NCBI RefSeq assembly: GCF_018734325.1
Contig: NZ_CP073754.1
Span: 3,410,001 to 3,474,000 of the forward strand
From: Methylomonas paludis
GTDB taxonomy: Bacteria; Pseudomonadota; Gammaproteobacteria; Methylococcales; Methylomonadaceae
Reading direction: 5' to 3'
Length of the DNA: 64,000 nucleotides
Under the pieces are notes generated by a model that was not told the origin of the DNA, did no database searches, and saw nothing but the letters and a program-made list of their open reading frames with translations. Numbering within the stretch: the first letter of the stretch is position 1; the number at the start of each line of letters is the position of its first letter. Of this stretch, positions 1-64,000 are shown piece by piece. The translations under genes and the position numbers were made by a program.

Positions 1-176
1 AGAGGATTTAAGCGATTGGTAAACAACTGATTGATATAGTCCCCACCAAATTGTTCCGGGGGCAAGCTAATGCAATGGATCACCACTAAAGATATATCAT
101 TGGGATCTGGACGCTGATCAAAATTGGGTGATATCAGCTTATTGGCTATACTAAGATAATGCTCATGGATTATCAT
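1..176 (-). CDS. ampD: 1,6-anhydro-N-acetylmuramyl-L-alanine amidase AmpD, N-terminal part (runs off the left edge)
   Basis: Only the first ~58 codons are in the window. The translated stretch LVVIHCISLPPEQFGG matches the opening of the AmpD amidase fold, where the His of the VIHCISLPP motif is a zinc ligand in the family. AmpD cleaves the stem peptide from anhydro-muropeptides in the cytoplasm during cell-wall recycling. The ATG at 176-174 is preceded by a purine-rich AAGGAAAAG. The gene is divergent from nadC, an arrangement also found in enterobacteria and many other gammaproteobacteria, which supports the call. Confidence 0.85.
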   Translation of the reverse strand, partial: MIIHEHYLSIANKLISPNFDQRPDPNDISLVVIHCISLPPEQFGGDYINQLFTNRLNP

Positions 177-268
177 CGACCTACTTTTCCTTAGATGTAT
201 CTAGCGAAGATCAAAGCAAGACCAGCTGGCTTGGAGCGGGCAAAACCGGCCAGATTTATTGCTGACAG

Positions 269-274
269 TATAAT
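269..274 (+). promoter_or_regulatory. Candidate -10 box upstream of nadC
   Basis: A TATAAT sits 30 bases before the nadC ATG within the context ACAGTATAATAGCAAGCTT. No convincing -35 hexamer is seen at the usual spacing. A very similar string, GCAGTATAATAGTAAACTT, precedes the next gene (TATAAT at 1142-1147), so either both are real -10 elements or both are chance. Weak evidence. Confidence 0.3.
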
Positions 275-303
275 AGCAAGCTTTACCCAATCAGGTTTAT
301 TCC

Positions 304-1128
304 ATGCAACCCAATAGCGCAGAGATAGCCGCATTTTTAGCGGAAGACATCGGCAGCGGTGATTTAACCGCGCAAATAATTCCAGAGGCCAGTTTGGCGA
401 CAGCTACTGTCATAAGTCGCGAAGCCTGTGTAATTTGTGGTCAGGCCTGGTTCAATGCGGTATTCCAACAGTTACACCCGACTATTAGCATCGATTGGTT
501 TTGTGCGGAAGGTGCGACTGTTCCTGCCGATACTTTGCTGTGCCGGCTTTCCGGCCCAGCTCGGCCCTTGTTGAGTGGCGAACGTACCGCGCTGAATTTG
601 CTGCAAACTTTATCGGCTACGGCCACCATTGCCCGCAATTATGCTGATGCGGTATCAGGAACCGGTTGCAAGGTATTGGATACCCGAAAAACCCTGCCGG
701 GATTACGACTGGCGCAAAAATACGCCGTGCGCTGCGGGGGCTGCTTTAATCATCGCATTGGTTTGTTCGACGCTATTCTTATCAAGGAGAATCATATTAT
801 TGCAGCCGGTTCTATCGCCAGTGCCGTGGCCGCTGCCAGACTAACCAGCCATGCCACGATTGAGGTTGAGGTGGAAAATCTGAATGAATTCCAGCAAGCC
901 CTGGCCGCTAAACCTGAACGCATTATGCTCGATAACTTTGCACTTGCCGATATGCGTCACGCTGTCCGGCAAAATGCCGGACAACTCGAATTGGAAGCCT
1001 CGGGTAATATTACTCTGGACAATATCCGTACGGTTGCCGAAACCGGAGTTGATTACATTTCGATTGGGGCCTTGACCAAACATGTCCATGCGATTGATTT
1101 ATCCATGCGCATAGAACTGCAGCCCTAG
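304..1128 (+). CDS. nadC: Nicotinate-nucleotide pyrophosphorylase (carboxylating)
   Basis: Quinolinate phosphoribosyltransferase: converts quinolinate and PRPP to nicotinate mononucleotide, CO2 and PPi in de novo NAD synthesis; cytoplasmic. The 274-residue length is normal. Visible family motifs are EDIGSGDLT near the N-terminus, SGERTALNLLQ in the helical segment, the substrate-binding DTRKTLPGLR, the KENHI loop, EVEVENL, MLDNF, EASGNI and the terminal SIGALTKHV barrel strand. It starts at the ATG at 304 and is divergent from ampD. The later NAD-pathway gene nadD lies elsewhere in the window, at 48.6 kb. Confidence 0.96.
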   Translation: MQPNSAEIAAFLAEDIGSGDLTAQIIPEASLATATVISREACVICGQAWFNAVFQQLHPTISIDWFCAEGATVPADTLLCRLSGPARPLLSGERTALNLLQTLSATATIARNYADAVSGTGCKVLDTRKTLPGLRLAQKYAVRCGGCFNHRIGLFDAILIKENHIIAAGSIASAVAAARLTSHATIEVEVENLNEFQQALAAKPERIMLDNFALADMRHAVRQNAGQLELEASGNITLDNIRTVAETGVDYISIGALTKHVHAIDLSMRIELQP

Positions 1129-1183
1129 CAGCTAGGAGCAGTATAATAGTAAACTTGTTTTATAAACCTGAACACGACTGTAT

Positions 1184-2017
1184 ATGACTGCCAGCAAAAC
1201 TGTTTTTATTACCGGCTGCTCTTCTGGAATTGGTTACACCACGGCAGTCGCTTTAAGAGACCGAGGTCATCGGGTAATTTGTTCTGCTCGGAAACCTAGT
1301 GATGTTCTGCGCTTACAGCAGGAAGGCTTTACCTGCTTGCAACTGGACCTGGCCGATTCTGCCAGTATTGAGCAAGCGGTTCTGGAATTACTTGCTCTGA
1401 CCGATGGTAAACTCGATGCTTTGTTTAACAATGCTGCTTTTGGTCAGCCCGGCGCAGTGGAAGATTTGAGCCGAGCCGCTTTGCGCAATCAGTTTGAAAC
1501 AAATTTGTTCGGCACACATGAACTGAGCAATCTGCTGATTCCGGTCATGAGAAAACAAGGCCATGGCCGAATTATTTACAATAGCTCTATACTGGGCTTC
1601 GTGGCAATGAAATATCGTGGTGCCTATAATGCCAGCAAATTTGCGCTGGAAGGTTTGGCCGATACCTTACGCCTGGAATTACGCGGCTCGGGCATCCATA
1701 TTATTCTGGTGGAACCTGGCCCTATTGAAAGTCAGTTTAGACGTAATGCCATGATTATGTATCAACAATACATAGACCCCCAGCATAGTTATCATCAAGC
1801 CACTTATCAGGCTTTAGAAAACCGTCTGCAAAAGCCAGGCCCAGCGGCACCGTTTACCTTACCGGCAACTGCTGTGGCGGCAAAAGTATTGGCTGCTCTG
1901 GAATCTAAACACCCAAAATGCCGTTATCCGGTCACATTTCCTACTTATTTATTCGCGATTTTGAAACGACTACTACCCAGCGCTTGGTTGGATAAAATTT
2001 TAGCGAGTGTCGATTGA
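1184..2017 (+). CDS. Short-chain dehydrogenase/reductase (SDR family)
   Basis: Classical SDR of 277 residues, probably a cytoplasmic NADP-dependent oxidoreductase. Visible features are the nucleotide-binding TGCSSGIG (residues 10-17), the NNAA strand motif (82-85), the catalytic Ser near 134-135 in YNSSILG, and the YNASK active site with Tyr148 and Lys152. The Arg in SARK after the second strand favours NADP, an inference from the family. The substrate cannot be read from the sequence. The gene lies 55 bp after nadC in the same direction, behind its own candidate -10 box, so co-transcription is possible but not shown. Confidence 0.85.
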   Translation: MTASKTVFITGCSSGIGYTTAVALRDRGHRVICSARKPSDVLRLQQEGFTCLQLDLADSASIEQAVLELLALTDGKLDALFNNAAFGQPGAVEDLSRAALRNQFETNLFGTHELSNLLIPVMRKQGHGRIIYNSSILGFVAMKYRGAYNASKFALEGLADTLRLELRGSGIHIILVEPGPIESQFRRNAMIMYQQYIDPQHSYHQATYQALENRLQKPGPAAPFTLPATAVAAKVLAALESKHPKCRYPVTFPTYLFAILKRLLPSAWLDKILASVD

Positions 2018-2177
2018 ACAGAATGCTTTTTGGGTTCATCTGGAACGTCATAATCGTGCAACAAACTTACTATCAAACCCTTTAAATTATGATATTATCG
2101 CGCAGGCATGTAGCCGTTTAAATGTCGTCCGGTTAGCAGCTATGTGTTCTTAATAAAAATAACTGTGAGGTTCATAC

Positions 2178-2558
2178 ATGAAAATTTTAAAAAGCGCTGT
2201 AATTGCATTTTCTTTAGCTGCTGCTATGGGTTCATTTTCAACTGCTGCCGTTGCTGAAGCCGGCAGAACCAGCTACAAACCTATTGACGCAATTAAAGGT
2301 GTACAAGAGCGCATTGCTACAGCGGAAGCAGCTATCAATAATGGCGCTGACGGCACTGAAGTAGCTGGCCTGATCAAAAAAGCATCTGACTTCGCTGAAG
2401 AAATCAATGCCAACGACAAAGTGTCCAGAGAAAACTCTAAAGCGCTGAAACATTTGAAAGCCGCTATCGCTTCTGCTAAAGCAGCAAATTTGCAAGAATC
2501 CAAAGAACATTTGGCTAAAGCAAAAGAAGTTATTGAAGGTTTGAAAAAACTGCTCTAA
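2178..2558 (+). CDS. Small periplasmic helical protein (SmbP-like fold)
   Basis: 126 residues: a signal peptide of about 26 residues ending in AVAEA, then an almost entirely helical, Ala/Lys/Glu-rich mature part with a heptad-like pattern. This resembles the small metal-binding protein SmbP and related four-helix bundles of ammonia and methane oxidisers. Unlike SmbP it is not His-rich, with essentially one His pair (KHLKAA, EHLAKA), so metal binding is uncertain. The ATG follows TGTGAGG. The gene stands alone, with a clear intrinsic terminator ten bases after its stop, so it is probably its own transcription unit. Function unknown. Confidence 0.7.
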   Translation: MKILKSAVIAFSLAAAMGSFSTAAVAEAGRTSYKPIDAIKGVQERIATAEAAINNGADGTEVAGLIKKASDFAEEINANDKVSRENSKALKHLKAAIASAKAANLQESKEHLAKAKEVIEGLKKLL

Positions 2559-2567
2559 GCAGATCTG

Positions 2568-2591
2568 ACGGGGTGTGTCTTCGCACCCCGT
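2568..2591 (+). terminator. Rho-independent terminator after the small helical protein
   Basis: Perfect 8-bp stem ACGGGGTG / CACCCCGT with an 8-base loop, followed by TTACTTAT. It lies directly after the stop at 2558. Confidence 0.75.
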
Positions 2592-2627
2592 TTACTTATA
2601 CCCAGTCAATGGGGATTTCACATCCAT

Positions 2628-3431
2628 TCATAAATAAAATGCTTGCTGCAATTGGGCTTCAAGCCTAAGCAGTACTTGCCTGGCATTCTGTAAACCCTCT
2701 AGTTCCAATGGTATATCAGGACAAAGCAACAAACGTCTCTGCCATAAGTTTTTCAATTTTATCGCGTTCGCTGCAGTGAAATGATATTGCTCAACTAAGT
2801 GCCGATAGTCTTCGTCATCAATTTCAGCGATATGTGGCCTGCAACGTCTGAGCTGATCGATCAGCAAACTAATGCCCGGCAAATGCGCATCTATCCAGGC
2901 ATTGACCCTGTCTAAATTAAAATCAGCCAACGGCGTTTCCCTGTTATCGGAAACTATTTTAATACAATGAATCAATTCGCTAGTGCTAAATCTTGCCGCT
3001 ATTTCATAAAAACCCGCCGCTTCCATATCATACAGACCATCATCACTATAATCGGCCTGGGGCTTGGCAAAACTCAAAACTTTAGTCGTTGTGATGTTGT
3101 GCCGGAAAGGAAATTGTGGATAAAAGGTCCGGCCAGTGGCGGTATTGAGAATTTTGTCGGCTAAATAACAAGCACCAAGATCATGTTGACGATGGCCGGC
3201 GATACCGATATTAAGCATAATAGGTGAAAAACCTTGAGCAAATTTGGCCATGGCATAACCAACGGCACCCGCCATCGCAATTTTGCCCATCCCAGTCAAC
3301 ACCAGAACCGTATCGTGACTGGTGTATATAGTAAACGGGTGAGTTTCTACAGATTTCTTTAAGCCCAAGTGTTGAATGAGCGGCTTTGCTTCAGCTTGTA
3401 AGGCTACAAAGATGAATAGCGATGGCGCCAT
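2628..3431 (-). CDS. Nucleoside phosphorylase-like protein (PNP/UDP, MTA/SAH nucleosidase-type superfamily)
   Basis: 267 residues. The N-terminal ~190 residues carry the PNP/UDP superfamily signature: VLTGMGKIAMAGAVGYA, NIGIAGH for phosphate or base contacts, DMEAAGFYEIA (the Met-Glu pair that binds ribose in the family) and KIVSDN with the catalytic-type Asp. The C-terminal ~75 residues are a helical extension not typical of Pfs/MtnN. Related proteins include squalene/hopanoid-cluster HpnG-like phosphorylases, but no hopanoid gene is adjacent. The exact substrate is undetermined. It is convergent with the gene ending at 2558. Confidence 0.7.
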   Translation of the reverse strand: MAPSLFIFVALQAEAKPLIQHLGLKKSVETHPFTIYTSHDTVLVLTGMGKIAMAGAVGYAMAKFAQGFSPIMLNIGIAGHRQHDLGACYLADKILNTATGRTFYPQFPFRHNITTTKVLSFAKPQADYSDDGLYDMEAAGFYEIAARFSTSELIHCIKIVSDNRETPLADFNLDRVNAWIDAHLPGISLLIDQLRRCRPHIAEIDDEDYRHLVEQYHFTAANAIKLKNLWQRRLLLCPDIPLELEGLQNARQVLLRLEAQLQQAFYL

Positions 3432-3486
3432 TAAGCAAAGCCAACTAATTTGAAACGTCTAAACCCTACGATCCAGCACCTGCTCA

Positions 3487-6120
3487 TTACTTACCCTCAG
3501 CAGAGGAAACGCCTGAGCTTGGGGCATTAGCCCGTTTTACAAATAAATCTTTTAATCTATCGAAAGCGGTTTGTAAGGTTTTTTCCATTACAACCTGATT
3601 GCCGATTGAGACAATTACTCTGGCCAATTCCGGCATTTTGGTCTGGGTAGCCAGCATATAAATTGGCTGAACATACAATATGGAATTATCCATAGGTAAA
3701 ATTACCATGCGGCCTTTTTTAATTTCCGAACCCTGTTGATTCCATAAGGTGAATTGAGCGGCAATTTCCGGGTTTTGATCGATTAATGCGTTCACTTGCG
3801 ACGGCCCATTGACCTGAACGGCTTTGGGAAATTGAAATACGGTAATGCCGGGCTTATAACTGTGATCACATTTGCTTTCATCCATGGTTCCGGCCAAACC
3901 TACCATACTTAAATTATTGCGATTTACCGGGGTCATGGGGTTAATCAGCACGAATTCTTCTTCATCATTACAATGATTAAAATCCATAGTGATGAAATAG
4001 GGCAACACGGCTTCGTTCTGCACAACCGGGGCTTGCCAGGTTTCAGCCTGCTCATAAAACAGTTGCGGACTGTTTTGATGATATTTGGCATAAACATCCA
4101 TTTGGGTGTGGTAAAAATCCCGAGGATAGCGCAGATGTTGTAATAATTCTTCAGGCAGATCCGTCAACAGTTTAAAAACACCGGGATAAGCACGCTGATA
4201 GGCATTAATAATCGGATCATTGTCATCACTTATGTAGTAATCGACTCGACCATCGTAGGCATCGACCACAATTTTGACCGGATTGCGAATGTAGTTGAAT
4301 TGCTGTTGATCTGCAGTTATGTCATTGCTTACCGGCAATGACAAGGGATAAAAACTTGAAGTAGTATAAGCATCCTGTATCCAGAAAAATCTATCTTTAG
4401 TCACTACCAAATAAGGGTCTTTATCCAAATGCAGGAATGGCGTCAAACGGGTGACTCTTTCTTTGATATTACGACGTATCAATAAGCGACTATCTTTGGT
4501 TACATTGGGCGATAAAAATATTTTTTCGTCTTTTAAATAGGATGACAGTAACAGTTTACGAAAATAGGAATTAATCGGGATACCGGAATTACCCTGATAA
4601 TTCAGCGAGTCTTTAGCAGGGGTTCCGGAAATGCCTTCAGTAATGAGTTTATTCGGCACCAGCGCATATTGATATTGGCCTTTGCCATAATAGATATCCG
4701 GGTATTTGACTGCAAAACCAACCTGAGAACTCATGTCCAGATCTCGTAAATACCAGACGATGGGGATGCCGGCATCCTGGGCCGCCGGTGATATTACCGC
4801 ACCATAGCCGTGGGTATAGCGCAAATGGGTGTTTTCCCAGTTTTGAGCTTCTTTGGGCAGCTTATCTATATTGATTTCCCGAGCAGCCAGATTTACCTGT
4901 TGATGGTGGCCATTAATAAAATAGCGATCTTCATCTACTGCCGGAAAATCGTAATAAGGCCGGATGCCTTGTAGCTGCATATAACTGTCAATCAAAAACT
5001 CCCGATCCCAAACCGGAATATTTTCAAAATGTTTTTTGGTTGACCATGCTTCTATGTCTTTGGTGGCATCGATGTCTACCTTGAAGTCTATCGTTTTAAT
5101 TTTGGTCAAATCATAAGCCGCCAAAGTAGCATTAATATTATTCTGCATAGAATTTGCTTCTATGCGGCTAAAGTTTGGCTTGACGACAAGTTTTTCGATA
5201 AGATCGGGTACTAGCCGTACGTGTTGTAACCATAAGGCGGCCACAAAACTAATCAGCGCGATCAGAGTGGGGGCTTTACTGCGATGTCTGACCGAAAACA
5301 CATAGAAGATGACTGTCACCAGAATCGCTAAAGCAGCGGCTATGGCCAGCCAAATTAACGGCAAGTTATAACGCAGCTCGACAAAACCTGGGCCGAAAAA
5401 CACCGGTTGATTATTATCCTGATAAAGTAAGCCAAACCTCTCCAGCAGCAAGCCCCAGACCACAAACAATATGACAAAACTGAACAGGATACTTAGGTGA
5501 ATTTTAGCGCCTAAAGGCAGATTCTGAGTTTGATCGGGAATCACAATATGCTCCGCCCAATACAAAGCACTTGTGCCAAGCAACACTACTGCCGCACTTA
5601 CCAGTAATTCTTTTTGGATCAGCAGGTAAATCGGATACTGAAACATGTAGAAGCTGACATCATTGCCATATAACGGCTCAGTGATACCTGAATTACTGCC
5701 AAAAAAGAACAACAAGGCCTGTTCCCATTGCTGATAAAAGGGCACGGCAATGACAATAGCCAAAATCAAGGATATGGGGGTATAGACTTTGGTGGAACCA
5801 TTCATGAAGATATCAGCTATGCGCTGAAATCGGCGGCGCTTTTGATCGTCAATCAGGATCTCATCGGATGCGCTGAAACCCAGATAGCGGGAGGCTATCC
5901 AAAAATGAAATAGAAATACTGCAAAGAAAAAAACAGTAACGGCACCGGAAAATATAAATCGATACAAAAATTTTAGCCAAAAGTAGGCTTCAAAATCCAA
6001 CGATCTAAACCACCAAAGATCAACAAAAAAATCGAGAAACAAAAAGTAAAACGCAACGTATAAAACGGTTAGCACGCTAATGGTGCCGATTAACACGGGT
6101 AACGGTTTCCAGTTACGCAT
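3487..6120 (-). CDS. UPF0182 family large membrane protein
   Basis: 877-residue member of the UPF0182 (COG1615) family. The first ~300 residues hold about seven hydrophobic segments. They are followed by a large hydrophilic domain of ~550 residues containing conserved-looking patches such as YTHGYGAVISPA and DAYDGRVDYYI, and by a short polar tail. The biochemical function is unknown for the whole family; an envelope role is inference from topology. The ATG at 6120 is preceded by AAGAGGAATT, a good ribosome-binding site. It stands alone between the nucleoside phosphorylase-like gene and the multicopper oxidase gene, all on the same strand. Confidence 0.88.
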   Translation of the reverse strand: MRNWKPLPVLIGTISVLTVLYVAFYFLFLDFFVDLWWFRSLDFEAYFWLKFLYRFIFSGAVTVFFFAVFLFHFWIASRYLGFSASDEILIDDQKRRRFQRIADIFMNGSTKVYTPISLILAIVIAVPFYQQWEQALLFFFGSNSGITEPLYGNDVSFYMFQYPIYLLIQKELLVSAAVVLLGTSALYWAEHIVIPDQTQNLPLGAKIHLSILFSFVILFVVWGLLLERFGLLYQDNNQPVFFGPGFVELRYNLPLIWLAIAAALAILVTVIFYVFSVRHRSKAPTLIALISFVAALWLQHVRLVPDLIEKLVVKPNFSRIEANSMQNNINATLAAYDLTKIKTIDFKVDIDATKDIEAWSTKKHFENIPVWDREFLIDSYMQLQGIRPYYDFPAVDEDRYFINGHHQQVNLAAREINIDKLPKEAQNWENTHLRYTHGYGAVISPAAQDAGIPIVWYLRDLDMSSQVGFAVKYPDIYYGKGQYQYALVPNKLITEGISGTPAKDSLNYQGNSGIPINSYFRKLLLSSYLKDEKIFLSPNVTKDSRLLIRRNIKERVTRLTPFLHLDKDPYLVVTKDRFFWIQDAYTTSSFYPLSLPVSNDITADQQQFNYIRNPVKIVVDAYDGRVDYYISDDNDPIINAYQRAYPGVFKLLTDLPEELLQHLRYPRDFYHTQMDVYAKYHQNSPQLFYEQAETWQAPVVQNEAVLPYFITMDFNHCNDEEEFVLINPMTPVNRNNLSMVGLAGTMDESKCDHSYKPGITVFQFPKAVQVNGPSQVNALIDQNPEIAAQFTLWNQQGSEIKKGRMVILPMDNSILYVQPIYMLATQTKMPELARVIVSIGNQVVMEKTLQTAFDRLKDLFVKRANAPSSGVSSAEGK

Positions 6121-6339
6121 AAATTCCTCTTGGTCCTGATTTGGTGGCGCTGGGCATAGCTTGGAATTAAGTCTAGTTTTAATTATCCATTCTAACCCAA
6201 ATCCAACTCGGTCTTTATTTCAATATCCAGCTTTTCAGCTTTTAGCGATCGAGTAAAAGCGTAGCGGATTAAGCGGCTTTGTCGCTAATAAATCAGATAA
6301 ATGTGGGTATTAATGGGGGCTGACTTTACTCTCCGTACG

Positions 6340-6376
6340 CCTAACCTGGGTTTCGCTAGGCTAGAACCAGGTTAGG
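6340..6376. terminator. Inverted repeat, possible terminator or structured element
   Basis: CCTAACCTGGGTT pairs with AACCAGGTTAGG with a single bulged G and an 11-12 base loop. It lies 18 bases after the stop of the multicopper oxidase gene (minus strand) and ahead of the UPF0182 gene. No long T-run follows on the minus strand, so intrinsic termination is only possible. The rest of 6121-6339 shows no gene. Confidence 0.4.
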
Positions 6377-6393
6377 AAATTTTGAATACGTGC

Positions 6394-8112
6394 TTATTTT
6401 TTAAACTTTGCCAGTATTTTGGCGCGATTGACAAACAGCACATAAGCAGCGATACCGAGCAATAGGCCAAAAATCAGCTGGCCTAGCCCTGATGACTGTT
6501 GTGCGGCAGGTGCAGAGCCGGCAGTATTAGCTGCTTGAGGTGGCGGCAGCACGAAGGCTTTTTCCTTGACCGCCTTGATTTCAGGCAAACCCAGGCTTTT
6601 CCAGGCATCATAATCCTGCCACATAGGATATTTGCCCTGCCAGTATTCTTTAGTGAAGTACGGCGCCAAGCTCATACCATGCAAGGTTGGTATGCCTCTG
6701 GCATCGGCAAATCCTTTGTATACCACCAGGCTGATGTCTCCACCCTCACCGACACCGTTTGTGGTAAAGGATTTTTCCACATGGTCATGAAACATCCAGA
6801 TGCCTTGACCAAAACTGTTTAAACCATCATCGACTCCGCTCAATTCCAAATCCAGTCGCTGCGCCGGCACCATGCCATGTACGTCACGCTTGATATAGGA
6901 AGAAGGGCCGTTATCCACACCATCGTAATGGGTGATCATAGGTTTATGACCATGAATATGCAGGGCAAAGGCATCGGTATGACCATTCAGCACCCGCAGC
7001 TTCACTTTCTTGTTTTCTTCCATCAGAATTAAAGATTCTCTGATGGTATAAGGGAACGAGCGACCATTCAGCATGTAATAGTCATCGGTGGCTTCCGTGA
7101 CATCGTATTCATTATTGAGCCGCCGGGCAATCAGGCGCGGATCGTTGGCGGAACGCGCCATTTCATGCAATTCCTTGTCCGCAGATTGATAATGCAAATC
7201 ATATTCCGCGCTATATTTTTCCAGCACAGCCACGGAAGGATGACGCACCTGTCCCGCACCGACATTGAACGTTTGCACCCAGTTGTTGGGGCGGTTTTCC
7301 TCAACCACAAAAATACCCTGTAAACCCATAGGGATATGAGTATGCGGCTGGACATGGCAATGGTAATACATGGTGCCGGGTTGGCGCGGTTTAATCACAT
7401 AGGTTTTGCTGGAGCCTGGCAATACATCCATTTGTCCAGTCTGGCCGACTCCGTCATTACCTTCACCGCTATGATCCATATAAGGGTGATCGATACCATG
7501 CAAGTGGATGGAATGCGGCAAATAATGGCTGTTTTCCAGCACAATCCAGATAATATCACCCTGCTCAACCCGAATCACCGGCGATGGCACCCGCAGCAGC
7601 GGATTAGCGACCGGCTCATACAAACTCAGTGTGGACATATCTCGGGTTTTGGGTGCATATACCCAAAAAGTCGGCTGGATACCAGGGGCAATATCAAACG
7701 TGGTGGTTGGTTCCCGCATATCAGGAGAATGCCCATTTAATTCGGCAATTTCCAGTTTGATTATGTAATGATCCGGGTCTCCATCACCATCCATGTCATT
7801 ACTGGCAGTAATGGCATCGGCAGCCAGTTGGGTATCCATCAGCGTGGACATGGAAATATTATTGGTACCTTTCACAAATGCCGCAATATCGGCCGGATTA
7901 TCCGGATTACACATCCGCGATTCCTGAATCTCTACTCCGTCGATAACCTGGGCATCCCGCCATTTTGGATCGGTAAATTCTGAACAAACGTCTTCTGCTA
8001 CGCCTAGCTTGACATTCTGGCTAGCCGGCTGCTTATTGGCTTCCGCCATGACCCAATGCGGCAGGCTCAGCAACAGAGTAGCGCACAAAAGGGGAAGAAT
8101 TTTTTTATGCAT
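6394..8112 (-). CDS. Exported multicopper oxidase with C-terminal membrane anchor
   Basis: 572 residues. A signal peptide (to about residue 23) is followed by two cupredoxin-type domains and one C-terminal transmembrane helix (about 543-563). Copper ligand motifs are HSIHLHG (200-206), YYHCHVQPHTHIPMG (249-263, with the type 1 Cys252, a His and Met262), HIHGHKP (385-391) and FHDHVEK (442-447). HxH pairs from both domains are present, so a trinuclear centre at the domain interface is predicted. The second HxH motif has Asp where a type 1 Cys would sit, so the blue-copper site is only in domain 1, as in type C two-domain oxidases. A DxDGDGDPD calcium-type loop lies near 106-114. Substrate unknown; metal or phenol oxidation is inference. 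Confidence 0.85.
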   Translation of the reverse strand: MHKKILPLLCATLLLSLPHWVMAEANKQPASQNVKLGVAEDVCSEFTDPKWRDAQVIDGVEIQESRMCNPDNPADIAAFVKGTNNISMSTLMDTQLAADAITASNDMDGDGDPDHYIIKLEIAELNGHSPDMREPTTTFDIAPGIQPTFWVYAPKTRDMSTLSLYEPVANPLLRVPSPVIRVEQGDIIWIVLENSHYLPHSIHLHGIDHPYMDHSGEGNDGVGQTGQMDVLPGSSKTYVIKPRQPGTMYYHCHVQPHTHIPMGLQGIFVVEENRPNNWVQTFNVGAGQVRHPSVAVLEKYSAEYDLHYQSADKELHEMARSANDPRLIARRLNNEYDVTEATDDYYMLNGRSFPYTIRESLILMEENKKVKLRVLNGHTDAFALHIHGHKPMITHYDGVDNGPSSYIKRDVHGMVPAQRLDLELSGVDDGLNSFGQGIWMFHDHVEKSFTTNGVGEGGDISLVVYKGFADARGIPTLHGMSLAPYFTKEYWQGKYPMWQDYDAWKSLGLPEIKAVKEKAFVLPPPQAANTAGSAPAAQQSSGLGQLIFGLLLGIAAYVLFVNRAKILAKFKK

Positions 8113-8386
8113 AAAAAAGCCTCATAAAAATTGTCAATGAGTACATCCGATGGCGAAATAGACAGAACCCCATATCAGGAAACCTCAATACCGTAACCAG
8201 AACGCAAAAATAAAGTATAGAAAACCTCTGCAAAACTGTCCGATATTAAAACCTTTTCCGGCTAATGTCCAATGATTACATGCGCAAAAAACATGTGTCA
8301 CGACTACAGCACACAGTCTACCCCTAAAAAAATTTTTAGCAGTGGTCGCTAACCATCACCGGGTATAATTCTGCATCGCCAGACAG

Positions 8387-8401
8387 TTACACTAGGTGTA
8401 A
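8387..8401. promoter_or_regulatory. Perfect palindrome TTACAC-TAG-GTGTAA, candidate operator
   Basis: A 6+6 perfect inverted repeat with a 3-base centre lies 18 bases downstream of a TATAAT (8363-8368). It sits between the divergent multicopper oxidase and GH17 genes and looks like a dimeric repressor site. The remainder of 8113-8514 holds no gene that can be supported. The palindrome could also be chance. Confidence 0.35.
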
Positions 8402-8514
8402 ACATACGGTCGGCGGGCCTGTCTCCCAAAACCTGATGCCGCACAAACCAGGGCTTTGGTACTGATTGCCCAGCCATGCCACCACTTATGACACCATCAA
8501 TACAACCTTTAGCC

Positions 8515-10215
8515 ATGCGTAATTTTAAACTTCTGCTGTGTTTGCTTCTGATCATTTTAGTTCACTTGTCTTTAGATTGGTTTAACAATCAACCGCAACA
8601 AGCCGGTATTGATGTCCCCACCGGCAAATTGACCAGCCTGTCATTTTCTCCGTTTCGGGAGGGCTACAGTCCACTCGAAGAAGTGTTTCCTCTGGCTGAG
8701 CATATTGAAGAAGATATGCGTTTGCTGGCGGATAAAACCTGGAGCATCCGCACCTATTCCAGCCTTGGCGGCCTGGAACCTTCTCCGGCATTGGCTCGCA
8801 AATATGGCCTGAAAATGATACAGGGCTGCTGGTTGGGTTATGTGTCTAAAGATAATCATAAAGAAGTTGAGGCTCTGATCAAATCCGCCAACACCAATCC
8901 TGATGTCGTTACCCGGGTGATAGTCGGTAATGAAGTGTTGCTGCGCGGAGAAATGGATGTAGACAAACTGATAGGCTATATCCGCGAGGTCAAGCGCGCC
9001 GTTAAGCAACCGGTGTCTTATGCCGATGTTTGGTCTATGTATATGAAGTATCCCAAACTGATTCAAGAAGTAGACTTTATTACTATCCACATTTTGCCCT
9101 ACTGGGAGGATGAGCCAGTTGCTGTGGCGAACGCGGGCGAACATCTGGAAAAAGTTGTCAAGCAGGTTGAAGATGAAGCCCGCGGCATCGCTCCCGGTAA
9201 ACCGATATTGATTGGTGAATCCGGCTGGCCCAGTGCCGGTCGCCAGCGCGGCCTGGCTGTACCTGGCGTGGTCAATGCAGCAAAATTTAATCGCGATATG
9301 ATTCAGGTTGCCAATCGCCACCATTTTGATTACAACATCGTCGAAGCTTTCAACCAGCCCTGGAAAAGTCATCTGGAAGGTGTGGTAGGGGCAAACTGGG
9401 GACTGTTTTCGGCTGATCGTGAACCGGTTTTCCCATTAACCGGACCAGTCAATGAAAATCCGCATTGGCAACTGCATTTTCTGGAATCGAGTTTACTTTG
9501 GCTATTGATAGTAGCGGCTTATGCCAAAAAGCTACGCGAGCTGTCGGTGTTCCGCAGCATTTTATTTTTAGCCTTGTCGCAAATATTCAGTGTTTGTTTG
9601 GTAACGCTGGCCAATTTTCTCTGGTATACCAGTTATAATCAATGGCAACGCAGTTATATGCTGTTTATCGCTTGCGCAAATGCCTTGCTGGGAGCGCAGC
9701 TGTTGCAACGCAGTTACGCCTTGCTGGCCAAAATTCCGGGCAGCCAGGCGCTGGCGGAACGCTTGCGCGGCCTGTATTTACTGTTTATTGTGCTGGCGCT
9801 TTATAAAAACTACGGTCTGGCGATGCATGGGCGCTACTTGAGCTTCCCCATCGAACAATTCTCGATACCGGTGCTGGGTGTGTTTACACTGATAGGCCTG
9901 AGCACACTCAACGAACGCAGGTTCGGACTGAGTACGTTGCGATCAGATGTGCTAATAGGCTGGAATTTACACGGCCATCGAGATCGTCTGATTGCCTATG
10001 CTTTGAGTTTTGGCATTATCGCCATGATATTAGGCGAAACCAAAGCCTTTATGGACGGCAGCGATTTTATTCAGGCCCATCCTGGCGTTTCGGCTGGTTT
10101 GCCGTTTGCCTTGACCTATACTCTGGAAAATCAGCAACTAGTGGTGTGGCTGGGCTATTTACTGAGCTTATCGCTGCCTCTATGGAGCAAATACGGCGAA
10201 AAAGCCCGAACCTAG
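8515..10215 (+). CDS. GH17-family beta-1,3-glucan hydrolase/transglycosylase with polytopic membrane C-terminus
   Basis: About 566 residues. It opens with a signal anchor (RNFKLLLCLLLIILVHLSL), continues with a TIM-barrel GH17 domain to about residue 310, then about eight hydrophobic segments. The acid/base Glu lies in IVGNEVLLRG and the nucleophile Glu in LIGESGWPSAG, both classical for GH17. The architecture resembles bacterial membrane-bound enzymes that modify cyclic or osmoregulated beta-glucans (NdvC/Bgt-like); that role is inference. The reading frame is open to 8476. The start at 8515 is preferred because it puts the signal anchor at the N-terminus, but neither start has a good Shine-Dalgarno sequence. 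Confidence 0.82.
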   Translation: MRNFKLLLCLLLIILVHLSLDWFNNQPQQAGIDVPTGKLTSLSFSPFREGYSPLEEVFPLAEHIEEDMRLLADKTWSIRTYSSLGGLEPSPALARKYGLKMIQGCWLGYVSKDNHKEVEALIKSANTNPDVVTRVIVGNEVLLRGEMDVDKLIGYIREVKRAVKQPVSYADVWSMYMKYPKLIQEVDFITIHILPYWEDEPVAVANAGEHLEKVVKQVEDEARGIAPGKPILIGESGWPSAGRQRGLAVPGVVNAAKFNRDMIQVANRHHFDYNIVEAFNQPWKSHLEGVVGANWGLFSADREPVFPLTGPVNENPHWQLHFLESSLLWLLIVAAYAKKLRELSVFRSILFLALSQIFSVCLVTLANFLWYTSYNQWQRSYMLFIACANALLGAQLLQRSYALLAKIPGSQALAERLRGLYLLFIVLALYKNYGLAMHGRYLSFPIEQFSIPVLGVFTLIGLSTLNERRFGLSTLRSDVLIGWNLHGHRDRLIAYALSFGIIAMILGETKAFMDGSDFIQAHPGVSAGLPFALTYTLENQQLVVWLGYLLSLSLPLWSKYGEKART

Positions 10216-10374
10216 GCAAATTTATAGCTGAATTGCGCGGATTAAGGCGCTAAGTGACAGTTTGACGCGCGGCAATTTGTCACATTTTCAAAATCCCAGC
10301 AAACAATTAAACTATGTGCAACTCTTGTATGCGCTCCCTCTCCTAAGGGTAAAGAGTTTTAATATCCTTCCTCA

Positions 10375-10399
10375 ATGCGGCCTAGTGCCGCATTTTTTT
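10375..10399 (+). terminator. Rho-independent terminator
   Basis: ATGCGGC / GCCGCAT 7-bp stem, 5-base loop CTAGT, then seven T. It lies 160 bases downstream of the GH17 stop; nothing else upstream on this strand needs it. The region 10216-10989 otherwise holds a MITE-like copy (see 10520-10649) and no supported gene. Confidence 0.75.
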
Positions 10400-10519
10400 G
10401 GGCCGGAATTTCCAGGAAAAGGAATTACCTGTATCAAGCCAATATATTCTGCTCAGCCAACACCAATCTATCTACAATGATACTGTGGTTAATGTAATAC
10501 GCGATAACGGCTTATCCAG

Positions 10520-10649
10520 CTAGTATTGACCAATATACTTTGACGGCAGCGCCAGAGGGTGTGCCGACTCTGGAGCGCGATTGATGCGCTTCACTGCGTT
10601 CAGCACATCCTACGCCGTATCCGGCAAGATAAGATGGGTCGACTACTAG
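10520..10649. repeat. MITE-like repeat, copy A
   Basis: 130 bp element with imperfect terminal inverted repeats: the left end is CTAGTATTGACCAATATAC and continues into TTTGACGG; the right end is the inverse, ending GTCGACTACTAG. The interior holds the family core GATGCG(C)TTCACTGCGTTCAGC. It carries no coding capacity. Related copies are at 11579, 23523, 25147, 43430 and 59613. Confidence 0.7.
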
Positions 10650-10989
10650 CGTTGTGTTTTTAGGATAAGCCGCCAGACCAGCTTGCTGAATTATCTTGAA
10701 CTATTTTAACCTCCATATATCTGAAAGGAGGCTGAAACCGGCAATATGTAAGCTTGCTAAAATTTGTCTGGGGGTGCGATATAATTGTCGTGCTTAACCG
10801 GGCAGAGAGGGATCGGTTTGGAGTATAACTTGCTGCTTTTCTGTGTATCAGTTGGCAAATATTTAGTTTATGTTTTTTCTTAACTGCAAAGATCCGCTAA
10901 TCTACTCGCTGCAATGAGTGATTTTTAGCGCTCTATCAACCCGGCTGAACCCAAGACCAGAATATTTTTCGCTCAAAGAGATTTATATC

Positions 10990-11385
10990 ATGAAAAAATT
11001 ATCACTAAGCTCAACCGCATTAGCCAGCCTTTTGCTTGCTTCATGCGCCTCACAAACTGGTTGGACACCTACTGTAGATAGCTACAATGATCCAAATGCT
11101 GCCAGACTGAGCCAGGATATGGCTGAATGCCAACAACTTGCTTCTCAAGCATCCGGTGGCTCAGCCAAAGAAACCGCCATTGGTGCCGGTGTCGGTGGTC
11201 TGATCGGTGCAGCCGGCGGCGCTGCACTAGGCGCTGCACTTGGTAACGCCGGCACGGGCGCAGCATTAGGCGCAGCTGCGGGCGGCATAGGCGGAGGCGC
11301 CCAACAAGGCCTAGGCTCCGAAGCTCAGTACAAACACGCTTATTCAAGCTGCTTGAGACAACGCGGACATCGGGTGCTTAACTAA
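10990..11385 (+). CDS. Glycine-zipper lipoprotein
   Basis: 131 residues from the ATG at 10990. The signal peptide ends in the lipobox LLLASC, predicting an outer- or inner-membrane lipoprotein. A Gly/Ala-rich segment with GxxxG spacing (AIGAGVGGLIGAAGGAALG and its repetition) is a glycine zipper, as in the SlyB/OmpA-like 2TM family. The C-terminal motif is YSSCLRQRGH. The open frame extends upstream to 10918, but the lipoprotein signal fixes the later start. Function unknown; an envelope-stabilising role is a family-level inference. Confidence 0.75.
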   Translation: MKKLSLSSTALASLLLASCASQTGWTPTVDSYNDPNAARLSQDMAECQQLASQASGGSAKETAIGAGVGGLIGAAGGAALGAALGNAGTGAALGAAAGGIGGGAQQGLGSEAQYKHAYSSCLRQRGHRVLN

Positions 11386-11578
11386 TACCCCGAGCAGTAT
11401 TACCGCACCCCTGTGTATCCTATGCGTAATTTTGCTATGATCTCAGGAGGTTGCGGTAAACCGCACAACAGCCCAACACAGCATTCTCTAGCGTTTACGC
11501 CTCCAAAATTTATAAGGTACGTGTAAAATATTCACTCGAATCCAAACAGTATTGACGTAGAATTACCTTAGTATCTGT

Positions 11579-11719
11579 CTAGTGGTTGACCAACATTACT
11601 TTTCGGAAGCGCTAAATAGAACATGCCGACTGGAGGCGCATGGTTCGCAATTGATGCGCATCACTGCGTTCAGCGCAGCCTACGCCGTATCCGTCAAAAT
11701 AAGATTGATCGATTACTAG
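11579..11719. repeat. MITE-like repeat, copy B
   Basis: About 141 bp, beginning CTAGTGGTTGACCAACATTA and ending GATTGATCGATTACTAG. By eye the two ends are inverted repeats matching at most of 29 positions. The core GATGCGCATCACTGCGTTCAGC is shared with the other copies. It sits in the gene-free stretch 11386-11813, where nothing else was recognised. Confidence 0.75.
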
Positions 11720-11813
11720 TTAACAATAATTGACATAGCACATACTCCCATAACCAGGATAGGCCGAATTTCAGCCCATTACTGCTGAAATTAATGCCGG
11801 AAAGGAAAAACAC

Positions 11814-12605
11814 ATGACCAGGGATTTGACCATTTTCGTAAACACTTCCGACAATTTCGATGATTGTTGGGTGCCGTTTTTCACATTATTCCAAAAATAT
11901 TGGCCGGACTGTCCTTACCCCATCGTACTTAATACTGAAACCAAAGATTTTAAATTTGCAGGCCTAAATATTCGCTGTGCAAAAGTAGCGATAGGTGAAA
12001 CCCGGCGACTAAGCTGGAGCGAATGTCTGGCGCGCAGTCTGGATGCGATCGATACGCCTTATATCCTGTATTTACAGGAAGATTTTTTTCTGGAAGCACC
12101 AGTCAAACAAGATATTCTGGAGGATTTCTTAGCCGAAATAAGAGCCGGCCACGCGGATGTGATCCGTTTGCTGGAATGTGACGGTGCCGGACCCTGGCAG
12201 GCTACTGAAAATCGCCTACTGTGGGCAGTGGATCAAAAAGCCAAATACCGGATTGCTCTACAGGCCGCCTTATGGCGGAAATCCAGCTTACGCGCCCACA
12301 TCCGCTTGCACGAAAGCCCTTGGCAATTGGAAATTTTCGGCTCGATGCGGGCACATCGCAAATCGGAAAAAGTATTCTGCGTGAATCGTGATCTGTTTTC
12401 CAAACCTGGTGCTGAAGTTTTCCCTTATCAGGCCACCGGGGTAGTGTCCGGCCAATGGGAACGCAGCATCGTTGAGCCCCTGTTTGCCAAACACGCGATC
12501 AGCGTGGATTTTTCGCGCAGAGGTTTTTATGATCGTAACGCTCAAAAACCCAGCAACCGCCCCATCATCCATAAAATTTATGACCGCTTGCGGTCTTTGA
12601 TTTAA
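11814..12605 (+). CDS. Glycosyltransferase-like protein, unassigned
   Basis: 263 residues, soluble, no signal peptide. The N-terminal half looks like a nucleotide-sugar binding fold: a leading hydrophobic strand (DLTIFVNTSD), a later YILYLQEDFFLE acidic strand resembling a DxD-type metal site, and a basic C-terminal tail. Similar proteins are found in polysaccharide gene neighbourhoods, but none is adjacent here. The ATG follows GGAAAGGAAAAACAC, a good ribosome-binding site. Glycosyl transfer is an inference from the strand-acidic motif pattern; donor and acceptor are unknown. It is convergent with the HupE/UreJ gene. Confidence 0.5.
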   Translation: MTRDLTIFVNTSDNFDDCWVPFFTLFQKYWPDCPYPIVLNTETKDFKFAGLNIRCAKVAIGETRRLSWSECLARSLDAIDTPYILYLQEDFFLEAPVKQDILEDFLAEIRAGHADVIRLLECDGAGPWQATENRLLWAVDQKAKYRIALQAALWRKSSLRAHIRLHESPWQLEIFGSMRAHRKSEKVFCVNRDLFSKPGAEVFPYQATGVVSGQWERSIVEPLFAKHAISVDFSRRGFYDRNAQKPSNRPIIHKIYDRLRSLI

Positions 12606-12624
12606 GCCTTAGCTTAATCAGCTG

Positions 12625-13767
12625 TCAGGACAATAAGGTCCGCTCCACAAACCAGTAGGCTCCCATCAAACTGACCAGCAGAGAACAGACTTTCAGGAAT
12701 TTGGTACTGATTTCGGGCTTGTTGTTCAACCACCAGATTAAAGGCAGCACCACTGCTGCTACCGCAATTTGCCCAGTTTCTATGCCCAAATTGAAAGACA
12801 GCAATGGCAACAGAATGCCGGTATCACCCGCTGAAATTTCCATTTCCCGCAAAACACTGGCAAAACCAAAACCGTGAATCAAACCAAAGCCAAAAGTCAG
12901 CCAGTGGCGGCCTTTGGGGTGATCACCCCGAACCAGATTTTCTATGCCGACATAGACTATGGTAGCCGCAATAAAAGGCTCCACAAAGCTGCTGGGCAAC
13001 TCGATGATATTCAGCCCGGCGCAAGCCAGAGTAATGGAATGGGCTATTGTGAAAAACGTGATAATTTTAATCGCCGGCCAAAAGCTGTGAGTGACGGCCA
13101 ATAGGGCAAACAAAAACAGTAAATGATCATATCCGGTAACGATGTGTTCAACGCCCAATTTAAAAAAATCCAGAAAAGCCGCCAAAATACCCGGCTGAGC
13201 AGTGCCAAGCTGATTGGCGCCTGCTAATTCAACACTGGCCTGATTGTCTGATTTAGCTAACATTTTCTCTAATAAAATTTCGCCTGCCGGCGCATTGACT
13301 GTCAGGTATTGCTGATGGCCATCGGCCAGCAGGCTTAAAAACTTAGACTGTAACACCAGCATCTGATGCGGGGCCGGCTGATAATGAAACTCTACATGAG
13401 CGTTATTCTGGTCATCGAAACTGACTTGCCCTGCCGACACCGGCTCACGATCCTGACCATCGATATTGACCCGCAGTTGTGCTGCCAATAATTTGGCAAT
13501 ACTGGGCTTGGCGGCTTCTCGCTCGCTGTCACTGACTTCTGCATCCAGATCGCTATCCATAGGCGCGAAAGCTTCGATATTTTGTAAGGCAAAAGTCAGC
13601 CGCACATCCACGCCCGTTGGCTGCAATTGCACATCAAAAGAGCTTAAGCCCGGTGCATGAGCAACTGCGCAATGGCATTGCAACAGCAAAAAAATGGCAA
13701 ACAACTGGATTAACCAGGTTCTCGCATAATATTTATTGCGTATAAATCTTATACCAACAGTATTCAT
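12625..13767 (-). CDS. HupE/UreJ-family membrane protein with periplasmic N-terminal domain
   Basis: 380 residues: signal peptide, a periplasmic domain of ~165 residues, then about six to seven transmembrane helices typical of HupE/UreJ proteins. Characteristic motifs are GYDHLLFLFALL, FTIAHSITL and FGLIHGFGFASVL, whose His residues suggest metal handling. HupE/UreJ proteins are linked to nickel or other metal transport; the substrate here is unknown. Its start overlaps the stop of the upstream lipoprotein gene by one base, and CopC lies two genes upstream, so copper is a reasonable inferred substrate. It is the last gene of a minus-strand run. Confidence 0.78.
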   Translation of the reverse strand: MNTVGIRFIRNKYYARTWLIQLFAIFLLLQCHCAVAHAPGLSSFDVQLQPTGVDVRLTFALQNIEAFAPMDSDLDAEVSDSEREAAKPSIAKLLAAQLRVNIDGQDREPVSAGQVSFDDQNNAHVEFHYQPAPHQMLVLQSKFLSLLADGHQQYLTVNAPAGEILLEKMLAKSDNQASVELAGANQLGTAQPGILAAFLDFFKLGVEHIVTGYDHLLFLFALLAVTHSFWPAIKIITFFTIAHSITLACAGLNIIELPSSFVEPFIAATIVYVGIENLVRGDHPKGRHWLTFGFGLIHGFGFASVLREMEISAGDTGILLPLLSFNLGIETGQIAVAAVVLPLIWWLNNKPEISTKFLKVCSLLVSLMGAYWFVERTLLS

Positions 13768-14411
13768 TAGCTTTTTTTGGCTTTGAATTTATACAAATAC
13801 AGCAGAAATACCAAAACCACCACCAGTAATATGCCTACGGCAGCCAGGGCAATGATATGGACAGGAATGGCATTCGGGTCAACGCCAACCTCCAGTGGTA
13901 TGCGGAATTTATCGTCTTCTTCTATAGCATCGCCTATCAATAAATACAGCAGATAATCGCCTTTTTTGTCGATTTCGGCTTGCGCCTCCACTGCACCACG
14001 CGGATAAAGCTTGGCGGGAATTTCACTGACCGTACGAATTTCTTTATAGTCATCCGGGGCTTTAAGGCCGGTTTTCTCCACTTCTATCACTTTGATGCCG
14101 ATGGGAGTAGCACGAATGTCTCTATCGATCAAATCCGCAGTAAAAAACATTTTGCCGGGGCGGGGGATTTTTTGGCAATACGGCACAAAAGCTGCCTTGG
14201 GGTCGGCATTATGCTCACCGGGCACTGGTTGCACATAAGCACTGAAATGCACGGCATAAAAATCGTTGGCAATAATACAATCCAAATCGGGACGGTTGCC
14301 CAAGGCATTGGATTGTTTGCTGCTAAAGCCCAGCTTTTCGCAAGCACTCAGCGCCAACAAGCTCAGGATTAACAGACAAATACGCAAAACAGGAAACGGC
14401 AAATTGTTCAT
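13767..14411 (-). CDS. Lipoprotein with C-terminal transmembrane helix, unknown function
   Basis: 214 residues. The signal peptide ends in the lipobox ALSAC. The ectodomain contains Cys residues in DLDCIIAND and VPYCQKIP, and a hydrophobic helix near the C-terminus (IIALAAVGILLVVVLVFLL) is followed by a basic tail, so the protein could be anchored at both ends. No known family was recognised. It sits between copC and the HupE/UreJ gene, and its stop overlaps the latter's start, indicating translational coupling and a shared function. Confidence 0.7.
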   Translation of the reverse strand: MNNLPFPVLRICLLILSLLALSACEKLGFSSKQSNALGNRPDLDCIIANDFYAVHFSAYVQPVPGEHNADPKAAFVPYCQKIPRPGKMFFTADLIDRDIRATPIGIKVIEVEKTGLKAPDDYKEIRTVSEIPAKLYPRGAVEAQAEIDKKGDYLLYLLIGDAIEEDDKFRIPLEVGVDPNAIPVHIIALAAVGILLVVVLVFLLYLYKFKAKKS

Positions 14412-14444
14412 GGCTTGAAATAACAGTAAATAACGGTATGTGGA

Positions 14445-14825
14445 TTACTGGGGTTTAACAGTAAATTCAAATTTTCCGGTGACAATATGGGTATCTTCCG
14501 AGACTACCCGATAGCGCACGGTATAAGTACCCGCAGGTAAATCGGCCACCGTAGCATGAATATGCGAACCATCGGTCAAGGTTTGTTCAACATCATGGTT
14601 ATCAACACGCTTGCCAGTGCTGTCTATAACCGCCAGCGCTTTATATTCGCTACGTACGGCATCGTTAAACCACAAATCGATTTGCTTGGGGGCCTGAGTG
14701 ACGATTTCATCTTTGGCGGGTTGGGATTTCACCAGAATCGCATGAGCCAGAGCCGGCATAGGGCTCAGCAGCGCAGTCATCAGTAAAGCCGATTTTATTA
14801 TTGTTGTTATATTCAGTTGATACAT
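14445..14825 (-). CDS. copC: CopC-type periplasmic copper-binding protein
   Basis: About 126 residues. Signal peptide processing after PMPALA would leave an N-terminal His (HAILVKSQPA), the residue that supplies the amino-terminal Cu(II) ligands in CopC. The second conserved site, SEDTHIVTGKF, provides the Asp and His Cu(II) ligands. The Met-rich Cu(I) site of some CopC proteins is absent, so this looks like the Cu(II)-only type. The ATG at 14825 has GAGG seven bases upstream, and is preferred to a GTG at 14831. It is flanked by the lipoprotein and BNR-repeat genes in a same-strand run. CopC binds copper in the periplasm for uptake or resistance. Confidence 0.88.
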   Translation of the reverse strand: MYQLNITTIIKSALLMTALLSPMPALAHAILVKSQPAKDEIVTQAPKQIDLWFNDAVRSEYKALAVIDSTGKRVDNHDVEQTLTDGSHIHATVADLPAGTYTVRYRVVSEDTHIVTGKFEFTVKPQ

Positions 14826-14847
14826 GACCACCTCTTCAGTTATTAAA

Positions 14848-16089
14848 TCATTGTATGACAGCTATCCGCCATTGCTTTGCGGCTTGGGGGGACTGCTCTG
14901 TCCATAAGGCCAGCCAACCGGATGCTGTTGCGACTATGCGCGGATGGCTGGCGACAGTACCCGGCGTAGAAAGCTGCCGGGCAGGTGACCAATCACCACC
15001 TTGATTTTTGGAATCCGCCAGCAAAACCGTTGATCCGGTCGGTTCCAGGGCATCCCAGACCCCAGCAAGCCGGTTCCGGCCATTTGCGGCAATATCGCTA
15101 TGGAATGCCGGTGTTCCGGCTGCCAGCGGCATGGGCCGACTCCAGCTTTTTCCGTTATCCGCCGATTGCAGGTAATACAAACCCACCTGATTATCCGCAC
15201 CGGTCCACACCACACTATGCAGCATGCCATCAGGCCCCTGACTCAAGCCGCCACCGTTATGCGGACAACCGTCAAACTGCCAGTTAAATTCACCCACATT
15301 ACTGATGCGCTGCCAACTGGCGCCGCCATCACTTGATTGGGCCAAAGCCATATCACGCGGCTGCATATCCCGATACAACACATTGATCTGGCCGGTGGCT
15401 GATACTGCCAGCCGGTTCCAACAACAGGAACAACTGGAAGCATCTATGGTTTGCGCCAATTCCCAATGCCCGCCGGCATCGCTGCTGCGGGCATAGCGTA
15501 ACCCCTGATAACCATTTTCATCCCTGTCATCCAGCCAGACCAGATGAAACCGGCCCTGGACATCGGCAATCAGATCAGGATGGGATTGATCGGTATCACT
15601 ACTGCCTGGATTACTGCCCTGTTGCCAGCTTATCCCGCCATCCAGGGAATAAATGGCGACCAAAGGCCCCATACCCGGCAATTCACCGGTGGTTTGCCAG
15701 ACAGCCAGTACTGTGGAACCGGCTACCGCCAACTGAATGTCATTACCCTGCCGGGACTCCACCGCCAAATTAAACTGACTGCCAACCTCCGTAGGCACCG
15801 ACCAGTGTAAACCTCCATCTTCGGAATGCAGATAGCCAATAAAAGGATGCTTGGGATCAGCGGCGGCAGCGGTAAAAATGGCATGCAGTTTTGGGCCTTC
15901 TGCATATATATCAAAGCCGGTGATATTTTGCTGCTGCAGGGCTTGGGCAGGAAGAGGGTTGAGCACCTGAATTTGCAAGTCTGTGGCCGGCAGAGTCGGT
16001 TCGCCCTGCTCGGAACACGCCGCACAAACACTTAGCAAGCCAGCTAACAGCAGCAATCGAGTCGATTTGTAAAGCGTCAAGGCAGACAT
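14848..16089 (-). CDS. BNR-repeat (sialidase-fold) lipoprotein
   Basis: About 413 residues from the ATG at 16089. The lipobox-like AACSEQG follows the signal peptide. The mature protein has repeated Asp-box (SxDxGxxW) motifs: SEDGGLHWS, SLDGGISWQ, SSDAGGHWE, SSDGGASWQ and SADNGKSWS, which mark a six-bladed beta-propeller. True sialidase catalytic residues were not recognised, so enzymatic activity is doubtful and a binding or scaffold role is as likely. A CSCCWNR motif in the third blade is notable as a possible metal site. It lies just upstream of copC and downstream of lspA on the same strand. Confidence 0.72.
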   Translation of the reverse strand: MSALTLYKSTRLLLLAGLLSVCAACSEQGEPTLPATDLQIQVLNPLPAQALQQQNITGFDIYAEGPKLHAIFTAAAADPKHPFIGYLHSEDGGLHWSVPTEVGSQFNLAVESRQGNDIQLAVAGSTVLAVWQTTGELPGMGPLVAIYSLDGGISWQQGSNPGSSDTDQSHPDLIADVQGRFHLVWLDDRDENGYQGLRYARSSDAGGHWELAQTIDASSCSCCWNRLAVSATGQINVLYRDMQPRDMALAQSSDGGASWQRISNVGEFNWQFDGCPHNGGGLSQGPDGMLHSVVWTGADNQVGLYYLQSADNGKSWSRPMPLAAGTPAFHSDIAANGRNRLAGVWDALEPTGSTVLLADSKNQGGDWSPARQLSTPGTVASHPRIVATASGWLALWTEQSPQAAKQWRIAVIQ

Positions 16090-16120
16090 TGCAAGGCTCG
16101 CTGGGAAAAATGGACAGTGA

Positions 16121-16597
16121 TTATAGCGGCTGCGCTGGTTTTTGCCCAAAACCAAAACTATCCAGCAACATCAGAGCCACTCCCACACAGATGGCTGAAT
16201 CGGCAATATTGAATGCCGGCCAATGCCAGTTTTGATAATACACATCCAGAAAGTCGATGACATAACCGTATAGCAATCTATCGATCAGATTACCGATGGC
16301 ACCGCCAAGTATCAACGCCAATGCTGCCGCCAGCCAGGTTTGCTGGCGGCTAAGTCTAGCCAGCCAGATGGCAATAATAGAGCTGATCACAATCGCCAGC
16401 GCCGCGAACAGCCAGCGTTGCCAACCGCCGGCCTGACTCAGAAAGCTGAAAGCAGCGCCGGCATTATGCACATAAGTTAAATTGAAAGAAGGCAATAGCC
16501 CAATCGACTCAAACAATTGCATATGGCTATCTATCGCCAGCTTGCTGGCCTGATCCAACACCAAAACCAGTGCCGACAACCATAGCCATTTAAGCAT
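16121..16597 (-). CDS. lspA: Lipoprotein signal peptidase (signal peptidase II)
   Basis: 158 residues from the ATG at 16597. Four transmembrane helices are visible. The catalytic Asp residues lie in GNLIDRL and FNIADS, together with the conserved N-terminal DQASK and [10 protein letters not shown] motifs. It cleaves diacylglyceryl-modified prolipoproteins in the inner membrane. The start overlaps the end of ileS by eight bases, as in the widely conserved ileS-lspA operon. The frame is open further upstream, but those codons lie inside ileS. Confidence 0.96.
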
Positions 16598-19421
16598 AAT
16601 GACGCACCTCACCATCCCCCACCACATTTTCCACGCAACGGCCACACAGTTCTGGATGGTCCGGGTTCAGACCAATATCCGGACGTTGATGCCAGCAGCG
16701 CACACATTTTGGCTGTGCAGAAACCCGTACTTTAAGTTTAACGCCGTCCAGTTCAGTGACCACGGCATCAGCCGGACTATCCTGCCAATCATACAAGCTG
16801 GTTTTGGAAGTAATGAACACAAAATGCAATTCATCCGCCAATTTGCCCAGTTCACTGGTATAGGTTTCATCACAATACAAGTCTACCTCGGCATTCAGCG
16901 ATGCGCCAATTTCACCTTTGCTGCGCAATTGCTCCAGTTCTTTACTGACTACGGTACGCACAGCAATAATCCGCTCCCAGGTCGAGACATTGATCACGGC
17001 ATCTGCTGCCAGTGGAACCAAACCGGTATACCAGGTTTCCAAAAATACTGATGCGCTACGCTGACCGGGAATGACACGCCAGATCTCTTCGGCAGTAAAA
17101 CTGATGATAGGCGCCAGCCACCGTACCAAGGCTTCAATGACATGATACATGGCAGTTTGCGCAGAACGCCGAGCCAATCCGTCATGCTTGGCGGTGTACT
17201 GGCGATCTTTAACGATATCCAGATAAAAACCACCCAAATCGATACTGCAAAAATTCAGCACTTTTTGATAAATGTTTTGAAACTGGTAGGTCTGATAAGC
17301 TTCCTGAATTTCTATCTGCAATAACCAAGCTTTATCCACCACCCAGGCATCCAGGGCCAACAAGTCCTCGGCAGCCACCAGATGCTGGGCAGGATCAAAA
17401 CCATCCAGATTGGACAACAGGAAGCGGGCTGTATTACGCAAACGCCGATAACCATCGGCGGTCCGTTTTAGAATTTCATCGGATACCGACATTTCACCAC
17501 GATAATCGGTACCGGCCACCCATAAACGCAGCACATCGGCACCCAGCGATTTCATCACGGTTTGCGGCAGCACCACATTGCCCTTGGACTTGGACATTTT
17601 TTTGCCTTCCGCGTCCACGGTAAATCCGTGAGTCAGTACTTCTTTATAGGGTGCAACGCCGTGCATGGCGACTGAAGTCATTAGTGATGACTGGAACCAG
17701 CCGCGATGCTGATCCGAGCCTTCCAGATACAAATCTGCCGGAAACTGCAATTGTGGGCGCCGGGCCAGTACCGCCGCATGAGTCACACCGGAATCGAACC
17801 AGACATCCAGGGTGTCGGTGATTTTTTCATAGTCTTCAGCTTCGCCGCCCAGCAATTCAGCCGCATCAAGTTCAAACCAGGCATCAATGCCCTGCTGCTC
17901 AATACGCAATGCCACTTGTTCTATCAGTTCGGCGCTACGGGGATGCAATTCGCCGGTTTCCTTATGCACAAAAAATGCAATCGGCACACCCCAGGTGCGT
18001 TGCCGGGAAATACACCAGTCTGGACGATGGGCTATCATGCTTTCAATTCGCGCCTGACCCCAATCAGGGATCCAGGCAACATTTTTCACCTCGGCCAAGG
18101 CAGTGTCCCGCAACTGGTTTTTCTCCATGGCGATAAACCATTGCGGGGTAGCCCGGAAAATAATCGGCGTCTTGTGCCGCCAGCAATGCGGATAACTATG
18201 CAGCAAGGCTTCATGGTGGACTAGTTTGCCGTGCTCCCGCAATACTTCCAGCACCTTGTCGTTGGCGCTGAATACATGCAGACCGGCAAACAGTTCGGTG
18301 CTGGGTAAAAACACACCGTTATTACCGACCGGATTATCCACAAGCAGATTATATTTCAGGCCGACCACATAGTCTTCCTGACCATGGCCAGGAGCGGTAT
18401 GTACCGCGCCGGTACCGGCATCGGTAGTAACGTGATCGCCCAGGATAATCGGCACTTGCCGGTCATAAAACGGATGTTGCAGCAGCAGATGTTCCAAGGC
18501 ATTGCCGGTGCAATAACCCACCACATGATGATCACCTATGCCGTAACGCAGCACCACGCTTTTCAGCAAGGCTTCGGCTACCACCAGACGTTCGCTATGA
18601 CCGTCGATTTCACACTGCACTACCACATATTCCAGTTCCGGGTTCAAGGCCACGGCCTGATTGGCCGGCAAAGTCCACGGCGTGGTAGTCCAGATCACTA
18701 CCGATAACGGACCTTTGCCTTCATGCTCCAAGGCATGATGACAGGCCGCCATAAAGGCATGTTCGTCCACTACCTGAAAACGCACATCGATGGCTGGAGA
18801 GCGTTTGTCCTCATACTCTACTTCTGCTTCGGCCAGGGCCGAACCGCAATCGGTACACCAATGCACCGGCTTGGCGCCTTTATGTAAATGGCCGTTAGCG
18901 GTGATTTTGCCCAAGGACCGGACAATGTCGGCTTCAAAACTGAAATCCATGGTCAGATAAGGGTTATCCCAATCGCCTAATACCCCCAGCCGCACGAACT
19001 CTTGCTTCTGGATATTGACCTGTTTTTTGGCATAAGCCCGGCATTCCTGCCGAAACTGTGCAGGGGTAACCTTTACGCCGGCCTTGCCCACGGTTTTTTC
19101 CACCATCAGCTCAATCGGCAAGCCGTGGCAATCCCAACCCGGCACATAAGGCGCATCGAAACCACTCAGGGTTTTGGATTTGACGATAATATCCTTTAAA
19201 ACCTTATTCACGGCATGGCCGATATGAATCGCACCATTGGCGTAGGGAGGGCCATCATGCAACACAAACTTGGGCCTACCGGCACAGATTTCTCTGATTT
19301 TTTGGTAAAGTTGTTGCTCTTGCCACTGGTTTAAAATCTCGGGTTCGCGCTGGGCCAGATTGGCTTTCATGGCAAACTCGGTCTTTGGTAGGTTTAATGT
19401 CTGTTTATAATCTATGGTCAT
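16590..19421 (-). CDS. ileS: Isoleucyl-tRNA synthetase
   Basis: About 943 residues from the ATG at 19421 ([16 protein letters not shown]). It charges tRNA-Ile with isoleucine. The class I signatures HIGH (as [10 protein letters not shown]) and KMSKS ([10 protein letters not shown]) are present, as is the editing-domain region with the [12 protein letters not shown] and [15 protein letters not shown] motifs. The C-terminal zinc-binding Cys pairs CVRCW and CGRC complete the bacterial-type enzyme. An open frame continues 15 codons upstream but does not resemble the family. It is coupled to lspA downstream. Confidence 0.97.
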
Positions 19422-19636
19422 GATGTTGTGCGCGCCGCGTTCCCGGTTAAACCAGAGTCTAGACACAATAAAATGTGCTGTTTAGCCGTATGATTTTGAA
19501 AGATAAATCAAAAACAGGGGATTTTACCATTAAACCGCTGAAAAGCCTTAGCATGAGTGATTTAATCCGCTGAAAATTGCCGAATAATGCTCTAAGTAAA
19601 AACCTGCAACTGTTTTAAAAAAGCTATGTTTGGGTA

Positions 19637-20030
19637 AATGGTTGATTTTGGTTCATGCAGTACAGGGCATAGTTGAATCCCGCTGACCCTGCTTTGATTA
19701 AGGCTAGGCTGCGAACCCCTCGATTCCACTACGTTGCATCGAGGCTACGGGTCGCGATGATGCCGGCTATGGTTGCCGGTTGCGCAGGGTGTTTTTGGGG
19801 ATAGCTAAACACCAAACAGCCTAGAAGTTTTGGCGGTGCAGAACCTAGTTGAATTCCGCTGCCCTGCTTTGATTAAGGCTACGCTGCGAACCCCTCGATT
19901 CCACTACGTTGCATCGAGGCTACGGGTCGCGATGATGCCGGCTATGGTTGCCGGTTGCGCAGGGTGTTTTTGGGATAGCTAAACACCCTAGAAGTTTTGG
20001 CGGCTTGCCTGGCGGCGAAGCCACCCTTGG
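19637..20030. repeat. Structured intergenic repeat, two tandem copies (downstream of the DGR reverse transcriptase)
   Basis: Two direct copies with a period of about 175 bp (for example GCTTTGATTA at 19691 and again at 19866). Each contains CCTCGAT...ATCGAGG, GCCGGCTATGGTTGCCGGTT and a block with GGGTGTTTTT(G)GGATAGC. The second copy ends in a strong hairpin, GGCTTGCCTGGCGGCGAAGCC. Further copies lie at 23707, 23932, 24060 and 39795. The gene-free stretch 19422-20133 holds nothing else that was recognised. Confidence 0.8.
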
Positions 20031-20133
20031 CTATTTGCATTTGGCCAGCACGATTTGGTCATGAAGGTTCATTAATGGGGTTTGCTCGGACTCCAGTCAG
20101 CAAAATAGCTAACTGCTTTTCTATATCTGCGTG

Positions 20134-21666
20134 TTAGGTACTTTTAGCGTCAGCAGATTGTTTGCCAGCCAATCCAATCCAGCGCTCCGCCGGTCGTCTG
20201 CATTTTACGCCGCCAGCCGATAATCCATCCCGTTCAGTTACCCACAGTACCTGCCGCCCCTCTGCCAGCAGCCGCTTAGCCAGATGGGTTCCCCAGGAGA
20301 GCGGTACCCCAAAGCGTGCGCCGCGCCGGTTTTTTTTGAGTGGTTTCAAGCCCAAGGATACGGCTAGGCCATCATAGGCCGGGTGATAAAATTCGTAATA
20401 ACAGCCTACTTGAAACAATAGCACATCGCCCGAAAATTGTTTGTTTAGCCAATGGTTTTGGCGGCGGGCAGAAGAAAACTGTTTGGGGAGTTCATAAAGC
20501 GGTTGTAAGGCCAGAAAGGTGCTATCAATCCGAAAATACTGGTGTAAAAATGAAAAATCGTGCCAGATACTTTTGCGCAAGTCAAAACTGTCGGCATGGC
20601 TTAAATGACCAAGATAGGAGGCCAGCGTTGACCGGCATTGCGCCAGCAGATCTGCATCAAAACGATAAATGGTATATTCTGGTTGCTGCTGAACCATCAA
20701 ACGTGCAAAATCGAGCAATTTACTGCGCAGATTATTGACGACCCGCCGCCTGACCAGTCTATAATCGGCACGGACGATATAGCCTAAAAAATCCACACCA
20801 TTGCCGACCGGTCTTAACTTATCGCGGTTATCGTTCAGCGCCAGTAATAACTTTTCCGCTAAAAACCGCCTAATCTGTTCATGCCAGACCACCAGTTGTT
20901 CAGGATTGGTATCCAGCAGCACAAAATCGTCGCAATAACGCAGATAATAACGGCATTTGAGTTGATGTTTAACAAACTGATCCAGACAATTCAGATAGAC
21001 ATTGGCAAAAAACTGGCTGTTGAGATTACCAATGGGCAGACCTTTACCGGCTTCACTTTGTAGCAGGCTTTTGTGTGGCGGCATGTGCTGCAACAAGCCG
21101 GGTTTGCCTTTATAGCTATAGTGGGCGGTACAATCATGAAACACCAGTAATTTACATAACCAGAGCACTTCCGGACTGTCAATATGCGGTTTTAATAAAG
21201 ACCACAACAAGTGCTTATCAATACGCATGAAATAATTGCGCACATCCAGTTGCAGATAGTAGGCCCGCCGCTTGCCGTTCCCAGATGCGCTACGGATAAA
21301 CTGTGTCAGACGATCTACCGCTTTGTGAATGCCTTTATCTTGTCGACAGGCATAGGAATCATGAATAAATACCGACTCCCAGTAGCGTTCCAGTTCGTGC
21401 ACCAGCACATGATGGACGATGCGATCCCGAAAATCGGCGGCGAATATTTCCCGTAGTTTCGGGCGTTCAGTAACAAAACAGACAGACGCGGATGGGCGAT
21501 AGCTGCGATCTTGCAGCGCCGCCGACAGTTCCAGCAGATTCAGTTCCTGTCTAGCTTCAAAACGCAAGGCGTTAAAGGTATTGCGTTTGTGTCTGCGGCA
21601 TAATAGATAATGCTGATACAGACTGGCGAAGCTGAACAGTTCTAGGTGTTGCTCAAAAGCGATCAT
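20134..21666 (-). CDS. Diversity-generating retroelement reverse transcriptase with C-terminal MutS-domain-I-like extension
   Basis: 510 residues from the ATG at 21666, which has GGAGA four bases upstream. The RT core spans about residues 60-320. It has a catalytic Asp at 141 (LQLDVRNYF), the DGR-diagnostic IGNLNSQ at 212-218 (other RTs have a QG-type motif here) and YCDD at 244-247, plus VDFLGYIV. In the family, this enzyme copies template RNA with adenine-specific infidelity into the variable repeat of a target gene. Residues ~411-480 resemble the N-terminal mismatch-recognition domain of MutS (VLLFQVGCYYEFY against the GDFYELF motif; GVPLSWGTHLAKRLLAEGR), with Tyr replacing the wedge Phe and the Glu kept. 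The open frame extends to 21687 inside the template repeat, but the later ATG is better placed. Confidence 0.95.
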   Translation of the reverse strand: MIAFEQHLELFSFASLYQHYLLCRRHKRNTFNALRFEARQELNLLELSAALQDRSYRPSASVCFVTERPKLREIFAADFRDRIVHHVLVHELERYWESVFIHDSYACRQDKGIHKAVDRLTQFIRSASGNGKRRAYYLQLDVRNYFMRIDKHLLWSLLKPHIDSPEVLWLCKLLVFHDCTAHYSYKGKPGLLQHMPPHKSLLQSEAGKGLPIGNLNSQFFANVYLNCLDQFVKHQLKCRYYLRYCDDFVLLDTNPEQLVVWHEQIRRFLAEKLLLALNDNRDKLRPVGNGVDFLGYIVRADYRLVRRRVVNNLRSKLLDFARLMVQQQPEYTIYRFDADLLAQCRSTLASYLGHLSHADSFDLRKSIWHDFSFLHQYFRIDSTFLALQPLYELPKQFSSARRQNHWLNKQFSGDVLLFQVGCYYEFYHPAYDGLAVSLGLKPLKKNRRGARFGVPLSWGTHLAKRLLAEGRQVLWVTERDGLSAGGVKCRRPAERWIGLAGKQSADAKST

Positions 21667-21669
21667 TCT

Positions 21670-21799
21670 CCGGGGCTGACTGCCCATGCATAAATCTGGT
21701 TGTTCTTATTGTTGTTGTTCTGGTTGCCGTTGTTGGTATTGAAGTTCCATGCGTTGTTAGGATTGGACGCATACTCCGTACCAGACCAGTACGCATAGG
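21670..21799 (-). repeat. DGR template repeat (TR)
   Basis: About 130 bp matching the variable repeats of both target genes (22542-22671 and 24394-24523). Read on the minus strand it is full of AAC/AAT (Asn) codons, the usual form of a DGR template. Homology stops at CCCCGG, three bases before the RT start codon. In the 86 bases 21685-21770, hand alignment gives 13 differences from VR1, 11 of them at template adenines, and 23 from VR2, 19 of them at adenines. The two non-adenine differences at 21690 and 21729 are shared by both VRs, so the template itself probably changed there. Confidence 0.95.
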
Positions 21800-21954
21800 C
21801 CGACGCATAGCCTGTTTACTTTATGGTTGCAAAACAACCCACTGTTTGGAAATCCGCTTCAGCGGTATTCCGCACTGTATGGTCATACCCGGTAAACCGG
21901 GTGAAACAGGCGCACAATGATACAACTCGGCTCGCTGTGCTGACGATTTTACGG
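21800..21954 (-). ncRNA. Template-RNA leader region with hairpins between avd and TR
   Basis: A non-coding gap between the avd stop and the template repeat. It contains two tight inverted repeats, CCGCT-TC-AGCGG (21854-21865) and CCCGGT-AA-ACCGGG (21888-21901), plus GCTGAC...GTCAGC near the avd end. DGR template RNAs have functional flanks around TR in studied systems; assigning that role here is inference. Confidence 0.45.
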
Positions 21955-22341
21955 TCAGCGCATTCTGGCGCTTTTGTCCGGCTTTTTCTGCGGGGACTGA
22001 CTTTGGCTTTTCAGCCAGCCCTCGTTCTGTCTGCAAACTTTTGCCGTCAGTTCCACGACGTGGCTGTAGGCATTAAAACTTTTGAAAGCCTGGGCTTCCT
22101 TGGCTATCCTGACTAATAACAGCAGTTCTTCAAGTTGATCGCGCAAGGTGCCTAAAGCCTGCTGTTTATCACTTTGGTTATTGGCCTGGATAATCAGGGT
22201 TACGGTTTTACGGCTGGCATTGCGTAGCTCACTACCCAGGGTGTATTTGTGGTAACGGCTAAAATTGGCGACGATTTTTTCAAAATGCACCGCCAGATTT
22301 AAGGCATCGCGGTAAATCGGCAGGTGTTCGTAACGCGCCAT
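21955..22341 (-). CDS. avd: DGR accessory variability determinant (Avd-like four-helix protein)
   Basis: 128 residues, all-helical. The opening YEHLPIYRDALNLAVHFEKI, followed by SRYHKYTLGSELRNASRK, is typical of the Avd / 23S-intervening-sequence-protein fold. In the Bordetella phage DGR, Avd forms a pentameric barrel that binds the RT and template RNA and is required for retrohoming. The C-terminal tail is basic (KSQSQSPQKKPDKSARMR), consistent with nucleic-acid binding. The ATG follows AAGGAAAGGA, a strong ribosome-binding site. Its position between target gene and TR-RT is the classical DGR order. Confidence 0.92.
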   Translation of the reverse strand: MARYEHLPIYRDALNLAVHFEKIVANFSRYHKYTLGSELRNASRKTVTLIIQANNQSDKQQALGTLRDQLEELLLLVRIAKEAQAFKSFNAYSHVVELTAKVCRQNEGWLKSQSQSPQKKPDKSARMR

Positions 22342-22379
22342 TCCTTTCCTTAAGCTAGCAGACTGACCATTACCCCAAA

Positions 22380-22409
22380 AAAAATCTCAAGGGGGCTATC
22401 GCCCCCTTG
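22380..22409 (-). terminator. Strong Rho-independent terminator after DGR target 1
   Basis: On the minus strand, a perfect 9-bp stem CAAGGGGGC / GCCCCCTTG with a 4-base loop is followed by AGA and eight T. It lies 36 bases after the stop of target gene 1 and only ~46 bases before avd. It should separate target transcription from avd-TR-RT, although read-through could still set their ratio. Confidence 0.88.
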
Positions 22410-22444
22410 ACCCCCAAAAGGGTCGAATCACCCTAATAATCGAA

Positions 22445-23185
22445 TTACCCAATGTTGCCGCGTCGCTTTAAGCCAAGATAACCTAACAAGCCAGTGCCAA
22501 ACAACCAGATTATATTGGGTTCCGGCACGGCGGCAACATTGCCGGGGCTGACTGCCCATGCGTAAAACTGGTTGAGCTTACTGGTGTAGTTCTGGTTGCC
22601 ACTGTAGGTATTGAAGTTCCATGCGTAGTAAGGAGTGGACGCATACTCCGTACCAGACCAGTACACAGAGGCTTGAACATTGCTGAACGGGCCTGAGGGG
22701 ATGGAGCTGCCTGCTGTGCCACCCAGTTCGTTGTAAAACAGTTCACCTAGCTGACTGCTGGTTTGGTTGTAACCAATTGATGCATCGTTATCTGGAGTGG
22801 TGGGTAAAGCCCAATGACTGGAACCAGCGTAATGCTGGGTATCCAGGTAATTCACAAAAGCCTGCCCAGCCCACCAGTCTACCGTGCCGCCATTGCCGAA
22901 ATCCGCAGCAGTCAGGGTGTAAGTGCCATTATCATAAGCATTGGGGGTGTCATGAATCACGCCGCCGCTGGCATTGATGATGGCAGTCACAATATTAGTG
23001 TAGCTGGTAGATTGATAAGCCCCTTCCCAAGTGCCTAATAGATTGGCGTCCTGGGTCCAGGTGGCATTGAGGCCGCTGTCGTAAATCCCTAAACCACCGG
23101 CGGTGGTGGTCAATGTAGCTTGGGCATTGAGGCTGGTGAGACTGAACAGCAGGCTGGCAGTCAATAAAGTTTTTCCGTGTGGCAT
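22445..23185 (-). CDS. DGR target protein 1: lectin-like (DUF1566/Lcl-type) variable protein with PEP-CTERM signal
   Basis: 246 residues. A signal peptide to about residue 24 is followed by a C-type-lectin-like domain of the DUF1566 kind (SHWALPTTPDNDASIG, VYWSGTEYA). The variable repeat covers about residues 172-215. Template Asn codons appear here as Tyr, Ser, Thr, Leu or Asn (for example STPYYAWNFNTYSGNQ). The C-terminus is a PEP-CTERM signal: VPEP, a hydrophobic helix and KRRGN, predicting processing by an exosortase and surface or matrix attachment. The ATG follows AAGGAG. Ligand unknown. It is a close paralogue of the gene at 24297. Confidence 0.92.
   Translation of the reverse strand: MPHGKTLLTASLLFSLTSLNAQATLTTTAGGLGIYDSGLNATWTQDANLLGTWEGAYQSTSYTNIVTAIINASGGVIHDTPNAYDNGTYTLTAADFGNGGTVDWWAGQAFVNYLDTQHYAGSSHWALPTTPDNDASIGYNQTSSQLGELFYNELGGTAGSSIPSGPFSNVQASVYWSGTEYASTPYYAWNFNTYSGNQNYTSKLNQFYAWAVSPGNVAAVPEPNIIWLFGTGLLGYLGLKRRGNIG
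22531..22544. repeat. Perfect hairpin at the 3' end of VR1
   Basis: CGGCAA-CA-TTGCCG, a 6-bp perfect inverted repeat, touches the 3' boundary of the variable repeat of target 1. The same sequence lies at 24383-24396 after VR2. Studied DGRs need a hairpin or cruciform just after VR for homing; here it also encodes Gly-Asn-Val-Ala before the PEP motif. Confidence 0.6.
22542..22671 (-). repeat. DGR variable repeat VR1 in target 1
   Basis: Aligns without gaps to the template repeat at 21670-21799. The invariant 3' part TACGCATGGGCAGTCAGCC, then CCGG, is the probable initiation of mutagenic homology. It differs from the template by T-to-C at the TTTAT/TTTAC codon. Adenine-site substitutions are concentrated in the Asn-codon tract. 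Confidence 0.93.
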
Positions 23186-23285
23186 GTATTACTCCTTAGC
23201 GTTTATGTTTCAGTTTGTTAGTGACTAGGCACGACATTTGAAACCTCCAGCGCTAGGTTGGTCTCTAGACTTAAGCACACTTCTA
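23186..23285 (-). promoter_or_regulatory. Conserved ~100-bp upstream block of DGR target 1
   Basis: The region immediately before target 1, with the ribosome-binding site AAGGAGTAATAC, is nearly identical to that before target 2 (25041-25137). The two genes were therefore duplicated with their leader. It contains CAGCGCTGGAGGTTTCAAA on the coding strand. No clear -35/-10 pair was recognised. Confidence 0.5.
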
Positions 23286-23301
23286 TATAAGTTAAGTTAT
23301 A

Positions 23302-23382
23302 GCTAGGGGCTAGGGGCTAGGGGCTAGGGGCTAGGGGCTAGGGGCTAGGGGCTAGGGGCTAGGGGCTAGGGGCTAGGGGCTA
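23302..23382. repeat. (GGGGCTA)n tandem heptamer repeat, about 11.5 units
   Basis: 81 bases of uninterrupted perfect GGGGCTA units on the plus strand, G4-runs separated by three bases. This is an ideal G-quadruplex former with a C-rich complement on the target-gene coding strand. It lies ~115 bases upstream of DGR target 1. Copy number is expected to vary by slippage. Target 2 has no such tract upstream. Confidence 0.97.
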
Positions 23383-23522
23383 ATTGTACGCATTTTAAAA
23401 ATAGCATATTGCCCGCTATTAATCAATCCTTTTTTATGACCTGTTTTGCCTCTTACTACCCTAACAGGACTGCAGGGCGGGTTAGAAATGCACCAGATGC
23501 CCTTGCCGATCTAATTCGTAGC

Positions 23523-23627
23523 CTAGTGGTTGACCAACATTACTTTGACGGCAGCGCTAGAGTATGTAACGACTCTGAAAGGCATGGTTCGCGATTGATG
23601 CGCATCACTGCGTTCAGCACTTCCTAA
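23523..23627. repeat. MITE-like repeat, copy C (right end missing)
   Basis: Begins CTAGTGGTTGACCAACATTA and continues through the shared core GATGCGCATCACTGCGTTCAGC. It then loses similarity after CACTTCCTA, so the right terminal repeat has been deleted or replaced. It lies between the G-rich heptamers and the structured repeats, in the 1.1-kb gene-free gap 23186-24296. Confidence 0.65.
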
Positions 23628-23706
23628 AAACGGCACAAGACCGTATAACATAGCCTCGATGTAGCTACGCGGATCTAGGGTGCAGGTATCAAGTTGCTTT
23701 GGCTTC

Positions 23707-24290
23707 ATGCGGTACGGGACATAGTTGAATTCCGCTGACCTTACTTTGATTAAGGCTAGGCTGCGAACCCCTCGATTCCACTACGTTGCATCGAGGCTAC
23801 GGGTCGCGATGATGCGGGTTATGGTTGCCCGATAGCTAAACACTCTGTACTTGCGAAATTTTGGTGGCTTGCCTGGCGGCTAAGCCACCCTACTGGCGGT
23901 CGTTTTGATTAAGGTTATGTTGGTGTTTGCAGTTGATTTTGGTTGAAGCGGTGATTGGCATTGGTGAAGTCTGCTGACGCTGGTTTGATTAAGGCTGCAC
24001 TGCGAATTCCTCGATTCCACTGCGTTGCATCGAGGCTACGGGTGGCTTTGATTAAGGCTGTGTTTGTGTTGATAGCTGATTTTGGTTGAAGCGGTGGTGG
24101 GCATTGGTGAATTCCGCTGACGCTGGTTTGATTAAGGCTGCGCTGCGAATTCCTCGATTCCACTGCGTTGCATCGAGGCTACGGGTGGCGATGATGCCGG
24201 CTATGGTTGCCGGTTGCGCTGGGTGTTTTTGGGATAGCTAAACACCCTAGAAGTTTTGGCGGCTTGCCTGGCGGCGAAGCCACCCTACAT
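23707..24290. repeat. Structured intergenic repeats, three partly tandem copies between the two DGR targets
   Basis: Copies begin near 23707, 23932 and 24060. They share GATTAAGGCT, CTCGATTCCACT, GTTGCATCGAGGCTACGG and, in the first and last, a terminal hairpin GGTGGCTT...AAGCCACC or GGCGGCTT...AAGCCACC. The middle copy is shortened. Open frames here are by-products of the repeat. The last copy ends directly after the target 2 stop. Confidence 0.8.
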
Positions 24291-24296
24291 GACTAA

Positions 24297-25040
24297 TTAC
24301 CCAATGTTGCCGCGTCGCTTTAAGCCAAGATAACCTAACAAGCCAGTGCCAAACAACCAGATTATATTGGGTTCCGGTACGGCGGCAACATTGCCGGGGC
24401 TGACTGCCCATGCGTAAAACTGGATGACCTTACCGTTGAGGCCCTGGTTGCCATCGCCGGTATCGAAGCCCCATGCGTAGTGAGGATCAGCCGCATACTC
24501 CGTACCAGACCAGTACGCATAGGATTGCACATTGCTGAACGGGCCTGAAGGAATTGAACTGCCCGCTGTGCCACCCAGTTCGTTGTAAAACAGTTCACCT
24601 AGCTGACTGCTGGTTTGGTTGTAACCAATTGATGCATCAATTTCGGGAGTCGTGGGCAAGGCCCAATGGCTGGAGCCGCCGTAATGCTGGATATCCAGGT
24701 AATTTACAAAGGCAAGACCAGCCCACCAGTCTACCAGGCCGCCACTGCCGAAATCCGCAGCACTTAAGGTGTAGGTTCCGGTGGGATCAAAACCATTGGG
24801 AGTGTCATGAACCACGCCGCCGCTGGCATTGATAATGGCGGTGACTATATTATTGTAGCTGGTGGATTGATATGCGCCTTCCCATGTACCTATCAGATTG
24901 GCATCCTGGGTCCAGGTGGCATTGAGGCCGCTGTCGTAAATTCCTAAACCGCCGGCGGTGGTGGTTAAGGTGGCGTTGGCATTGAGACCGGTGAGACTGA
25001 GCAGCAGGCTGGCGGTCAATAGAGTTTTTCCGTGTGGCAT
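24297..25040 (-). CDS. DGR target protein 2: lectin-like variable protein with PEP-CTERM signal
   Basis: 247 residues; paralogue of target 1, with about 17 differences in the first ~183 residues, about 16 in the ~45-residue variable region and none in the last ~33. Same layout: signal peptide, DUF1566-like lectin fold (SHWALPTTPEIDASIG, YWSGTEYA), VR at about residues 173-215, and PEP-CTERM tail. In VR2, template Asn codons appear as Asp, His, Tyr, Gly, Leu, Val or Ile (for example AADPHYAWGFDTGDGNQ). VR2 is further from the present template than VR1, suggesting more or older rounds of diversification. The ATG follows AAGGAG. Confidence 0.92.
   Translation of the reverse strand: MPHGKTLLTASLLLSLTGLNANATLTTTAGGLGIYDSGLNATWTQDANLIGTWEGAYQSTSYNNIVTAIINASGGVVHDTPNGFDPTGTYTLSAADFGSGGLVDWWAGLAFVNYLDIQHYGGSSHWALPTTPEIDASIGYNQTSSQLGELFYNELGGTAGSSIPSGPFSNVQSYAYWSGTEYAADPHYAWGFDTGDGNQGLNGKVIQFYAWAVSPGNVAAVPEPNIIWLFGTGLLGYLGLKRRGNIG
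24383..24396. repeat. Perfect hairpin at the 3' end of VR2
   Basis: The same CGGCAA-CA-TTGCCG inverted repeat as at 22531-22544, again abutting the end of the variable repeat. The template repeat lacks it: there the homology ends at CCCCGG and the RT gene begins. This matches the usual DGR rule that the downstream structure marks the recipient and not the template. Confidence 0.6.
24394..24523 (-). repeat. DGR variable repeat VR2 in target 2
   Basis: Gapless alignment to the template repeat. In the 86 compared bases, 19 of 23 differences are at template adenines. The four others are the two shared with VR1 plus two inside one codon (TCC in the template, GCT here). The 5' boundary matches the template further out (CCTATGCGTACTGG) than VR1 does. 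Confidence 0.93.
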
Positions 25041-25137
25041 GTATTACTCCTTAGCGTTTATGTTTCAGCTTGTTAATGACTGGGTACGACATTTGAAACC
25101 TCCAGCGCTAGGCTGGTCTCTAGATTGAAGTACGCCT
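25041..25137 (-). promoter_or_regulatory. Conserved upstream block of DGR target 2
   Basis: Near-identical counterpart of 23186-23285, with the same AAGGAGTAATAC ribosome-binding site. Similarity to the target 1 leader ends near the CTCTAGA string, after which target 1 leads to the G-rich repeat and target 2 to a MITE-like copy. The rest of 25138-25445 holds no gene. Confidence 0.5.
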
Positions 25138-25146
25138 ATAGTTAAG

Positions 25147-25303
25147 TATAGGCCAATGTATATTGACGGATGATTACCCATTGGGCCACCCAATCTTATT
25201 AGGTGCCAACTCTGGAAGCGTATCGTGCGCGATTGATGCGCATCACTTCGTTCAGCACATCCTCCGCGGTATCCGTCAATATAACATTGGTGGACTATTA
25301 GGG
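25147..25303. repeat. MITE-like repeat, copy D (divergent)
   Basis: The left end is degraded (GGCCAATGTATATTGACGG). The core GATGCGCATCACTTCGTTCAGC and the right end CCGTCAATATAACATTGGTG, then GACTATTAG, are clear. An extra TACCCATTGGGCCACCCAA segment sits in the left half. Confidence 0.55.
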
Positions 25304-25445
25304 CTTATTAGCACTATTTTAGGTAGCTAGTCAACATTAGCATATGGCCGGCCACTTATCAAAGTTATATGGCCTTTTTAGAGTGGGGTTGATGGGGTGT
25401 GCGCCGCTAACCCGCCCAACGTTGAGTAGCTACAAGTTTTCTTGC

Positions 25446-26240
25446 TTAAAGCATTTTGCCGAAAATCGACATACCAATTTCCACGGCAATCAGCCAGATA
25501 ATGATCCATTCCAAAATGGATGAATGCAGATGCTTTTGCTCATCTGCCAGCATTTCCAACAATTCATGTATGGTTTCCAGTTTTTTAGACAACACATCGG
25601 TACGCTGACGAATTTCCAGATAATTGGCCGCCAAAGAATAAATACCCTGGTATTCGGGGTGTTCCCAAAAAAACTCTGGGGTATCCAGCAGGTCATAATT
25701 AAGAATGATGTCACTTTTGGTCAAAAACAGCTGACCGCGAATTTTTGCCATGGCCTTGCGGTTAAGTTTGATTTTACCATCCCGCGCCAGGGATTCCGGC
25801 AAATGGCTGGTGGCGTGTATGGTATCGATGGCATTGCCTTCGAAGGCCGCCAGTTTAATGGATTGAGCCATGGCATGAGACATGGCCAGCAGCACTTTGA
25901 CATCCCCGGAGCGTAACTCGATATGATCATGCTGAAACCGGTCGTGCTCACAGCCGATTTCATAACTAAAATTATCTTCCTGGGGATTACTGTCAGGTTT
26001 TACTGCATATTCCAGCAATAAGGCCTGCAAGGCGCGACGTTCATCCAGGCTGATATTCCAGTGCACCACGACACCATAGGAAAACACGATAGAACAGCCA
26101 TCCTTATAATCCAGGATCAAAGCATTTCTGAATACCTGGGCACGAGTGGTATCCAGCAATTTTTCCCGCAATTCCGGAAAACGGAAAGATTGCGCCAAAC
26201 ACACAGTCAGACAGTGATTAATTGCTCGATTCTGTGACAT
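25446..26240 (-). CDS. RMD1/YagE (DUF155) family protein
   Basis: 264 residues, single C-terminal transmembrane helix (WIIIWLIAVEIGMSIFG). The pattern VFRNALILDYKDGCSIVFSYGVVVHWNIS, and later LFLTKSDIILNYDLLDTPEFFWEHPEYQGIY followed by EIRQRTDVLSKKLETIHELLEML, is diagnostic for the DUF155/RMD1 family (COG1723). Mitochondrial relatives (RMND1) support translation; the bacterial role is unknown. The ATG follows GGAGTAGATCAAT. It is a single gene between the DGR region and aroG. The upstream gap 26241-26620 holds only a degenerate fragment of the MITE core (26332-26371). Confidence 0.85.
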   Translation of the reverse strand: MSQNRAINHCLTVCLAQSFRFPELREKLLDTTRAQVFRNALILDYKDGCSIVFSYGVVVHWNISLDERRALQALLLEYAVKPDSNPQEDNFSYEIGCEHDRFQHDHIELRSGDVKVLLAMSHAMAQSIKLAAFEGNAIDTIHATSHLPESLARDGKIKLNRKAMAKIRGQLFLTKSDIILNYDLLDTPEFFWEHPEYQGIYSLAANYLEIRQRTDVLSKKLETIHELLEMLADEQKHLHSSILEWIIIWLIAVEIGMSIFGKML

Positions 26241-26620
26241 ATTGATCTACTCCAGACCTTAAAAACAAAAGCTAATCGTAATTATTCCGTGCAACATTGT
26301 ATTAGCCTTTTTTAACAATTGGTTAGCCTGAAAATGATGCACTACGCTGCGTTTAGTACATCCTTCGACTACCTGTTTTTCAAGGGATACTTGGACACTG
26401 AATAGCATAATAATCGGCTAAAGCCGCAAGTCGGGCCGAAGAAACAATGTGTTTCTTAAGAGAGTTACAGCTAATCCACTATTACCGCGCTGATGGCTCT
26501 CTGCCACCCTGACCAAACCGTCCGAAAACAAAATTTGATAGGCAAGAGATAACACCACTGCTGTAAAACAGTTAAAATGCTCGTTTATACCATTAATTTC
26601 AGAACATATTACCCTGTGTC

Positions 26621-27694
26621 ATGCCAAGCAACTATAACACCGATGATTTAAGAATATGCGAAACCAAAGAAGTGGTTGCCCCGATTCAGGTTCACGATGA
26701 AATTCCCATGACTGAAACGGCTGCGGCGACTATTTTAAAAACTCGCGCTGCCATACACAATATTCTAAACGGTACAGATGACCGTTTGCTGGTGGTGATA
26801 GGCCCTTGTTCGATTCACGATCCTCAGGCCGCCGTGGAATACGCCAAACGGATTAAACAGATCAGTGATAGCTTACAGGCTGACCTGCTGATTGTGATGC
26901 GGGTTTATTTTGAAAAACCCCGTACCACAGTGGGCTGGAAAGGTTTAATCAACGATCCCGATCTGAACTCAAGTTTTGACATTAACAAAGGCTTGCGTCT
27001 GGCCCGTCAGGTATTGCTTGATGTCAACAATCTAGGGGTACCGGCTGCTACCGAATATCTGGATTTAATCACGCCGCAATATGTTTCCGATCTGATTTCC
27101 TGGGGTGCCATCGGTGCCAGAACCACCGAAAGCCAGGTGCACCGGGAATTGGCTTCAGGCCTGTCCTGTCCGGTAGGCTTTAAAAATGCCACTGACGGCG
27201 GCATTAAGATTGCCATAGACGCGATTAATGCGGCAATGAGTCCACACCATTTTCTCTCGGTAGCCAAAGACGGCAAATCGGCGATTTTTTCCACCCGTGG
27301 CAACGAAGATGTCCACATTATCCTCAGAGGCGGCAACAACCGGCCTAATTATGATGAGGTCAGTGTAGACCAGGTGGCGGAAGGCCTGCAAAAAGCCGGC
27401 TTACCCGCCAATATCATGATTGATTTCAGTCATGCCAATTGCCAGAAAAAATTCGAACGCCAAATGCATGTGGCCCAGGATGTGGCCGGACAAATCGCCA
27501 ACGGCGATATCCGCATCATCGGCGCCATGGTTGAAAGCCATCTGGTGGCCGGTCGCCAGGATGTTGAAGAAGGCAAGCCGCTGGTTTTTGGGCAAAGTAT
27601 TACCGATGCCTGCCTGGGCTGGCAAGACAGCAGCAAATTATTAGACGATATGGCCGCAGCCGTTCGGCAGCGCCGCGCACACAGCAAGGTTTAA
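26621..27694 (+). CDS. aroG: 3-deoxy-7-phosphoheptulonate synthase, class I
   Basis: 357 residues. It condenses phosphoenolpyruvate and erythrose 4-phosphate to DAHP, the first step of the shikimate pathway. The family pattern is complete: VVIGPCSIHDPQAAVEYAKR, VMRVYFEKPRTTVGWKGL, GARTTESQVHRELASGLS, GFKNATDGG, FSTRGNEDVHIILRGG, MIDFSHANCQKK and MVESHLVAGRQ. Which aromatic amino acid inhibits it cannot be fixed from sequence by eye. It is followed after three bases by the thiS-thiG fusion, indicating co-transcription. Confidence 0.95.
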   Translation: MPSNYNTDDLRICETKEVVAPIQVHDEIPMTETAAATILKTRAAIHNILNGTDDRLLVVIGPCSIHDPQAAVEYAKRIKQISDSLQADLLIVMRVYFEKPRTTVGWKGLINDPDLNSSFDINKGLRLARQVLLDVNNLGVPAATEYLDLITPQYVSDLISWGAIGARTTESQVHRELASGLSCPVGFKNATDGGIKIAIDAINAAMSPHHFLSVAKDGKSAIFSTRGNEDVHIILRGGNNRPNYDEVSVDQVAEGLQKAGLPANIMIDFSHANCQKKFERQMHVAQDVAGQIANGDIRIIGAMVESHLVAGRQDVEEGKPLVFGQSITDACLGWQDSSKLLDDMAAAVRQRRAHSKV

Positions 27695-27697
27695 AGC

Positions 27698-28675
27698 ATG
27701 AAAATACAGGTCAATGGCGACAGCCGCGAATACGCGGAACACACAACTGTAGCCCAGGTAATAGCAGATTTGGGCTTGACCGGCAAACGTATTGCCGTGG
27801 AATTGAATAAAGAAATCCTGCCTTTTAACCAGCACAACAGCCAATACCTGCATGATGCTGATCGCCTGGAAATTGTTCAGGCCATTGGCGGCGGTCAAGC
27901 TGATTATTTTACTCTGGCCGGCAAACACTACACTTCGCGGTTACTGGTGGGTACCGGCAAGTATAAAGATCTGGAAGAAACCCGGCTGGCTATTGAAGCC
28001 AGCGGTGCTGAAATCGTCACCGTGGCTATCCGCCGTACCAATATCGGCCAAAACCCCGGTGAACCCAATCTGCTGGATGTAATATCGCCGGATAAATACA
28101 CCATCCTGCCCAATACCGCCGGCTGTTATACCGCTGATGAAGCGGTAAGAACCTGCCGTCTGGCAAGGGAACTGTTGGGTGGGCATAATCTGGTGAAACT
28201 GGAAGTGCTGGCCGATCAGTTAACCCTGTTTCCCGATGTGGCGGAAACCTTTGGCGCCGCTGAATTACTGGTTAAAGATGGTTTTGATGTCATGGTTTAT
28301 ACCAATGATGATCCTATAGCCGCCAAACGCTTGGAAGATATCGGCTGCGTAGCGGTGATGCCGCTGGCCGCGCCTATCGGTTCCGGGCTGGGTATCCGTA
28401 ACCCGTACAATATTTTGACTATCGTCGAAAACGCTAAAGTGCCGATTCTGGTGGATGCCGGCGTCGGCACGGCTTCTGATGCCGCCATTGCCATGGAATT
28501 GGGCTGCGACGGGGTTCTGATGAATACCGCGATTGCTGCCGCCAGAAACCCGGTGTTGATGGCTTCAGCCATGCGCAAAGGCATAGAAGCAGGCCGCGAA
28601 GCTTATCTGGCCGGCCGGATGCCGCGCAAACGCTTTGCCTCGGCTTCATCACCGATAGACGGTTTATTTTTATAG
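27698..28675 (+). CDS. thiSG: Fused sulfur carrier ThiS - thiazole synthase ThiG
   Basis: 325 residues. Residues 1-66 are ThiS ([20 protein letters not shown] ... IVQAIGGG) and the rest is ThiG, with [34 protein letters not shown], the Schiff-base Lys region [10 protein letters not shown] and [11 protein letters not shown]. ThiS normally ends in a free Gly-Gly that is adenylated and thiocarboxylated. Here a third Gly and then QADYF continue straight into ThiG with no stop, so free sulfur carrier would need cleavage or the chemistry must differ. ThiG forms the thiazole phosphate of thiamine. It lies three bases after aroG. Confidence 0.92.
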
Positions 28676-28706
28676 TCTTAACCGGACAACAGCCCTAGTT
28701 CCAGCA

Positions 28707-29396
28707 ATGCCAGACTCCTTAAAAATCGACCCGGCCAAAATCCGCAGCTTTATCCGTCGTCAAGGCCGGGCCACCGCCGGACAAAAGCAGGCCCTGGAAA
28801 CGCATTGGCAAAGCTATTGCCTGCCGATCTCAGCCGATTTTGATGCCGAACAGGTGTTTGGTCGCAGTGCGCCGCTGATTGTAGAAATCGGCTTTGGCAA
28901 CGGCAGCAGTCTGGCCGATATGGCGGCGGCCAATCCTGAGCTGAATTATCTGGGCATAGAAGTGCACCGACCTGGGGTGGGCCACCTGCTGATGTTACTG
29001 GCGGAGCGCAATATCAGCAATGTCAGGATTTACCATCATGATGCCATTGAAATTCTGGAACAAAAAATTCCTGATCACAGCATCAGCGGCGTGCACCTGT
29101 TTTTCCCCGACCCCTGGCAAAAACGCCGCCATCACAAACGCCGCATTGTCCGGCCCAGTTTTGTGGAATTGCTCAATCAAAAACTGCGAGTCGGCGGTTA
29201 TTTTCACGCGGCAACTGACTGGGCGCATTATGCCAAAGATATGCTGGGCATACTCTCTGCCGGCCAGGGTTTACAAAACAGCAGCCCCAGCCGGGACTAT
29301 TGCCCCCGCCCTGATTATCGGCCACTTACCAAGTTTGAAAACCGGGGCCTGAAATTGGGCCATGGGGTATGGGATTTGATTTTCCGGAAGATTTAA
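28707..29396 (+). CDS. trmB: tRNA (guanine-N7-)-methyltransferase
   Basis: 229 residues. SAM-dependent methylation of G46 in the tRNA variable loop. Visible motifs are the SAM-binding VEIGFGNGSSLADMA, YLGIEVHRPGVGHLL and the diagnostic FFPDPWQKRRHHKRRIV, with the terminal RPLTKFENRGLKLGHGVWDL. It is 31 bases downstream of thiSG and probably in the same transcript as aroG-thiSG. Confidence 0.95.
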   Translation: MPDSLKIDPAKIRSFIRRQGRATAGQKQALETHWQSYCLPISADFDAEQVFGRSAPLIVEIGFGNGSSLADMAAANPELNYLGIEVHRPGVGHLLMLLAERNISNVRIYHHDAIEILEQKIPDHSISGVHLFFPDPWQKRRHHKRRIVRPSFVELLNQKLRVGGYFHAATDWAHYAKDMLGILSAGQGLQNSSPSRDYCPRPDYRPLTKFENRGLKLGHGVWDLIFRKI

Positions 29397-29472
29397 CAGC
29401 TGCTATTATTCGCTCAGGGTACTCCGCAACCGGCCCCCTGATCCCCGGCAACCCACGGCAGGAACCCCAGGC

Positions 29473-30954
29473 GTGAACCAGCTCCGCAAACTTGTTTCCC
29501 AAACCGCTATTTACGGCCTGAGCAGTATTGTCGGCCGCTTTCTTAATTATCTGCTGGTACCGCTGTATACCTACACTTTTTCTACCGGTGAATACGGCGT
29601 GGTATCCGAGTTTTATGCCTATGCCGGATTCCTGGCAGTAGTGCTGGTGCTGGGATTGGAAACCGGCTATTTCCGTTTCCGGCAGAACGCCGAATTTGAC
29701 ACTCAGGCCATTTACGGCAGCGCCCTGGGTTTTTTAAGCCTGTTCAATGTGATATTTTTCTGTGCGGTGCTGATCTGGCGGCAAGCATTGGCCGACTGGC
29801 TGCACTATCCGCAACATCCGGAATATTTGCTCTGTTTTGCCGGTATCCTGGCTATAGATGCCAGTACCGCCCTGCCGTTTGCCAAACTACGCGCCGAACA
29901 CCGGGCCTGGCGTTTTGCCGGCATTAAACTGGCGGAAATTTTTATTACAATTGCTCTGAATCTGTTTTTTTTGGTGCTTTGCCCAAAATTATTGGCTGCC
30001 TGGCCAGAGTCTCCGCTTGCTGCCTATTACCATCCCCAGCAAGGCGTAGCCTATATCTTTCTGGCCAATCTGCTGGCCAGCATCATCAAGTTTTTGCTGT
30101 TACTACCTGAGTTTCGCGGCATTCGTTTGCGCCCTGCCCCCGGCATTCTGCGGCCTATGCTGGGATACTCGCTGCCGATGGTGATTATCGGCTTTGCCGG
30201 TATGGTTAACGAAATGTTGGATCGCGCCATCCTTAAACTATTACTGCCTTACGATCTGGCGACAAATTTGAAAATGCTGGGTATTTATGGGGCCTGTTAC
30301 AAGCTGTCTATTTTAATGAGCCTATTTGTTCAGGCTTTCCGTTATGCCGGTGAGCCGTTTTTTTTCAGCTATGCCGGGCGTGCCGATGCCAAACATGCTT
30401 ATGCTCTGGTGATGCAGTATTTTGTGATCGCCGGAATTTTCATTTTCTTATTAGTCAGTTTATGCCTGGATTTTTTTCAGTATTTTATCGGCGCCGAATT
30501 TCGCGCCGGTCTGGGTGTGGTGCCGATATTGCTGTTGGCTAATTTGTGCCTGGGCATCTATATCAATTTATCGGTCTGGTATAAACTCAGCTATCGAACC
30601 GGTTTGGGCGCCTGGGTAGCTTTGGCCGGGGCGGGCCTGACCATAGGCCTGAACATTATCCTGATCCCGCGCTGGGGTTATCTGGGTTCGGCCTGGGCCA
30701 CGCTGGCCTGTTACGGCTTTATGATGTGTGTATCCTGGCTGCTGGGCCGCCACTATTACCCAATCGACTACCCGCTAGGCAAAATCAGTTTTTATCTGCT
30801 GCTGGCTTTAGGGCTGTATTTTGGCAAGCAATACCTGCAACAGCAGCAGGCCTGGAATGTGTGGCTGTGCGCCAGCCTGGGTTTGACCCTGTATTTACTG
30901 GTGGTTCTGGTGCTGGACATCCGGCCTTTGCTCAAACGCCGTCATAGCGCCTGA
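29473..30954 (+). CDS. Oligosaccharide flippase / polysaccharide biosynthesis membrane protein (MOP superfamily)
   Basis: 493 residues with 12-14 hydrophobic segments and the N-terminal pattern TAIYGLSSIVGRFLNYLLVPLYTY characteristic of Wzx/RfbX-type flippases. It predicts lipid-linked saccharide transfer across the inner membrane. It uses a GTG start at 29473 preceded by GGCAGGAACC. No glycosyltransferase or polymerase genes are adjacent, so its substrate is unknown. Its 3' end overlaps by 13 bases the convergent DUF1289 gene. Confidence 0.85.
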   Translation: MNQLRKLVSQTAIYGLSSIVGRFLNYLLVPLYTYTFSTGEYGVVSEFYAYAGFLAVVLVLGLETGYFRFRQNAEFDTQAIYGSALGFLSLFNVIFFCAVLIWRQALADWLHYPQHPEYLLCFAGILAIDASTALPFAKLRAEHRAWRFAGIKLAEIFITIALNLFFLVLCPKLLAAWPESPLAAYYHPQQGVAYIFLANLLASIIKFLLLLPEFRGIRLRPAPGILRPMLGYSLPMVIIGFAGMVNEMLDRAILKLLLPYDLATNLKMLGIYGACYKLSILMSLFVQAFRYAGEPFFFSYAGRADAKHAYALVMQYFVIAGIFIFLLVSLCLDFFQYFIGAEFRAGLGVVPILLLANLCLGIYINLSVWYKLSYRTGLGAWVALAGAGLTIGLNIILIPRWGYLGSAWATLACYGFMMCVSWLLGRHYYPIDYPLGKISFYLLLALGLYFGKQYLQQQQAWNVWLCASLGLTLYLLVVLVLDIRPLLKRRHSA

Positions 30955-31133
30955 GCATCGTCTGCCCGGCGCTTTGCATTTTCGACAATCGTTAAGCGTG
31001 TCTGACGGTCTGCAGCCGACCACGCGGCTATCTCTGCCAGACTTCTGAAACAACCCTGGCAAATTTGCTGGTCGTCGACACAGCAATAAGCTATACACGG
31101 TGATGGCACGGTGTTATCAAATATCTCTGACAT
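30942..31133 (-). CDS. DUF1289 small Cys-rich protein
   Basis: 63 residues. SPCIAYCCVDDQQICQGCFR followed by SLAEIAAWSAADRQTRLTIV is the DUF1289 signature: Cys residues in CxxxC and CxxC spacing suggest an iron-sulfur or zinc site, and the EIxxW motif is conserved. Function unknown. It converges on and overlaps the flippase gene. Confidence 0.85.
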   Translation of the reverse strand: MSEIFDNTVPSPCIAYCCVDDQQICQGCFRSLAEIAAWSAADRQTRLTIVENAKRRADDAQAL

Positions 31134-31300
31134 AATTCAGCAAACCAGCGGATGATTAAAAGTGGGCGACTATAGCGCAAAATCAACCGCCGCCCAACGG
31201 CTCGACAAAAAAAGAGTGTAATTTTTGTTTACTCACAACGATCACATGTTAATAATAGCGGCTCTGTATTTTTTACTCTCGGCTTAATAGACGCAACCAA

Positions 31301-31591
31301 ATGAACACCCTTATTTACTATAGCTTTAACGTATTGATTTTGTCAGGTATTGTGCTGATTATCGGCATGATCAAACCGAAATGGATTTTGTTGTGGATGG
31401 ATAAGCCTGGTCGCTTGCCGGTGGCGATGATAGCCGCGCTGATATTTATGGTCGGCATGGTCATGTTTGGTGAAGGTAACAAGGAATTAAAACAGGAAAA
31501 AGCCAGGGCAAGCCGTTTGCAGAGTCTGCAATCAACCACAGAAGTGCCGGCACCGGCAAGTAAACCAGCGGAAGTACCTGCTAAACCTTGA
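31301..31591 (+). CDS. Small membrane protein, unknown function
   Basis: 96 residues: two transmembrane helices (about 8-24 and 41-57) separated by PKWILLWMDKPGR, then a charged segment and a Pro/Ala-rich tail. The WILLWMDKPGR loop recalls small proteins of unknown function in many gammaproteobacteria. It is followed directly by mltB, so they may be co-transcribed. The start at 31301 lacks a strong ribosome-binding site. Confidence 0.6.
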   Translation: MNTLIYYSFNVLILSGIVLIIGMIKPKWILLWMDKPGRLPVAMIAALIFMVGMVMFGEGNKELKQEKARASRLQSLQSTTEVPAPASKPAEVPAKP

Positions 31592-31602
31592 GATTGAGTG
31601 TG

Positions 31603-32769
31603 ATGATTTTCAGGCAGTCTGCACGGCCAGACCAGGCCAAATTATTTAGCAAGACCCAGCACAAAATAGCTTGTTGCCTGCTCTGGCAGTTGCTGGCAGG
31701 CTGTGCCGGCCAGCCGCAAAAACTGAGCCGGGAACAACAGCCTGTACCTTTAAAACCAGCCCAACAAACCAGTGCAATTGCCGGGCAAAATCAAAAATCG
31801 CTGCCGGGCAACTATTATGCGCCGACTTTGACGGGCGATTATGCCGGTTATCCCGCCTTGAACCAGTTTATTGACGAGATGCACCAAAAACATGGGCTTA
31901 AGCGGGAATATCTGCAAGGCCTGTTTTCGCAAGCCAAGCGTAAACAATGGACGCTGGATTATTTGAGTAAATCCGATCATGCTCTGAAGGGCAAGCCGGC
32001 ACCAGGCGGCTGGACCAAGTATCGAGCGCAATTTCTGGATGAGCGGCATATCAACAGCGGCATCGCCTTTTGGCAAAAGCATCAATCCGCTTTGCAACGC
32101 GCCAGTCAGCAATATGGTGTACCTGCTGAATATATTCTCGGCATTATGGGTGTAGAAACATCATATGGCGCCAATGTTGGCAATCACCGGATTATCGATG
32201 CTTTGACCACGCTGGCTTTTGATTATCAGCGCCGGGGCGAGTATTTTCGCAGTGAATTGGAAAACTTTTTGCTGATGAGCGCCAACGAAGGCATAGATCC
32301 TGCCAAACCCGTTGGTTCGTTTGCCGGTGCCATGGGACTGGGCCAGTTTATGCCCAGTAGTTTCCGGCAATGGGCGGTTGATTTTAACGGTGATGGCCAC
32401 CGCGACTTATGGAATCCTGAGGATGCTATCGGCAGTATTGCCAATTATTTTGCCCAACACGGCTGGCAAACCGATAAGCCGGTGGTTAGCCCTACCCAGG
32501 GCAGTTATGCCGGTATCGATAATCTGGAACCGGGTATAGATCATAGTTATCCCTTGCTCACGCTGAATCAGGCGGGTGTGGCCCCAGTGGATCAGTGCGA
32601 TTGTGTTTATCCGCTGCACTTATTGTGGCTACGCCATAGCAGCCACGATCAATATCTGCTGGGACATCCCAATTTTTACGTGATTAGCCGTTATAACCAC
32701 AGCACACATTATGTGATGGCGGTGCATGAATTGGCACAGGCAATAAAAAAGGGATACCGGCAAATTTAG
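31603..32769 (+). CDS. mltB: Membrane-bound lytic murein transglycosylase B
   Basis: About 388 residues. A lipoprotein signal with LLAGC is followed by the family-3 lytic transglycosylase domain. Visible motifs are GIMGVETSYGANVGNHR with the catalytic Glu, TLAFDYQRRGEYFRSELE, GAMGLGQFMPSSF and DLWNPEDAIGSIANYFAQHGW. It cleaves peptidoglycan between MurNAc and GlcNAc, producing 1,6-anhydro-muropeptides, the substrate class of AmpD at the left edge. A TTG at 31588 is an alternative start overlapping the preceding gene. Confidence 0.92.
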   Translation: MIFRQSARPDQAKLFSKTQHKIACCLLWQLLAGCAGQPQKLSREQQPVPLKPAQQTSAIAGQNQKSLPGNYYAPTLTGDYAGYPALNQFIDEMHQKHGLKREYLQGLFSQAKRKQWTLDYLSKSDHALKGKPAPGGWTKYRAQFLDERHINSGIAFWQKHQSALQRASQQYGVPAEYILGIMGVETSYGANVGNHRIIDALTTLAFDYQRRGEYFRSELENFLLMSANEGIDPAKPVGSFAGAMGLGQFMPSSFRQWAVDFNGDGHRDLWNPEDAIGSIANYFAQHGWQTDKPVVSPTQGSYAGIDNLEPGIDHSYPLLTLNQAGVAPVDQCDCVYPLHLLWLRHSSHDQYLLGHPNFYVISRYNHSTHYVMAVHELAQAIKKGYRQI

Positions 32770-32885
32770 TTTGTTGGAGACGGGATAGGGCTAATAACTG
32801 CTGCCTGGGACTTGAAACCCGACTGATGCGCCTCGTTGCGTCGGCAGCATCCTATAAGTCTTCGATTAATTGGCGATTGTTCGCG

Positions 32886-32926
32886 ATAGCAGTTTTGGTG
32901 GATTGCCTGGCGGCGAATCCACTCTA
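32886..32926. repeat. Fragment of the structured intergenic repeat
   Basis: GCAGTTTTGGTGGATTGCC and the following TGGCGGCGAATCCACTCTAC match the hairpin end of the repeats at 19.6, 23.7 and 39.8 kb. A degenerate GATGCGCCTCGTTGCGTCGG string just before (32824-32845) recalls the MITE core. It lies between the mltB stop and the SulP gene stop. Confidence 0.5.
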
Positions 32927-32979
32927 CCTGGTCAGCTTACGGCCCGGAGCTGTTTAATACCAGTCTGGGCCGTATGGCA

Positions 32980-34602
32980 TCAGGCTATTTTACGCCGCGC
33001 CGCCAGATGGTGAGCGGAATAACCTTCGTGATTATTCAGACCGAGAATTTCACATTTGCCACCGTTTTGTTTGTAATCTTCGGCGAAATGGTAGATAAAC
33101 TCCATTACGGTATGGTCTATCAATTCCACTTCAGTCAAATCAAAGTAGACGGTTTTATGCTCAGGAAACTCGGCTAACAGGCTTTTGATAGCAATGTAGT
33201 TTGAGAATACTGCCGCGCCACTGACTTCGATATGATAGGTATTTTCATCAGTTTGGTTGACGTGATAAGCCAGTTTGAAAACATTACTAAACTTCAGACC
33301 ACGCGCCAGATGAATCAGCAATTCGGCAATAATGCCGATGATGACACCAACCAGCAAATCGGTGGCCAGTACGCCGACGATGGTAATGACAAACACAGCG
33401 AAGTTATCAATACCGATCGACAGGGTTTTGGCAAATTCTTTTGGTGAAGCCAGTCGGAATCCGGTAAATACCAGTAAGGCAGCCAGCGCGGTTAATGGGA
33501 TTTCATGGATCAATTTTGGGAATAAGGCGACAAAGATCAATAAAAACAAGCCATGAAAGAAATTGGCCCAACCGGTTTTGGCACCGTTGTTAACGTTGGC
33601 TGAACTCCGCACAATTTCGGCAATCATCGGCAAGCCGCCAATTGAACCTGCAATCAGATTACCAATGCCCACCGCAGTCAAGTCTTTGTTCAAATTAGCA
33701 TTACGTTTGTAAACGTCCAGCTTGTCAACGGCAGTGGCGCTTAACAAAGTTTCCAGGCTGCCCACCAGCCAGATGGTAATCACTGCAATCCAGAATTCCA
33801 GTTCGGCAATTTTGGAGAAATCCGGAAAGGTAAAGCCGGCAAAAAAATTATCAGGAACTGATACCAAAAAATTGGGCCCCATAGTGAAGTTTTTATCAAA
33901 CACCAAGTATTCATGGGCATTATCGATATCAAAATATCCACCCAATATCAAACCCAATGACACCACCAGCAATGGCGCCGGAATCATTTTGATTTTAGTG
34001 TTTTTGATGTAGGTCCAGCCGATCAGCAATAACAAGCCGCTGAAACCGATCAGGGCTATTTCTGGATTCAAAACCGAGAAAGAATGCGGAATTTCGCCAA
34101 TCACGCCCAATAAGCTTTTGGCCTGGGGTTTAACACCCAGTAACACATGCACCTGTTTGGCCATGATGATGATACCGATAGCCGCCAGCATGCCGTGCAC
34201 CACGGATGATGGAAAAAAGGCACTCAGTTTACCGGCCTTGAAAACGCCCAGCAGGATTTGCAGGACACTGGCAATGACTATGGCGGCCAATGTCAAATGA
34301 TAACCGGCAACATTATCGCCATGACCCAAAGATTGCACAGCATCCAGTATCACCACTATCAAACCGGCCGCCGGGCCGTTAATGGTTACATAAGATCCGC
34401 TAAGTCTGGATACCAGCAAGCCACCGATAATGGCGGTAATAATACCGGATATGGGAGGGAAACCTGAAGCTATCGAAATACCCAAACAAAGCGGCAATGC
34501 AATCAGGAACACCAGAAAACCGGAAAGTAAATCGCTTCGCCAGTTTTCGATGAGTCCAGGTATGCCGGTTTTCGGCAATTCAGTTTGAGATATAGTGGAC
34601 AT
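32980..34602 (-). CDS. SulP-family anion transporter with C-terminal STAS domain
   Basis: 540 residues: ten or more transmembrane helices (opening LSGFLVFLIALPLCLGISIASGFPP) and a C-terminal STAS domain from about residue 440 (KTVYFDLTEVELIDHTVMEF). SulP proteins carry sulfate, bicarbonate or other anions; the clade cannot be decided by eye. The gene is divergent from the dabAB inorganic carbon uptake genes across a 690-bp gap, which makes bicarbonate a reasonable inferred substrate. The ATG follows GAGAGAATAC. Confidence 0.85.
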   Translation of the reverse strand: MSTISQTELPKTGIPGLIENWRSDLLSGFLVFLIALPLCLGISIASGFPPISGIITAIIGGLLVSRLSGSYVTINGPAAGLIVVILDAVQSLGHGDNVAGYHLTLAAIVIASVLQILLGVFKAGKLSAFFPSSVVHGMLAAIGIIIMAKQVHVLLGVKPQAKSLLGVIGEIPHSFSVLNPEIALIGFSGLLLLIGWTYIKNTKIKMIPAPLLVVSLGLILGGYFDIDNAHEYLVFDKNFTMGPNFLVSVPDNFFAGFTFPDFSKIAELEFWIAVITIWLVGSLETLLSATAVDKLDVYKRNANLNKDLTAVGIGNLIAGSIGGLPMIAEIVRSSANVNNGAKTGWANFFHGLFLLIFVALFPKLIHEIPLTALAALLVFTGFRLASPKEFAKTLSIGIDNFAVFVITIVGVLATDLLVGVIIGIIAELLIHLARGLKFSNVFKLAYHVNQTDENTYHIEVSGAAVFSNYIAIKSLLAEFPEHKTVYFDLTEVELIDHTVMEFIYHFAEDYKQNGGKCEILGLNNHEGYSAHHLAARRKIA

Positions 34603-35290
34603 GTATTCTCTCTCGTTACGCTGTTGAAAGCTATATCACTGCGAAAAATGTGCCATTTCTTAAAATTCTGACGTATATAGGATTCTGACTGCTTTCTAGT
34701 ATTGGTTGAACCGATGTCAGTCAGATAAAACAAGGTATTTTGGTTTATAAGCACCGCCAAAATGGTTTATATAAACCGGACCCGGTTTTACTCAAGCGTA
34801 TCAAACAGGCAGCGAATTGATTGACCACCAATTTCATTGTCGCCAAAATATAGTATTGCTCTGGATAAGCTGGTATGACCCTTTTTTAACAGGTGTTTAG
34901 CTGCGAATGATGCGCTGCACTGCGTTTGGCATACCCTAAAACCAGCTGTGTTTAATGGGCGCTGATTTGTTAGCAAACACAAAATACCAGGCCTGTTATA
35001 ACGCCATACACAAGGTTTATAGACCGCAACGGCATCCACAATATGGCTAATTAGCATAGACCAGCCTGAAAACAACAACCGGATTGATCGTCCTCAGCCT
35101 TACATTGGTGCAAATAAACCGGTGCAGTTCAGCAATTCCACCAATTACAACTTCTATTATTTTGCCTTCTCATTAAAATCAATGCTTTATAGTTAGGCAT
35201 GAGTTATGCTTAATTTGATCAATATATAGTAAAAATCTTGTTTTTCTATAGAAAAAGCCTTCTTTACTACCGAGGTTTAAAACAACTCAC
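34603..35290. other. Gene-free divergent regulatory region between SulP and dabA
   Basis: 690 bases without a supportable gene. A degenerate MITE-core fragment lies near 34906-34942 (GATGCGCTGCACTGCGTTTGGC). The last 100 bases before dabA are very AT-rich (for example GATCAATATATAGTAAAAAT), suitable for a promoter, but no confident -35/-10 pair was identified. Confidence 0.4.
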
Positions 35291-37885
35291 ATGACGAGTC
35301 AGAGACTGAATCAAAATCACCAACCCGAAGCGAATGCTTTCGATCTGGATGCCTGCATAAACTATTTGGCTCCCTGGCTGCCTACTCAGGCGCCGATCAA
35401 GGATTTTGTTTATCACAATACCTTAGAGGCTTTTCAGCATCTTTCTTATCATGAAGCTGTATCGGTAGCCGGCAAGCTTTACGGGGCACTTAGTTATTTA
35501 CCGCTGGAAGACTACCAGCAAATGTATGCTGACGGCCGGATCAGAAATCACGGCATCGATTGGGCTCTGGCCCAAACCGGCTGTAGCCACGAGCAACAAC
35601 ATGAAATCCGGGCAACGCTGTTTGAAGTCAATAAGGCTGGTCATTATCCGCCGGTGGCTTTGGCCAGTCATGGTATTCGTAATACTTGGCTTACCCGCGT
35701 GGAAGTGGATCTCAATTCCTTGGCGCACCCTATTTTATTTCGATTACTGGCTGGTTTTCTGGATCAAGGCATCAGCCATTGGCTATTACCCAAAGAAGGT
35801 GAAAGCTTTTGGGAGGTTTTCAAACGCCTGACTCAAAACAGCCTGGTACCCTTGTATCCGTTTAATGAGCCGGTTGTTACCGAATTGCTGGATAAAAGCC
35901 TGGATGAAATTATTCTGACTTGCTTGGCAAAAATTACCGGTAGCGAAGCGCTATATGAACAGTATCTGCTGGAAATGATGCTGGCTCATCCCGGCTGGTC
36001 TGGCATGGTCAGAATAGTGGAACGAAATCCAAAGAGTTTGCTGTTTAGGCGCAAAGTGACTTTGAAAGAAACCTTGGCTGTCGAGCTGCTTTGTGAACTG
36101 GCTATCGTCCAAAAAAGAAAGGGCGAGGGCTTCTTGACTGTTTCTGAACTGCCGAATCTCCACGGCATTCCGCTGCTGCACGGTGACGTGTTGCAACCCA
36201 ATATTCCGTTACGCTTGAGGGTCTGGCATGAGGCTTGGGAATGGTCTATGTATGTTGAATTGCTGGCGGCCATCAAGACCCAATTACCCGCCGCAAAGCC
36301 GCCGGAAACAGCAGCCAAACCCATACCCGAAGCGCAGGCATTTTTTTGTATTGATGAACGGGAATGTTCTATTCGTCGTTATCTGGAAGAAATTAATCCT
36401 GCCATTGAAACCTTTGGTATGGCTGGTTTTTTTGGCATCGATTTTTATTATCAGGGTATGGATGATGCTTATCCGGTTGCCCAGTGTCCGATTGTGATAA
36501 CCCCCAAACATTTGATCCGTGAAGCCAGCGCAAAACCTGCGACTGAGAAAAAAACCCAGAAAGCCGGTTTTGATAACATCCATTTTTCCAAGCATACCAT
36601 GTTGCGGGACTGGTTATATTCTCAGTTGATCGGCATTGGTTATGCGTTAAAAATGGCCTGGAATGTATTCCGGCCCAGTTCAAAACTGCCGCGCATTAAA
36701 AGTCTGGGCGAAGTGGAAGCTCATAGCCATCTGCATTTGTTGCGGGAAAATGAAGAGACTAATGAAGATGGTCACTTATTAGGCTTTTCCTTTCAGGAAA
36801 TGGCTGACCGGGTTGGTGGTTTATTACGCAATATCGGCCTGACCCAAAATTTTGCACCTTTGGTCGTCGTCATCGCGCATGGCTCCAGCAGTGTTAACAA
36901 TCCTTTATTTGCGGCCTATGATTGCGGGGCTTGCGCCAGTAAACCGGGGTCGCCCAACGCCCGGGCTTTTGCCTGGATGGCTAACCGCGAAGAAGTGCGG
37001 GTGCTGTTGCGAAATCAGAGTATTGATATTCCCGACACGACCCGCTTTATTTCGGCTCTGCACAATACCAGCCGCGACGAAATCACTTATTTTGACCAAC
37101 ACGAACTTGCCCAGCACCCCGCTCCCGGTTTGCATAAATTTAAACAGGATATGCAGCATGCGCTATTACGGAATGCCCGTGAACGCTGCCGCTGGTTTGA
37201 ATTGGCGCCCAAATCCAACTCCAATAAGGATGCCCACGAACACGTTATTTCCCGGGCTTCCTCAATTTTCGAGCCTCGGCCCGAGATGGATCATTCCAAT
37301 AATCTTTATGCCATAGTCGGGCCCAGGGCCGTGACCCGGCATTTGTTTATTGATCGCCGGGCTTTTATGCATTCTTATGCGCCGGAAACTGATGTACAGG
37401 GCGATATATTGCTGAGAATCCTGTCTGCGGTGATTCCGGTGTGCGGCGGTATTAATCTGGAATACCTGTTTTCACGGATAGACAACTCTGTCTATGGTGC
37501 CGGCAGCAAACTGCCGCATAACGTAATCGGTCTGTTGGGCGTGGCTAATGGGGTGGAAGGTGATTTGCGTACCGGTTTACCGCAGCAGGCGATTGAAGTT
37601 CATGAGCCAGCCCGCTTACTGATAGTGGTTATCCAAAATACGGCGGTTATCGACAAGACTGTCGCCAGATTGGGGGGATTGAAAGAGTGGCTGGATAATG
37701 ACTGGGTCAGATTTGTGGCCTGTGAACCCGATACCGGCCATATGTTTTTATACCGTAAAAATGGCTGGGAAGATGTGGAATTGCCTGCTGATTATATCCC
37801 GCAGGTCGCCAACCGCTCCGAAGAAATTATCCTCGGTCACCATAAAGCGATTCCAGTCCATGTATTGTCAGGGAGAGTTTCATGA
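35291..37885 (+). CDS. dabA: DabA, carbonic-anhydrase-like subunit of the DAB inorganic carbon accumulation complex (UPF0753/DUF2309)
   Basis: 864 residues, soluble. The DabA zinc-site pattern is present: CIDERE with Cys353 and Asp355, then IAHGSSSVNNP with His530 and YDCGACAS with Cys545 and Cys548. This matches the Cys-Asp-His-Cys arrangement known in the Halothiobacillus protein. DabA hydrates CO2 directionally in complex with membrane subunit DabB, accumulating bicarbonate in the cytoplasm. It overlaps dabB by four bases (ATGA), so the two are translationally coupled. It faces a divergent SulP transporter. Confidence 0.93.
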   Translation: MTSQRLNQNHQPEANAFDLDACINYLAPWLPTQAPIKDFVYHNTLEAFQHLSYHEAVSVAGKLYGALSYLPLEDYQQMYADGRIRNHGIDWALAQTGCSHEQQHEIRATLFEVNKAGHYPPVALASHGIRNTWLTRVEVDLNSLAHPILFRLLAGFLDQGISHWLLPKEGESFWEVFKRLTQNSLVPLYPFNEPVVTELLDKSLDEIILTCLAKITGSEALYEQYLLEMMLAHPGWSGMVRIVERNPKSLLFRRKVTLKETLAVELLCELAIVQKRKGEGFLTVSELPNLHGIPLLHGDVLQPNIPLRLRVWHEAWEWSMYVELLAAIKTQLPAAKPPETAAKPIPEAQAFFCIDERECSIRRYLEEINPAIETFGMAGFFGIDFYYQGMDDAYPVAQCPIVITPKHLIREASAKPATEKKTQKAGFDNIHFSKHTMLRDWLYSQLIGIGYALKMAWNVFRPSSKLPRIKSLGEVEAHSHLHLLRENEETNEDGHLLGFSFQEMADRVGGLLRNIGLTQNFAPLVVVIAHGSSSVNNPLFAAYDCGACASKPGSPNARAFAWMANREEVRVLLRNQSIDIPDTTRFISALHNTSRDEITYFDQHELAQHPAPGLHKFKQDMQHALLRNARERCRWFELAPKSNSNKDAHEHVISRASSIFEPRPEMDHSNNLYAIVGPRAVTRHLFIDRRAFMHSYAPETDVQGDILLRILSAVIPVCGGINLEYLFSRIDNSVYGAGSKLPHNVIGLLGVANGVEGDLRTGLPQQAIEVHEPARLLIVVIQNTAVIDKTVARLGGLKEWLDNDWVRFVACEPDTGHMFLYRKNGWEDVELPADYIPQVANRSEEIILGHHKAIPVHVLSGRVS

Positions 37886-39756
37886 ATGAACTTTTAGTGA
37901 TATGCCAAATTATTCCATTATTGGCTCTACTGTTTATTTTCTTAAGCGATGGCAATGAAAGAAAAATTGCCATCCTCAGTTTTGGTTTCAGCCATGCCAT
38001 GGGCATATGTATTTTCGCCTTGTTGGGACTATGGGCCTATACCGGTTTTCCTGCGTACGAATTTACTTGGTTTACCCTGTTCGAGCAATCCGGTTATAGC
38101 TTTCCGGTGATGTTTTATCTGGATAAAGTGGGCGCCGCTTATTTATTTTGTATCTGGACTATATTTGCCATCATAGTCAAGTATTGCCGGGTGTATTTGC
38201 ATCGCGAGCAGGGCTATAAGCGGTTTTTTCAGACTATCTTCGGTTTTGTATTTGGTTTGAATTTGATTGTGTTGTCGGGCAGTATCGATATGCTGTTTGC
38301 CGGCTGGGAGATTGTGGGTATCTCCTCATTTTTATTGATCGCCTACTATCGGCATCGGCCACAACCGGTGCGCAATGCTTTCAGAGCCTATACCATTTAT
38401 CGATTGTGTGATGTGGGCTTGTTACTGGGTTCACTGATGAGCCATATTCTTTATCATCAGAGTCCGCATTTCAGCGCCCTGGCCTTGATGTATCAATCCG
38501 GCACCTTACCGCATGTCGATTATTTTTGGTTATCCATACTGTCCGGTCTGATCATTCTGGCGGCATCCGGAAAATCCGCCCAATTTCCATTCTGTTTCTG
38601 GTTACCGCGGGCGATGGAAGGCCCTACCCCTTCCAGCGCCATATTTTACGGCGCGCTATCTATCCATCTTGGCGTATTTCTGTTGTTGCGCACCATGCCG
38701 ATCTGGAGCTATAGGGTATTGCCGCGCATCATCGTGTTTATCATCGGTTTGCTGACAGTGGTGATTGCCAGTATTTCGGTAAGAGCACAATCCAATATCA
38801 AAGGCCAGATTGCTTATTCATCGATTGCTCAGGTAGGCTTCATGTTCATGGAACTGGCCTTAGGTCTGGAGTTTCTGGTGTTATTGCATTTTGTCAGCAA
38901 TGCTTTCTTACGCTGTTATCAATTATTGGTTTCACCCTCCATTATTGCCCACAGGTTACGGGAGGAAGGCGCTGTTGATACCGGCTTGGATATCTCCAAA
39001 AAAATGCAGTTTTTACCGGTGAGTATCCGCTCAACGCTGCCGGAAGTTATTCAGAATACCTTGTATGTGTTTGCCTTACAGGAAGGTAATCTGGAACGCC
39101 TGGTACGCACAATTCTCTGGGAACCCTTGAAAAAAATCGGTGCTAAAATCAATGGCATTGATTACCGCTTACAAATTATCTTGGCTCTGAGTTTAACGGC
39201 TTTGGTGGTGTCAACCTCAACCATGCCGGAGTTTAATCAGATTGATGCCGGTCTGGTATCCATAGTCATGTTACTGGTTTCCTTTGGCGCTTTCAGTCGC
39301 AAACACAGCCCCATCAAGGTCTGGAATGCTGTGGCATTAAGCAGTTTATTGGCTGCCGCTTCGGTATATCTGTTAAATTCAGCGGCCCTCATGAATATCC
39401 TGTTGTTTTTGAGCGGGATTGTGCCGGCCTGGTTATTAGGCTTATGGGCATTGACCAAAATGCTGAAACACCAAAACTATGCTGCCAATCCTTTTGTGTT
39501 CCGGGCCATGGCGGAGACTCGCCCCAAACTGTCCTTAGTGCTGTTTTTGAGCTTTCTGGGCTTGATAGGCTTTCCTATCACTCCAGCTTTTATCGGCGAA
39601 GATTTGTTGCTTTCTCATGCCAGCATGCACCATCCCTGGTTTGCCTTGCCGATTACCATTGCTTTTGTGGTCAACGGTATAGCCGCCGCCCGAGTATTTT
39701 TACGGCTGTGTATGGGACGGCCTACGGAAAACTCGCTGGTTGAGGCAGGCCGTTAA
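37882..39756 (+). CDS. dabB: DabB, proton-conducting NuoL-like subunit of the DAB complex
   Basis: 624 residues with about 14 or more transmembrane helices and the proton-antiporter (NuoL/MrpA) domain: LSGSIDMLFAGWEIVGISSF, KSAQFPFCFWLPRAMEGPTP and GQIAYSSIAQVGFMFME with the conserved charged residues. Placement directly after dabA with a 4-base overlap identifies it as the energising subunit rather than a respiratory complex I subunit. The order dabA-dabB is the reverse of the Halothiobacillus operon. Confidence 0.93.
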   Translation: MNELLVICQIIPLLALLFIFLSDGNERKIAILSFGFSHAMGICIFALLGLWAYTGFPAYEFTWFTLFEQSGYSFPVMFYLDKVGAAYLFCIWTIFAIIVKYCRVYLHREQGYKRFFQTIFGFVFGLNLIVLSGSIDMLFAGWEIVGISSFLLIAYYRHRPQPVRNAFRAYTIYRLCDVGLLLGSLMSHILYHQSPHFSALALMYQSGTLPHVDYFWLSILSGLIILAASGKSAQFPFCFWLPRAMEGPTPSSAIFYGALSIHLGVFLLLRTMPIWSYRVLPRIIVFIIGLLTVVIASISVRAQSNIKGQIAYSSIAQVGFMFMELALGLEFLVLLHFVSNAFLRCYQLLVSPSIIAHRLREEGAVDTGLDISKKMQFLPVSIRSTLPEVIQNTLYVFALQEGNLERLVRTILWEPLKKIGAKINGIDYRLQIILALSLTALVVSTSTMPEFNQIDAGLVSIVMLLVSFGAFSRKHSPIKVWNAVALSSLLAAASVYLLNSAALMNILLFLSGIVPAWLLGLWALTKMLKHQNYAANPFVFRAMAETRPKLSLVLFLSFLGLIGFPITPAFIGEDLLLSHASMHHPWFALPITIAFVVNGIAAARVFLRLCMGRPTENSLVEAGR

Positions 39757-39794
39757 TTTGCTTAGCATTATTTGAAATTATTCAGGGTAAATTA

Positions 39795-39972
39795 TTGATT
39801 TTGGTTCAAGCGGTACTGGGCATTATTGAATCCCGCTGAACCTGCTTTGCTTAAGGCTGCGCTGCGAACTCCTCGATTCCACTGCGTTGCATCGAGGCTA
39901 CTGGTCGCAATGATGTAGGCTATAGTAATCCCCGAAGTTTTGGTGGCTTGCCTGACGGCGAAGCCACCCTAC
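39795..39972. repeat. Structured intergenic repeat, single copy after dabB
   Basis: Carries TTGATTTTGGTTCAAGCGG, CTCGATTCCACTGCGTTGCA and TCGAGG, and ends in the hairpin GGTGGCTTGCCTGACGGCGA then AGCCACC. It sits between the convergent dabB and P450 genes. It is the same family as the copies flanking the DGR. Confidence 0.75.
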
Positions 39973-39994
39973 TTGGCTGAATAGTTAGCATTAG

Positions 39995-41320
39995 TTATTG
40001 CCAATGTAATTGATATTCTTCCGGGAACGGCCCAGACTTGTAGTCGATGGGCGCGACTGCAGCCAAATTGTTTTGCAGTACCACGTGTCTGACCATTTCC
40101 GGAATCATCACCATGCCTATATAGCGGCCCAGACATTCATGGCTGCCGAAACCAAAATGAAAATAATGGTACCAATTGCGCTGGGCGCGGATTTCGTCGG
40201 GATGATCAAAAGCCGCCGGATCGAACATCGCCGACTGGGTGGCAATTAATACATAGCTCTGGGCTGGGATCGTGGTTGCGTAATCCTGCCCCTGTCCGAC
40301 TACATAAGTTTCTGCTGTTTGGCGAAACAAATAGGGTGCAATTGGCACAAAGCGCAATACTTCCCAGATCAAACCGTCAAATTCAGCGGGATCGGCCAGA
40401 GCGGCCTTGGTCCGGGCCTGAGCTAAATAATCAGGGTGTTGCAATAGGAACTGAATAGCCTGGGCTACCGCCTGAGAAGTGGTTTCTATGGCCCCGATCA
40501 ACAAACCGCCGGCATTAACCCCCAAGCGTTTTAAATCCAGATCCATGGCTTCCGCGAAATGATTGCGTAACATGCGGGTGACGATGTCGTCGCGCAAGGG
40601 CTCATGTTTTTTGCCCTGTAACTGGCGAAGCAATATTTGCAGTTTGCACACAAGGGCCTGCCACAGATCGGCGCGCTCAAGGGCTATGGCCAATTTGCGC
40701 CGCGCCATCAATTCGGCAATATATATACCCAATGATTTGCTGACCCGGTTTTGCTGCTGTTCAATAAATTGCTTTTTTTCGGCCGGAATCAAATCAAAGG
40801 GCTGGTTATGAAAGGTGTTGTATTGATTCCAGTACGACCAGTCGATTAATTCTGCTTTATCCACGCCAGTCAGACCAAAGTAATCCTGAACCAAACCGGC
40901 CGGCACCATCCGGCAATATTGATTGACAATTTCCAGCTTGCCGTTTGCCTGGGCCAGTATATTCTGAGCGATATTGGCGATCATGCTGCGTACCGCCGGC
41001 AAGTCGTCACGGTTCAACAGGCTTTGCATCATGGATTTCTCGCGGGTATGCAAGGCATCGTCATCATGAGCCATCAAGTAAATGCCGTTACCCATTTTGG
41101 GTAAATATAAGGCTACCGTAAATATCTTCGGCAAATTAAGCACATCGGTGACATCTGCAAAGCGGGTAATAATGGTTGCCTTAGGTGTTACCAGTATGGG
41201 GCGCTTTTCACGCAATTCTTTAAAAAAGCTCAGCGGCTCTTGCCACATCCATTTATAGACTAAAGCAAACTTTTCATCTTCGGCGGTAGCGTCATATATC
41301 TCTAAATAATTGGTAGTCAT
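39995..41320 (-). CDS. Cytochrome P450
   Basis: About 441 residues from the ATG at 41320, which has GGAG eight bases upstream. Soluble bacterial-type P450 without membrane anchor. Motifs are the I-helix LLIGAIETTSQAVAQ, EVLRF with the ExxR pair, and the heme loop FHFGFGSHECLGR with the proximal Cys. Substrate unknown. It lies 68 bases downstream of the diheme cytochrome c gene on the same strand, so they may form an operon and work on one substrate. No ferredoxin or reductase gene is next to it. Confidence 0.93.
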   Translation of the reverse strand: MTTNYLEIYDATAEDEKFALVYKWMWQEPLSFFKELREKRPILVTPKATIITRFADVTDVLNLPKIFTVALYLPKMGNGIYLMAHDDDALHTREKSMMQSLLNRDDLPAVRSMIANIAQNILAQANGKLEIVNQYCRMVPAGLVQDYFGLTGVDKAELIDWSYWNQYNTFHNQPFDLIPAEKKQFIEQQQNRVSKSLGIYIAELMARRKLAIALERADLWQALVCKLQILLRQLQGKKHEPLRDDIVTRMLRNHFAEAMDLDLKRLGVNAGGLLIGAIETTSQAVAQAIQFLLQHPDYLAQARTKAALADPAEFDGLIWEVLRFVPIAPYLFRQTAETYVVGQGQDYATTIPAQSYVLIATQSAMFDPAAFDHPDEIRAQRNWYHYFHFGFGSHECLGRYIGMVMIPEMVRHVVLQNNLAAVAPIDYKSGPFPEEYQLHWQ

Positions 41321-41387
41321 TATCAGGTCTCCGTTGCGCATGGTTGGCAGCTATCTGTGCCACCAACCAAACGCGCCAAAATGGTTT

Positions 41388-43253
41388 TTATAGGGTTTTT
41401 AAATATTCCAATAAGGCTTGTTTTTCGGCAGGATCAAGCTTGGTGCCAAACTCATGACCACAGCGACTGTTACCTGAGTCCTGCTGGTCGCAAGCGGTGG
41501 TTTGCAAGGTAAAGTCAAACTGATGCTGTTGTTTGGCCAGGCCGATTTTGCCCGGATCATATTCATTTCCAACTTTAAAGCTGGGCGTGCGCTTGGCTAC
41601 CGGCTCCAGCAAGTCAGCCAGCGTCGGTATGGTACCGTTATGTAAATACGGCGCAGTGGCCCATATACCTTGAAGTACCCGCGATTCATAGCCTAGTTTG
41701 GGTGAAATTGTGTGAAAGTCGTCCTTACAGATACTGTTATTGTCTGCCTCATGACGGGTGTGTTGTTTAAATGCACCTTGTAAATCCGTAAAACCCTGTT
41801 TGATGAATCTGGTTTGCAATAATTTCAGTTTTTCGGCGTGGCTTTGCAGAACCTGAGTGGTTTTAATACCGGTTAGCGCTGGTATTTTTTCCAGTTCATG
41901 CTCGGTAAAGGCTTCCAGATCCATCCCTAATTTAGTATCGTGCTGCAAAATTGAGCCGATAACCGCCAAACCTAATATATTGATGGCCGGTTCGTCTTCG
42001 GCTTTTAACGCCGGCTTATCCAAAAACGGAATTTTGGCACCGGCCAATACCCCGGTTTTGGCGGTACGGTTCAGCAACTCAAATTGCCGGATGTCGGTTT
42101 GCACATCGCAGATCGGGGTGGCCCAGGTTTTCTGGAAAGAACGCATCGCGCCTTGGCGAATACCGTGGCAGCCGGCGCAGCCGCCTGCTTCTGTTTTAGT
42201 GGCACTCTGATAAATCGCCTGGCCTTGAGCCGCCAATTTCTGATCTACCGCATAAGGTCCGGTGAGCCACGGCCAGCGTGGTGGCCCTATTTTTTTAATC
42301 AAATCCTCCAAGGTGGACAAGCCGTGAAAATTTGCGGTATTGGTTTTTAAATAGTTAACGCCCAATACCAATTGGCCCGGATCTTTTTCTGGATAAAAAT
42401 GATTAAAAACCCCAATCACTTCGCCCAGATTTCGGGAGAGGCCTAATAAAGCGTTGCCGTTATCAGCAAATGCCGACCATTGGGTTTTATCCTGAATAGG
42501 GGCATTCCACAGAAACGGATAACGCACCGGCACATCGGCTTTTAGAATATTCTCGGCAATGATATGATCTGGTGAGGTGCCGATATCCAGCCCGGTCAAG
42601 CGATTAAAAATCATGCCTACTGCATCAAGCCGGGCAGGCCCCCAGGGCTGGTCAACCGGCAGGCTTCTGGACATGATGGTGGCATAGGGCAGGTTCCAGT
42701 CCTCAACTTGTTTATGCAGTTCGGCTGTTTGCGGCGCAGTCGCGGTTTTGCCCAGTATCTGGTCGGCAAAAGCGGCAAATTGTTTGGCATCGCCCAGAAT
42801 GTTTTGAACCGCTAAACCCAAATCACGGGCAAAGCTTTGAAAATCGGTAATGGCCGGCCCCCCGTCAACCCGGTAAATTTTGCCGTCTACCTGAATTTGG
42901 CGGACATGACAGGCCGCGCAAGTAATGCCAAGGTGGTCGCCGTTTACGGTAAATCCCACCGGTAGACCCGGAGTTGGGCTGGCGGGATTGCTTAGATAGC
43001 CGTACCGGTTCAGATCATCTGCTAAAAATGCCGCTCCGTTGGTTTGCTTTAATGCCTGTATCCATTTCAAGGGGATCACTTGAGAGCCTTGATCCTGGCT
43101 GTAGAATGCGTGACGGTTGCTGTCGTTCCAGGCCTTGCCCTGGTCGAGATAGATAACTTGCGGGGTGGCGGATGCCGTAATCGCACGAATCAAGCCAGCC
43201 AATAAGGTAAACAGTATTAAGGGCTTGGGTAGAACATAAGTATGGATATTCAT
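41388..43253 (-). CDS. Exported diheme cytochrome c (peroxidase/RoxA-like superfamily)
   Basis: 621 residues. Signal peptide ending near TASA, then two CxxCH heme sites: CAACH (in GITCAACHVRQ) and CAGCH (in GGCAGCHGIRQ). The size and the spacing of ~230 residues between hemes match the rubber-oxygenase RoxA-like branch of diheme cytochrome c peroxidases more than short CcpA. The region SRSLPVDQPWGPARLDAVGM is typical of that branch. The substrate is unknown; peroxide or an organic oxygenation are both possible. The ATG at 43253 follows AGGAGTAGCTAAT. It is probably co-transcribed with the P450. Confidence 0.82.
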   Translation of the reverse strand: MNIHTYVLPKPLILFTLLAGLIRAITASATPQVIYLDQGKAWNDSNRHAFYSQDQGSQVIPLKWIQALKQTNGAAFLADDLNRYGYLSNPASPTPGLPVGFTVNGDHLGITCAACHVRQIQVDGKIYRVDGGPAITDFQSFARDLGLAVQNILGDAKQFAAFADQILGKTATAPQTAELHKQVEDWNLPYATIMSRSLPVDQPWGPARLDAVGMIFNRLTGLDIGTSPDHIIAENILKADVPVRYPFLWNAPIQDKTQWSAFADNGNALLGLSRNLGEVIGVFNHFYPEKDPGQLVLGVNYLKTNTANFHGLSTLEDLIKKIGPPRWPWLTGPYAVDQKLAAQGQAIYQSATKTEAGGCAGCHGIRQGAMRSFQKTWATPICDVQTDIRQFELLNRTAKTGVLAGAKIPFLDKPALKAEDEPAINILGLAVIGSILQHDTKLGMDLEAFTEHELEKIPALTGIKTTQVLQSHAEKLKLLQTRFIKQGFTDLQGAFKQHTRHEADNNSICKDDFHTISPKLGYESRVLQGIWATAPYLHNGTIPTLADLLEPVAKRTPSFKVGNEYDPGKIGLAKQQHQFDFTLQTTACDQQDSGNSRCGHEFGTKLDPAEKQALLEYLKTL

Positions 43254-43429
43254 ATTAGCTACTCCTGAACAATTGATAGCCTGTGATACCTATCTGGGGG
43301 TTGCTTTGCAGACGAGCGGCTGGTTTACCGGCTGCGGTCGATTGTCAGGCTTGATGTTAGTCAGGTTAGGGAAAGTTGGCATGTGGTCCTCGCTGGCTTG
43401 TTGTATTATTATTTTGAGGTATGTTATTA

Positions 43430-43559
43430 CTGATGGTTTGCCAACATTACTTTGACGGAAGCGCCAGAGCATGTGCCGATTCTGCAGGCACATGCTTCGC
43501 AATTGATGCGCATCATTGCGTTCAGCGCATCTGTCACAATAAGATTGGTCTACTACCAG
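43430..43559. repeat. MITE-like repeat, copy E
   Basis: 130 bp from CTGATGGTTTGCCAACATTA through the core GATGCGCATCATTGCGTTCAGC to GATTGGTCTACTACCAG. It lies in the 770-bp gene-free region 43254-44023. The remainder of that region holds a palindromic TACTTAGGTACTGGTACTTA stretch (43753-43772) and the hairpin before gnnA. Confidence 0.7.
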
Positions 43560-43973
43560 TCATATATCCGCTTTTCCGGATTTTGGTTTTAAACCTGCTA
43601 AACTGTTTTCAGCAGAGTCAGGTTTTGCAATGCTGTTTGCCGATATCCTTGGTAAACAGGGTGTTTGGGCAGAAATAACCCGGTCTGCTTTAATGCTTCA
43701 GGAAGTTAAGTTATTACGTGTTATACAATGGATTAATCAGGTTCGATAGCTGTACTTAGGTACTGGTACTTAAGTACTATTCAAGTCTGTGCCCAGCACA
43801 GCATCGCCATAAATAGTTGGACAGAAAACTTATAAATCGCCGTAATTGCTGAATTTTTCAGCCGGGTTTCGCTCGTGGCTGATTTTTAATTTGTCTGCCT
43901 GCAAATTAACATACTTGCAATAGGTAATCTGGTGTTCAAACTTAAGTCTGGTGTTACAATGATGGGTTTTACC

Positions 43974-43996
43974 CCCGACCGGCGGCAGTGGTCGGG
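43974..43996 (+). other. Leader hairpin before gnnA
   Basis: CCCGACC / GGTCGGG, a perfect 7-bp stem with a 9-base loop, 27 bases upstream of the gnnA ATG. It could affect translation or be a processed end; no T-run follows. Confidence 0.35.
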
Positions 43997-44023
43997 AGCT
44001 TGTCTGTCAATATTAGGTCGACT

Positions 44024-44962
44024 ATGAGTAAACTTAAATGTGCTGTGATCGGTGCCGGTTATTTAGGAAAATTTCATGCGGAAAAATATGCTTCATTAAA
44101 AGATTGTGAATTGGTTGCAGTAGTCGATGTCAATGCAGAAGCCGCCCAAACCGTAGCGGCAAAACATGGAGCACTTGCTTTAACGGATTATCAATCCCTG
44201 CTGGGCCAGGTTGATGCGGTTAGTATTGTGGTACCCACCACGCTTCACCACAAAGTTTCTCTGGATTTTTTACGTGCCGGCAGCCATGTGCTGGTTGAAA
44301 AACCGATTACGGTAACTGTTGAGGAAGCCGATGAGCTGATCGCCGTGGCCAGAGAGCAAAATGTCATTTTGCAGGTAGGCCATCTGGAACGCTTTAATCC
44401 TGCGGTGCGCGGCATTGAAAATCTTGAGGAAAAACCACTATTTATCGAATCGCACCGTTTGTCGCCGTTTAATCCACGCGCCAATGATGTGAGTGTGGTG
44501 CTGGATTTGATGATACATGATATAGACATTATTCTGGCCTTGGTGGATTCTGAAGTGGCGCGTATCGATGCCAGCGGCACAGCGGTATTGACCAAGGGCA
44601 CTGATATTGCCAACGCTCGGATTACTTTTGAAAATGGTTGTGTGGCCAATGTTACGGCCAGCCGCATCAGTATGAAAATGGAACGTAAGATGCGGATGTT
44701 TAGACCCTGCTCTTATATTTCGGTCGATTTCCAAAATCGGATTGTGGTGAAACATAAAACCGGCGATAAGGAAATGTTTCCCGGCATTCCGGAAATCGTC
44801 ACCGAAGAATCGGTGTTTGAAAATGGTGATGCCCTGCTGGAAGAAATCAAACATTTTGTTAATTGCATCAAAACCGGGGAGAAGCCGCTGGTTTCCGGTG
44901 AGGCCGGGCGTAAGGCGCTGGCCACTGCAATTGAAATTTCCAAATTCTTAATAAATCAATAA
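44024..44962 (+). CDS. gnnA: Gfo/Idh/MocA oxidoreductase, probable UDP-GlcNAc 3-dehydrogenase
   Basis: 312 residues from the ATG at 44024. Rossmann motif VIGAGYLGKFHAEKY, then HVLVEKPITV with the family catalytic-type Lys, and DLMIHDIDIILAL. Next to a DegT aminotransferase and lpxB, this matches the gnnA-gnnB pair that makes UDP-2-acetamido-3-amino-glucose for lipid A in Acidithiobacillus. The reaction would be oxidation of the 3''-hydroxyl of UDP-GlcNAc. The open frame extends to 43988 through the leader hairpin, but the later ATG fits the family start. The specific function rests on context. Confidence 0.78.
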   Translation: MSKLKCAVIGAGYLGKFHAEKYASLKDCELVAVVDVNAEAAQTVAAKHGALALTDYQSLLGQVDAVSIVVPTTLHHKVSLDFLRAGSHVLVEKPITVTVEEADELIAVAREQNVILQVGHLERFNPAVRGIENLEEKPLFIESHRLSPFNPRANDVSVVLDLMIHDIDIILALVDSEVARIDASGTAVLTKGTDIANARITFENGCVANVTASRISMKMERKMRMFRPCSYISVDFQNRIVVKHKTGDKEMFPGIPEIVTEESVFENGDALLEEIKHFVNCIKTGEKPLVSGEAGRKALATAIEISKFLINQ

Positions 44963-44974
44963 GAGGCCCGCAGT

Positions 44975-46072
44975 ATGATTCCAATGGTTAACCTGAAGGC
45001 GCAGTACGCAGAAATTAAAGCAGAAATCGAGGCTGGTTTTGCGGAAACGCTGGATAACTGTTTTTTTATTCTGGGCCCCAATGTACAGGCCTTTGAAAAA
45101 GAAGCGGCAGCTTACCTGGGAGTCAATCACGCCATTGCCTGCGCCTCCGGCACTGATGCTTTGCATCTGGCCCTGCTGGCTGAAGGCATAGGCCCCGGCG
45201 ATGAAGTAATTACCAGCGCCTTTACTTTTATCGCCACTGCCGAAGCGATAAAATACGTGGGTGCGACCCCGGTGTTTGCCGATATTGATGCCAAAAGCTT
45301 TAATATCACACCGGAATCGGTGGCAAAAGTACTGACCAGTAAAACCAAGGCCATCATGCCGGTGCATTTGTTTGGCCAACCTGCTGATATACCGGGCTTG
45401 AGCGCCATCTGCGCCCAACATGGCCTGAAACTGATAGAGGATTGCGCCCAATCATTCGGCGCGACCATCAATGGCAAGCAAACCGGCAGCTTTGGCGATG
45501 CGGCGGGATTCAGTTTTTTCCCCAGTAAAAATCTGGGCTGTTATGGTGACGGTGGTCTGGTAACCACCAGCAGCGATGAGTCGGCTGCCAAAATCAAGCA
45601 GTACCGCAATCATGGCTCGAAAGAGCGTTATTATCATGATGTGATTGGTTACAACAGCCGGCTGGACGAATTACAGGCTGTGGTGTTGCGTGCCAAACTG
45701 AAACGCATCGATCAATATAATGCCGCCCGCCGTCATGCCGCTCATCTGTATTCGGAATTACTAGCCGGCCTGCCGCTGACGACTCCGTATGAGGATGATG
45801 CCGGTGTACATGTTTATCATCAATACACATTGCTCAGTGACCGCCGCGAGGAAATCATGGCCGCTTTGCAGGCGCAACAAATTGCCAGTGCGGTTTATTA
45901 CCCAGTACCACTACATCAGCAAAAAGTATTTCAGGACGATTGCGCGAACCTGTCCTTACCGGTAACTGAAGCGGTTGCTGCTCAGTGCTTTTCCCTGCCG
46001 ATCTGCTCATCCATCAGTGACGAAACCGTTACCCGGATTGCGACTGTGATCCGCAATGTGTTATCGGCTTAG
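44975..46072 (+). CDS. gnnB: DegT/DnrJ/EryC1 aminotransferase, probable UDP-3-keto-GlcNAc aminotransferase
   Basis: 365 residues, PLP-dependent sugar aminotransferase. Visible features are ASGTDALHLALLAEG (cofactor phosphate pocket), EDCAQSFGA, and FFPSKNLGCYGDGG with the Schiff-base Lys. It lies 12 bases after gnnA and just before lpxB. With GnnA it would convert UDP-GlcNAc to the 2,3-diamino sugar used for amide-linked 3-acyl chains in lipid A. The alternative is a surface-polysaccharide amino sugar pathway, but no other genes of one are nearby. Confidence 0.8.
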   Translation: MIPMVNLKAQYAEIKAEIEAGFAETLDNCFFILGPNVQAFEKEAAAYLGVNHAIACASGTDALHLALLAEGIGPGDEVITSAFTFIATAEAIKYVGATPVFADIDAKSFNITPESVAKVLTSKTKAIMPVHLFGQPADIPGLSAICAQHGLKLIEDCAQSFGATINGKQTGSFGDAAGFSFFPSKNLGCYGDGGLVTTSSDESAAKIKQYRNHGSKERYYHDVIGYNSRLDELQAVVLRAKLKRIDQYNAARRHAAHLYSELLAGLPLTTPYEDDAGVHVYHQYTLLSDRREEIMAALQAQQIASAVYYPVPLHQQKVFQDDCANLSLPVTEAVAAQCFSLPICSSISDETVTRIATVIRNVLSA

Positions 46073-46114
46073 TCTGATGGCGGTATGGGGCATGAGCTTA
46101 TAAACCCCAGCCTC

Positions 46115-47272
46115 ATGTCCCTACCCGCTCAACACTATCAAGTGATGTTCAGCGCCGGCGAAGCGTCCGGCGACCAACATGCCGCCAATATGTTTTTGGA
46201 ACTGCAGAAGCTGTGTCCCGGCATTTGCGGGATAGGTATGGGTGCCCATAAAATGCGTCAGGCCGGTATTGATATCCGTTTTGATTCTTCCGGTATTGGG
46301 GTGATAGGCCTGATTGAAGTGCTGAAACATTACCGGCAAATCCGCAGTGCCTTACAACTGATGAAACAGGTGATAGTCCAGGAAAAACCGGATTTGCTGG
46401 TTTGTGTGGATTACAAGGAATTTAATTTAAAGCTGGCCCAGTTTGCCAAGCGCCAGGGCATTAAGGTGCTGTTTTATGTCAGTCCGCAAGTCTGGGCCTG
46501 GCGACCGGGCCGGGTGCTCACTTACGGTAAGGCCATTGATATGATGGCGGTAATATTTCCGTTTGAAACCGCTTATTATCAGGCGAAAAACGTGCCGGTG
46601 CGCTATGTGGGCCACCCGTCTGTGGACAAGGTTCAGCCCCTGCACAGCAAAGCTGATGATATGCGGGATTTTGGTTTAAATCCTGCCCAACCGGTGGTCG
46701 GCATCTTGCCCGGCAGCCGCAGTAATGAAATCAAACGCCTGTTACCGGTAATGATACAGGCAGCCGAGACCCTTAAGCAGCGCCACCCTGATCTGCAATT
46801 TGTGTTACCACAGGCGGATTCGGTGACTGATGGTGAATTGCTCAGCCATATCCAAAACAGCACGGTGCCGATACGTATCGTTAAACAGCAGGTTTATGAT
46901 GTGATCCAGTGTTGTGATGCCATCATGACTACCTCTGGAACCGCAACCCTGGAAATCGCGCTGCTGGGCATACCCATGGTGATAGCTTATCGGCTGGCGG
47001 CACTGAGTTATGTTCTGGGCCGGCAATTAGTTAAAATTCCGTTTATTGGCTTGCCCAATATCATTGCAGGGCAGTTGATTGTGAAGGAATTGATCCAACA
47101 TGACCTTAGCGCCGACAGCCTGGCGGCGGAAATGGAAAATTTGCTGTTTGACCAAGCTTACCGGATGCGCAGCCAGACAAACTTGCAACAGGTAAAAATC
47201 AAGCTGGGTGTCGGCGGCGGCTCCAAAAATATGGCTAATCTGGCCTGGGAAATGTTGACTGCCGCCACTTAA
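46115..47272 (+). CDS. lpxB: Lipid-A-disaccharide synthase
   Basis: About 385 residues. Transfers lipid X to UDP-diacylglucosamine (or its diamino analogue) to make the lipid A disaccharide; peripheral inner membrane. Motifs are SAGEASGDQHAANM, VDYKEFNLKLA, YVSPQVWAWRPGR, GILPGSRSNEIKRLLP and TTSGTATLEIALLGIPMVIAYR. The ATG at 46115 best matches the normal distance to the AGEASGD motif; 46085 is an alternative. No good ribosome-binding site is visible, consistent with coupling to gnnB. Confidence 0.95.
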   Translation: MSLPAQHYQVMFSAGEASGDQHAANMFLELQKLCPGICGIGMGAHKMRQAGIDIRFDSSGIGVIGLIEVLKHYRQIRSALQLMKQVIVQEKPDLLVCVDYKEFNLKLAQFAKRQGIKVLFYVSPQVWAWRPGRVLTYGKAIDMMAVIFPFETAYYQAKNVPVRYVGHPSVDKVQPLHSKADDMRDFGLNPAQPVVGILPGSRSNEIKRLLPVMIQAAETLKQRHPDLQFVLPQADSVTDGELLSHIQNSTVPIRIVKQQVYDVIQCCDAIMTTSGTATLEIALLGIPMVIAYRLAALSYVLGRQLVKIPFIGLPNIIAGQLIVKELIQHDLSADSLAAEMENLLFDQAYRMRSQTNLQQVKIKLGVGGGSKNMANLAWEMLTAAT

Positions 47273-47364
47273 AGGCCGGTGCCAAGTCCCTATTCTGCTT
47301 TAGATATTGGCGAAACGACAGTGGTTGATATAATGTCAGCCTTTAACCATCATTGGGTTGGGTA

Positions 47365-48621
47365 GTGGACATTAAACAGTATATGCAGCAATTGGGCAGG
47401 CAGGCCAGACAGGCAGGCCGGGCTATCAGTAAGGCCGATACCGGCCAGAAGAATCTGGCTTTGTTAAAAATTGCCGAAGCCATTGCTGCCGACAGCGCCA
47501 GTCTGGCGCTGGAAAACCACAAAGATTTACAAGCCGGCCGGGATAAAGGTATGGATGCGGCTTCTCTGGACAGGCTGGAACTGACACCCAGCCGGGTAGA
47601 AGCCATGATAGCCGGTTTGACTCAGGTGGCGGCTTTGCCTGACCCGGTGGGGGAAATTACCGAGCTGCGCTACCGGCCCAGCGGCATTCAGGTGGGAAAA
47701 ATGCGCGTCCCGCTGGGCGTAATCGGCATTATTTATGAATCCAGACCCAATGTTACCGTTGATGCCGCCGCCCTGTGCCTGAAAGCGGGTAATGCCTGTA
47801 TTTTGCGCGGCGGTTCCGAATCCATCCATTCCAACCGGGCCATCGCCGCCTGCATCAGCCGTGGTCTGCAAGCTGCCGGTTTGCCCGAGCAGGCTGTGCA
47901 AGTGGTGGAAACCGCCGATCGCGCTGCGGTTGGTGAGTTAATTACCATGAAAGAATTTGTGGATGTGATTGTGCCGCGCGGCGGCAAAAGCCTGATCGAG
48001 CGCATCAGCAACGAAGCCAGCATACCGGTGATCAAGCATCTGGACGGCATTTGCCATGTTTACATTGATGCGAAAGCCGATCTGGACAAAGCCGTGGCTA
48101 TTGCGCTGAATGCCAAAACCCACCGCTACGGGGTGTGCAATGCCATGGAGACCTTGCTGGTTGCCGAAAGTATTGCCCCGCAAGTGTTGCCGATACTGGC
48201 GCAAAAATATGCAGAAAAACAGGTGGAACTGCGTGGCTGCCTGAAAACCTGTAGTCTGATTGAAACTGCTGTACGTGCCACAGAAGCCGATTGGCACACT
48301 GAATATCTGGCGCCGATCCTGGCCATCAAAATTGTCACCGGTCTGGATGAAGCTATAGAGCATATCAATCATTACGGTTCTGCACATACTGACAGCATCG
48401 TCACCGAGGATTATACGCTGGCCCGGCGGTTTTTACGGGAAGTGGATTCCAGTTCGGTGATGGTGAATGCTTCTACCCGGTTTGCCGATGGCTTTGAATA
48501 TGGTCTGGGTGCGGAAATCGGCATTAGTACCGATAAGCTGCATGCCCGTGGCCCGGTGGGTTTGCACGGTCTGACTTCGGAAAAATTTGTGGTGCTGGGG
48601 GATGGCCAGATCAGGCAATAA
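47365..48621 (+). CDS. proA: Gamma-glutamyl phosphate reductase
   Basis: About 418 residues. Reduces gamma-glutamyl phosphate to glutamate semialdehyde in proline synthesis (NADPH). Motifs include [47 protein letters not shown] and the catalytic Cys in [16 protein letters not shown] at 47365 ([11 protein letters not shown]) is preferred; TTG 47353 and ATG 47383 are alternatives. Its stop shares one base with the nadD start, so proA-nadD-rsfS form an operon. Confidence 0.95.
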
Positions 48622-49244
48622 TGATAGGCATCTACGGCGGCACCTTTAATCCGGTGCATTATGGTCATCTGCGCACGGCTCTGGAAATAACACAGGCTTT
48701 TCAGCTGGAGCAACTGCGAATGATACCTTGCCATTTGCCGCCGCATCGGCAAGTGCCGGATGTATCGGCAGAAACCCGATTACAAATGTTAAGGCTGGCT
48801 GTGGCCGATACCCCCGGTTTACAGCTTGACCGGCGCGAACTGGACAGAGCGGGGCCGTCTTATATGGTGGATACGCTGCAATCCTTACGTGCGGAGTTTC
48901 CGGAAACCGGTTTATTATTGATTATGGGCGCAGATGCTTTTGCCGGTTTGAGTAACTGGCATTGCTGGCAGCAGTTGCCTGAGCTGGCCCATATTGTGGT
49001 GATGACCCGGCCCGGCTTTAGCCACCCGGCGCTATCAGAATTTTGGCAAGCGCGGCACTGTACCGACAAGGCGCAATTGGCAACACAAGCGGCCGGCTAT
49101 CTGATGTTTGAAACGGTGAGCCAGTTGGAAATTTCCGCGACCTATATCAGACAAATTATCGCCGCCGGCGGCAATCCGCAATTTTTATTACCGGATGCCG
49201 TACTGGCTTTTATAAAACAACATCAGCTCTACCAAACCGCTTAA
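48621..49244 (+). CDS. nadD: Nicotinate-mononucleotide adenylyltransferase
   Basis: 207 residues. Adenylates nicotinate mononucleotide to deamido-NAD, two steps after NadC. Nucleotidyltransferase motifs GGTFNPVHYGHL (HxGH) and ISATYIRQII are present. The TAATGA overlap with proA shows coupling. rsfS follows after 14 bases, the common nadD-rsfS pairing. Confidence 0.95.
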   Translation: MIGIYGGTFNPVHYGHLRTALEITQAFQLEQLRMIPCHLPPHRQVPDVSAETRLQMLRLAVADTPGLQLDRRELDRAGPSYMVDTLQSLRAEFPETGLLLIMGADAFAGLSNWHCWQQLPELAHIVVMTRPGFSHPALSEFWQARHCTDKAQLATQAAGYLMFETVSQLEISATYIRQIIAAGGNPQFLLPDAVLAFIKQHQLYQTA

Positions 49245-49258
49245 CCGCAGGACATTGA

Positions 49259-49588
49259 ATGCAAAGCAACGAATTAGTCAAATTAGTGGAAACCGAACTC
49301 GACCAGCGTAAAGGTCTGCACATTTCCACGCTGGATGTACACAATAAAACCAATATTACCGATTATATGGTGATCGTTAGCGCTACTTCTGCGCGCCACG
49401 CCAAATCCCTGGCCGATTATGTTTCCGAAAAAGTTAAAGAAAACGGGGTCATGCCTTTAGGCCTGGAAGGCCAGAATGGTTCGGACTGGGTGTTGCTGGA
49501 TTTGGGTGATGTGATCGTGCATATCATGACCGGCAAGGCCCGGGAATATTATCAGTTGGAGAAGCTTTGGTCGGTGGGGGAAGCTTGA
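49259..49588 (+). CDS. rsfS: Ribosomal silencing factor RsfS
   Basis: 109 residues. Binds the L14 face of the 50S subunit and blocks subunit joining when nutrients are short. The family pattern KGLHISTLDVHNKTNITDYMVIV, then GLEGQNGSDWVLLDLGDVIVHIM, is complete. The usual downstream partner rlmH is missing here; the next gene is on the other strand. Confidence 0.95.
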   Translation: MQSNELVKLVETELDQRKGLHISTLDVHNKTNITDYMVIVSATSARHAKSLADYVSEKVKENGVMPLGLEGQNGSDWVLLDLGDVIVHIMTGKAREYYQLEKLWSVGEA

Positions 49589-49656
49589 ATTTTGGGGGGT
49601 AGAGCGGCGTACAAGCCATTCCATTTCCCTATGGATCGCGGCTTACGGTGTTGGTT

Positions 49657-49908
49657 TTAAAAAAATGCCTTTAAAACCAGCGATATTGTGCTGGCGAGTA
49701 ATAGCCCTATCATCCACTTTAATACGGCGAGATCGGTTTTAAGGGGTGCAAGTTCGGTGTGAAACTTTAAATCCAGATATTCGCGGGTGACTAGTTTGTC
49801 TTGAGCATCAGCTATTGTTCTGACTATAGCCTCAGCCTGCGCGTGGGGTATTCCAGAAGACTCCAGCTTCTTGACTAGGTCTAAGGTATCGAATGTCACG
49901 GTAGTCAT
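49657..49908 (-). CDS. Small coiled-coil membrane protein, DUF1640/CCDC90-like
   Basis: 83 residues. TFDTLDLVKKLESSGIPHAQ followed by AEAIVRTIADAQDKLVTREYLD, a short coiled-coil and a C-terminal transmembrane helix (WMIGLLLASTISLVLKAFF) match the DUF1640 group related to the mitochondrial calcium-uniporter regulator fold. It is shorter than usual. Function unknown. A broken relative lies at 56012-56264. Confidence 0.7.
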   Translation of the reverse strand: MTTVTFDTLDLVKKLESSGIPHAQAEAIVRTIADAQDKLVTREYLDLKFHTELAPLKTDLAVLKWMIGLLLASTISLVLKAFF

Positions 49909-50122
49909 AACGGGCTAGTCCTTTTCACATAGTGGAGGCCATATGATCAATATCAGGTTTGGTTATTGTAGCTGTTCGGCTGGCAAAAAGCATTAAACGA
50001 ATTTATCTATGTACTTATAAGGTTAACAGCTTATGGCCGCCGGGATGTATTGCCCCCGTGCGGAATTATCTGGAGGGAATTTTTGGTACATATCAATCAG
50101 TGGCTTGTTAAGGCAATAAGCT

Positions 50123-50187
50123 GCAACCATAAGACATAGGGAGCAATACGCCTATTGCGCCCTATGGATTGAGTCTTATTGAGTTGC
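50123..50187. other. Long nested hairpin in a gene-free gap
   Basis: A 65-base imperfect hairpin built from GCAAC/GTTGC, ATAAGAC/GTCTTAT, CATAGGG/CCCTATG and GCAATA/TATTGC around a CGCC loop. It is the only structure seen in the gene-free stretch 49909-50299. It may be a small RNA, a repeat-derived palindrome or a transposase target. Confidence 0.5.
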
Positions 50188-50299
50188 TTTATACCCTTCT
50201 TGTTTAGGGCAACATCAAAACATTTGAAGTTATTCAAGCGGCTCTAAAATCAGCCACTAAACCTTTGGCCTTTAGACGTTGGCAGTTGTTAGAGGTACC

Positions 50300-50620
50300 C
50301 TATTGAATAACCACATACCTGACCGCAATTTCATCATGAAACGCTGCCGGAATTGCCGCCCAATCGACCAATTGCACAAAAATCGGCAAATTGCTTTCCG
50401 TAAACGCTTCTCGCACTTCAGCCAGATTTTTTTGTCTGCGCAGTAAATCATCGGGCTGGCGCACCACTAAATCAAGATCGCTAGCCTCATAATAGTCGCC
50501 ATTTACCCGGCTGCCATACGCCCAAACTTCCGCATCCGGCAAATAGCGGTGCAAAATATCCTTTACCATTTGCAAGTAAACTATTGGTAGATGTAGCTCC
50601 ACTGCTTCAATTGTCGACAT
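50300..50620 (-). CDS. MNT-type minimal nucleotidyltransferase (antitoxin of HEPN/MNT module)
   Basis: 106 residues. The nucleotidyltransferase signature YGSRVNGDYYEASDLDLVV (GSx-DxD) marks the MNT fold. In HEPN/MNT modules this protein neutralises the partner HEPN RNase, in studied cases by adenylylating it. It overlaps the upstream HEPN reading frame by 14 bases. Since the partner is frameshifted, it may now act alone. Confidence 0.85.
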   Translation of the reverse strand: MSTIEAVELHLPIVYLQMVKDILHRYLPDAEVWAYGSRVNGDYYEASDLDLVVRQPDDLLRRQKNLAEVREAFTESNLPIFVQLVDWAAIPAAFHDEIAVRYVVIQ

Positions 50621-51052
50621 GTTTACTTTCTAACCCTAGTTTAAGTTCTAAAACAGCGGCCAAGGTAGCAATATCTGCTAAAAAACCGGGAATTAATGTC
50701 AGCGTTTCTTCGGCAAATTTTTCGCCATAATCATGTGCGGTATTGTTGCGGTTGTCACGATATCCAAACCACCGCTCAACTTCCGATAATGACATCAAGT
50801 CATGATCAGCAGCCAGGCGCAAAATGTCTTTATTGGTATCGATTCCAACTTTTTGCCGCCGTGACCATAGGCTTTTAAGGCTTTCTTAAGCAGTTTAAAT
50901 GCTGTTTCTTGGGTTAATTCATAGCTTTTAATGATAGCGTTGCGGAATACTTCCTGATCAATACTATCCGGCTCGGCCTTTCGATAGAACGTCAAGGAAG
51001 AATCAAGGGTTTGCATACAGCGCCGTAAATGCTCAACATTCAGGTATAACAT
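50607..51052 (-). pseudogene. HEPN-domain protein (HI0074-like), frameshifted in an A-run
   Basis: Two reading frames together give one HEPN protein. The first (51052 to ~50850) has EHLRRCMQTLDSSLTFYRKA and ELTQETAFKLLKKALKAYG; the second (~50849 to 50607) has LSEVERWFGYRDNRNNTAHDYGEK with the HEPN RNase-type RNNTAH (Rx4H). They join if one A is added to the five-A run at 50850-50854 (coding strand), which would give 148 residues. It could be inactivation, reversible homopolymer slippage or a sequencing error. It is the toxin-type partner of the MNT gene downstream. Confidence 0.75.
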
Positions 51053-51221
51053 TTTTCAGTTTCTCCGCACTATAAAATATTGAGTAACTGCTCAACGTAA
51101 GCGTTCCTTAAAAACAGGTAATTATATGATGAACTAAATTCAGTGCTTGTTTTTTAAAGTGATCATTGAACGCTGAATAGTTTCGACAAAACTTATCTAC
51201 AGTGCGACATATTAACAAAGC

Positions 51222-52478
51222 CTATTGATTTTGAATAACTATCGGTTCCTGACCCCGCAACCAATCTAAAACCCCTACCCCCGCCGCCTGCCCAGTAGCC
51301 AAACAGGCTGTTAGTAAATACCCTCCGGTGGGCGCTTCCCAGTCCAGCATTTCTCCGGCACAAAATACACCTGGCATGGTTTTCAGCATTAAATTGTCAT
51401 TCAGGCTGCTGAAACACACGCCACCGGCTGTGCTGATGGCTTCGGCGAGTGGCCGGCAGGCCAGGAGTTTTACCGGCAAGGCTTTTAGGGTGGCGGCAAG
51501 CAGGGGGATATTGTTCAGGTCGGCGGCGGTTAATGTTTCGCGCAGCAGGGCAAATTTTATGGCATCCACCCCTAAACGTTTACGTAAATGATTGGTCCAG
51601 GAGGCTTTGCCTCTGTTGGTATTGAGGCGGGTACTGATCTCAGCGGCAGTCAGATCGGGTAATAAGTCCAGGGTGATTGCCGCTGTGCCGTGGGTGGTAA
51701 TTTCTTCACGTAATACCGCTGACACTGCATAAATCAACCCGCCTTCCAGACCATATTCTGTTACGATCAGCTCACCCTGTTGCTGGATAGCCGCACCGGA
51801 TAGGCTGGTAAAACTCAGGCGTACTGGTTTTAGCGGCTGACCGGCGTGGTGTTGGCGCAGATATTCGCTCCAGCTGACACTAAATCCGCAATTGGCTGGT
51901 TGCAGCGGGGCTATGCTGATGCCATATTGCTCAAGCACCGGTAGCCAGGCGGCATTGGAACCCAGCTGCGGCCAACTGCCGCCGCCCAAGGCCAGCACCA
52001 CAGCACTACTCTGTACCAGCTGTTGGGTACCGTTTACGCTAAAACGCAATTGCTTATCGACTGTCCAGCCTTGCCAGACATGGCGCATGTGGAAATGTAC
52101 ACCGTGGCTGCGCAGACGGTGTAACCAGGCCCGTAATAAGGGCGCGGCTTTCATTTCTGCTGGAAATACCCGCCCGGAACTGCCGATAAAGGTGGTAACA
52201 CCCAAGCCCAGTACCCACTCGCGCAGGCGTTCAGGTGAAAACTGGTTCAGCATGGGGGTCAGTATCGCGCTGCGCTTGCCGTAGCGGCTTAAAAACTGCG
52301 GAAAAGCTTCGGAATGAGTAATGTTCAAACCGCCCTTGCCGGCCATCAAAAACTTCCGGCCGGCAGAAGGCATGGCATCGTAGACATCCACCTGGATGCC
52401 GGCCAGACTCAGCACTTCGGCAGCCATTAGCCCGGCGGGCCCGGCACCGATGATGCTGACGGATGGCGGTTTGGGCAT
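51222..52478 (-). CDS. FAD-dependent oxidoreductase, HI0933/YhiN family
   Basis: 418 residues. The dinucleotide-binding IIGAGPAGLMAAEVLSLAGI, then AGRKFLMAGKGGLNITHS and the terminal TAGGVCFSSLN and EAPTGGYLLTACLATGQAA are typical of the HI0933/YhiN flavoprotein group. The physiological reaction is unknown. It ends the minus-strand run that starts with trpE and trpG; the 29-base gap to trpG suggests possible co-transcription. Confidence 0.88.
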   Translation of the reverse strand: MPKPPSVSIIGAGPAGLMAAEVLSLAGIQVDVYDAMPSAGRKFLMAGKGGLNITHSEAFPQFLSRYGKRSAILTPMLNQFSPERLREWVLGLGVTTFIGSSGRVFPAEMKAAPLLRAWLHRLRSHGVHFHMRHVWQGWTVDKQLRFSVNGTQQLVQSSAVVLALGGGSWPQLGSNAAWLPVLEQYGISIAPLQPANCGFSVSWSEYLRQHHAGQPLKPVRLSFTSLSGAAIQQQGELIVTEYGLEGGLIYAVSAVLREEITTHGTAAITLDLLPDLTAAEISTRLNTNRGKASWTNHLRKRLGVDAIKFALLRETLTAADLNNIPLLAATLKALPVKLLACRPLAEAISTAGGVCFSSLNDNLMLKTMPGVFCAGEMLDWEAPTGGYLLTACLATGQAAGVGVLDWLRGQEPIVIQNQ

Positions 52479-52507
52479 GGCGCTGCTAATGCGGGTTGAT
52501 TCTGGGC

Positions 52508-53098
52508 TTAACGCTCCAGAAAATTCCGCAACATATCGTGGCCATGCTCGGTAAGGATGGATTCCGGGTGGAATTGCACGCCTTCAATATCCAGGTTTCT
52601 ATGCCGCACGCCCATGATTTCGTCGATATTGCCGCCGGCATCCTGAGTCCAGGCCGTGATTTCCAGGCACTCCGGCAGGCTGTCCTGCTCAATCACCAAT
52701 GAGTGATAGCGGGTGGCGATAAACGGATTGTTAAGGCCTTTAAACACGCCCTGGTTGTGGTGATATACCAGCGAGGTTTTGCCGTGCATGATGCTTTTGG
52801 CACGGATGATATTGCCGCCAAAGGCATAACCTATGCTTTGATGACCCAAACACACGCCCAGGATGGGCAGTTTGCCGGCATATTCCAGGATGGTATCCAC
52901 GGAAATACCGGCTTCTTTGGGGGTGCAGGGACCAGGGGATATGACCAGTTTGTCGGGCTTTAACTCGGCAATCTGCTCCACGGTGATTTCGTCGTTGCGC
53001 ACCACGTTTACTGCCGCGCCCAGTTCGCCGAAATACTGCACTAGGTTGTAGGTAAACGAGTCGTAGTTGTCGATCATGACCAGTTTTACCGCACTCAT
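52508..53098 (-). CDS. trpG: Anthranilate synthase component II (glutamine amidotransferase)
   Basis: 196 residues from the ATG at 53098, overlapping the trpE stop as ATGA. Supplies ammonia from glutamine to TrpE. Class I amidotransferase motifs are [34 protein letters not shown] with the catalytic Cys, and [13 protein letters not shown] with His and Glu. The protein may also serve as PabA, as in organisms with a single copy; that is inference. Confidence 0.95.
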
Positions 53099-54579
53099 GC
53101 CTTGCCTCCCAGGCCGGCTTCGGCCATGCTGACGGCGCGGAACACTGCCCGGCCTTTGTTCATGGTTTCCTCCCATTCGCTGCGCGGTATCGAGTCGTAA
53201 ACAATACCGGCTCCGGCCTGAATGTGCAGGGTTTGATCTTTGATAACTGCGGTGCGAATGGCAATGGCGGTATCCAGATTACCGGACCAAGATATATAAC
53301 CCACGGCACCGGCATAAACGCCGCGTTTCACCGGTTCCAGTTCGTTGATGATTTCCATAGCCCGAATTTTCGGCGCACCGCTGACGGTGCCGGCCGGAAA
53401 GGTGGCGGCTAACACATCAAAAGCGTTTTTATGCTCCTGCAATTCGCCGGTGACATTGGACACTATATGCATGACATGTGAATAACGTTCGATGACCATT
53501 TTATCGGTGAGTTTGACGCTGCCGATTTTGGCTACCCGGCCTGTATCATTACGGCCCAGGTCGATCAGCATCAGATGCTCGGCAATTTCCTTGGGATCGG
53601 CCAGCAAGTCCTCTTCCAGGGCCTTGTCCTGTTCCGGGGTAGCGCCGCGCGGGCGGGTACCGGCGATTGGGCGTACTGTGACATCGCCATCTTCCAGGCG
53701 TACCAGAATTTCCGGCGAGGAACCGACGATGTGCAAATCATCCAGATTCAGATAAAACATATACGGCGAAGGATTCAGGCAGCGCAAGGCCCGGTACAAA
53801 TCCAGTGGTGCCGCGCTAAAGGGGATGGACATGCGCTGTGATAACACCACCTGCATGATGTCGCCGGCAGAGATATATTCTTTGGCTTTTAATACCGCGT
53901 CTTCAAAACCCTGCTGGGTAAAACCGGAGACAAAGTCGGCTTCTACCACCTGTTTGCTGGGCGGGGCGGGGCGAGGGTTGCCGGTAAATTCGCGCAGTCT
54001 TACCACCAGGGCATCCAGTCTGGCTTTGGCCAGATGGTAGGCATCGGTTTGCGCCGGGTCGGCGTGGGTAATTAGTAATAATTTGCCGTTAAGATTGTCA
54101 AATATCAGCAGTTCTTCAGACACCATCAATAAGATATCCGGTGCGCCGATGGGATCGGGTTTGTCGGCGGCAAGCAGGCGCGGTTCGATGTAGGCGATGG
54201 TTTCATAACCAAAATAACCCACCAGCCCGCCGTTGAACCGGGGGAGACCGGCTACATCCGGTACCCGGAAATTTTCGCGAAAGGCTTCTATCCAGGCCAG
54301 CGGCTGCTGGTGCTGCAGGGTTTCGGTGGTTGCGCCGTCGGTTTCGATAATGATGGTATGGCCATTAATTTTAATCCGGGTTTTGCAGGGCAAACCGATA
54401 ATCGAATAACGTCCCCATTGTTCGCCGCCATGAACTGACTCCAGCAAATAAGAGTAAGGCGCGTCTGCCAGCTTGAGGTAGGCGCTGAGTGGCGTGTCCA
54501 GATCGGCCAGCACTTCGCGGCAAATCGGGATGCGGTTATAGCCCTGCTGGGCGTATTGATTGAATTGCTCGGGTGTCAT
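53095..54579 (-). CDS. trpE: Anthranilate synthase component I
   Basis: About 494 residues from the ATG at 54579 ([18 protein letters not shown]); a TTG at 54609 is a less likely start. Converts chorismate to anthranilate. Visible features are the tryptophan-site region [61 protein letters not shown] and [15 protein letters not shown]. No leader peptide with Trp codons or attenuator was seen upstream. Coupled to trpG; trpDC are not adjacent. Confidence 0.95.
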
Positions 54580-54721
54580 TCTTATTCTCTGGGCAAAGTC
54601 TGGATTCAATCGTGCAAAGCGCGGAATTGTAACCCAGAAACGCCTAAATTATAGCGGTAGCAAATGCTTATCGGCCAATATAGTGATTATTTATTGGTTG
54701 CCAGCGCGTTAACCCCAAAAG

Positions 54722-55930
54722 TTAAGCTTTGGTCGGGCTGGTTTGGCGGCCAAACACCAGTAGAAACAGCAAGGTAAGCACACAGAATCCGGCACCGGCA
54801 TAAAAAGTGGCAGCGGCCCCCTGATATTCCCATAAGGCCCCGGCCACCACGCTGGCAATCAGCATGGCAATACCGCTAACCAGATTAAAAAAGCCGTACG
54901 CTGTACCACGCAAATCCTGGGGTGTGGTGTCGGCTACCAGCTTTGCCAACAGGCCCTGGGTCATACCCATATGCACACCCCACAGCATGACCCCGGCGCA
55001 CAGCCAGCGCCAGTCGTCATGGCCGGCCAGAATCAAATCGGCCAAAATCAGCGCCAGCAGACCCCAGGCCAGTAATACGCGGTGACTGATGCGGTCAGAA
55101 ATACTGCCGAACGGATAGGCGCTGGCAGCATAAACGATATTCATCGCCACCATCACCAAGGGTACCAGCGCCATAGGTACGCCGCTCTGCTGGGCGCGCA
55201 ACACCAGGAACGCCTCGCTGAACCGGGCCAGGGTAAAGACGGCACCGATCAGCACTACCTGCCAATAGCCGGCAGTCAGCCGTTTCAGATTGGCGCGGGA
55301 AATGGGATTATGGCGTTTGCCGGTATGCGCGGCAGGTGGCTCCTTAACCCCAAACAGTAATACCAGTACCGCCAGCATACCGGGAATCACCGCGACCCAG
55401 AACACCGCGCGAAAATCATCCTGCCAGAGCAGCATCAAGCCCACCGCCAATAACGGCCCCAAAAAAGCGCCGATGGTGTCCAGCGACTGGCGCAGACCAA
55501 AGGCAGCGCCGCGAATTTCCGGCGGCGCGATATCGGCCACCAAGGCATCGCGGGGTGCACCGCGGATGCCTTTGCCTACCCTATCCAACAGCCGGGCGCT
55601 TAAAATCAGGCCGCTGCTACCGGCAATGGCAAACAATGGCTTGGTAAAGGCACCCAGTGCATAACCGAATAAGGCCAGACTTTTGCGCTTACCGAAATAA
55701 TCACTGGCGACACCGGAAAATACTTTGACGATCAAGGCGGTGGCTTCTGCCGCGCCTTCGATCAAGCCAATACCAAGCGTACTAACCCCCAACACATTGA
55801 CCATAAATAAGGGCAGCAGGCTGTGGATCATTTCTGATGACACATCCATCAATAAACTGACAAAGCCCAATGCCCAGATACTTTTGGGGATTTGCCGCAA
55901 GATTGTATATTTCCGGGTTTGGCTGGACAT
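54722..55930 (-). CDS. Major facilitator superfamily transporter
   Basis: 402 residues with 12 predicted membrane helices. MFS loop motifs DYFGKRKSLALFGYALGA and LDRVGKGIRGAPRDALVAD, and in the second half GSISDRISHRVLLAWG. The GKGIRGAPRDALVAD stretch marks a group of uncharacterised bacterial MFS proteins. Substrate unknown. It stands alone. Confidence 0.85.
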   Translation of the reverse strand: MSSQTRKYTILRQIPKSIWALGFVSLLMDVSSEMIHSLLPLFMVNVLGVSTLGIGLIEGAAEATALIVKVFSGVASDYFGKRKSLALFGYALGAFTKPLFAIAGSSGLILSARLLDRVGKGIRGAPRDALVADIAPPEIRGAAFGLRQSLDTIGAFLGPLLAVGLMLLWQDDFRAVFWVAVIPGMLAVLVLLFGVKEPPAAHTGKRHNPISRANLKRLTAGYWQVVLIGAVFTLARFSEAFLVLRAQQSGVPMALVPLVMVAMNIVYAASAYPFGSISDRISHRVLLAWGLLALILADLILAGHDDWRWLCAGVMLWGVHMGMTQGLLAKLVADTTPQDLRGTAYGFFNLVSGIAMLIASVVAGALWEYQGAAATFYAGAGFCVLTLLFLLVFGRQTSPTKA

Positions 55931-56011
55931 GGCTGAGGTGTTATTGGCTGGGGGGAACTGCTATCCTATCTGCTCCGGGAGCGGCTTGCTATGTAAAAAT
56001 TTAGGCTAATT

Positions 56012-56264
56012 TCAAAGCAGCTTGACCAATGCAGCAACAATGCCAATAGAAATAGCCATAAGGGAACCCAGCTGAATAATCAGGCGCTGCTCGATTTCCT
56101 TCATGTCTCTCCGTAAAAGATCGACTTCGTGCTTTAAATCTTGTTTGCTGGCAAACTCTTTGAGATTAATCTCAAGAACTTACAGCCTCGGCCTGCGCAG
56201 CAGGCACCCCGGCAGCCTTAAGGGTATTGGCGTATTTCAGTGTATCAAATGTAATTATTGACAT
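56012..56264 (-). pseudogene. Frameshifted DUF1640-like small membrane protein
   Basis: The start has a strong GGAGG ribosome-binding site and encodes MSIITFDTLKYANTLKAAG, then VPAAQAEAVSS, before a stop. The downstream part continues in another frame with INLKEFASKQDLKHEVDLLR and a terminal membrane helix. Compared with the relative at 49657, the intervening codons are lost and the frame is broken. It is probably a decayed paralogue. Confidence 0.7.
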
Positions 56265-56353
56265 GCTGCCTCCTGATTAGGTGAATAGTCTACTGTAATT
56301 AAGTGCTTGCACTTAAGCTTTTTCACCTATCTGGTCAGACACTGATATAGTTT

Positions 56354-59095
56354 TTAATTCACCAACACCAATCCCGGCGGTAAAGCTTCACCAAAGATCT
56401 GTTTTTCCTGCTGTTCGTCCAGTTGTTTGTATTCGGCAACCATGTCCAGCCAGGAGGCCGGGACTTTGGTTTGTTTGAGTTTTTCCAGCACCTGCAGACG
56501 CAGATTTTCGTCAATATTACGCACCCGGTCATCGCAGCAGCGTGCCAGCAGAGTGGCGGCAAAGCCGGCTTGCTGGTTTTTTTTCCAGTCCAGTTTCAGT
56601 AACTGCTGTAACCAGGGCTCGACCACAGCCGGAGCCAGCACTTCGTGGTTTTTGGCGTAAAACGGGATCCGGGCGGCAATCCGGCCCAGCGCCCAATAAC
56701 TTTGCTCTGGTTCGCCGGGTTTTTCCAGGCGTTTTAACAGCCATTCGCCCAGTTGCTGTTTTTCGGTGGCTGGCAAGCGTTCCAGCGTGGCGGCCAGTCT
56801 CACCATGTCTTCATAACCGCGAATAGTCAGTTGTTTGGCGATACCAGCCTGACGTGCGGCAGCGGGGTTGATGTATTTGGCAATGTCCTGATAAATGCGC
56901 AACTGGGCGGCAGCATCCAGGCCGCCGGCCACCCGCCGCCACAGTGTCCACCATTCCGTCCAGTTTTGTTTTTCGTTAACAAACTGCAGGCCTTCCGGGT
57001 AAATTTTCCAGAGTTGCTGGATGCGCCAGTCATCCAGTGCACAACCAAAGCCTGGACGCATGGCAAAACCGATCTGGCTCAGCCATAAACGCTCGTGCGC
57101 TTCGCTGCGCCGCCGGTATTTACCGCCTTCCCATAACACTTGAAACAGTTCGCGCAATACCGGTATCGGCCAGTCCTGACGCGGTAAGATCAGGGTTTTT
57201 TCCAGATCGGCGCGTAAGGTTTTCACGGCCTGGGGGTTGACCTGTTTGGACTTGGCGCCGAATACGGCCTGAATTTTTTCCAGCGCCTGAGGTAATTGCG
57301 CCGGCAATTGACTGTTAATACTGGTTGAAATTCTTTTCCGAATCGGAAATTCCACATCCCAACGTTGCTGCGGATCAGTGACCGCCACGCATTGCAGTTG
57401 CAGGGTACCCAGCTCAGTGTATTTGGCCAGCAATTGTACCGGAATCTGGCTGTTTTGTTCGCCTTCCAGTGCCAGTGCCAGCGGTGGCAGACTGTGAAAA
57501 TATTGATCGTCCAGTTCGACAATATCGCCGGACTGATACACATTGTCGCCGCTGGTGGACAATAGGTGAAAGCGCACCGGCTGGCCTACCCGCAAGGCAA
57601 ATTGACGATCGCCCAATAAAATTTCTATTTCTTCCTCAGTGCCTTTGGGTAATAAACACACACCCTGCTGAATTGCAGCGGTCTGATCGGCTTCGATCAG
57701 CAAGAAATAGCTGCGGGCTGCGCCACCGCCGATTTTAGCGGTGTTATGGCGGCGGGTCAGCGCATAACTCACCGCACCATAAGCGACCGCCAGTTCGGGA
57801 TGACAATTATCCAGCACTACAGGTGCTGAACCACGCCAACTGGCAAGTAAATCGGTAGTGCGCTGTACCAGCGCAGCGCTTTTAAACACGCCGCCGTTTA
57901 GCAGCAGGGTATCCGGCACAATATCGGTATCGCCGCCCAGAGCGGCGCGGGCAGCCTGGGCGTGTAAGTTCAGGAAAGCAGCAATATGCTTGCTGATAGC
58001 CGGTTCCGCAGCATAAGGCAGGCCAAATTCAACCACGCCACTGCGTTTTTTATCCGGCAATTGGCTTAATGAGGATAGGGGTAGAAAGCCGTCCAGGGCG
58101 ATGCTGTTAACTTCGGCACGGCTTAAATGAGTGGTTTTGCTGGCGGCAATCAGTTTGGAGCCGCCACCCAGCAGCGTTACCGCCACCTGTTCCGGAGCAT
58201 CGGCAGCCAGTAAACGCTCTTTGGCCTGCCGGCATTGTTCCAGCAATTGGGCCAGTTCCGCCGTGGACAGTTTTTTATCGTCGCTACGCAAACGGCTTTC
58301 CGCCAGATGAGCCAGGGCCAGATCGATATTGTCGCCACCCAACATTAAATGGTCGCCGACACCGATACGGGTCAAGCGCGGCGGATTATAACTATGTTCG
58401 ATTTTAATCAGGGTTAAATCAGTGGTGCCGCCACCGACATCACACACCAGCAGCAAACGGCTGTTGGCCAGACTTTGACTAAGACTGCCGGCGTGACGTT
58501 GCAGCCAGTCATAGCAGACCGCCTGCGGCTCTTCCAGCAGCCGAATAGCGCCCAGGCCGGCCATTTTGGCAGCGGCCAGGGTTAAGGATCTGGCCGATTC
58601 GTCAAATGAAGCCGGCACCGTGACCACCACATCCTGCTCAACCAGGGGGGCATCGGGAAATTGCTGATCCCATACTGTACGCACATGGGCCAGATAGCTG
58701 GCACTGGCCGCCAAAGGCGAAACCTTAAACACATGGTCGCCGCTACCCCAAGGCAAGATGGCGGCGCTGGGATCAACAGCGCTATGACTCAGCCAGCTTT
58801 TGGCGCTGGTCACCAGGCGGCCCTGAGTCTTGGCGCCCAATAGACGGGCGGCTTCACCCAATACCGCGCCGTCGCTGCTGAGCAGAAAATGGCTGGCGGC
58901 ACTCAATTCTTCTGCGGCAGGATGATAACGCACTGAGGGCAACAGGGCTTTGGCCGCCACTTTTCCCAGTGCCACCATTTGCGGAATTTCGAACAGGCGA
59001 ATTTGTTGGTCAGGATCGTTGACTGCGGTATAGGCAACGGCAGTATGGGTAGTGCCTAAATCAATGCCCAGCGAGTATTGGCTAGTGTTTTTCAA
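56354..59095 (-). CDS. Large Hsp70-family protein with DUF3731-type C-terminus
   Basis: 913 residues. The N-terminal ATPase domain is recognisable by GIDLGTTHTAVAY, LVCDVGGGTTDLTLI and LLNGGVFKSAALV. After the nucleotide-binding domain (~to 430) comes a region that is not a normal peptide-binding domain, and a long C-terminal Trp-rich helical part (GCALDDWRIQQLWKIYPEGL), as in DUF3731 Hsp70 proteins. It probably acts as a specialised chaperone or scaffold; clients unknown. No DnaJ or GrpE gene is adjacent. Confidence 0.85.
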   Translation of the reverse strand: MKNTSQYSLGIDLGTTHTAVAYTAVNDPDQQIRLFEIPQMVALGKVAAKALLPSVRYHPAAEELSAASHFLLSSDGAVLGEAARLLGAKTQGRLVTSAKSWLSHSAVDPSAAILPWGSGDHVFKVSPLAASASYLAHVRTVWDQQFPDAPLVEQDVVVTVPASFDESARSLTLAAAKMAGLGAIRLLEEPQAVCYDWLQRHAGSLSQSLANSRLLLVCDVGGGTTDLTLIKIEHSYNPPRLTRIGVGDHLMLGGDNIDLALAHLAESRLRSDDKKLSTAELAQLLEQCRQAKERLLAADAPEQVAVTLLGGGSKLIAASKTTHLSRAEVNSIALDGFLPLSSLSQLPDKKRSGVVEFGLPYAAEPAISKHIAAFLNLHAQAARAALGGDTDIVPDTLLLNGGVFKSAALVQRTTDLLASWRGSAPVVLDNCHPELAVAYGAVSYALTRRHNTAKIGGGAARSYFLLIEADQTAAIQQGVCLLPKGTEEEIEILLGDRQFALRVGQPVRFHLLSTSGDNVYQSGDIVELDDQYFHSLPPLALALEGEQNSQIPVQLLAKYTELGTLQLQCVAVTDPQQRWDVEFPIRKRISTSINSQLPAQLPQALEKIQAVFGAKSKQVNPQAVKTLRADLEKTLILPRQDWPIPVLRELFQVLWEGGKYRRRSEAHERLWLSQIGFAMRPGFGCALDDWRIQQLWKIYPEGLQFVNEKQNWTEWWTLWRRVAGGLDAAAQLRIYQDIAKYINPAAARQAGIAKQLTIRGYEDMVRLAATLERLPATEKQQLGEWLLKRLEKPGEPEQSYWALGRIAARIPFYAKNHEVLAPAVVEPWLQQLLKLDWKKNQQAGFAATLLARCCDDRVRNIDENLRLQVLEKLKQTKVPASWLDMVAEYKQLDEQQEKQIFGEALPPGLVLVN

Positions 59096-59327
59096 GGTGG
59101 TTTTTCTGTTTAGCGGTGGAGAGGATTGCTGTTAAAGTCTTTGTTTTGGCTAATACGGCATGACTTAACCATAACGATTAGCCAACTATACTATCAAGCT
59201 TTTGATAATTTCGGAGATGACAAACGGCAGGAGGCGATACAGGAATTGGGGTAAAAAACAGCATGCAAACTGGGATGGGATGGCTGGAACCAGAGTTTTA
59301 GCTTAAAGTAGAACCGGAAAAACCGCC

Positions 59328-59504
59328 TTACTCTTTTGCTTGTTCAAACGGATCAGCAATAATTTGCTCTTCATGCAGCATCAGATAAATCCCTTTGCAG
59401 CCTTCGCAGCAAAAGTATTTATCCCCTTCGGTGGTCTTTAGTTCAAATCCTTCAACTTCAACAGCCAAGCCACAAAGATCGCACTCTTTATTGTCGTCAC
59501 TCAT
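59328..59504 (-). CDS. Small TRASH-like metal-binding protein
   Basis: 58 residues. CDLCGLAVEVEGFELKTTEG, followed by DKYFCCEGCKGIYLML, gives a CxxC and a CCxxC pair in the TRASH/YHS-type arrangement used to bind copper or other soft metals, then an acidic tail. The ATG at 59504 is preceded by AAAGC with no strong ribosome-binding site. The domain is usually found at the N-terminus of copper-exporting P-type ATPases; here it stands alone. The gaps 59096-59327 and 59743-59945 hold nothing else. Confidence 0.7.
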   Translation of the reverse strand: MSDDNKECDLCGLAVEVEGFELKTTEGDKYFCCEGCKGIYLMLHEEQIIADPFEQAKE

Positions 59505-59612
59505 TGCTTTCAGCCTAATTAAAATAAACTACTTGGTTGAGATTATGCCATTTAAGCTTGACTAAATAAAATTTTACTCGGTTCAATTTTTAAATGACTG
59601 GGCAACTTCCAG

Positions 59613-59742
59613 CTAGTGGTTGACCAACATTACTTTGACTGATGTGCCGACCCTGGACGCGCATGGTTCGCAATTGATGCTCATCAATGCGTTCAGTGTA
59701 TTTTACGCCGTTTCCGTCAAAATAAGATTGGTACACTACTAG
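59613..59742. repeat. MITE-like repeat, copy F
   Basis: 130 bp from CTAGTGGTTGACCAACATTA to GATTGGTACACTACTAG, with ends as inverted repeats. The core is GATGCTCATCAATGCGTTCAG. Together with copies A and B it defines the family's CTAG termini. Confidence 0.75.
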
Positions 59743-59945
59743 AGGCAGTCCTGCGCTAAGCCGGGTGCTGCTAGGACTAGCCTATGCATTTGAATCATAC
59801 AGATTTTTTGTATCTATAGCTTAAAAGCATACCCCATAAAGCCGCCCGGCGGGAACTTTCCGCACAAGATTGTTATAAGCGCGCTGGTCTGCGTTAAAAT
59901 AGCTGGGTTTTTTCCGCAGTCGTGTACTGCTTATCAGGAATTTGT

Positions 59946-60959
59946 ATGAGCAAATCTATTGTACTTACCGGTATCACCACCACCGGTACGCCACATTTGG
60001 GAAATTATGCCGGGGCTATCCGTCCGGCAATTCAGGCCAGCAAGAATGCCAATGTGCGGCCATTTTACTTTCTGGCCGATTATCATGCGCTGATTAAATG
60101 TCAGGAACCGGCACGGGTAAAGCAATCCAGCCTGGAAATTGCTGCCAGTTGGCTGGCGCTGGGTTTGGATACTGCAAATGCGGTATTTTACCGGCAGTCC
60201 GATGTACCTGAGATTTTGGAACTGACCTGGATGCTCACCTGTGTTACCGCCAAGGGTCTGATGAACCGTGCTCATGCCTATAAGGCGGCGGTGGCGGAAA
60301 ATGAGGAGACCGAAGGTCATGATCCGGATACCGGCATCACCATGGGCTTATTCAGTTATCCAATTCTGATGGCCGCTGATATCCTGCTGTTTAATGCCCA
60401 GCAAGTGCCGGTAGGCAAGGATCAGATTCAACATATAGAAATGGCCAGAGATATTGCCAGCCGCTTTAATCATATTTACGGTGAGCATTTTGTGCTGCCG
60501 GAAGCGGTATTGGCCGACAATGCCGCCACTTTATTGGGGCTGGATGGCCGCAAAATGAGCAAAAGTTATAACAACACCATCCCCATTTTCGAAGAAGAAA
60601 AAAAACTGCGCAAACTGATCAATAAAATCAAAACCAATTCTCTGGAACCCGGTGTACCCAAAGAAACCGAGAATTGTACGCTGTTTGGCATCTATCAGGC
60701 TTTTGCCCATCCCCATGAGATTGAAGAAATCCGTAACCGTTATGCCGAAGGCATAGCCTGGGGCGAAATGAAACAAATTCTGTTTGAAAAAATTAATGCC
60801 GAAATTGCCCCGGCCCGTGATCGTTACGAAGCCTTGCTGGCATCGCCGGGTCATATCGAGCAGGAATTAAAAGACGGCGCAGAGAAAGCCCGCGCCATCA
60901 CCGTGCCGTTTATTAAAACCCTGCGCGAAGCAGTGGGTATTTCGCCTATCTTTAGCTGA
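59946..60959 (+). CDS. trpS: Tryptophanyl-tRNA synthetase
   Basis: 337 residues from the ATG at 59946, with AGGA upstream. Charges tRNA-Trp. Class I motifs TGTPHLGNYAGAIRP (HIGH-type) and GRKMSKSYNN (KMSKS) are present, with DILLFNAQQVPVGKDQIQHIE. The length is normal. The open frame extends eight codons further upstream. Confidence 0.95.
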   Translation: MSKSIVLTGITTTGTPHLGNYAGAIRPAIQASKNANVRPFYFLADYHALIKCQEPARVKQSSLEIAASWLALGLDTANAVFYRQSDVPEILELTWMLTCVTAKGLMNRAHAYKAAVAENEETEGHDPDTGITMGLFSYPILMAADILLFNAQQVPVGKDQIQHIEMARDIASRFNHIYGEHFVLPEAVLADNAATLLGLDGRKMSKSYNNTIPIFEEEKKLRKLINKIKTNSLEPGVPKETENCTLFGIYQAFAHPHEIEEIRNRYAEGIAWGEMKQILFEKINAEIAPARDRYEALLASPGHIEQELKDGAEKARAITVPFIKTLREAVGISPIFS

Positions 60960-60972
60960 TAACGCTATAAGC

Positions 60973-61007
60973 CGGCAAACGGGTGGGGGTAAAGCCCCCG
61001 CTTGCCG
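60973..61007 (+). terminator. Hairpin after trpS, possible terminator
   Basis: CGGCAA/TTGCCG outer stem and GGGGG/CCCCC inner stem around a TAAAG loop. No T-run follows, so Rho-independent termination is doubtful. Confidence 0.4.
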
Positions 61008-61102
61008 ACAGGCCCGCTCAGGACAATCCGCATATTAGCACTTAGGATTGTCGTTGATTTCATACTATAATTAGCGGTTGATTCCTGCCCAAGCCACAGT
61101 CT

Positions 61103-61336
61103 ATGTCCAGAAAAAAAAGTCCATCCCTGTTTGAAGACGCTATGGAAGAACTTGAAAAGCTTGTCGAGCAAATGGAGCAAGGCGATATTCCGCTGGAAGA
61201 ATCGCTTAAGGCTTTTGAACGCGGTATTAAATTAACCCGCACTTGCCAGCAAGCCTTGCAAGATGCTGAACAAAAAGTTCAGATTCTGTTAGAAAAAAAC
61301 GGTCAACAAACACTGGAGCCATTTCACGATGAGTAA
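61103..61336 (+). CDS. xseB: Exodeoxyribonuclease VII small subunit
   Basis: 77 residues. FEDAMEELEKLVEQMEQGDIPLEESLK, with FERGIKLTRTCQQALQDAEQ, is the XseB signature. Partner of XseA in single-strand DNA degradation. Overlaps ispA by eight bases, the conserved xseB-ispA order. Confidence 0.94.
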   Translation: MSRKKSPSLFEDAMEELEKLVEQMEQGDIPLEESLKAFERGIKLTRTCQQALQDAEQKVQILLEKNGQQTLEPFHDE

Positions 61337-62222
61337 CTTAAAAACCTATCTTAGCGCCTGTCAACAACGGGTGGAACTGGCACTGGACGCACGCTTGCCT
61401 GCTGCCCATATTTTGCCGCAAACCCTGCATCAAGCCATGCGTTATTCGGTTTTGGACGGCGGCAAACGCACCCGGCCCTTATTGACTTACGCTACCGGAC
61501 AAGCGCTGGGCTTGAGTGAAGATCAGCTGGATGCTCAGGCCTGTGCCGTGGAATTTATCCATGTCTATTCCTTGATTCATGATGATTTACCCGCCATGGA
61601 TAATGATGATTTACGCCGCGGTAAACCTACCTGCCATAAGGCGTTTGACGAGGCGACCGCCATTTTGGCCGGCGATGCTCTGCAAGCGCTGGCATTTGAA
61701 GTGTTAAGTCACGACCCCAGCATTACAGTGGGTGCCGAAGCCCGTTTGCAAATGATTAGCACCCTTGGCAAAGCCAGCGGCTCACAAGGCATGGTGGGTG
61801 GTCAGGCTATTGATTTGGCGGCAGTGGGGATCAAACTCAGTCTGCCGGAACTGGAAAATATGCATATCCATAAAACCGGTGCGCTGATTCGGGCCAGTGT
61901 GAATTTGGCTGTGCTGTCTAAAACCGGCCTGCAAGCGGATGTGGCTAAACATCTGGATCATTATGCTAAATGCATAGGCTTGTCATTTCAGGTGCAAGAC
62001 GATATTTTGGATGTGGAAAGCGATACCGCCACGCTGGGCAAAACTCAGGGTAAAGATATCGATAACGACAAACCCACTTATCCGGCCTTGCTGGGTATGG
62101 CAGGAGCCAAACAAAAAGCCCGGGAATTGCATGAGCAAGCCGTAGCCAGCCTCAGTGATTTCGGCAGCGAGGCCGATTTATTGCGCGATCTGTCGCTTTA
62201 TATTATTCAGCGTAGCCATTAA
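61329..62222 (+). CDS. ispA: Farnesyl diphosphate synthase
   Basis: 297 residues. Condenses isopentenyl and dimethylallyl/geranyl diphosphate to farnesyl diphosphate. The first Asp-rich motif is DDLPAMDNDDLRRG, the second DDILDVESD, with GGKRTRPLL and GGQAIDL. The usual next gene, dxs, is replaced by apt. Confidence 0.95.
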   Translation: MSNLKTYLSACQQRVELALDARLPAAHILPQTLHQAMRYSVLDGGKRTRPLLTYATGQALGLSEDQLDAQACAVEFIHVYSLIHDDLPAMDNDDLRRGKPTCHKAFDEATAILAGDALQALAFEVLSHDPSITVGAEARLQMISTLGKASGSQGMVGGQAIDLAAVGIKLSLPELENMHIHKTGALIRASVNLAVLSKTGLQADVAKHLDHYAKCIGLSFQVQDDILDVESDTATLGKTQGKDIDNDKPTYPALLGMAGAKQKARELHEQAVASLSDFGSEADLLRDLSLYIIQRSH

Positions 62223-62242
62223 ACCAAGCCACCGGGGCTGCC

Positions 62243-62758
62243 ATGCAGAGCATAAAACAAAAAATCCGTGACATACCTGACTTCCCCAAACCGGGGATTG
62301 TGTTTAAGGATATTACCCCGCTGGTTAAAGACCCGGTGGCTTGCCGACGGGCGATCCAGTTATTGATACAGCCGTTTCTGGATAAAGATATAACCGCCGT
62401 GGCCGGCATGGAGGCGCGCGGTTTTATTTTTGGAGCGCTGGCGGCCTGGGAACTGGGTATTCCATTTATACCGCTCCGAAAGCCGGGTAAACTGCCTTAT
62501 GATGTGCAGAGTATTTGCTATGATCTGGAATACGGCTCGGCACAATTGGAAATTCACATAGATGCCCTGGATAGTACAGACCGGGTATTGTTGATAGATG
62601 ATCTGTTAGCGACCGGCGGCACGGCAAAAGCCAGTTGCGAGTTGATCGAACTGCTGGGTGCCAGCGTAGTGGCTTGCGGATTTGTGATTGAGCTGGATTT
62701 CCTGCAAGGCCGGGAGAAACTCCAGGGCTATGAAGTCCATTCCTTGCTGCATTATTAG
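62243..62758 (+). CDS. apt: Adenine phosphoribosyltransferase
   Basis: 171 residues. Purine salvage, adenine plus PRPP to AMP. The PRPP loop VLLIDDLLATGGTAKA and MEARGFIFGALAAWEL are diagnostic. It follows ispA by 20 bases and is convergent with mlaA. Confidence 0.95.
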   Translation: MQSIKQKIRDIPDFPKPGIVFKDITPLVKDPVACRRAIQLLIQPFLDKDITAVAGMEARGFIFGALAAWELGIPFIPLRKPGKLPYDVQSICYDLEYGSAQLEIHIDALDSTDRVLLIDDLLATGGTAKASCELIELLGASVVACGFVIELDFLQGREKLQGYEVHSLLHY

Positions 62759-62794
62759 TAATAATTGGACGGATCGAGGCTGTAGACTGATAAG

Positions 62795-63799
62795 TTATTG
62801 CGGATTAGATTCAGCCGCTGGTGCAGGCGGCAATACTTTTTTGGCCGGGTGTCTGTGGTGCTTACGCTTCTTACTCAGCTTATCCAACTTTTCCGAACTT
62901 TCTTCAAAGGAAGTGGAAGCCTTATCCAAAGCCGCAACCGCATTATCCAGCGCCACGCCGGTTTGAGACTCTTTTACAGCAGTGCCTCCAGCTTTTTTGG
63001 GGGTATCATCCGCTTCAAGTTCGCGAGTAAAATCGTCTTCCATCGGTAAAATATCGACACTGGAACCGCCTTGACCATCGGTAATTAAATGATGCTGGTT
63101 TTGCAGATAAGCTTCGCGGGTGAACACATAAGGATCTATTGACGCCTCATCAATAAACTTTAACGCCCCTTCAGCATTGGCCCTGGCGTTTAACATGGAA
63201 ACCAATTGCACCGGCATGCCCACATAAGTGCTTGGATTGGCGGCAGTGTCCACAATACTGCCCGGCAGGCCACGGGTTGTGGTGGGTCCCAGAACCGGCA
63301 GCACCAGATAAGCGCCTTGCGGTACCCCCCAAACGGCTAGAGTCTGACCAAAATCTTCCTCATGTTTTTTCAGTCCCAGATCAGTGGCAACATCAAAAAA
63401 GCCCAGCAAGCCCACGGTGGAATTAGTCAGGAAACGTCCGGTATCTTCAGCACCCTGCTCAAATTTACCCTGCATGTGATCGTTTAACACCACATTAATA
63501 TCTTTGAGATTGCTGAAGAAGTTGGAAACCCCGGATTTTAGAAAAACCGGGGTGGCCCAGATATAGGCATCGGATATCGGCTTGGCGACATAATCATCCA
63601 AATGATCATTAAATTTGAACATTGAACGATTAAAGCTCTCATACGGATCAACACTGCTTTTTTCTGTCTCAGCGGCTTTATTGGCTTGATCCGGATTAGA
63701 GCCGGTTGAGGCACATCCGCCGGCCAGTAATAAGCTGGAAACTAATAAACTACGAGAAAAAGCCGACTTGCCAGTCAAAAACTGGTTGAGGTTAACCAT
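62795..63799 (-). CDS. mlaA: MlaA/VacJ-family outer-membrane lipoprotein
   Basis: About 334 residues from the ATG at 63799. Lipobox LLAGGC, then DPYESFNRSMFKFNDHLDDY and the MlaA core through VLPVLGPTTTRGLPG. Removes misplaced phospholipids from the outer leaflet of the outer membrane and passes them to MlaC. A C-terminal extension of ~90 residues (Lys-, Glu- and Ser-rich, ending KKRKHHRHPAKK) is longer than in E. coli. It starts 16 bases after the mlaC stop. Confidence 0.92.
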   Translation of the reverse strand: MVNLNQFLTGKSAFSRSLLVSSLLLAGGCASTGSNPDQANKAAETEKSSVDPYESFNRSMFKFNDHLDDYVAKPISDAYIWATPVFLKSGVSNFFSNLKDINVVLNDHMQGKFEQGAEDTGRFLTNSTVGLLGFFDVATDLGLKKHEEDFGQTLAVWGVPQGAYLVLPVLGPTTTRGLPGSIVDTAANPSTYVGMPVQLVSMLNARANAEGALKFIDEASIDPYVFTREAYLQNQHHLITDGQGGSSVDILPMEDDFTRELEADDTPKKAGGTAVKESQTGVALDNAVAALDKASTSFEESSEKLDKLSKKRKHHRHPAKKVLPPAPAAESNPQ

Positions 63800-63815
63800 C
63801 AAAAAACCTAAAAAA

Positions 63816-64000
63816 TTACTGTGTTGCGTAGTTGTCAATTTTTTCAGTGATTTTAGCGATTAATGCATCAAAGCCGTCTTTACTCAGGACACTGGTGTAT
63901 TCGGAACGCTTTAAGGCCAAATCACTGACACCGTCGGCTATTATATTAATAATTTGCCAGCCCTCGTCTTTTTTCTTCATCATATAATCGAATTTAACGT
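63816..64000 (-). CDS. mlaC: MlaC/Ttg2D-type phospholipid-binding protein, C-terminal part
   Basis: Only the last ~61 codons are in the window, ending at the TAA at 63818-63816. KKKDEGWQIINIIADGVSDL, with ALKRSEYTSVL and FDALIAKITEKI, matches the MlaC C-terminus, a periplasmic shuttle of the Mla pathway. Co-transcribed with mlaA. Confidence 0.88.
   Translation of the reverse strand, partial: VKFDYMMKKKDEGWQIINIIADGVSDLALKRSEYTSVLSKDGFDALIAKITEKIDNYATQ

Follow-up and report, generated by a model that had tools for sequence, protein, structure and literature searches.

A probable variant diversity-generating retroelement on the Methylomonas paludis chromosome, with a covarying RNA element 5′ of its template repeat and a MutS domain I at the C-terminus of its reverse transcriptase

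What lies at positions 20134..25040 of the window (the 64,000-nt stretch of the Methylomonas paludis chromosome analyzed here)? The original prediction saw in this interval a complete diversity-generating retroelement (DGR), and open reading frame, motif, and repeat analysis recovered every part—reverse transcriptase (RT), Avd accessory protein, template repeat (TR), and two targets bearing a variable repeat (VR)—all on the minus strand, as predicted. The RT (20134..21687; 517 aa) matches RVT_1 (E 4.8e-15) and a PHROG RT family (342 bits, E 2e-101), and an alternative start, an ATG at 21666, lies directly after the TR. TR/VR comparison places the TR, 131 nt with 44 adenines, at 21670..21800, VR1 at 22542..22672, and VR2 at 24394..24524. 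Avd (21955..22341; 128 aa) is recognized by Pfam bAvd (E 1.3e-14; 55 bits vs. a cut-off of 40), by the PHROG family “Avd protein of DGR” (E 4e-21), and by DivGenRetAVD at E 2.5e-11, which is under that model's cut-off. Target 1 (22445..23185; 246 aa) and target 2 (24297..25040; 247 aa) share one layout: an Lcl_C domain above cut-off (E 6e-12 and 8.6e-13, respectively) holds the VR, and a C-terminal PEP-CTERM signal (PF07589, above cut-off) follows downstream, at 22460..22531 and 24312..24383. Exosortases encoded by the genome score above the cut-offs of the XrtD, XrtB, and exosortase E models, and the targets look like sorted surface proteins. Lcl_C is, we presume, the former DUF1566, a C-type lectin-like domain. 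PMC8934634 counts DUF1566 among the common targets of DGRs, and our search for DGRs together with PEP-CTERM or exosortase found no paper, a result only as strong as the search made.

The assignment of the RT to the DGR type was borne out by its motifs and its phylogeny. The protein carries GLPIGNLNSQ and YCDD, and in a tree of 30 counted rows (L012, in a wrong reading frame and lacking the RT motif, was left out) it stands apart from the seven readable group II-type rows, whose clade is supported at 100/100; the group II-type label was assigned by the QG...SP motif, and for fused RTs the alignment behind the tree takes in some of the C-terminal domain. The locus was also said not to be a phage, and indeed it sits on a single 3.67-Mb chromosomal contig flanked by housekeeping-type genes. 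Each of the 135 phage records with a match to the RT shows <60% identity, and a sequence search with the stretch from the RNA element (below) to the TR returned zero matches in phages or plasmids. The nearest named relative is a Methylobacter metagenome-assembled genome (88% identity in the RT), and it is on this relative that the description as methanotroph-like would rest. Two target genes is the right count within the interval but not genome-wide: three further VR-bearing paralogues lie at 2.12 Mb, 0.27 Mb, and 1.58 Mb, one of them beside a decayed RT remnant with one internal stop (2119894-2120064). Four of the features reported here (i.e., the extra VRs, the PEP-CTERM signals, the MutS domain I of the RT, and the RNA element) were absent from the original prediction.

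How strongly are the TR/VR differences biased toward adenines? VR1 is changed at 12 of 44 adenine sites and 3 of 87 other sites (Fisher P = 1.3e-4), and VR2 at 19 of 44 and 5 of 87 (P = 5e-7), while three tests on the two regions that flank the VR (the upstream one tested in either direction, the downstream one in a single direction) gave no such bias (P = 0.80, 0.87, and 0.46). Enrichment at adenines was likewise present in four relatives with a fused RT, as the prediction required of other genomes: 17/46 adenine vs. 1/89 other sites in G032, 17/47 vs. 1/88 in G022, 19/47 vs. 1/92 in G175, and 14/38 vs. 2/86 in Thiohalocapsa marina. The remote VR3, VR4, and VR5 are adenine-biased as well (P = 0.01, 3e-4, and 9e-5); they carry 11, 12, and 9 non-adenine differences from the TR, on which grounds we rejected them as recently rewritten trans targets. 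An Lcl_C gene at 1.24 Mb (18/44 adenine vs. 21/86 other sites, P = 0.04) was treated as a plain paralogue. Mutagenic retrohoming by this DGR is a putative activity.

The gap between avd and the TR is filled by a covarying RNA element of ~112 nt (21810..21921, minus strand), which recurs in eight DGRs, three of them outside the training set of the first model. In a five-sequence RNAalifold alignment, trimmed by hand so that the P1 strands lie at or near the sequence ends, 12 of 29 pairs show two-sided compensation; across eight distinct rows the count rises to 16 of 29, with bases able to pair in 97.4% of cells compared with 80.4% in shuffles, none of 500 shuffles scoring as high. The first covariance model (R1) found the element in two DGRs on which it had not been trained (E 5e-15 and 8e-11), and searches with R1 and R2 of 398, 48, and 321 genomes (overlapping draws) matched five distinct genomes, two of them training genomes, every one beside a DGR TR. 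The element ends 3-13 nt before the TR in all eight loci. Rfam yielded nothing at gathering score over 15000-30000, and two matches were all that E ≤ 10 gave over 21400-22100 (E 3.9 and 6.2); among the matches listed in a literature search for DGRs with RNA structure or covariation, none was a DGR study by its title. As a separate observation, divergence between the window and G032 is low around the RNA and TR and rises smoothly over a kilobase, a V-shaped profile much weaker against G022. Because of this smooth rise and the weaker G022 signal, the low divergence may partly be recombination; we dropped the profile as a sign of constraint, since recombination explains it equally well.

In eight of eight loci the 5′ end of the element (AUCAUU, 21916-21921) has its complement at the 3′ end of the TR (AAUGAU in GGAGAATGAT, 21662..21671), giving a putative helix that we call P0. 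It is predicted at a probability of 0.67-1.0 per pair in seven loci; in G467 the sequences are present and the predicted fold lacks P0. Covariation in P0 rests on G216, since P0 varies in that locus only: ACCACU/AGUGGU replaces AUCAUU/AAUGAU (i.e., two compensatory changes), with the G216 strand sitting 10 nt inside the BLAST-drawn TR/VR match. Next to the P0 pairs, the helix runs on into two G-G oppositions that are conserved. The 3′ strand reads AAUGAU in the other seven loci, with its AUG in frame with rt in five of these, and in the window GGAGAATGAT overlaps the alternative start codon of the RT; a folded template RNA should thus be a poor RT message. Constraint on the first RT codons, tried as proof of a 3′ RNA, was set aside (two nucleotide differences in 60 codons vs. 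G032, no dip vs. G022).

What is the C-terminal part of the RT? Residues ~410-490 (20218..20460, minus strand) correspond to MutS domain I (MutS_I, PF01624), matched at E ≤ 1 by seven of seven family members (best 6.3e-13); a separate profile search of PDB hit Taq MutS (E 1.1e-10). The window's own scores, 14.9 and 17.8 bits, fall short of the Pfam cut-off of 20.6, so that the assignment rests on relatives, profile, and the predicted fold: an AlphaFold model of the domain (pLDDT 81) matches MutS structures. That domain model alone was used, the full-length RT model (mean pLDDT 58.8) having been set aside. The domain is under purifying selection (dN/dS 0.12-0.13). Related DGRs G467 and G507 have free MutS_I genes beside avd (PF01624 E 8e-12 and 2e-14), and the G467 RT, at a locus with the RNA element, had no match to the MutS_I profile. 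The C-terminal RT extensions of G038 and G043 were considered as reduced MutS_I domains, for which profile comparison gave no support. The most likely role of MutS_I is the handling of mispaired duplex, either heteroduplex with adenine-mutated cDNA or the RNA itself, with the G-G oppositions of P0.

Taken as a whole, we put a probability of roughly 75% on the interval being a chromosomal DGR of variant architecture, in which the structured handle of the template RNA would have moved 5′ of the TR and been pinned back to it. The RNA element and TR would form one RNA, with the element serving as the handle bound by RT-Avd; P0 would fold this handle onto the TR 3′ end, where reverse transcription would start. 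Copying of the TR would be error-prone at adenines, and the resulting mutated cDNA would take the place of the 3′ portion of each target's Lcl_C domain. Exosortase would then deliver the variants to the cell surface. A more specific version, to which we give somewhat less than even odds as a whole, is a DGR lineage with a circularly permuted, retron-like template RNA. There, a 5′ domain recruiting RT-Avd and pinned by P0 would supply the cDNA primer in place of a 3′ spacer, the fused MutS_I would recognize the mismatch-bearing P0 region with its two G-G oppositions or the mutated duplex, and folded template and RT message would exclude each other.

Could the folded RNA instead be a regulatory leader of the rt message that hides the RT start codon in an otherwise ordinary DGR, outside the template machinery? 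The in-frame AUG within the P0 strand speaks for such a leader, and the connection between the RNA and cDNA synthesis is a putative one; even so, we find the idea unlikely. The G216 strand contains no AUG and keeps full complementarity, and the spacing of 3-13 nt between element and TR in all eight loci is likewise at odds with it. Moreover, because the TR runs straight into rt, a leader alone would leave this DGR without a noncoding place for a BPP-1-like spacer. A separate proposal concerns the fused domain in the variant DGR: MutS_I, which comes here without the MutS parts for ATPase activity and MutL binding, would sit on mismatches and so shield the heteroduplex of adenine-mutated cDNA and VR from mismatch repair. 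Pfam reports no MutS domain other than domain I in the RT, this domain is under the purifying selection noted above, and the Y-E of its F-x-E motif is invariant in seven of seven family members (the first place is F in two and Y in five; the window has YYE). The motif is not kept across the wider group, however, as the free MutS_I proteins of G467 and G507 retain F but have E replaced by Q or H, and none of the diverged C-termini (G467, G479, G491, and G507) has the motif in full. We know of no tight mismatch binding by MutS domain I alone, and shielding is a tentative idea that we think has the odds somewhat against it.

Is the DGR still diversifying in this strain? It was described as active-looking, which holds for the adenine bias of its VRs and not for the non-adenine mismatches between the TR and its own VRs. 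At one position, in AACAACGGC, the TR reads C and each of its five VRs reads T (this position is T in the G032 and G022 TRs and C in the G175 TR), and near the 3′ end of the TR a T/C difference separates it from both VR1 and VR2. Such positions were not copied into the VRs from the present TR, and recent activity is accordingly doubtful. A relic would also account for the number of non-adenine changes per VR, 3 to 12 here vs. 1 each in G032, G022, and G175, and a second DGR of the same genome has already decayed. Yet the reading frames of the RT, Avd, and both targets are open, comparison with G032 gives a dN/dS of 0.134 in the RT part and of 0.12 in the MutS_I core, the RNA element and its pairing are intact, and VR1 and VR2 still differ from the TR mostly at adenines. 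We therefore regard a relic as an appreciable, though the lesser, possibility.

To our knowledge, the defining features of a DGR template RNA and the priming of its cDNA have been worked out in essentially one phage system, where a structured spacer follows the template on its 3′ side. If a lineage instead carried a covarying domain 5′ of the TR, had no spacer, and paired its two ends, it would show which of these features are general, and the covariance model of the RNA element can be used to find and annotate such elements. A fused domain of mismatch-sensor type would make it directly testable whether adenine-mutated cDNA escapes mismatch recognition or uses it, and the PEP-CTERM signals of the targets suggest, as an output of a DGR, diversified surface proteins that exosortase sorts.

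That phage system, the DGR of Bordetella phage BPP-1 (AY029185), shares with the window the order target-avd-TR-RT (mtd-avd-TR-brt, with avd annotated as Bbp7) and an RT carrying the IG.L.SQ motif; mutagenesis in BPP-1 is adenine-specific according to published work. The gaps are mirrored: 0 nt between avd and TR and 144 nt between TR and RT in BPP-1, vs. 154 and 3 nt in the window. This contrast is not the only layout, because G043 and G038 have an avd-TR gap (270 and 284 nt) as well as a TR-RT gap, without a match to the RNA model. At 328 aa, the BPP-1 RT is too short for the C-terminal domain of the window RT. PMC12875486 describes the BPP-1 spacer as a folded RNA that recruits bRT-Avd and primes cDNA. 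The window has no noncoding TR-RT spacer of this type, as an in-frame ATG follows the TR after 3 nt; structure may exist inside the rt coding region. In phage DGRs a hairpin with a 7-10-bp stem and a GRNA loop follows the VR (PMC3240598), which was not matched here: VR1, VR2, and VR4 are followed by a 5-bp stem with ATGT as its loop (alternatively, a 6-bp stem with 2 nt in the loop) and VR5 by a 5-bp stem with another loop, while the stretch scanned held no palindrome at VR3, G032, or G022. G175 has a compensated form of the small palindrome. Given the wrong loop and its absence in G032 and G022, we dropped it as a BPP-1-like target signal.

Proteins of the same Pfam family as the window RT domain (PF01624) are abbreviated MSL, for MutS-like. 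They are a known DGR accessory (Wu et al. 2018, as cited in PMC10053308), and among the matches listed in a search for DGRs with MutS, a DGR MutS-like protein was, by title and opening of the abstract, the topic of none; in the window and its close relatives, by contrast, the RT itself ends in this domain. The chromosomal DGRs of another free-living bacterium, Thiohalocapsa PB-PSB1, have multiple and remote targets and degenerate extra loci (PMC10907252), much as the window genome has multiple and remote targets, a degenerate extra locus, and a chromosomal DGR. In that study, PB-PSB1 targets are linked to conflict systems, and targets of two loci match the TR of another locus at all non-adenine sites, from which its authors infer trans activity. 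The window targets, in contrast, are PEP-CTERM proteins, and its remote VRs mismatch at 9-12 non-adenine sites each. In retrons (msr-msd), a structured RNA lies 5′ of the template, and a short a1/a2 helix joins the RNA 5′ end to the template end. The window differs in that its RT has the DGR motif and not the QG..SP form of the compared group II-type RTs, and in having a TR/VR pair; the one retron model among the matches listed, NCBIfam retron St85, scored 36 bits against a cut-off of 235. It resembles retrons in that its RNA element lies 5′ of the TR and the putative P0 ties the RNA 5′ end to the template end, and a lineage so built would link the template topologies of DGRs and retrons.

Is the element a diversity-generating retroelement (DGR) with all its parts? 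Along the minus strand, the window encodes target 2, target 1, the accessory gene avd, the template repeat (TR; 21670-21800, minus strand), and the reverse transcriptase gene rt, which bears out the classical arrangement claimed in the original prediction. Over 131 bases, the TR matches the variable repeats of target 1 (VR1) and target 2 (VR2) at 89% and 82%, respectively. Of the 44 TR adenines, 12 are changed in VR1 and 19 in VR2; of the 87 other bases, 3 and 5 are changed, respectively (Fisher P = 1.3e-4 for VR1 and 5e-7 for VR2), confirming the adenine-site differences anticipated earlier. Neither VR has an A opposite a non-A TR base, and the same test on target gene parts outside the VRs found no adenine bias (upstream P = 0.80 and 0.87 for the two directions; downstream P = 0.46). 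Adenine enrichment also holds in other genomes: TR and VR differ at only one non-A site each in three relatives (G032, G022, and G175), and in a fourth (G216) 19 of 21 and 20 of 26 differences fall at TR adenines. By definition, the window element is a DGR of ordinary kind; its template-RNA architecture is a variant, and a mismatch-type domain is fused to its reverse transcriptase. A tandem array of the 7-base unit CCCCTAG lies upstream of target 1 (23302-23396); G022 has a short, different array upstream of its target.

Could the reverse transcriptase (RT) instead be a group II intron or retron enzyme? It has an RVT_1 domain, a PHROG RT match of 342 bits, and the motifs GLPIGNLNSQ and YCDD. 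The RT of the Bordetella phage DGR BPP-1 reads GIPIGSLTSQ at the corresponding motif, and readable group II-type RTs from related genomes have QG...SP there. In the RT tree, read without one row in the wrong frame (L012), the seven readable group II-type rows form their own 100/100 clade, separate from the DGR-type rows. Matches of the window RT to group II, retron, and DRT models of NCBIfam all score far under the cut-offs; the matching PADLOC models, which carry no cut-offs, are general RT and DRT families, with a plain RT model best (132 bits). The assignment to the DGR type therefore stands, as does the claim that the element is not a phage: no DGR locus was found in the viral contigs searched, and all 135 phage records matching the RT fall below 60% identity. 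The same is true of all 1777 matching plasmid records.

Among 101 genomes searched (own included), the closest same-genus RT relatives are in G032 (88%) and G022 (77%); others come from a Methylobacter MAG, a Methylococcales MAG (its contig being, by length and match, that of G022), a gammaproteobacterial MAG (likewise with the G175 contig), Thiohalocapsa marina, Thiorhodococcus mannitoliphagus, and Desulfobacter latus. The window neighbors ileS, lspA, aroG, and the DUF155 gene (RMND1/Sif2-Sif3 type), which adjoins the DGR at 25446-26240, were found at none of the 13 loci searched (3 in the own genome, several with short flanks); their absence within ~6 kb on either side in G032 places that DGR elsewhere in the chromosome. 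Divergence between window 20000-23600 and the G032 locus is V-shaped, with a minimum of 1-4 per 100 around the RNA element described below, the TR, and the rt start, and reaches some 20-25 per 100 at a distance of roughly a kilobase. Synonymous divergence is about threefold higher in the MutS domain I (MutS_I) part of the RT gene than in the RT part. These patterns suggest a mosaic history. In the Thiohalocapsa marina contig, the avd-RNA-TR-rt unit occurs twice (1-2389 and 5891-8279) around one target, with 100% identity over 2389 bases, reflecting either a real duplication or an assembly effect.

What would the system diversify, and has it done so recently? Both targets carry Lcl_C and, after it, PEP-CTERM; VR1 covers residues 172-214 of target 1, with the sorting signal downstream. 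The genome has nine PEP-CTERM matches and three exosortases, above the cut-offs of the XrtD, XrtB, and exosortase E models. Among relatives with the fused RT, targets end in PEP-CTERM in G022 and G175 (above the Pfam cut-off) and G032 (under it), and in IPTL-CTERM in Thiohalocapsa. Three further target paralogues in the own genome (73-85% identity to target 1) have VRs with A bias and, in addition, 9-12 differences at non-A sites; the PEP-CTERM match of the 1.58-Mb paralogue falls under the cut-off. A decayed remnant of a second DGR at genome positions 2119894-2120495, in which a 57-residue stretch of RT (70% identical) and traces of the end of MutS_I survive, adjoins a paralogue that is an open, VR-bearing PEP-CTERM target. 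One TR base, the C in AACAACGGC, reads T in each of the five own VRs and likewise in the G032 and G022 TRs; the G175 TR has C, as in the window. Judging from these sequences, the present TR is uncopied into this position of any of the five VRs, whichever side changed. The description of the system as active-looking is thus upheld in part: VR differences lie mostly at adenines, but VR1 and VR2 hold 3 and 5 non-A differences, against a single one apiece in G032, G022, and G175, and this C has reached none of the VRs. Repeats at 19613-19974 and 23665-24233 flank the DGR and are related to a repeat with core GTAGCCTCGATGCAACGNAGTGGAATCGAGG, which has 135 exact copies genome-wide (62 forward, 73 reverse; reversed control 0), often in short series; among the first 100 copies listed, the forward orientation predominates up to about 1.39 Mb, and the reverse is more frequent beyond it.

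RT residues about 410-490 (minus strand) form a MutS_I domain, identified by family matches, profile, and fold. All seven aligned RTs match PF01624 with E values no higher than 1 (6.3e-13 at best), with the window domain alone scoring 17.8 bits, below the cut-off of 20.6, and that of G022 split by a frame change. A profile of the seven domains finds Taq MutS in the PDB (E = 1.1e-10) and matches 321 of 369 genomes, mostly open frames of MutS size among the matches listed. For the AlphaFold model of the window domain (mean pLDDT 81), each of the 50 matches listed by Foldseek is a MutS-family entry (best E = 1.3e-4). In the F-x-E motif, Y and E are invariant in all seven RTs, and the first place is F in two and Y in five; dN/dS against G032 is 0.12 in the MutS_I core and 0.134 in the RT part. 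The Desulfobacter latus RT retains only the domain's start, RT C-termini of G216, G491, G479, and G507 match the profile weakly (28, 19, 14, and 14 bits), and that of G467 has no match at E up to 1. Free MutS_I genes adjoin avd, just upstream, in G467 (L095, 6264-6656; PF01624 E = 8e-12) and G507 (L098, 2508-2843; E = 2e-14); their mismatch motif keeps F, with E replaced. Since PMC10053308 describes MSL, with Pfam PF01624, as a DGR accessory, only the fusion to the RT may be new.

Comparison of the avd-TR gap across relatives revealed a conserved non-coding stretch, containing a ~112-nt structured RNA element (21810..21921, minus strand). Folding of the stretch beats shuffles (z = -2.29; 4 of 200 as good), and RNAalifold on five sequences, trimmed by eye to place the P1 strands at the ends or close to them, predicted 29 pairs, of which 12 show compensation on both sides. 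Covariance model R1, built from these five, recovered across 29 sources the training loci and the untrained loci of G507 (E = 5e-15) and G467 (E = 8e-11), with nothing further below E of 8; no significant match came from BPP-1, from three further phage RT loci, from G038 or G043, or from the remote targets in the own genome. Run on 398 genomes from the phylum under filters that miss weak matches, R1 matched only the own genome, G507, and G467; in the same kind of draw, 7 of 398 had RT matches at E ≤ 1e-60. Model R2, which includes G507 and G467, had matches in 2 of 48 genomes from the class of G467 and in 3 of 321 from that of the window. The new match, G216, proved to be a DGR, with an RT 46.5% identical, Avd, a TR, and two VRs, and the RNA 3 nt before the TR. 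In an alignment of eight distinct rows, fitted to the model and thereby favored, 97.4% of cells pair, compared with 80.4% for shuffles; both sides change in 16 of 29 pairs, and the covariation score is 0.628 versus 0.272 in shuffles (0 of 500 reach it). Sliding the structure lowers pairing to 29-51%. Single folds also show a fourth hairpin, P4, which the model lacks, and an Rfam search of the region found no match above the gathering score. We consider the element and its covariation real, with a probability of about 0.97.

The element's first six bases, AUCAUU, are complementary to AAUGAU in GGAGAAUGAU at the TR 3' end. This long-range complementarity (helix P0) occurs at all eight loci, with invariant strands in seven and, in G216, ACCACU/AGUGGU, two compensatory changes; beyond it, all eight share the series G-G opposition, U-A pair, G-G opposition, C-G pair. 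Ensemble pair probability is 0.67-1.0 in seven loci and 0 in G467; shuffled 3' strands in those seven average 0.03-0.06, with 0 to 3 of 100 as high. Relative to the end of the TR/VR match as drawn by BLAST, the 3' strand starts at between 10 nt upstream (G216) and 3 nt downstream (window). P0 is probably a real helix; a role in cDNA priming is a tentative proposal, at slightly under even odds.

How does this architecture compare with known DGRs? All eight RNA-positive loci have TR, Avd, and RT, and seven of their RTs match the MutS_I profile. The RNA was not matched at the G479, G491, and Thiorhodococcus loci, where no Avd was found within the stretches examined, or at the Desulfobacter locus, which yielded no TR; co-occurrence with DGR parts thus fits, imperfectly. 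Across the eight, the avd-TR gap is 152-191 nt (154 in the window), save 561 in G507; the RNA ends 3-13 nt before the TR, and in six an in-frame ATG is no more than 4 nt from where the TR ends. In the window, this rt ATG lies 3 nt after the TR, with another inside it; G022 and Thiohalocapsa have a displaced rt frame at the TR end. In G043 and G038, which lack an RNA match, 270 and 284 nt separate avd from the TR, and there is a TR-RT gap as well. In BPP-1, by contrast, the avd-TR gap is 0 nt and the TR-RT gap 144 nt (154 and 3 in the window), and PMC12875486 describes its spacer as a folded, RT-Avd-recruiting, priming part. This mirror arrangement, together with P0, leads us to propose that the structured handle of the template RNA may have moved to the 5' side of the TR.
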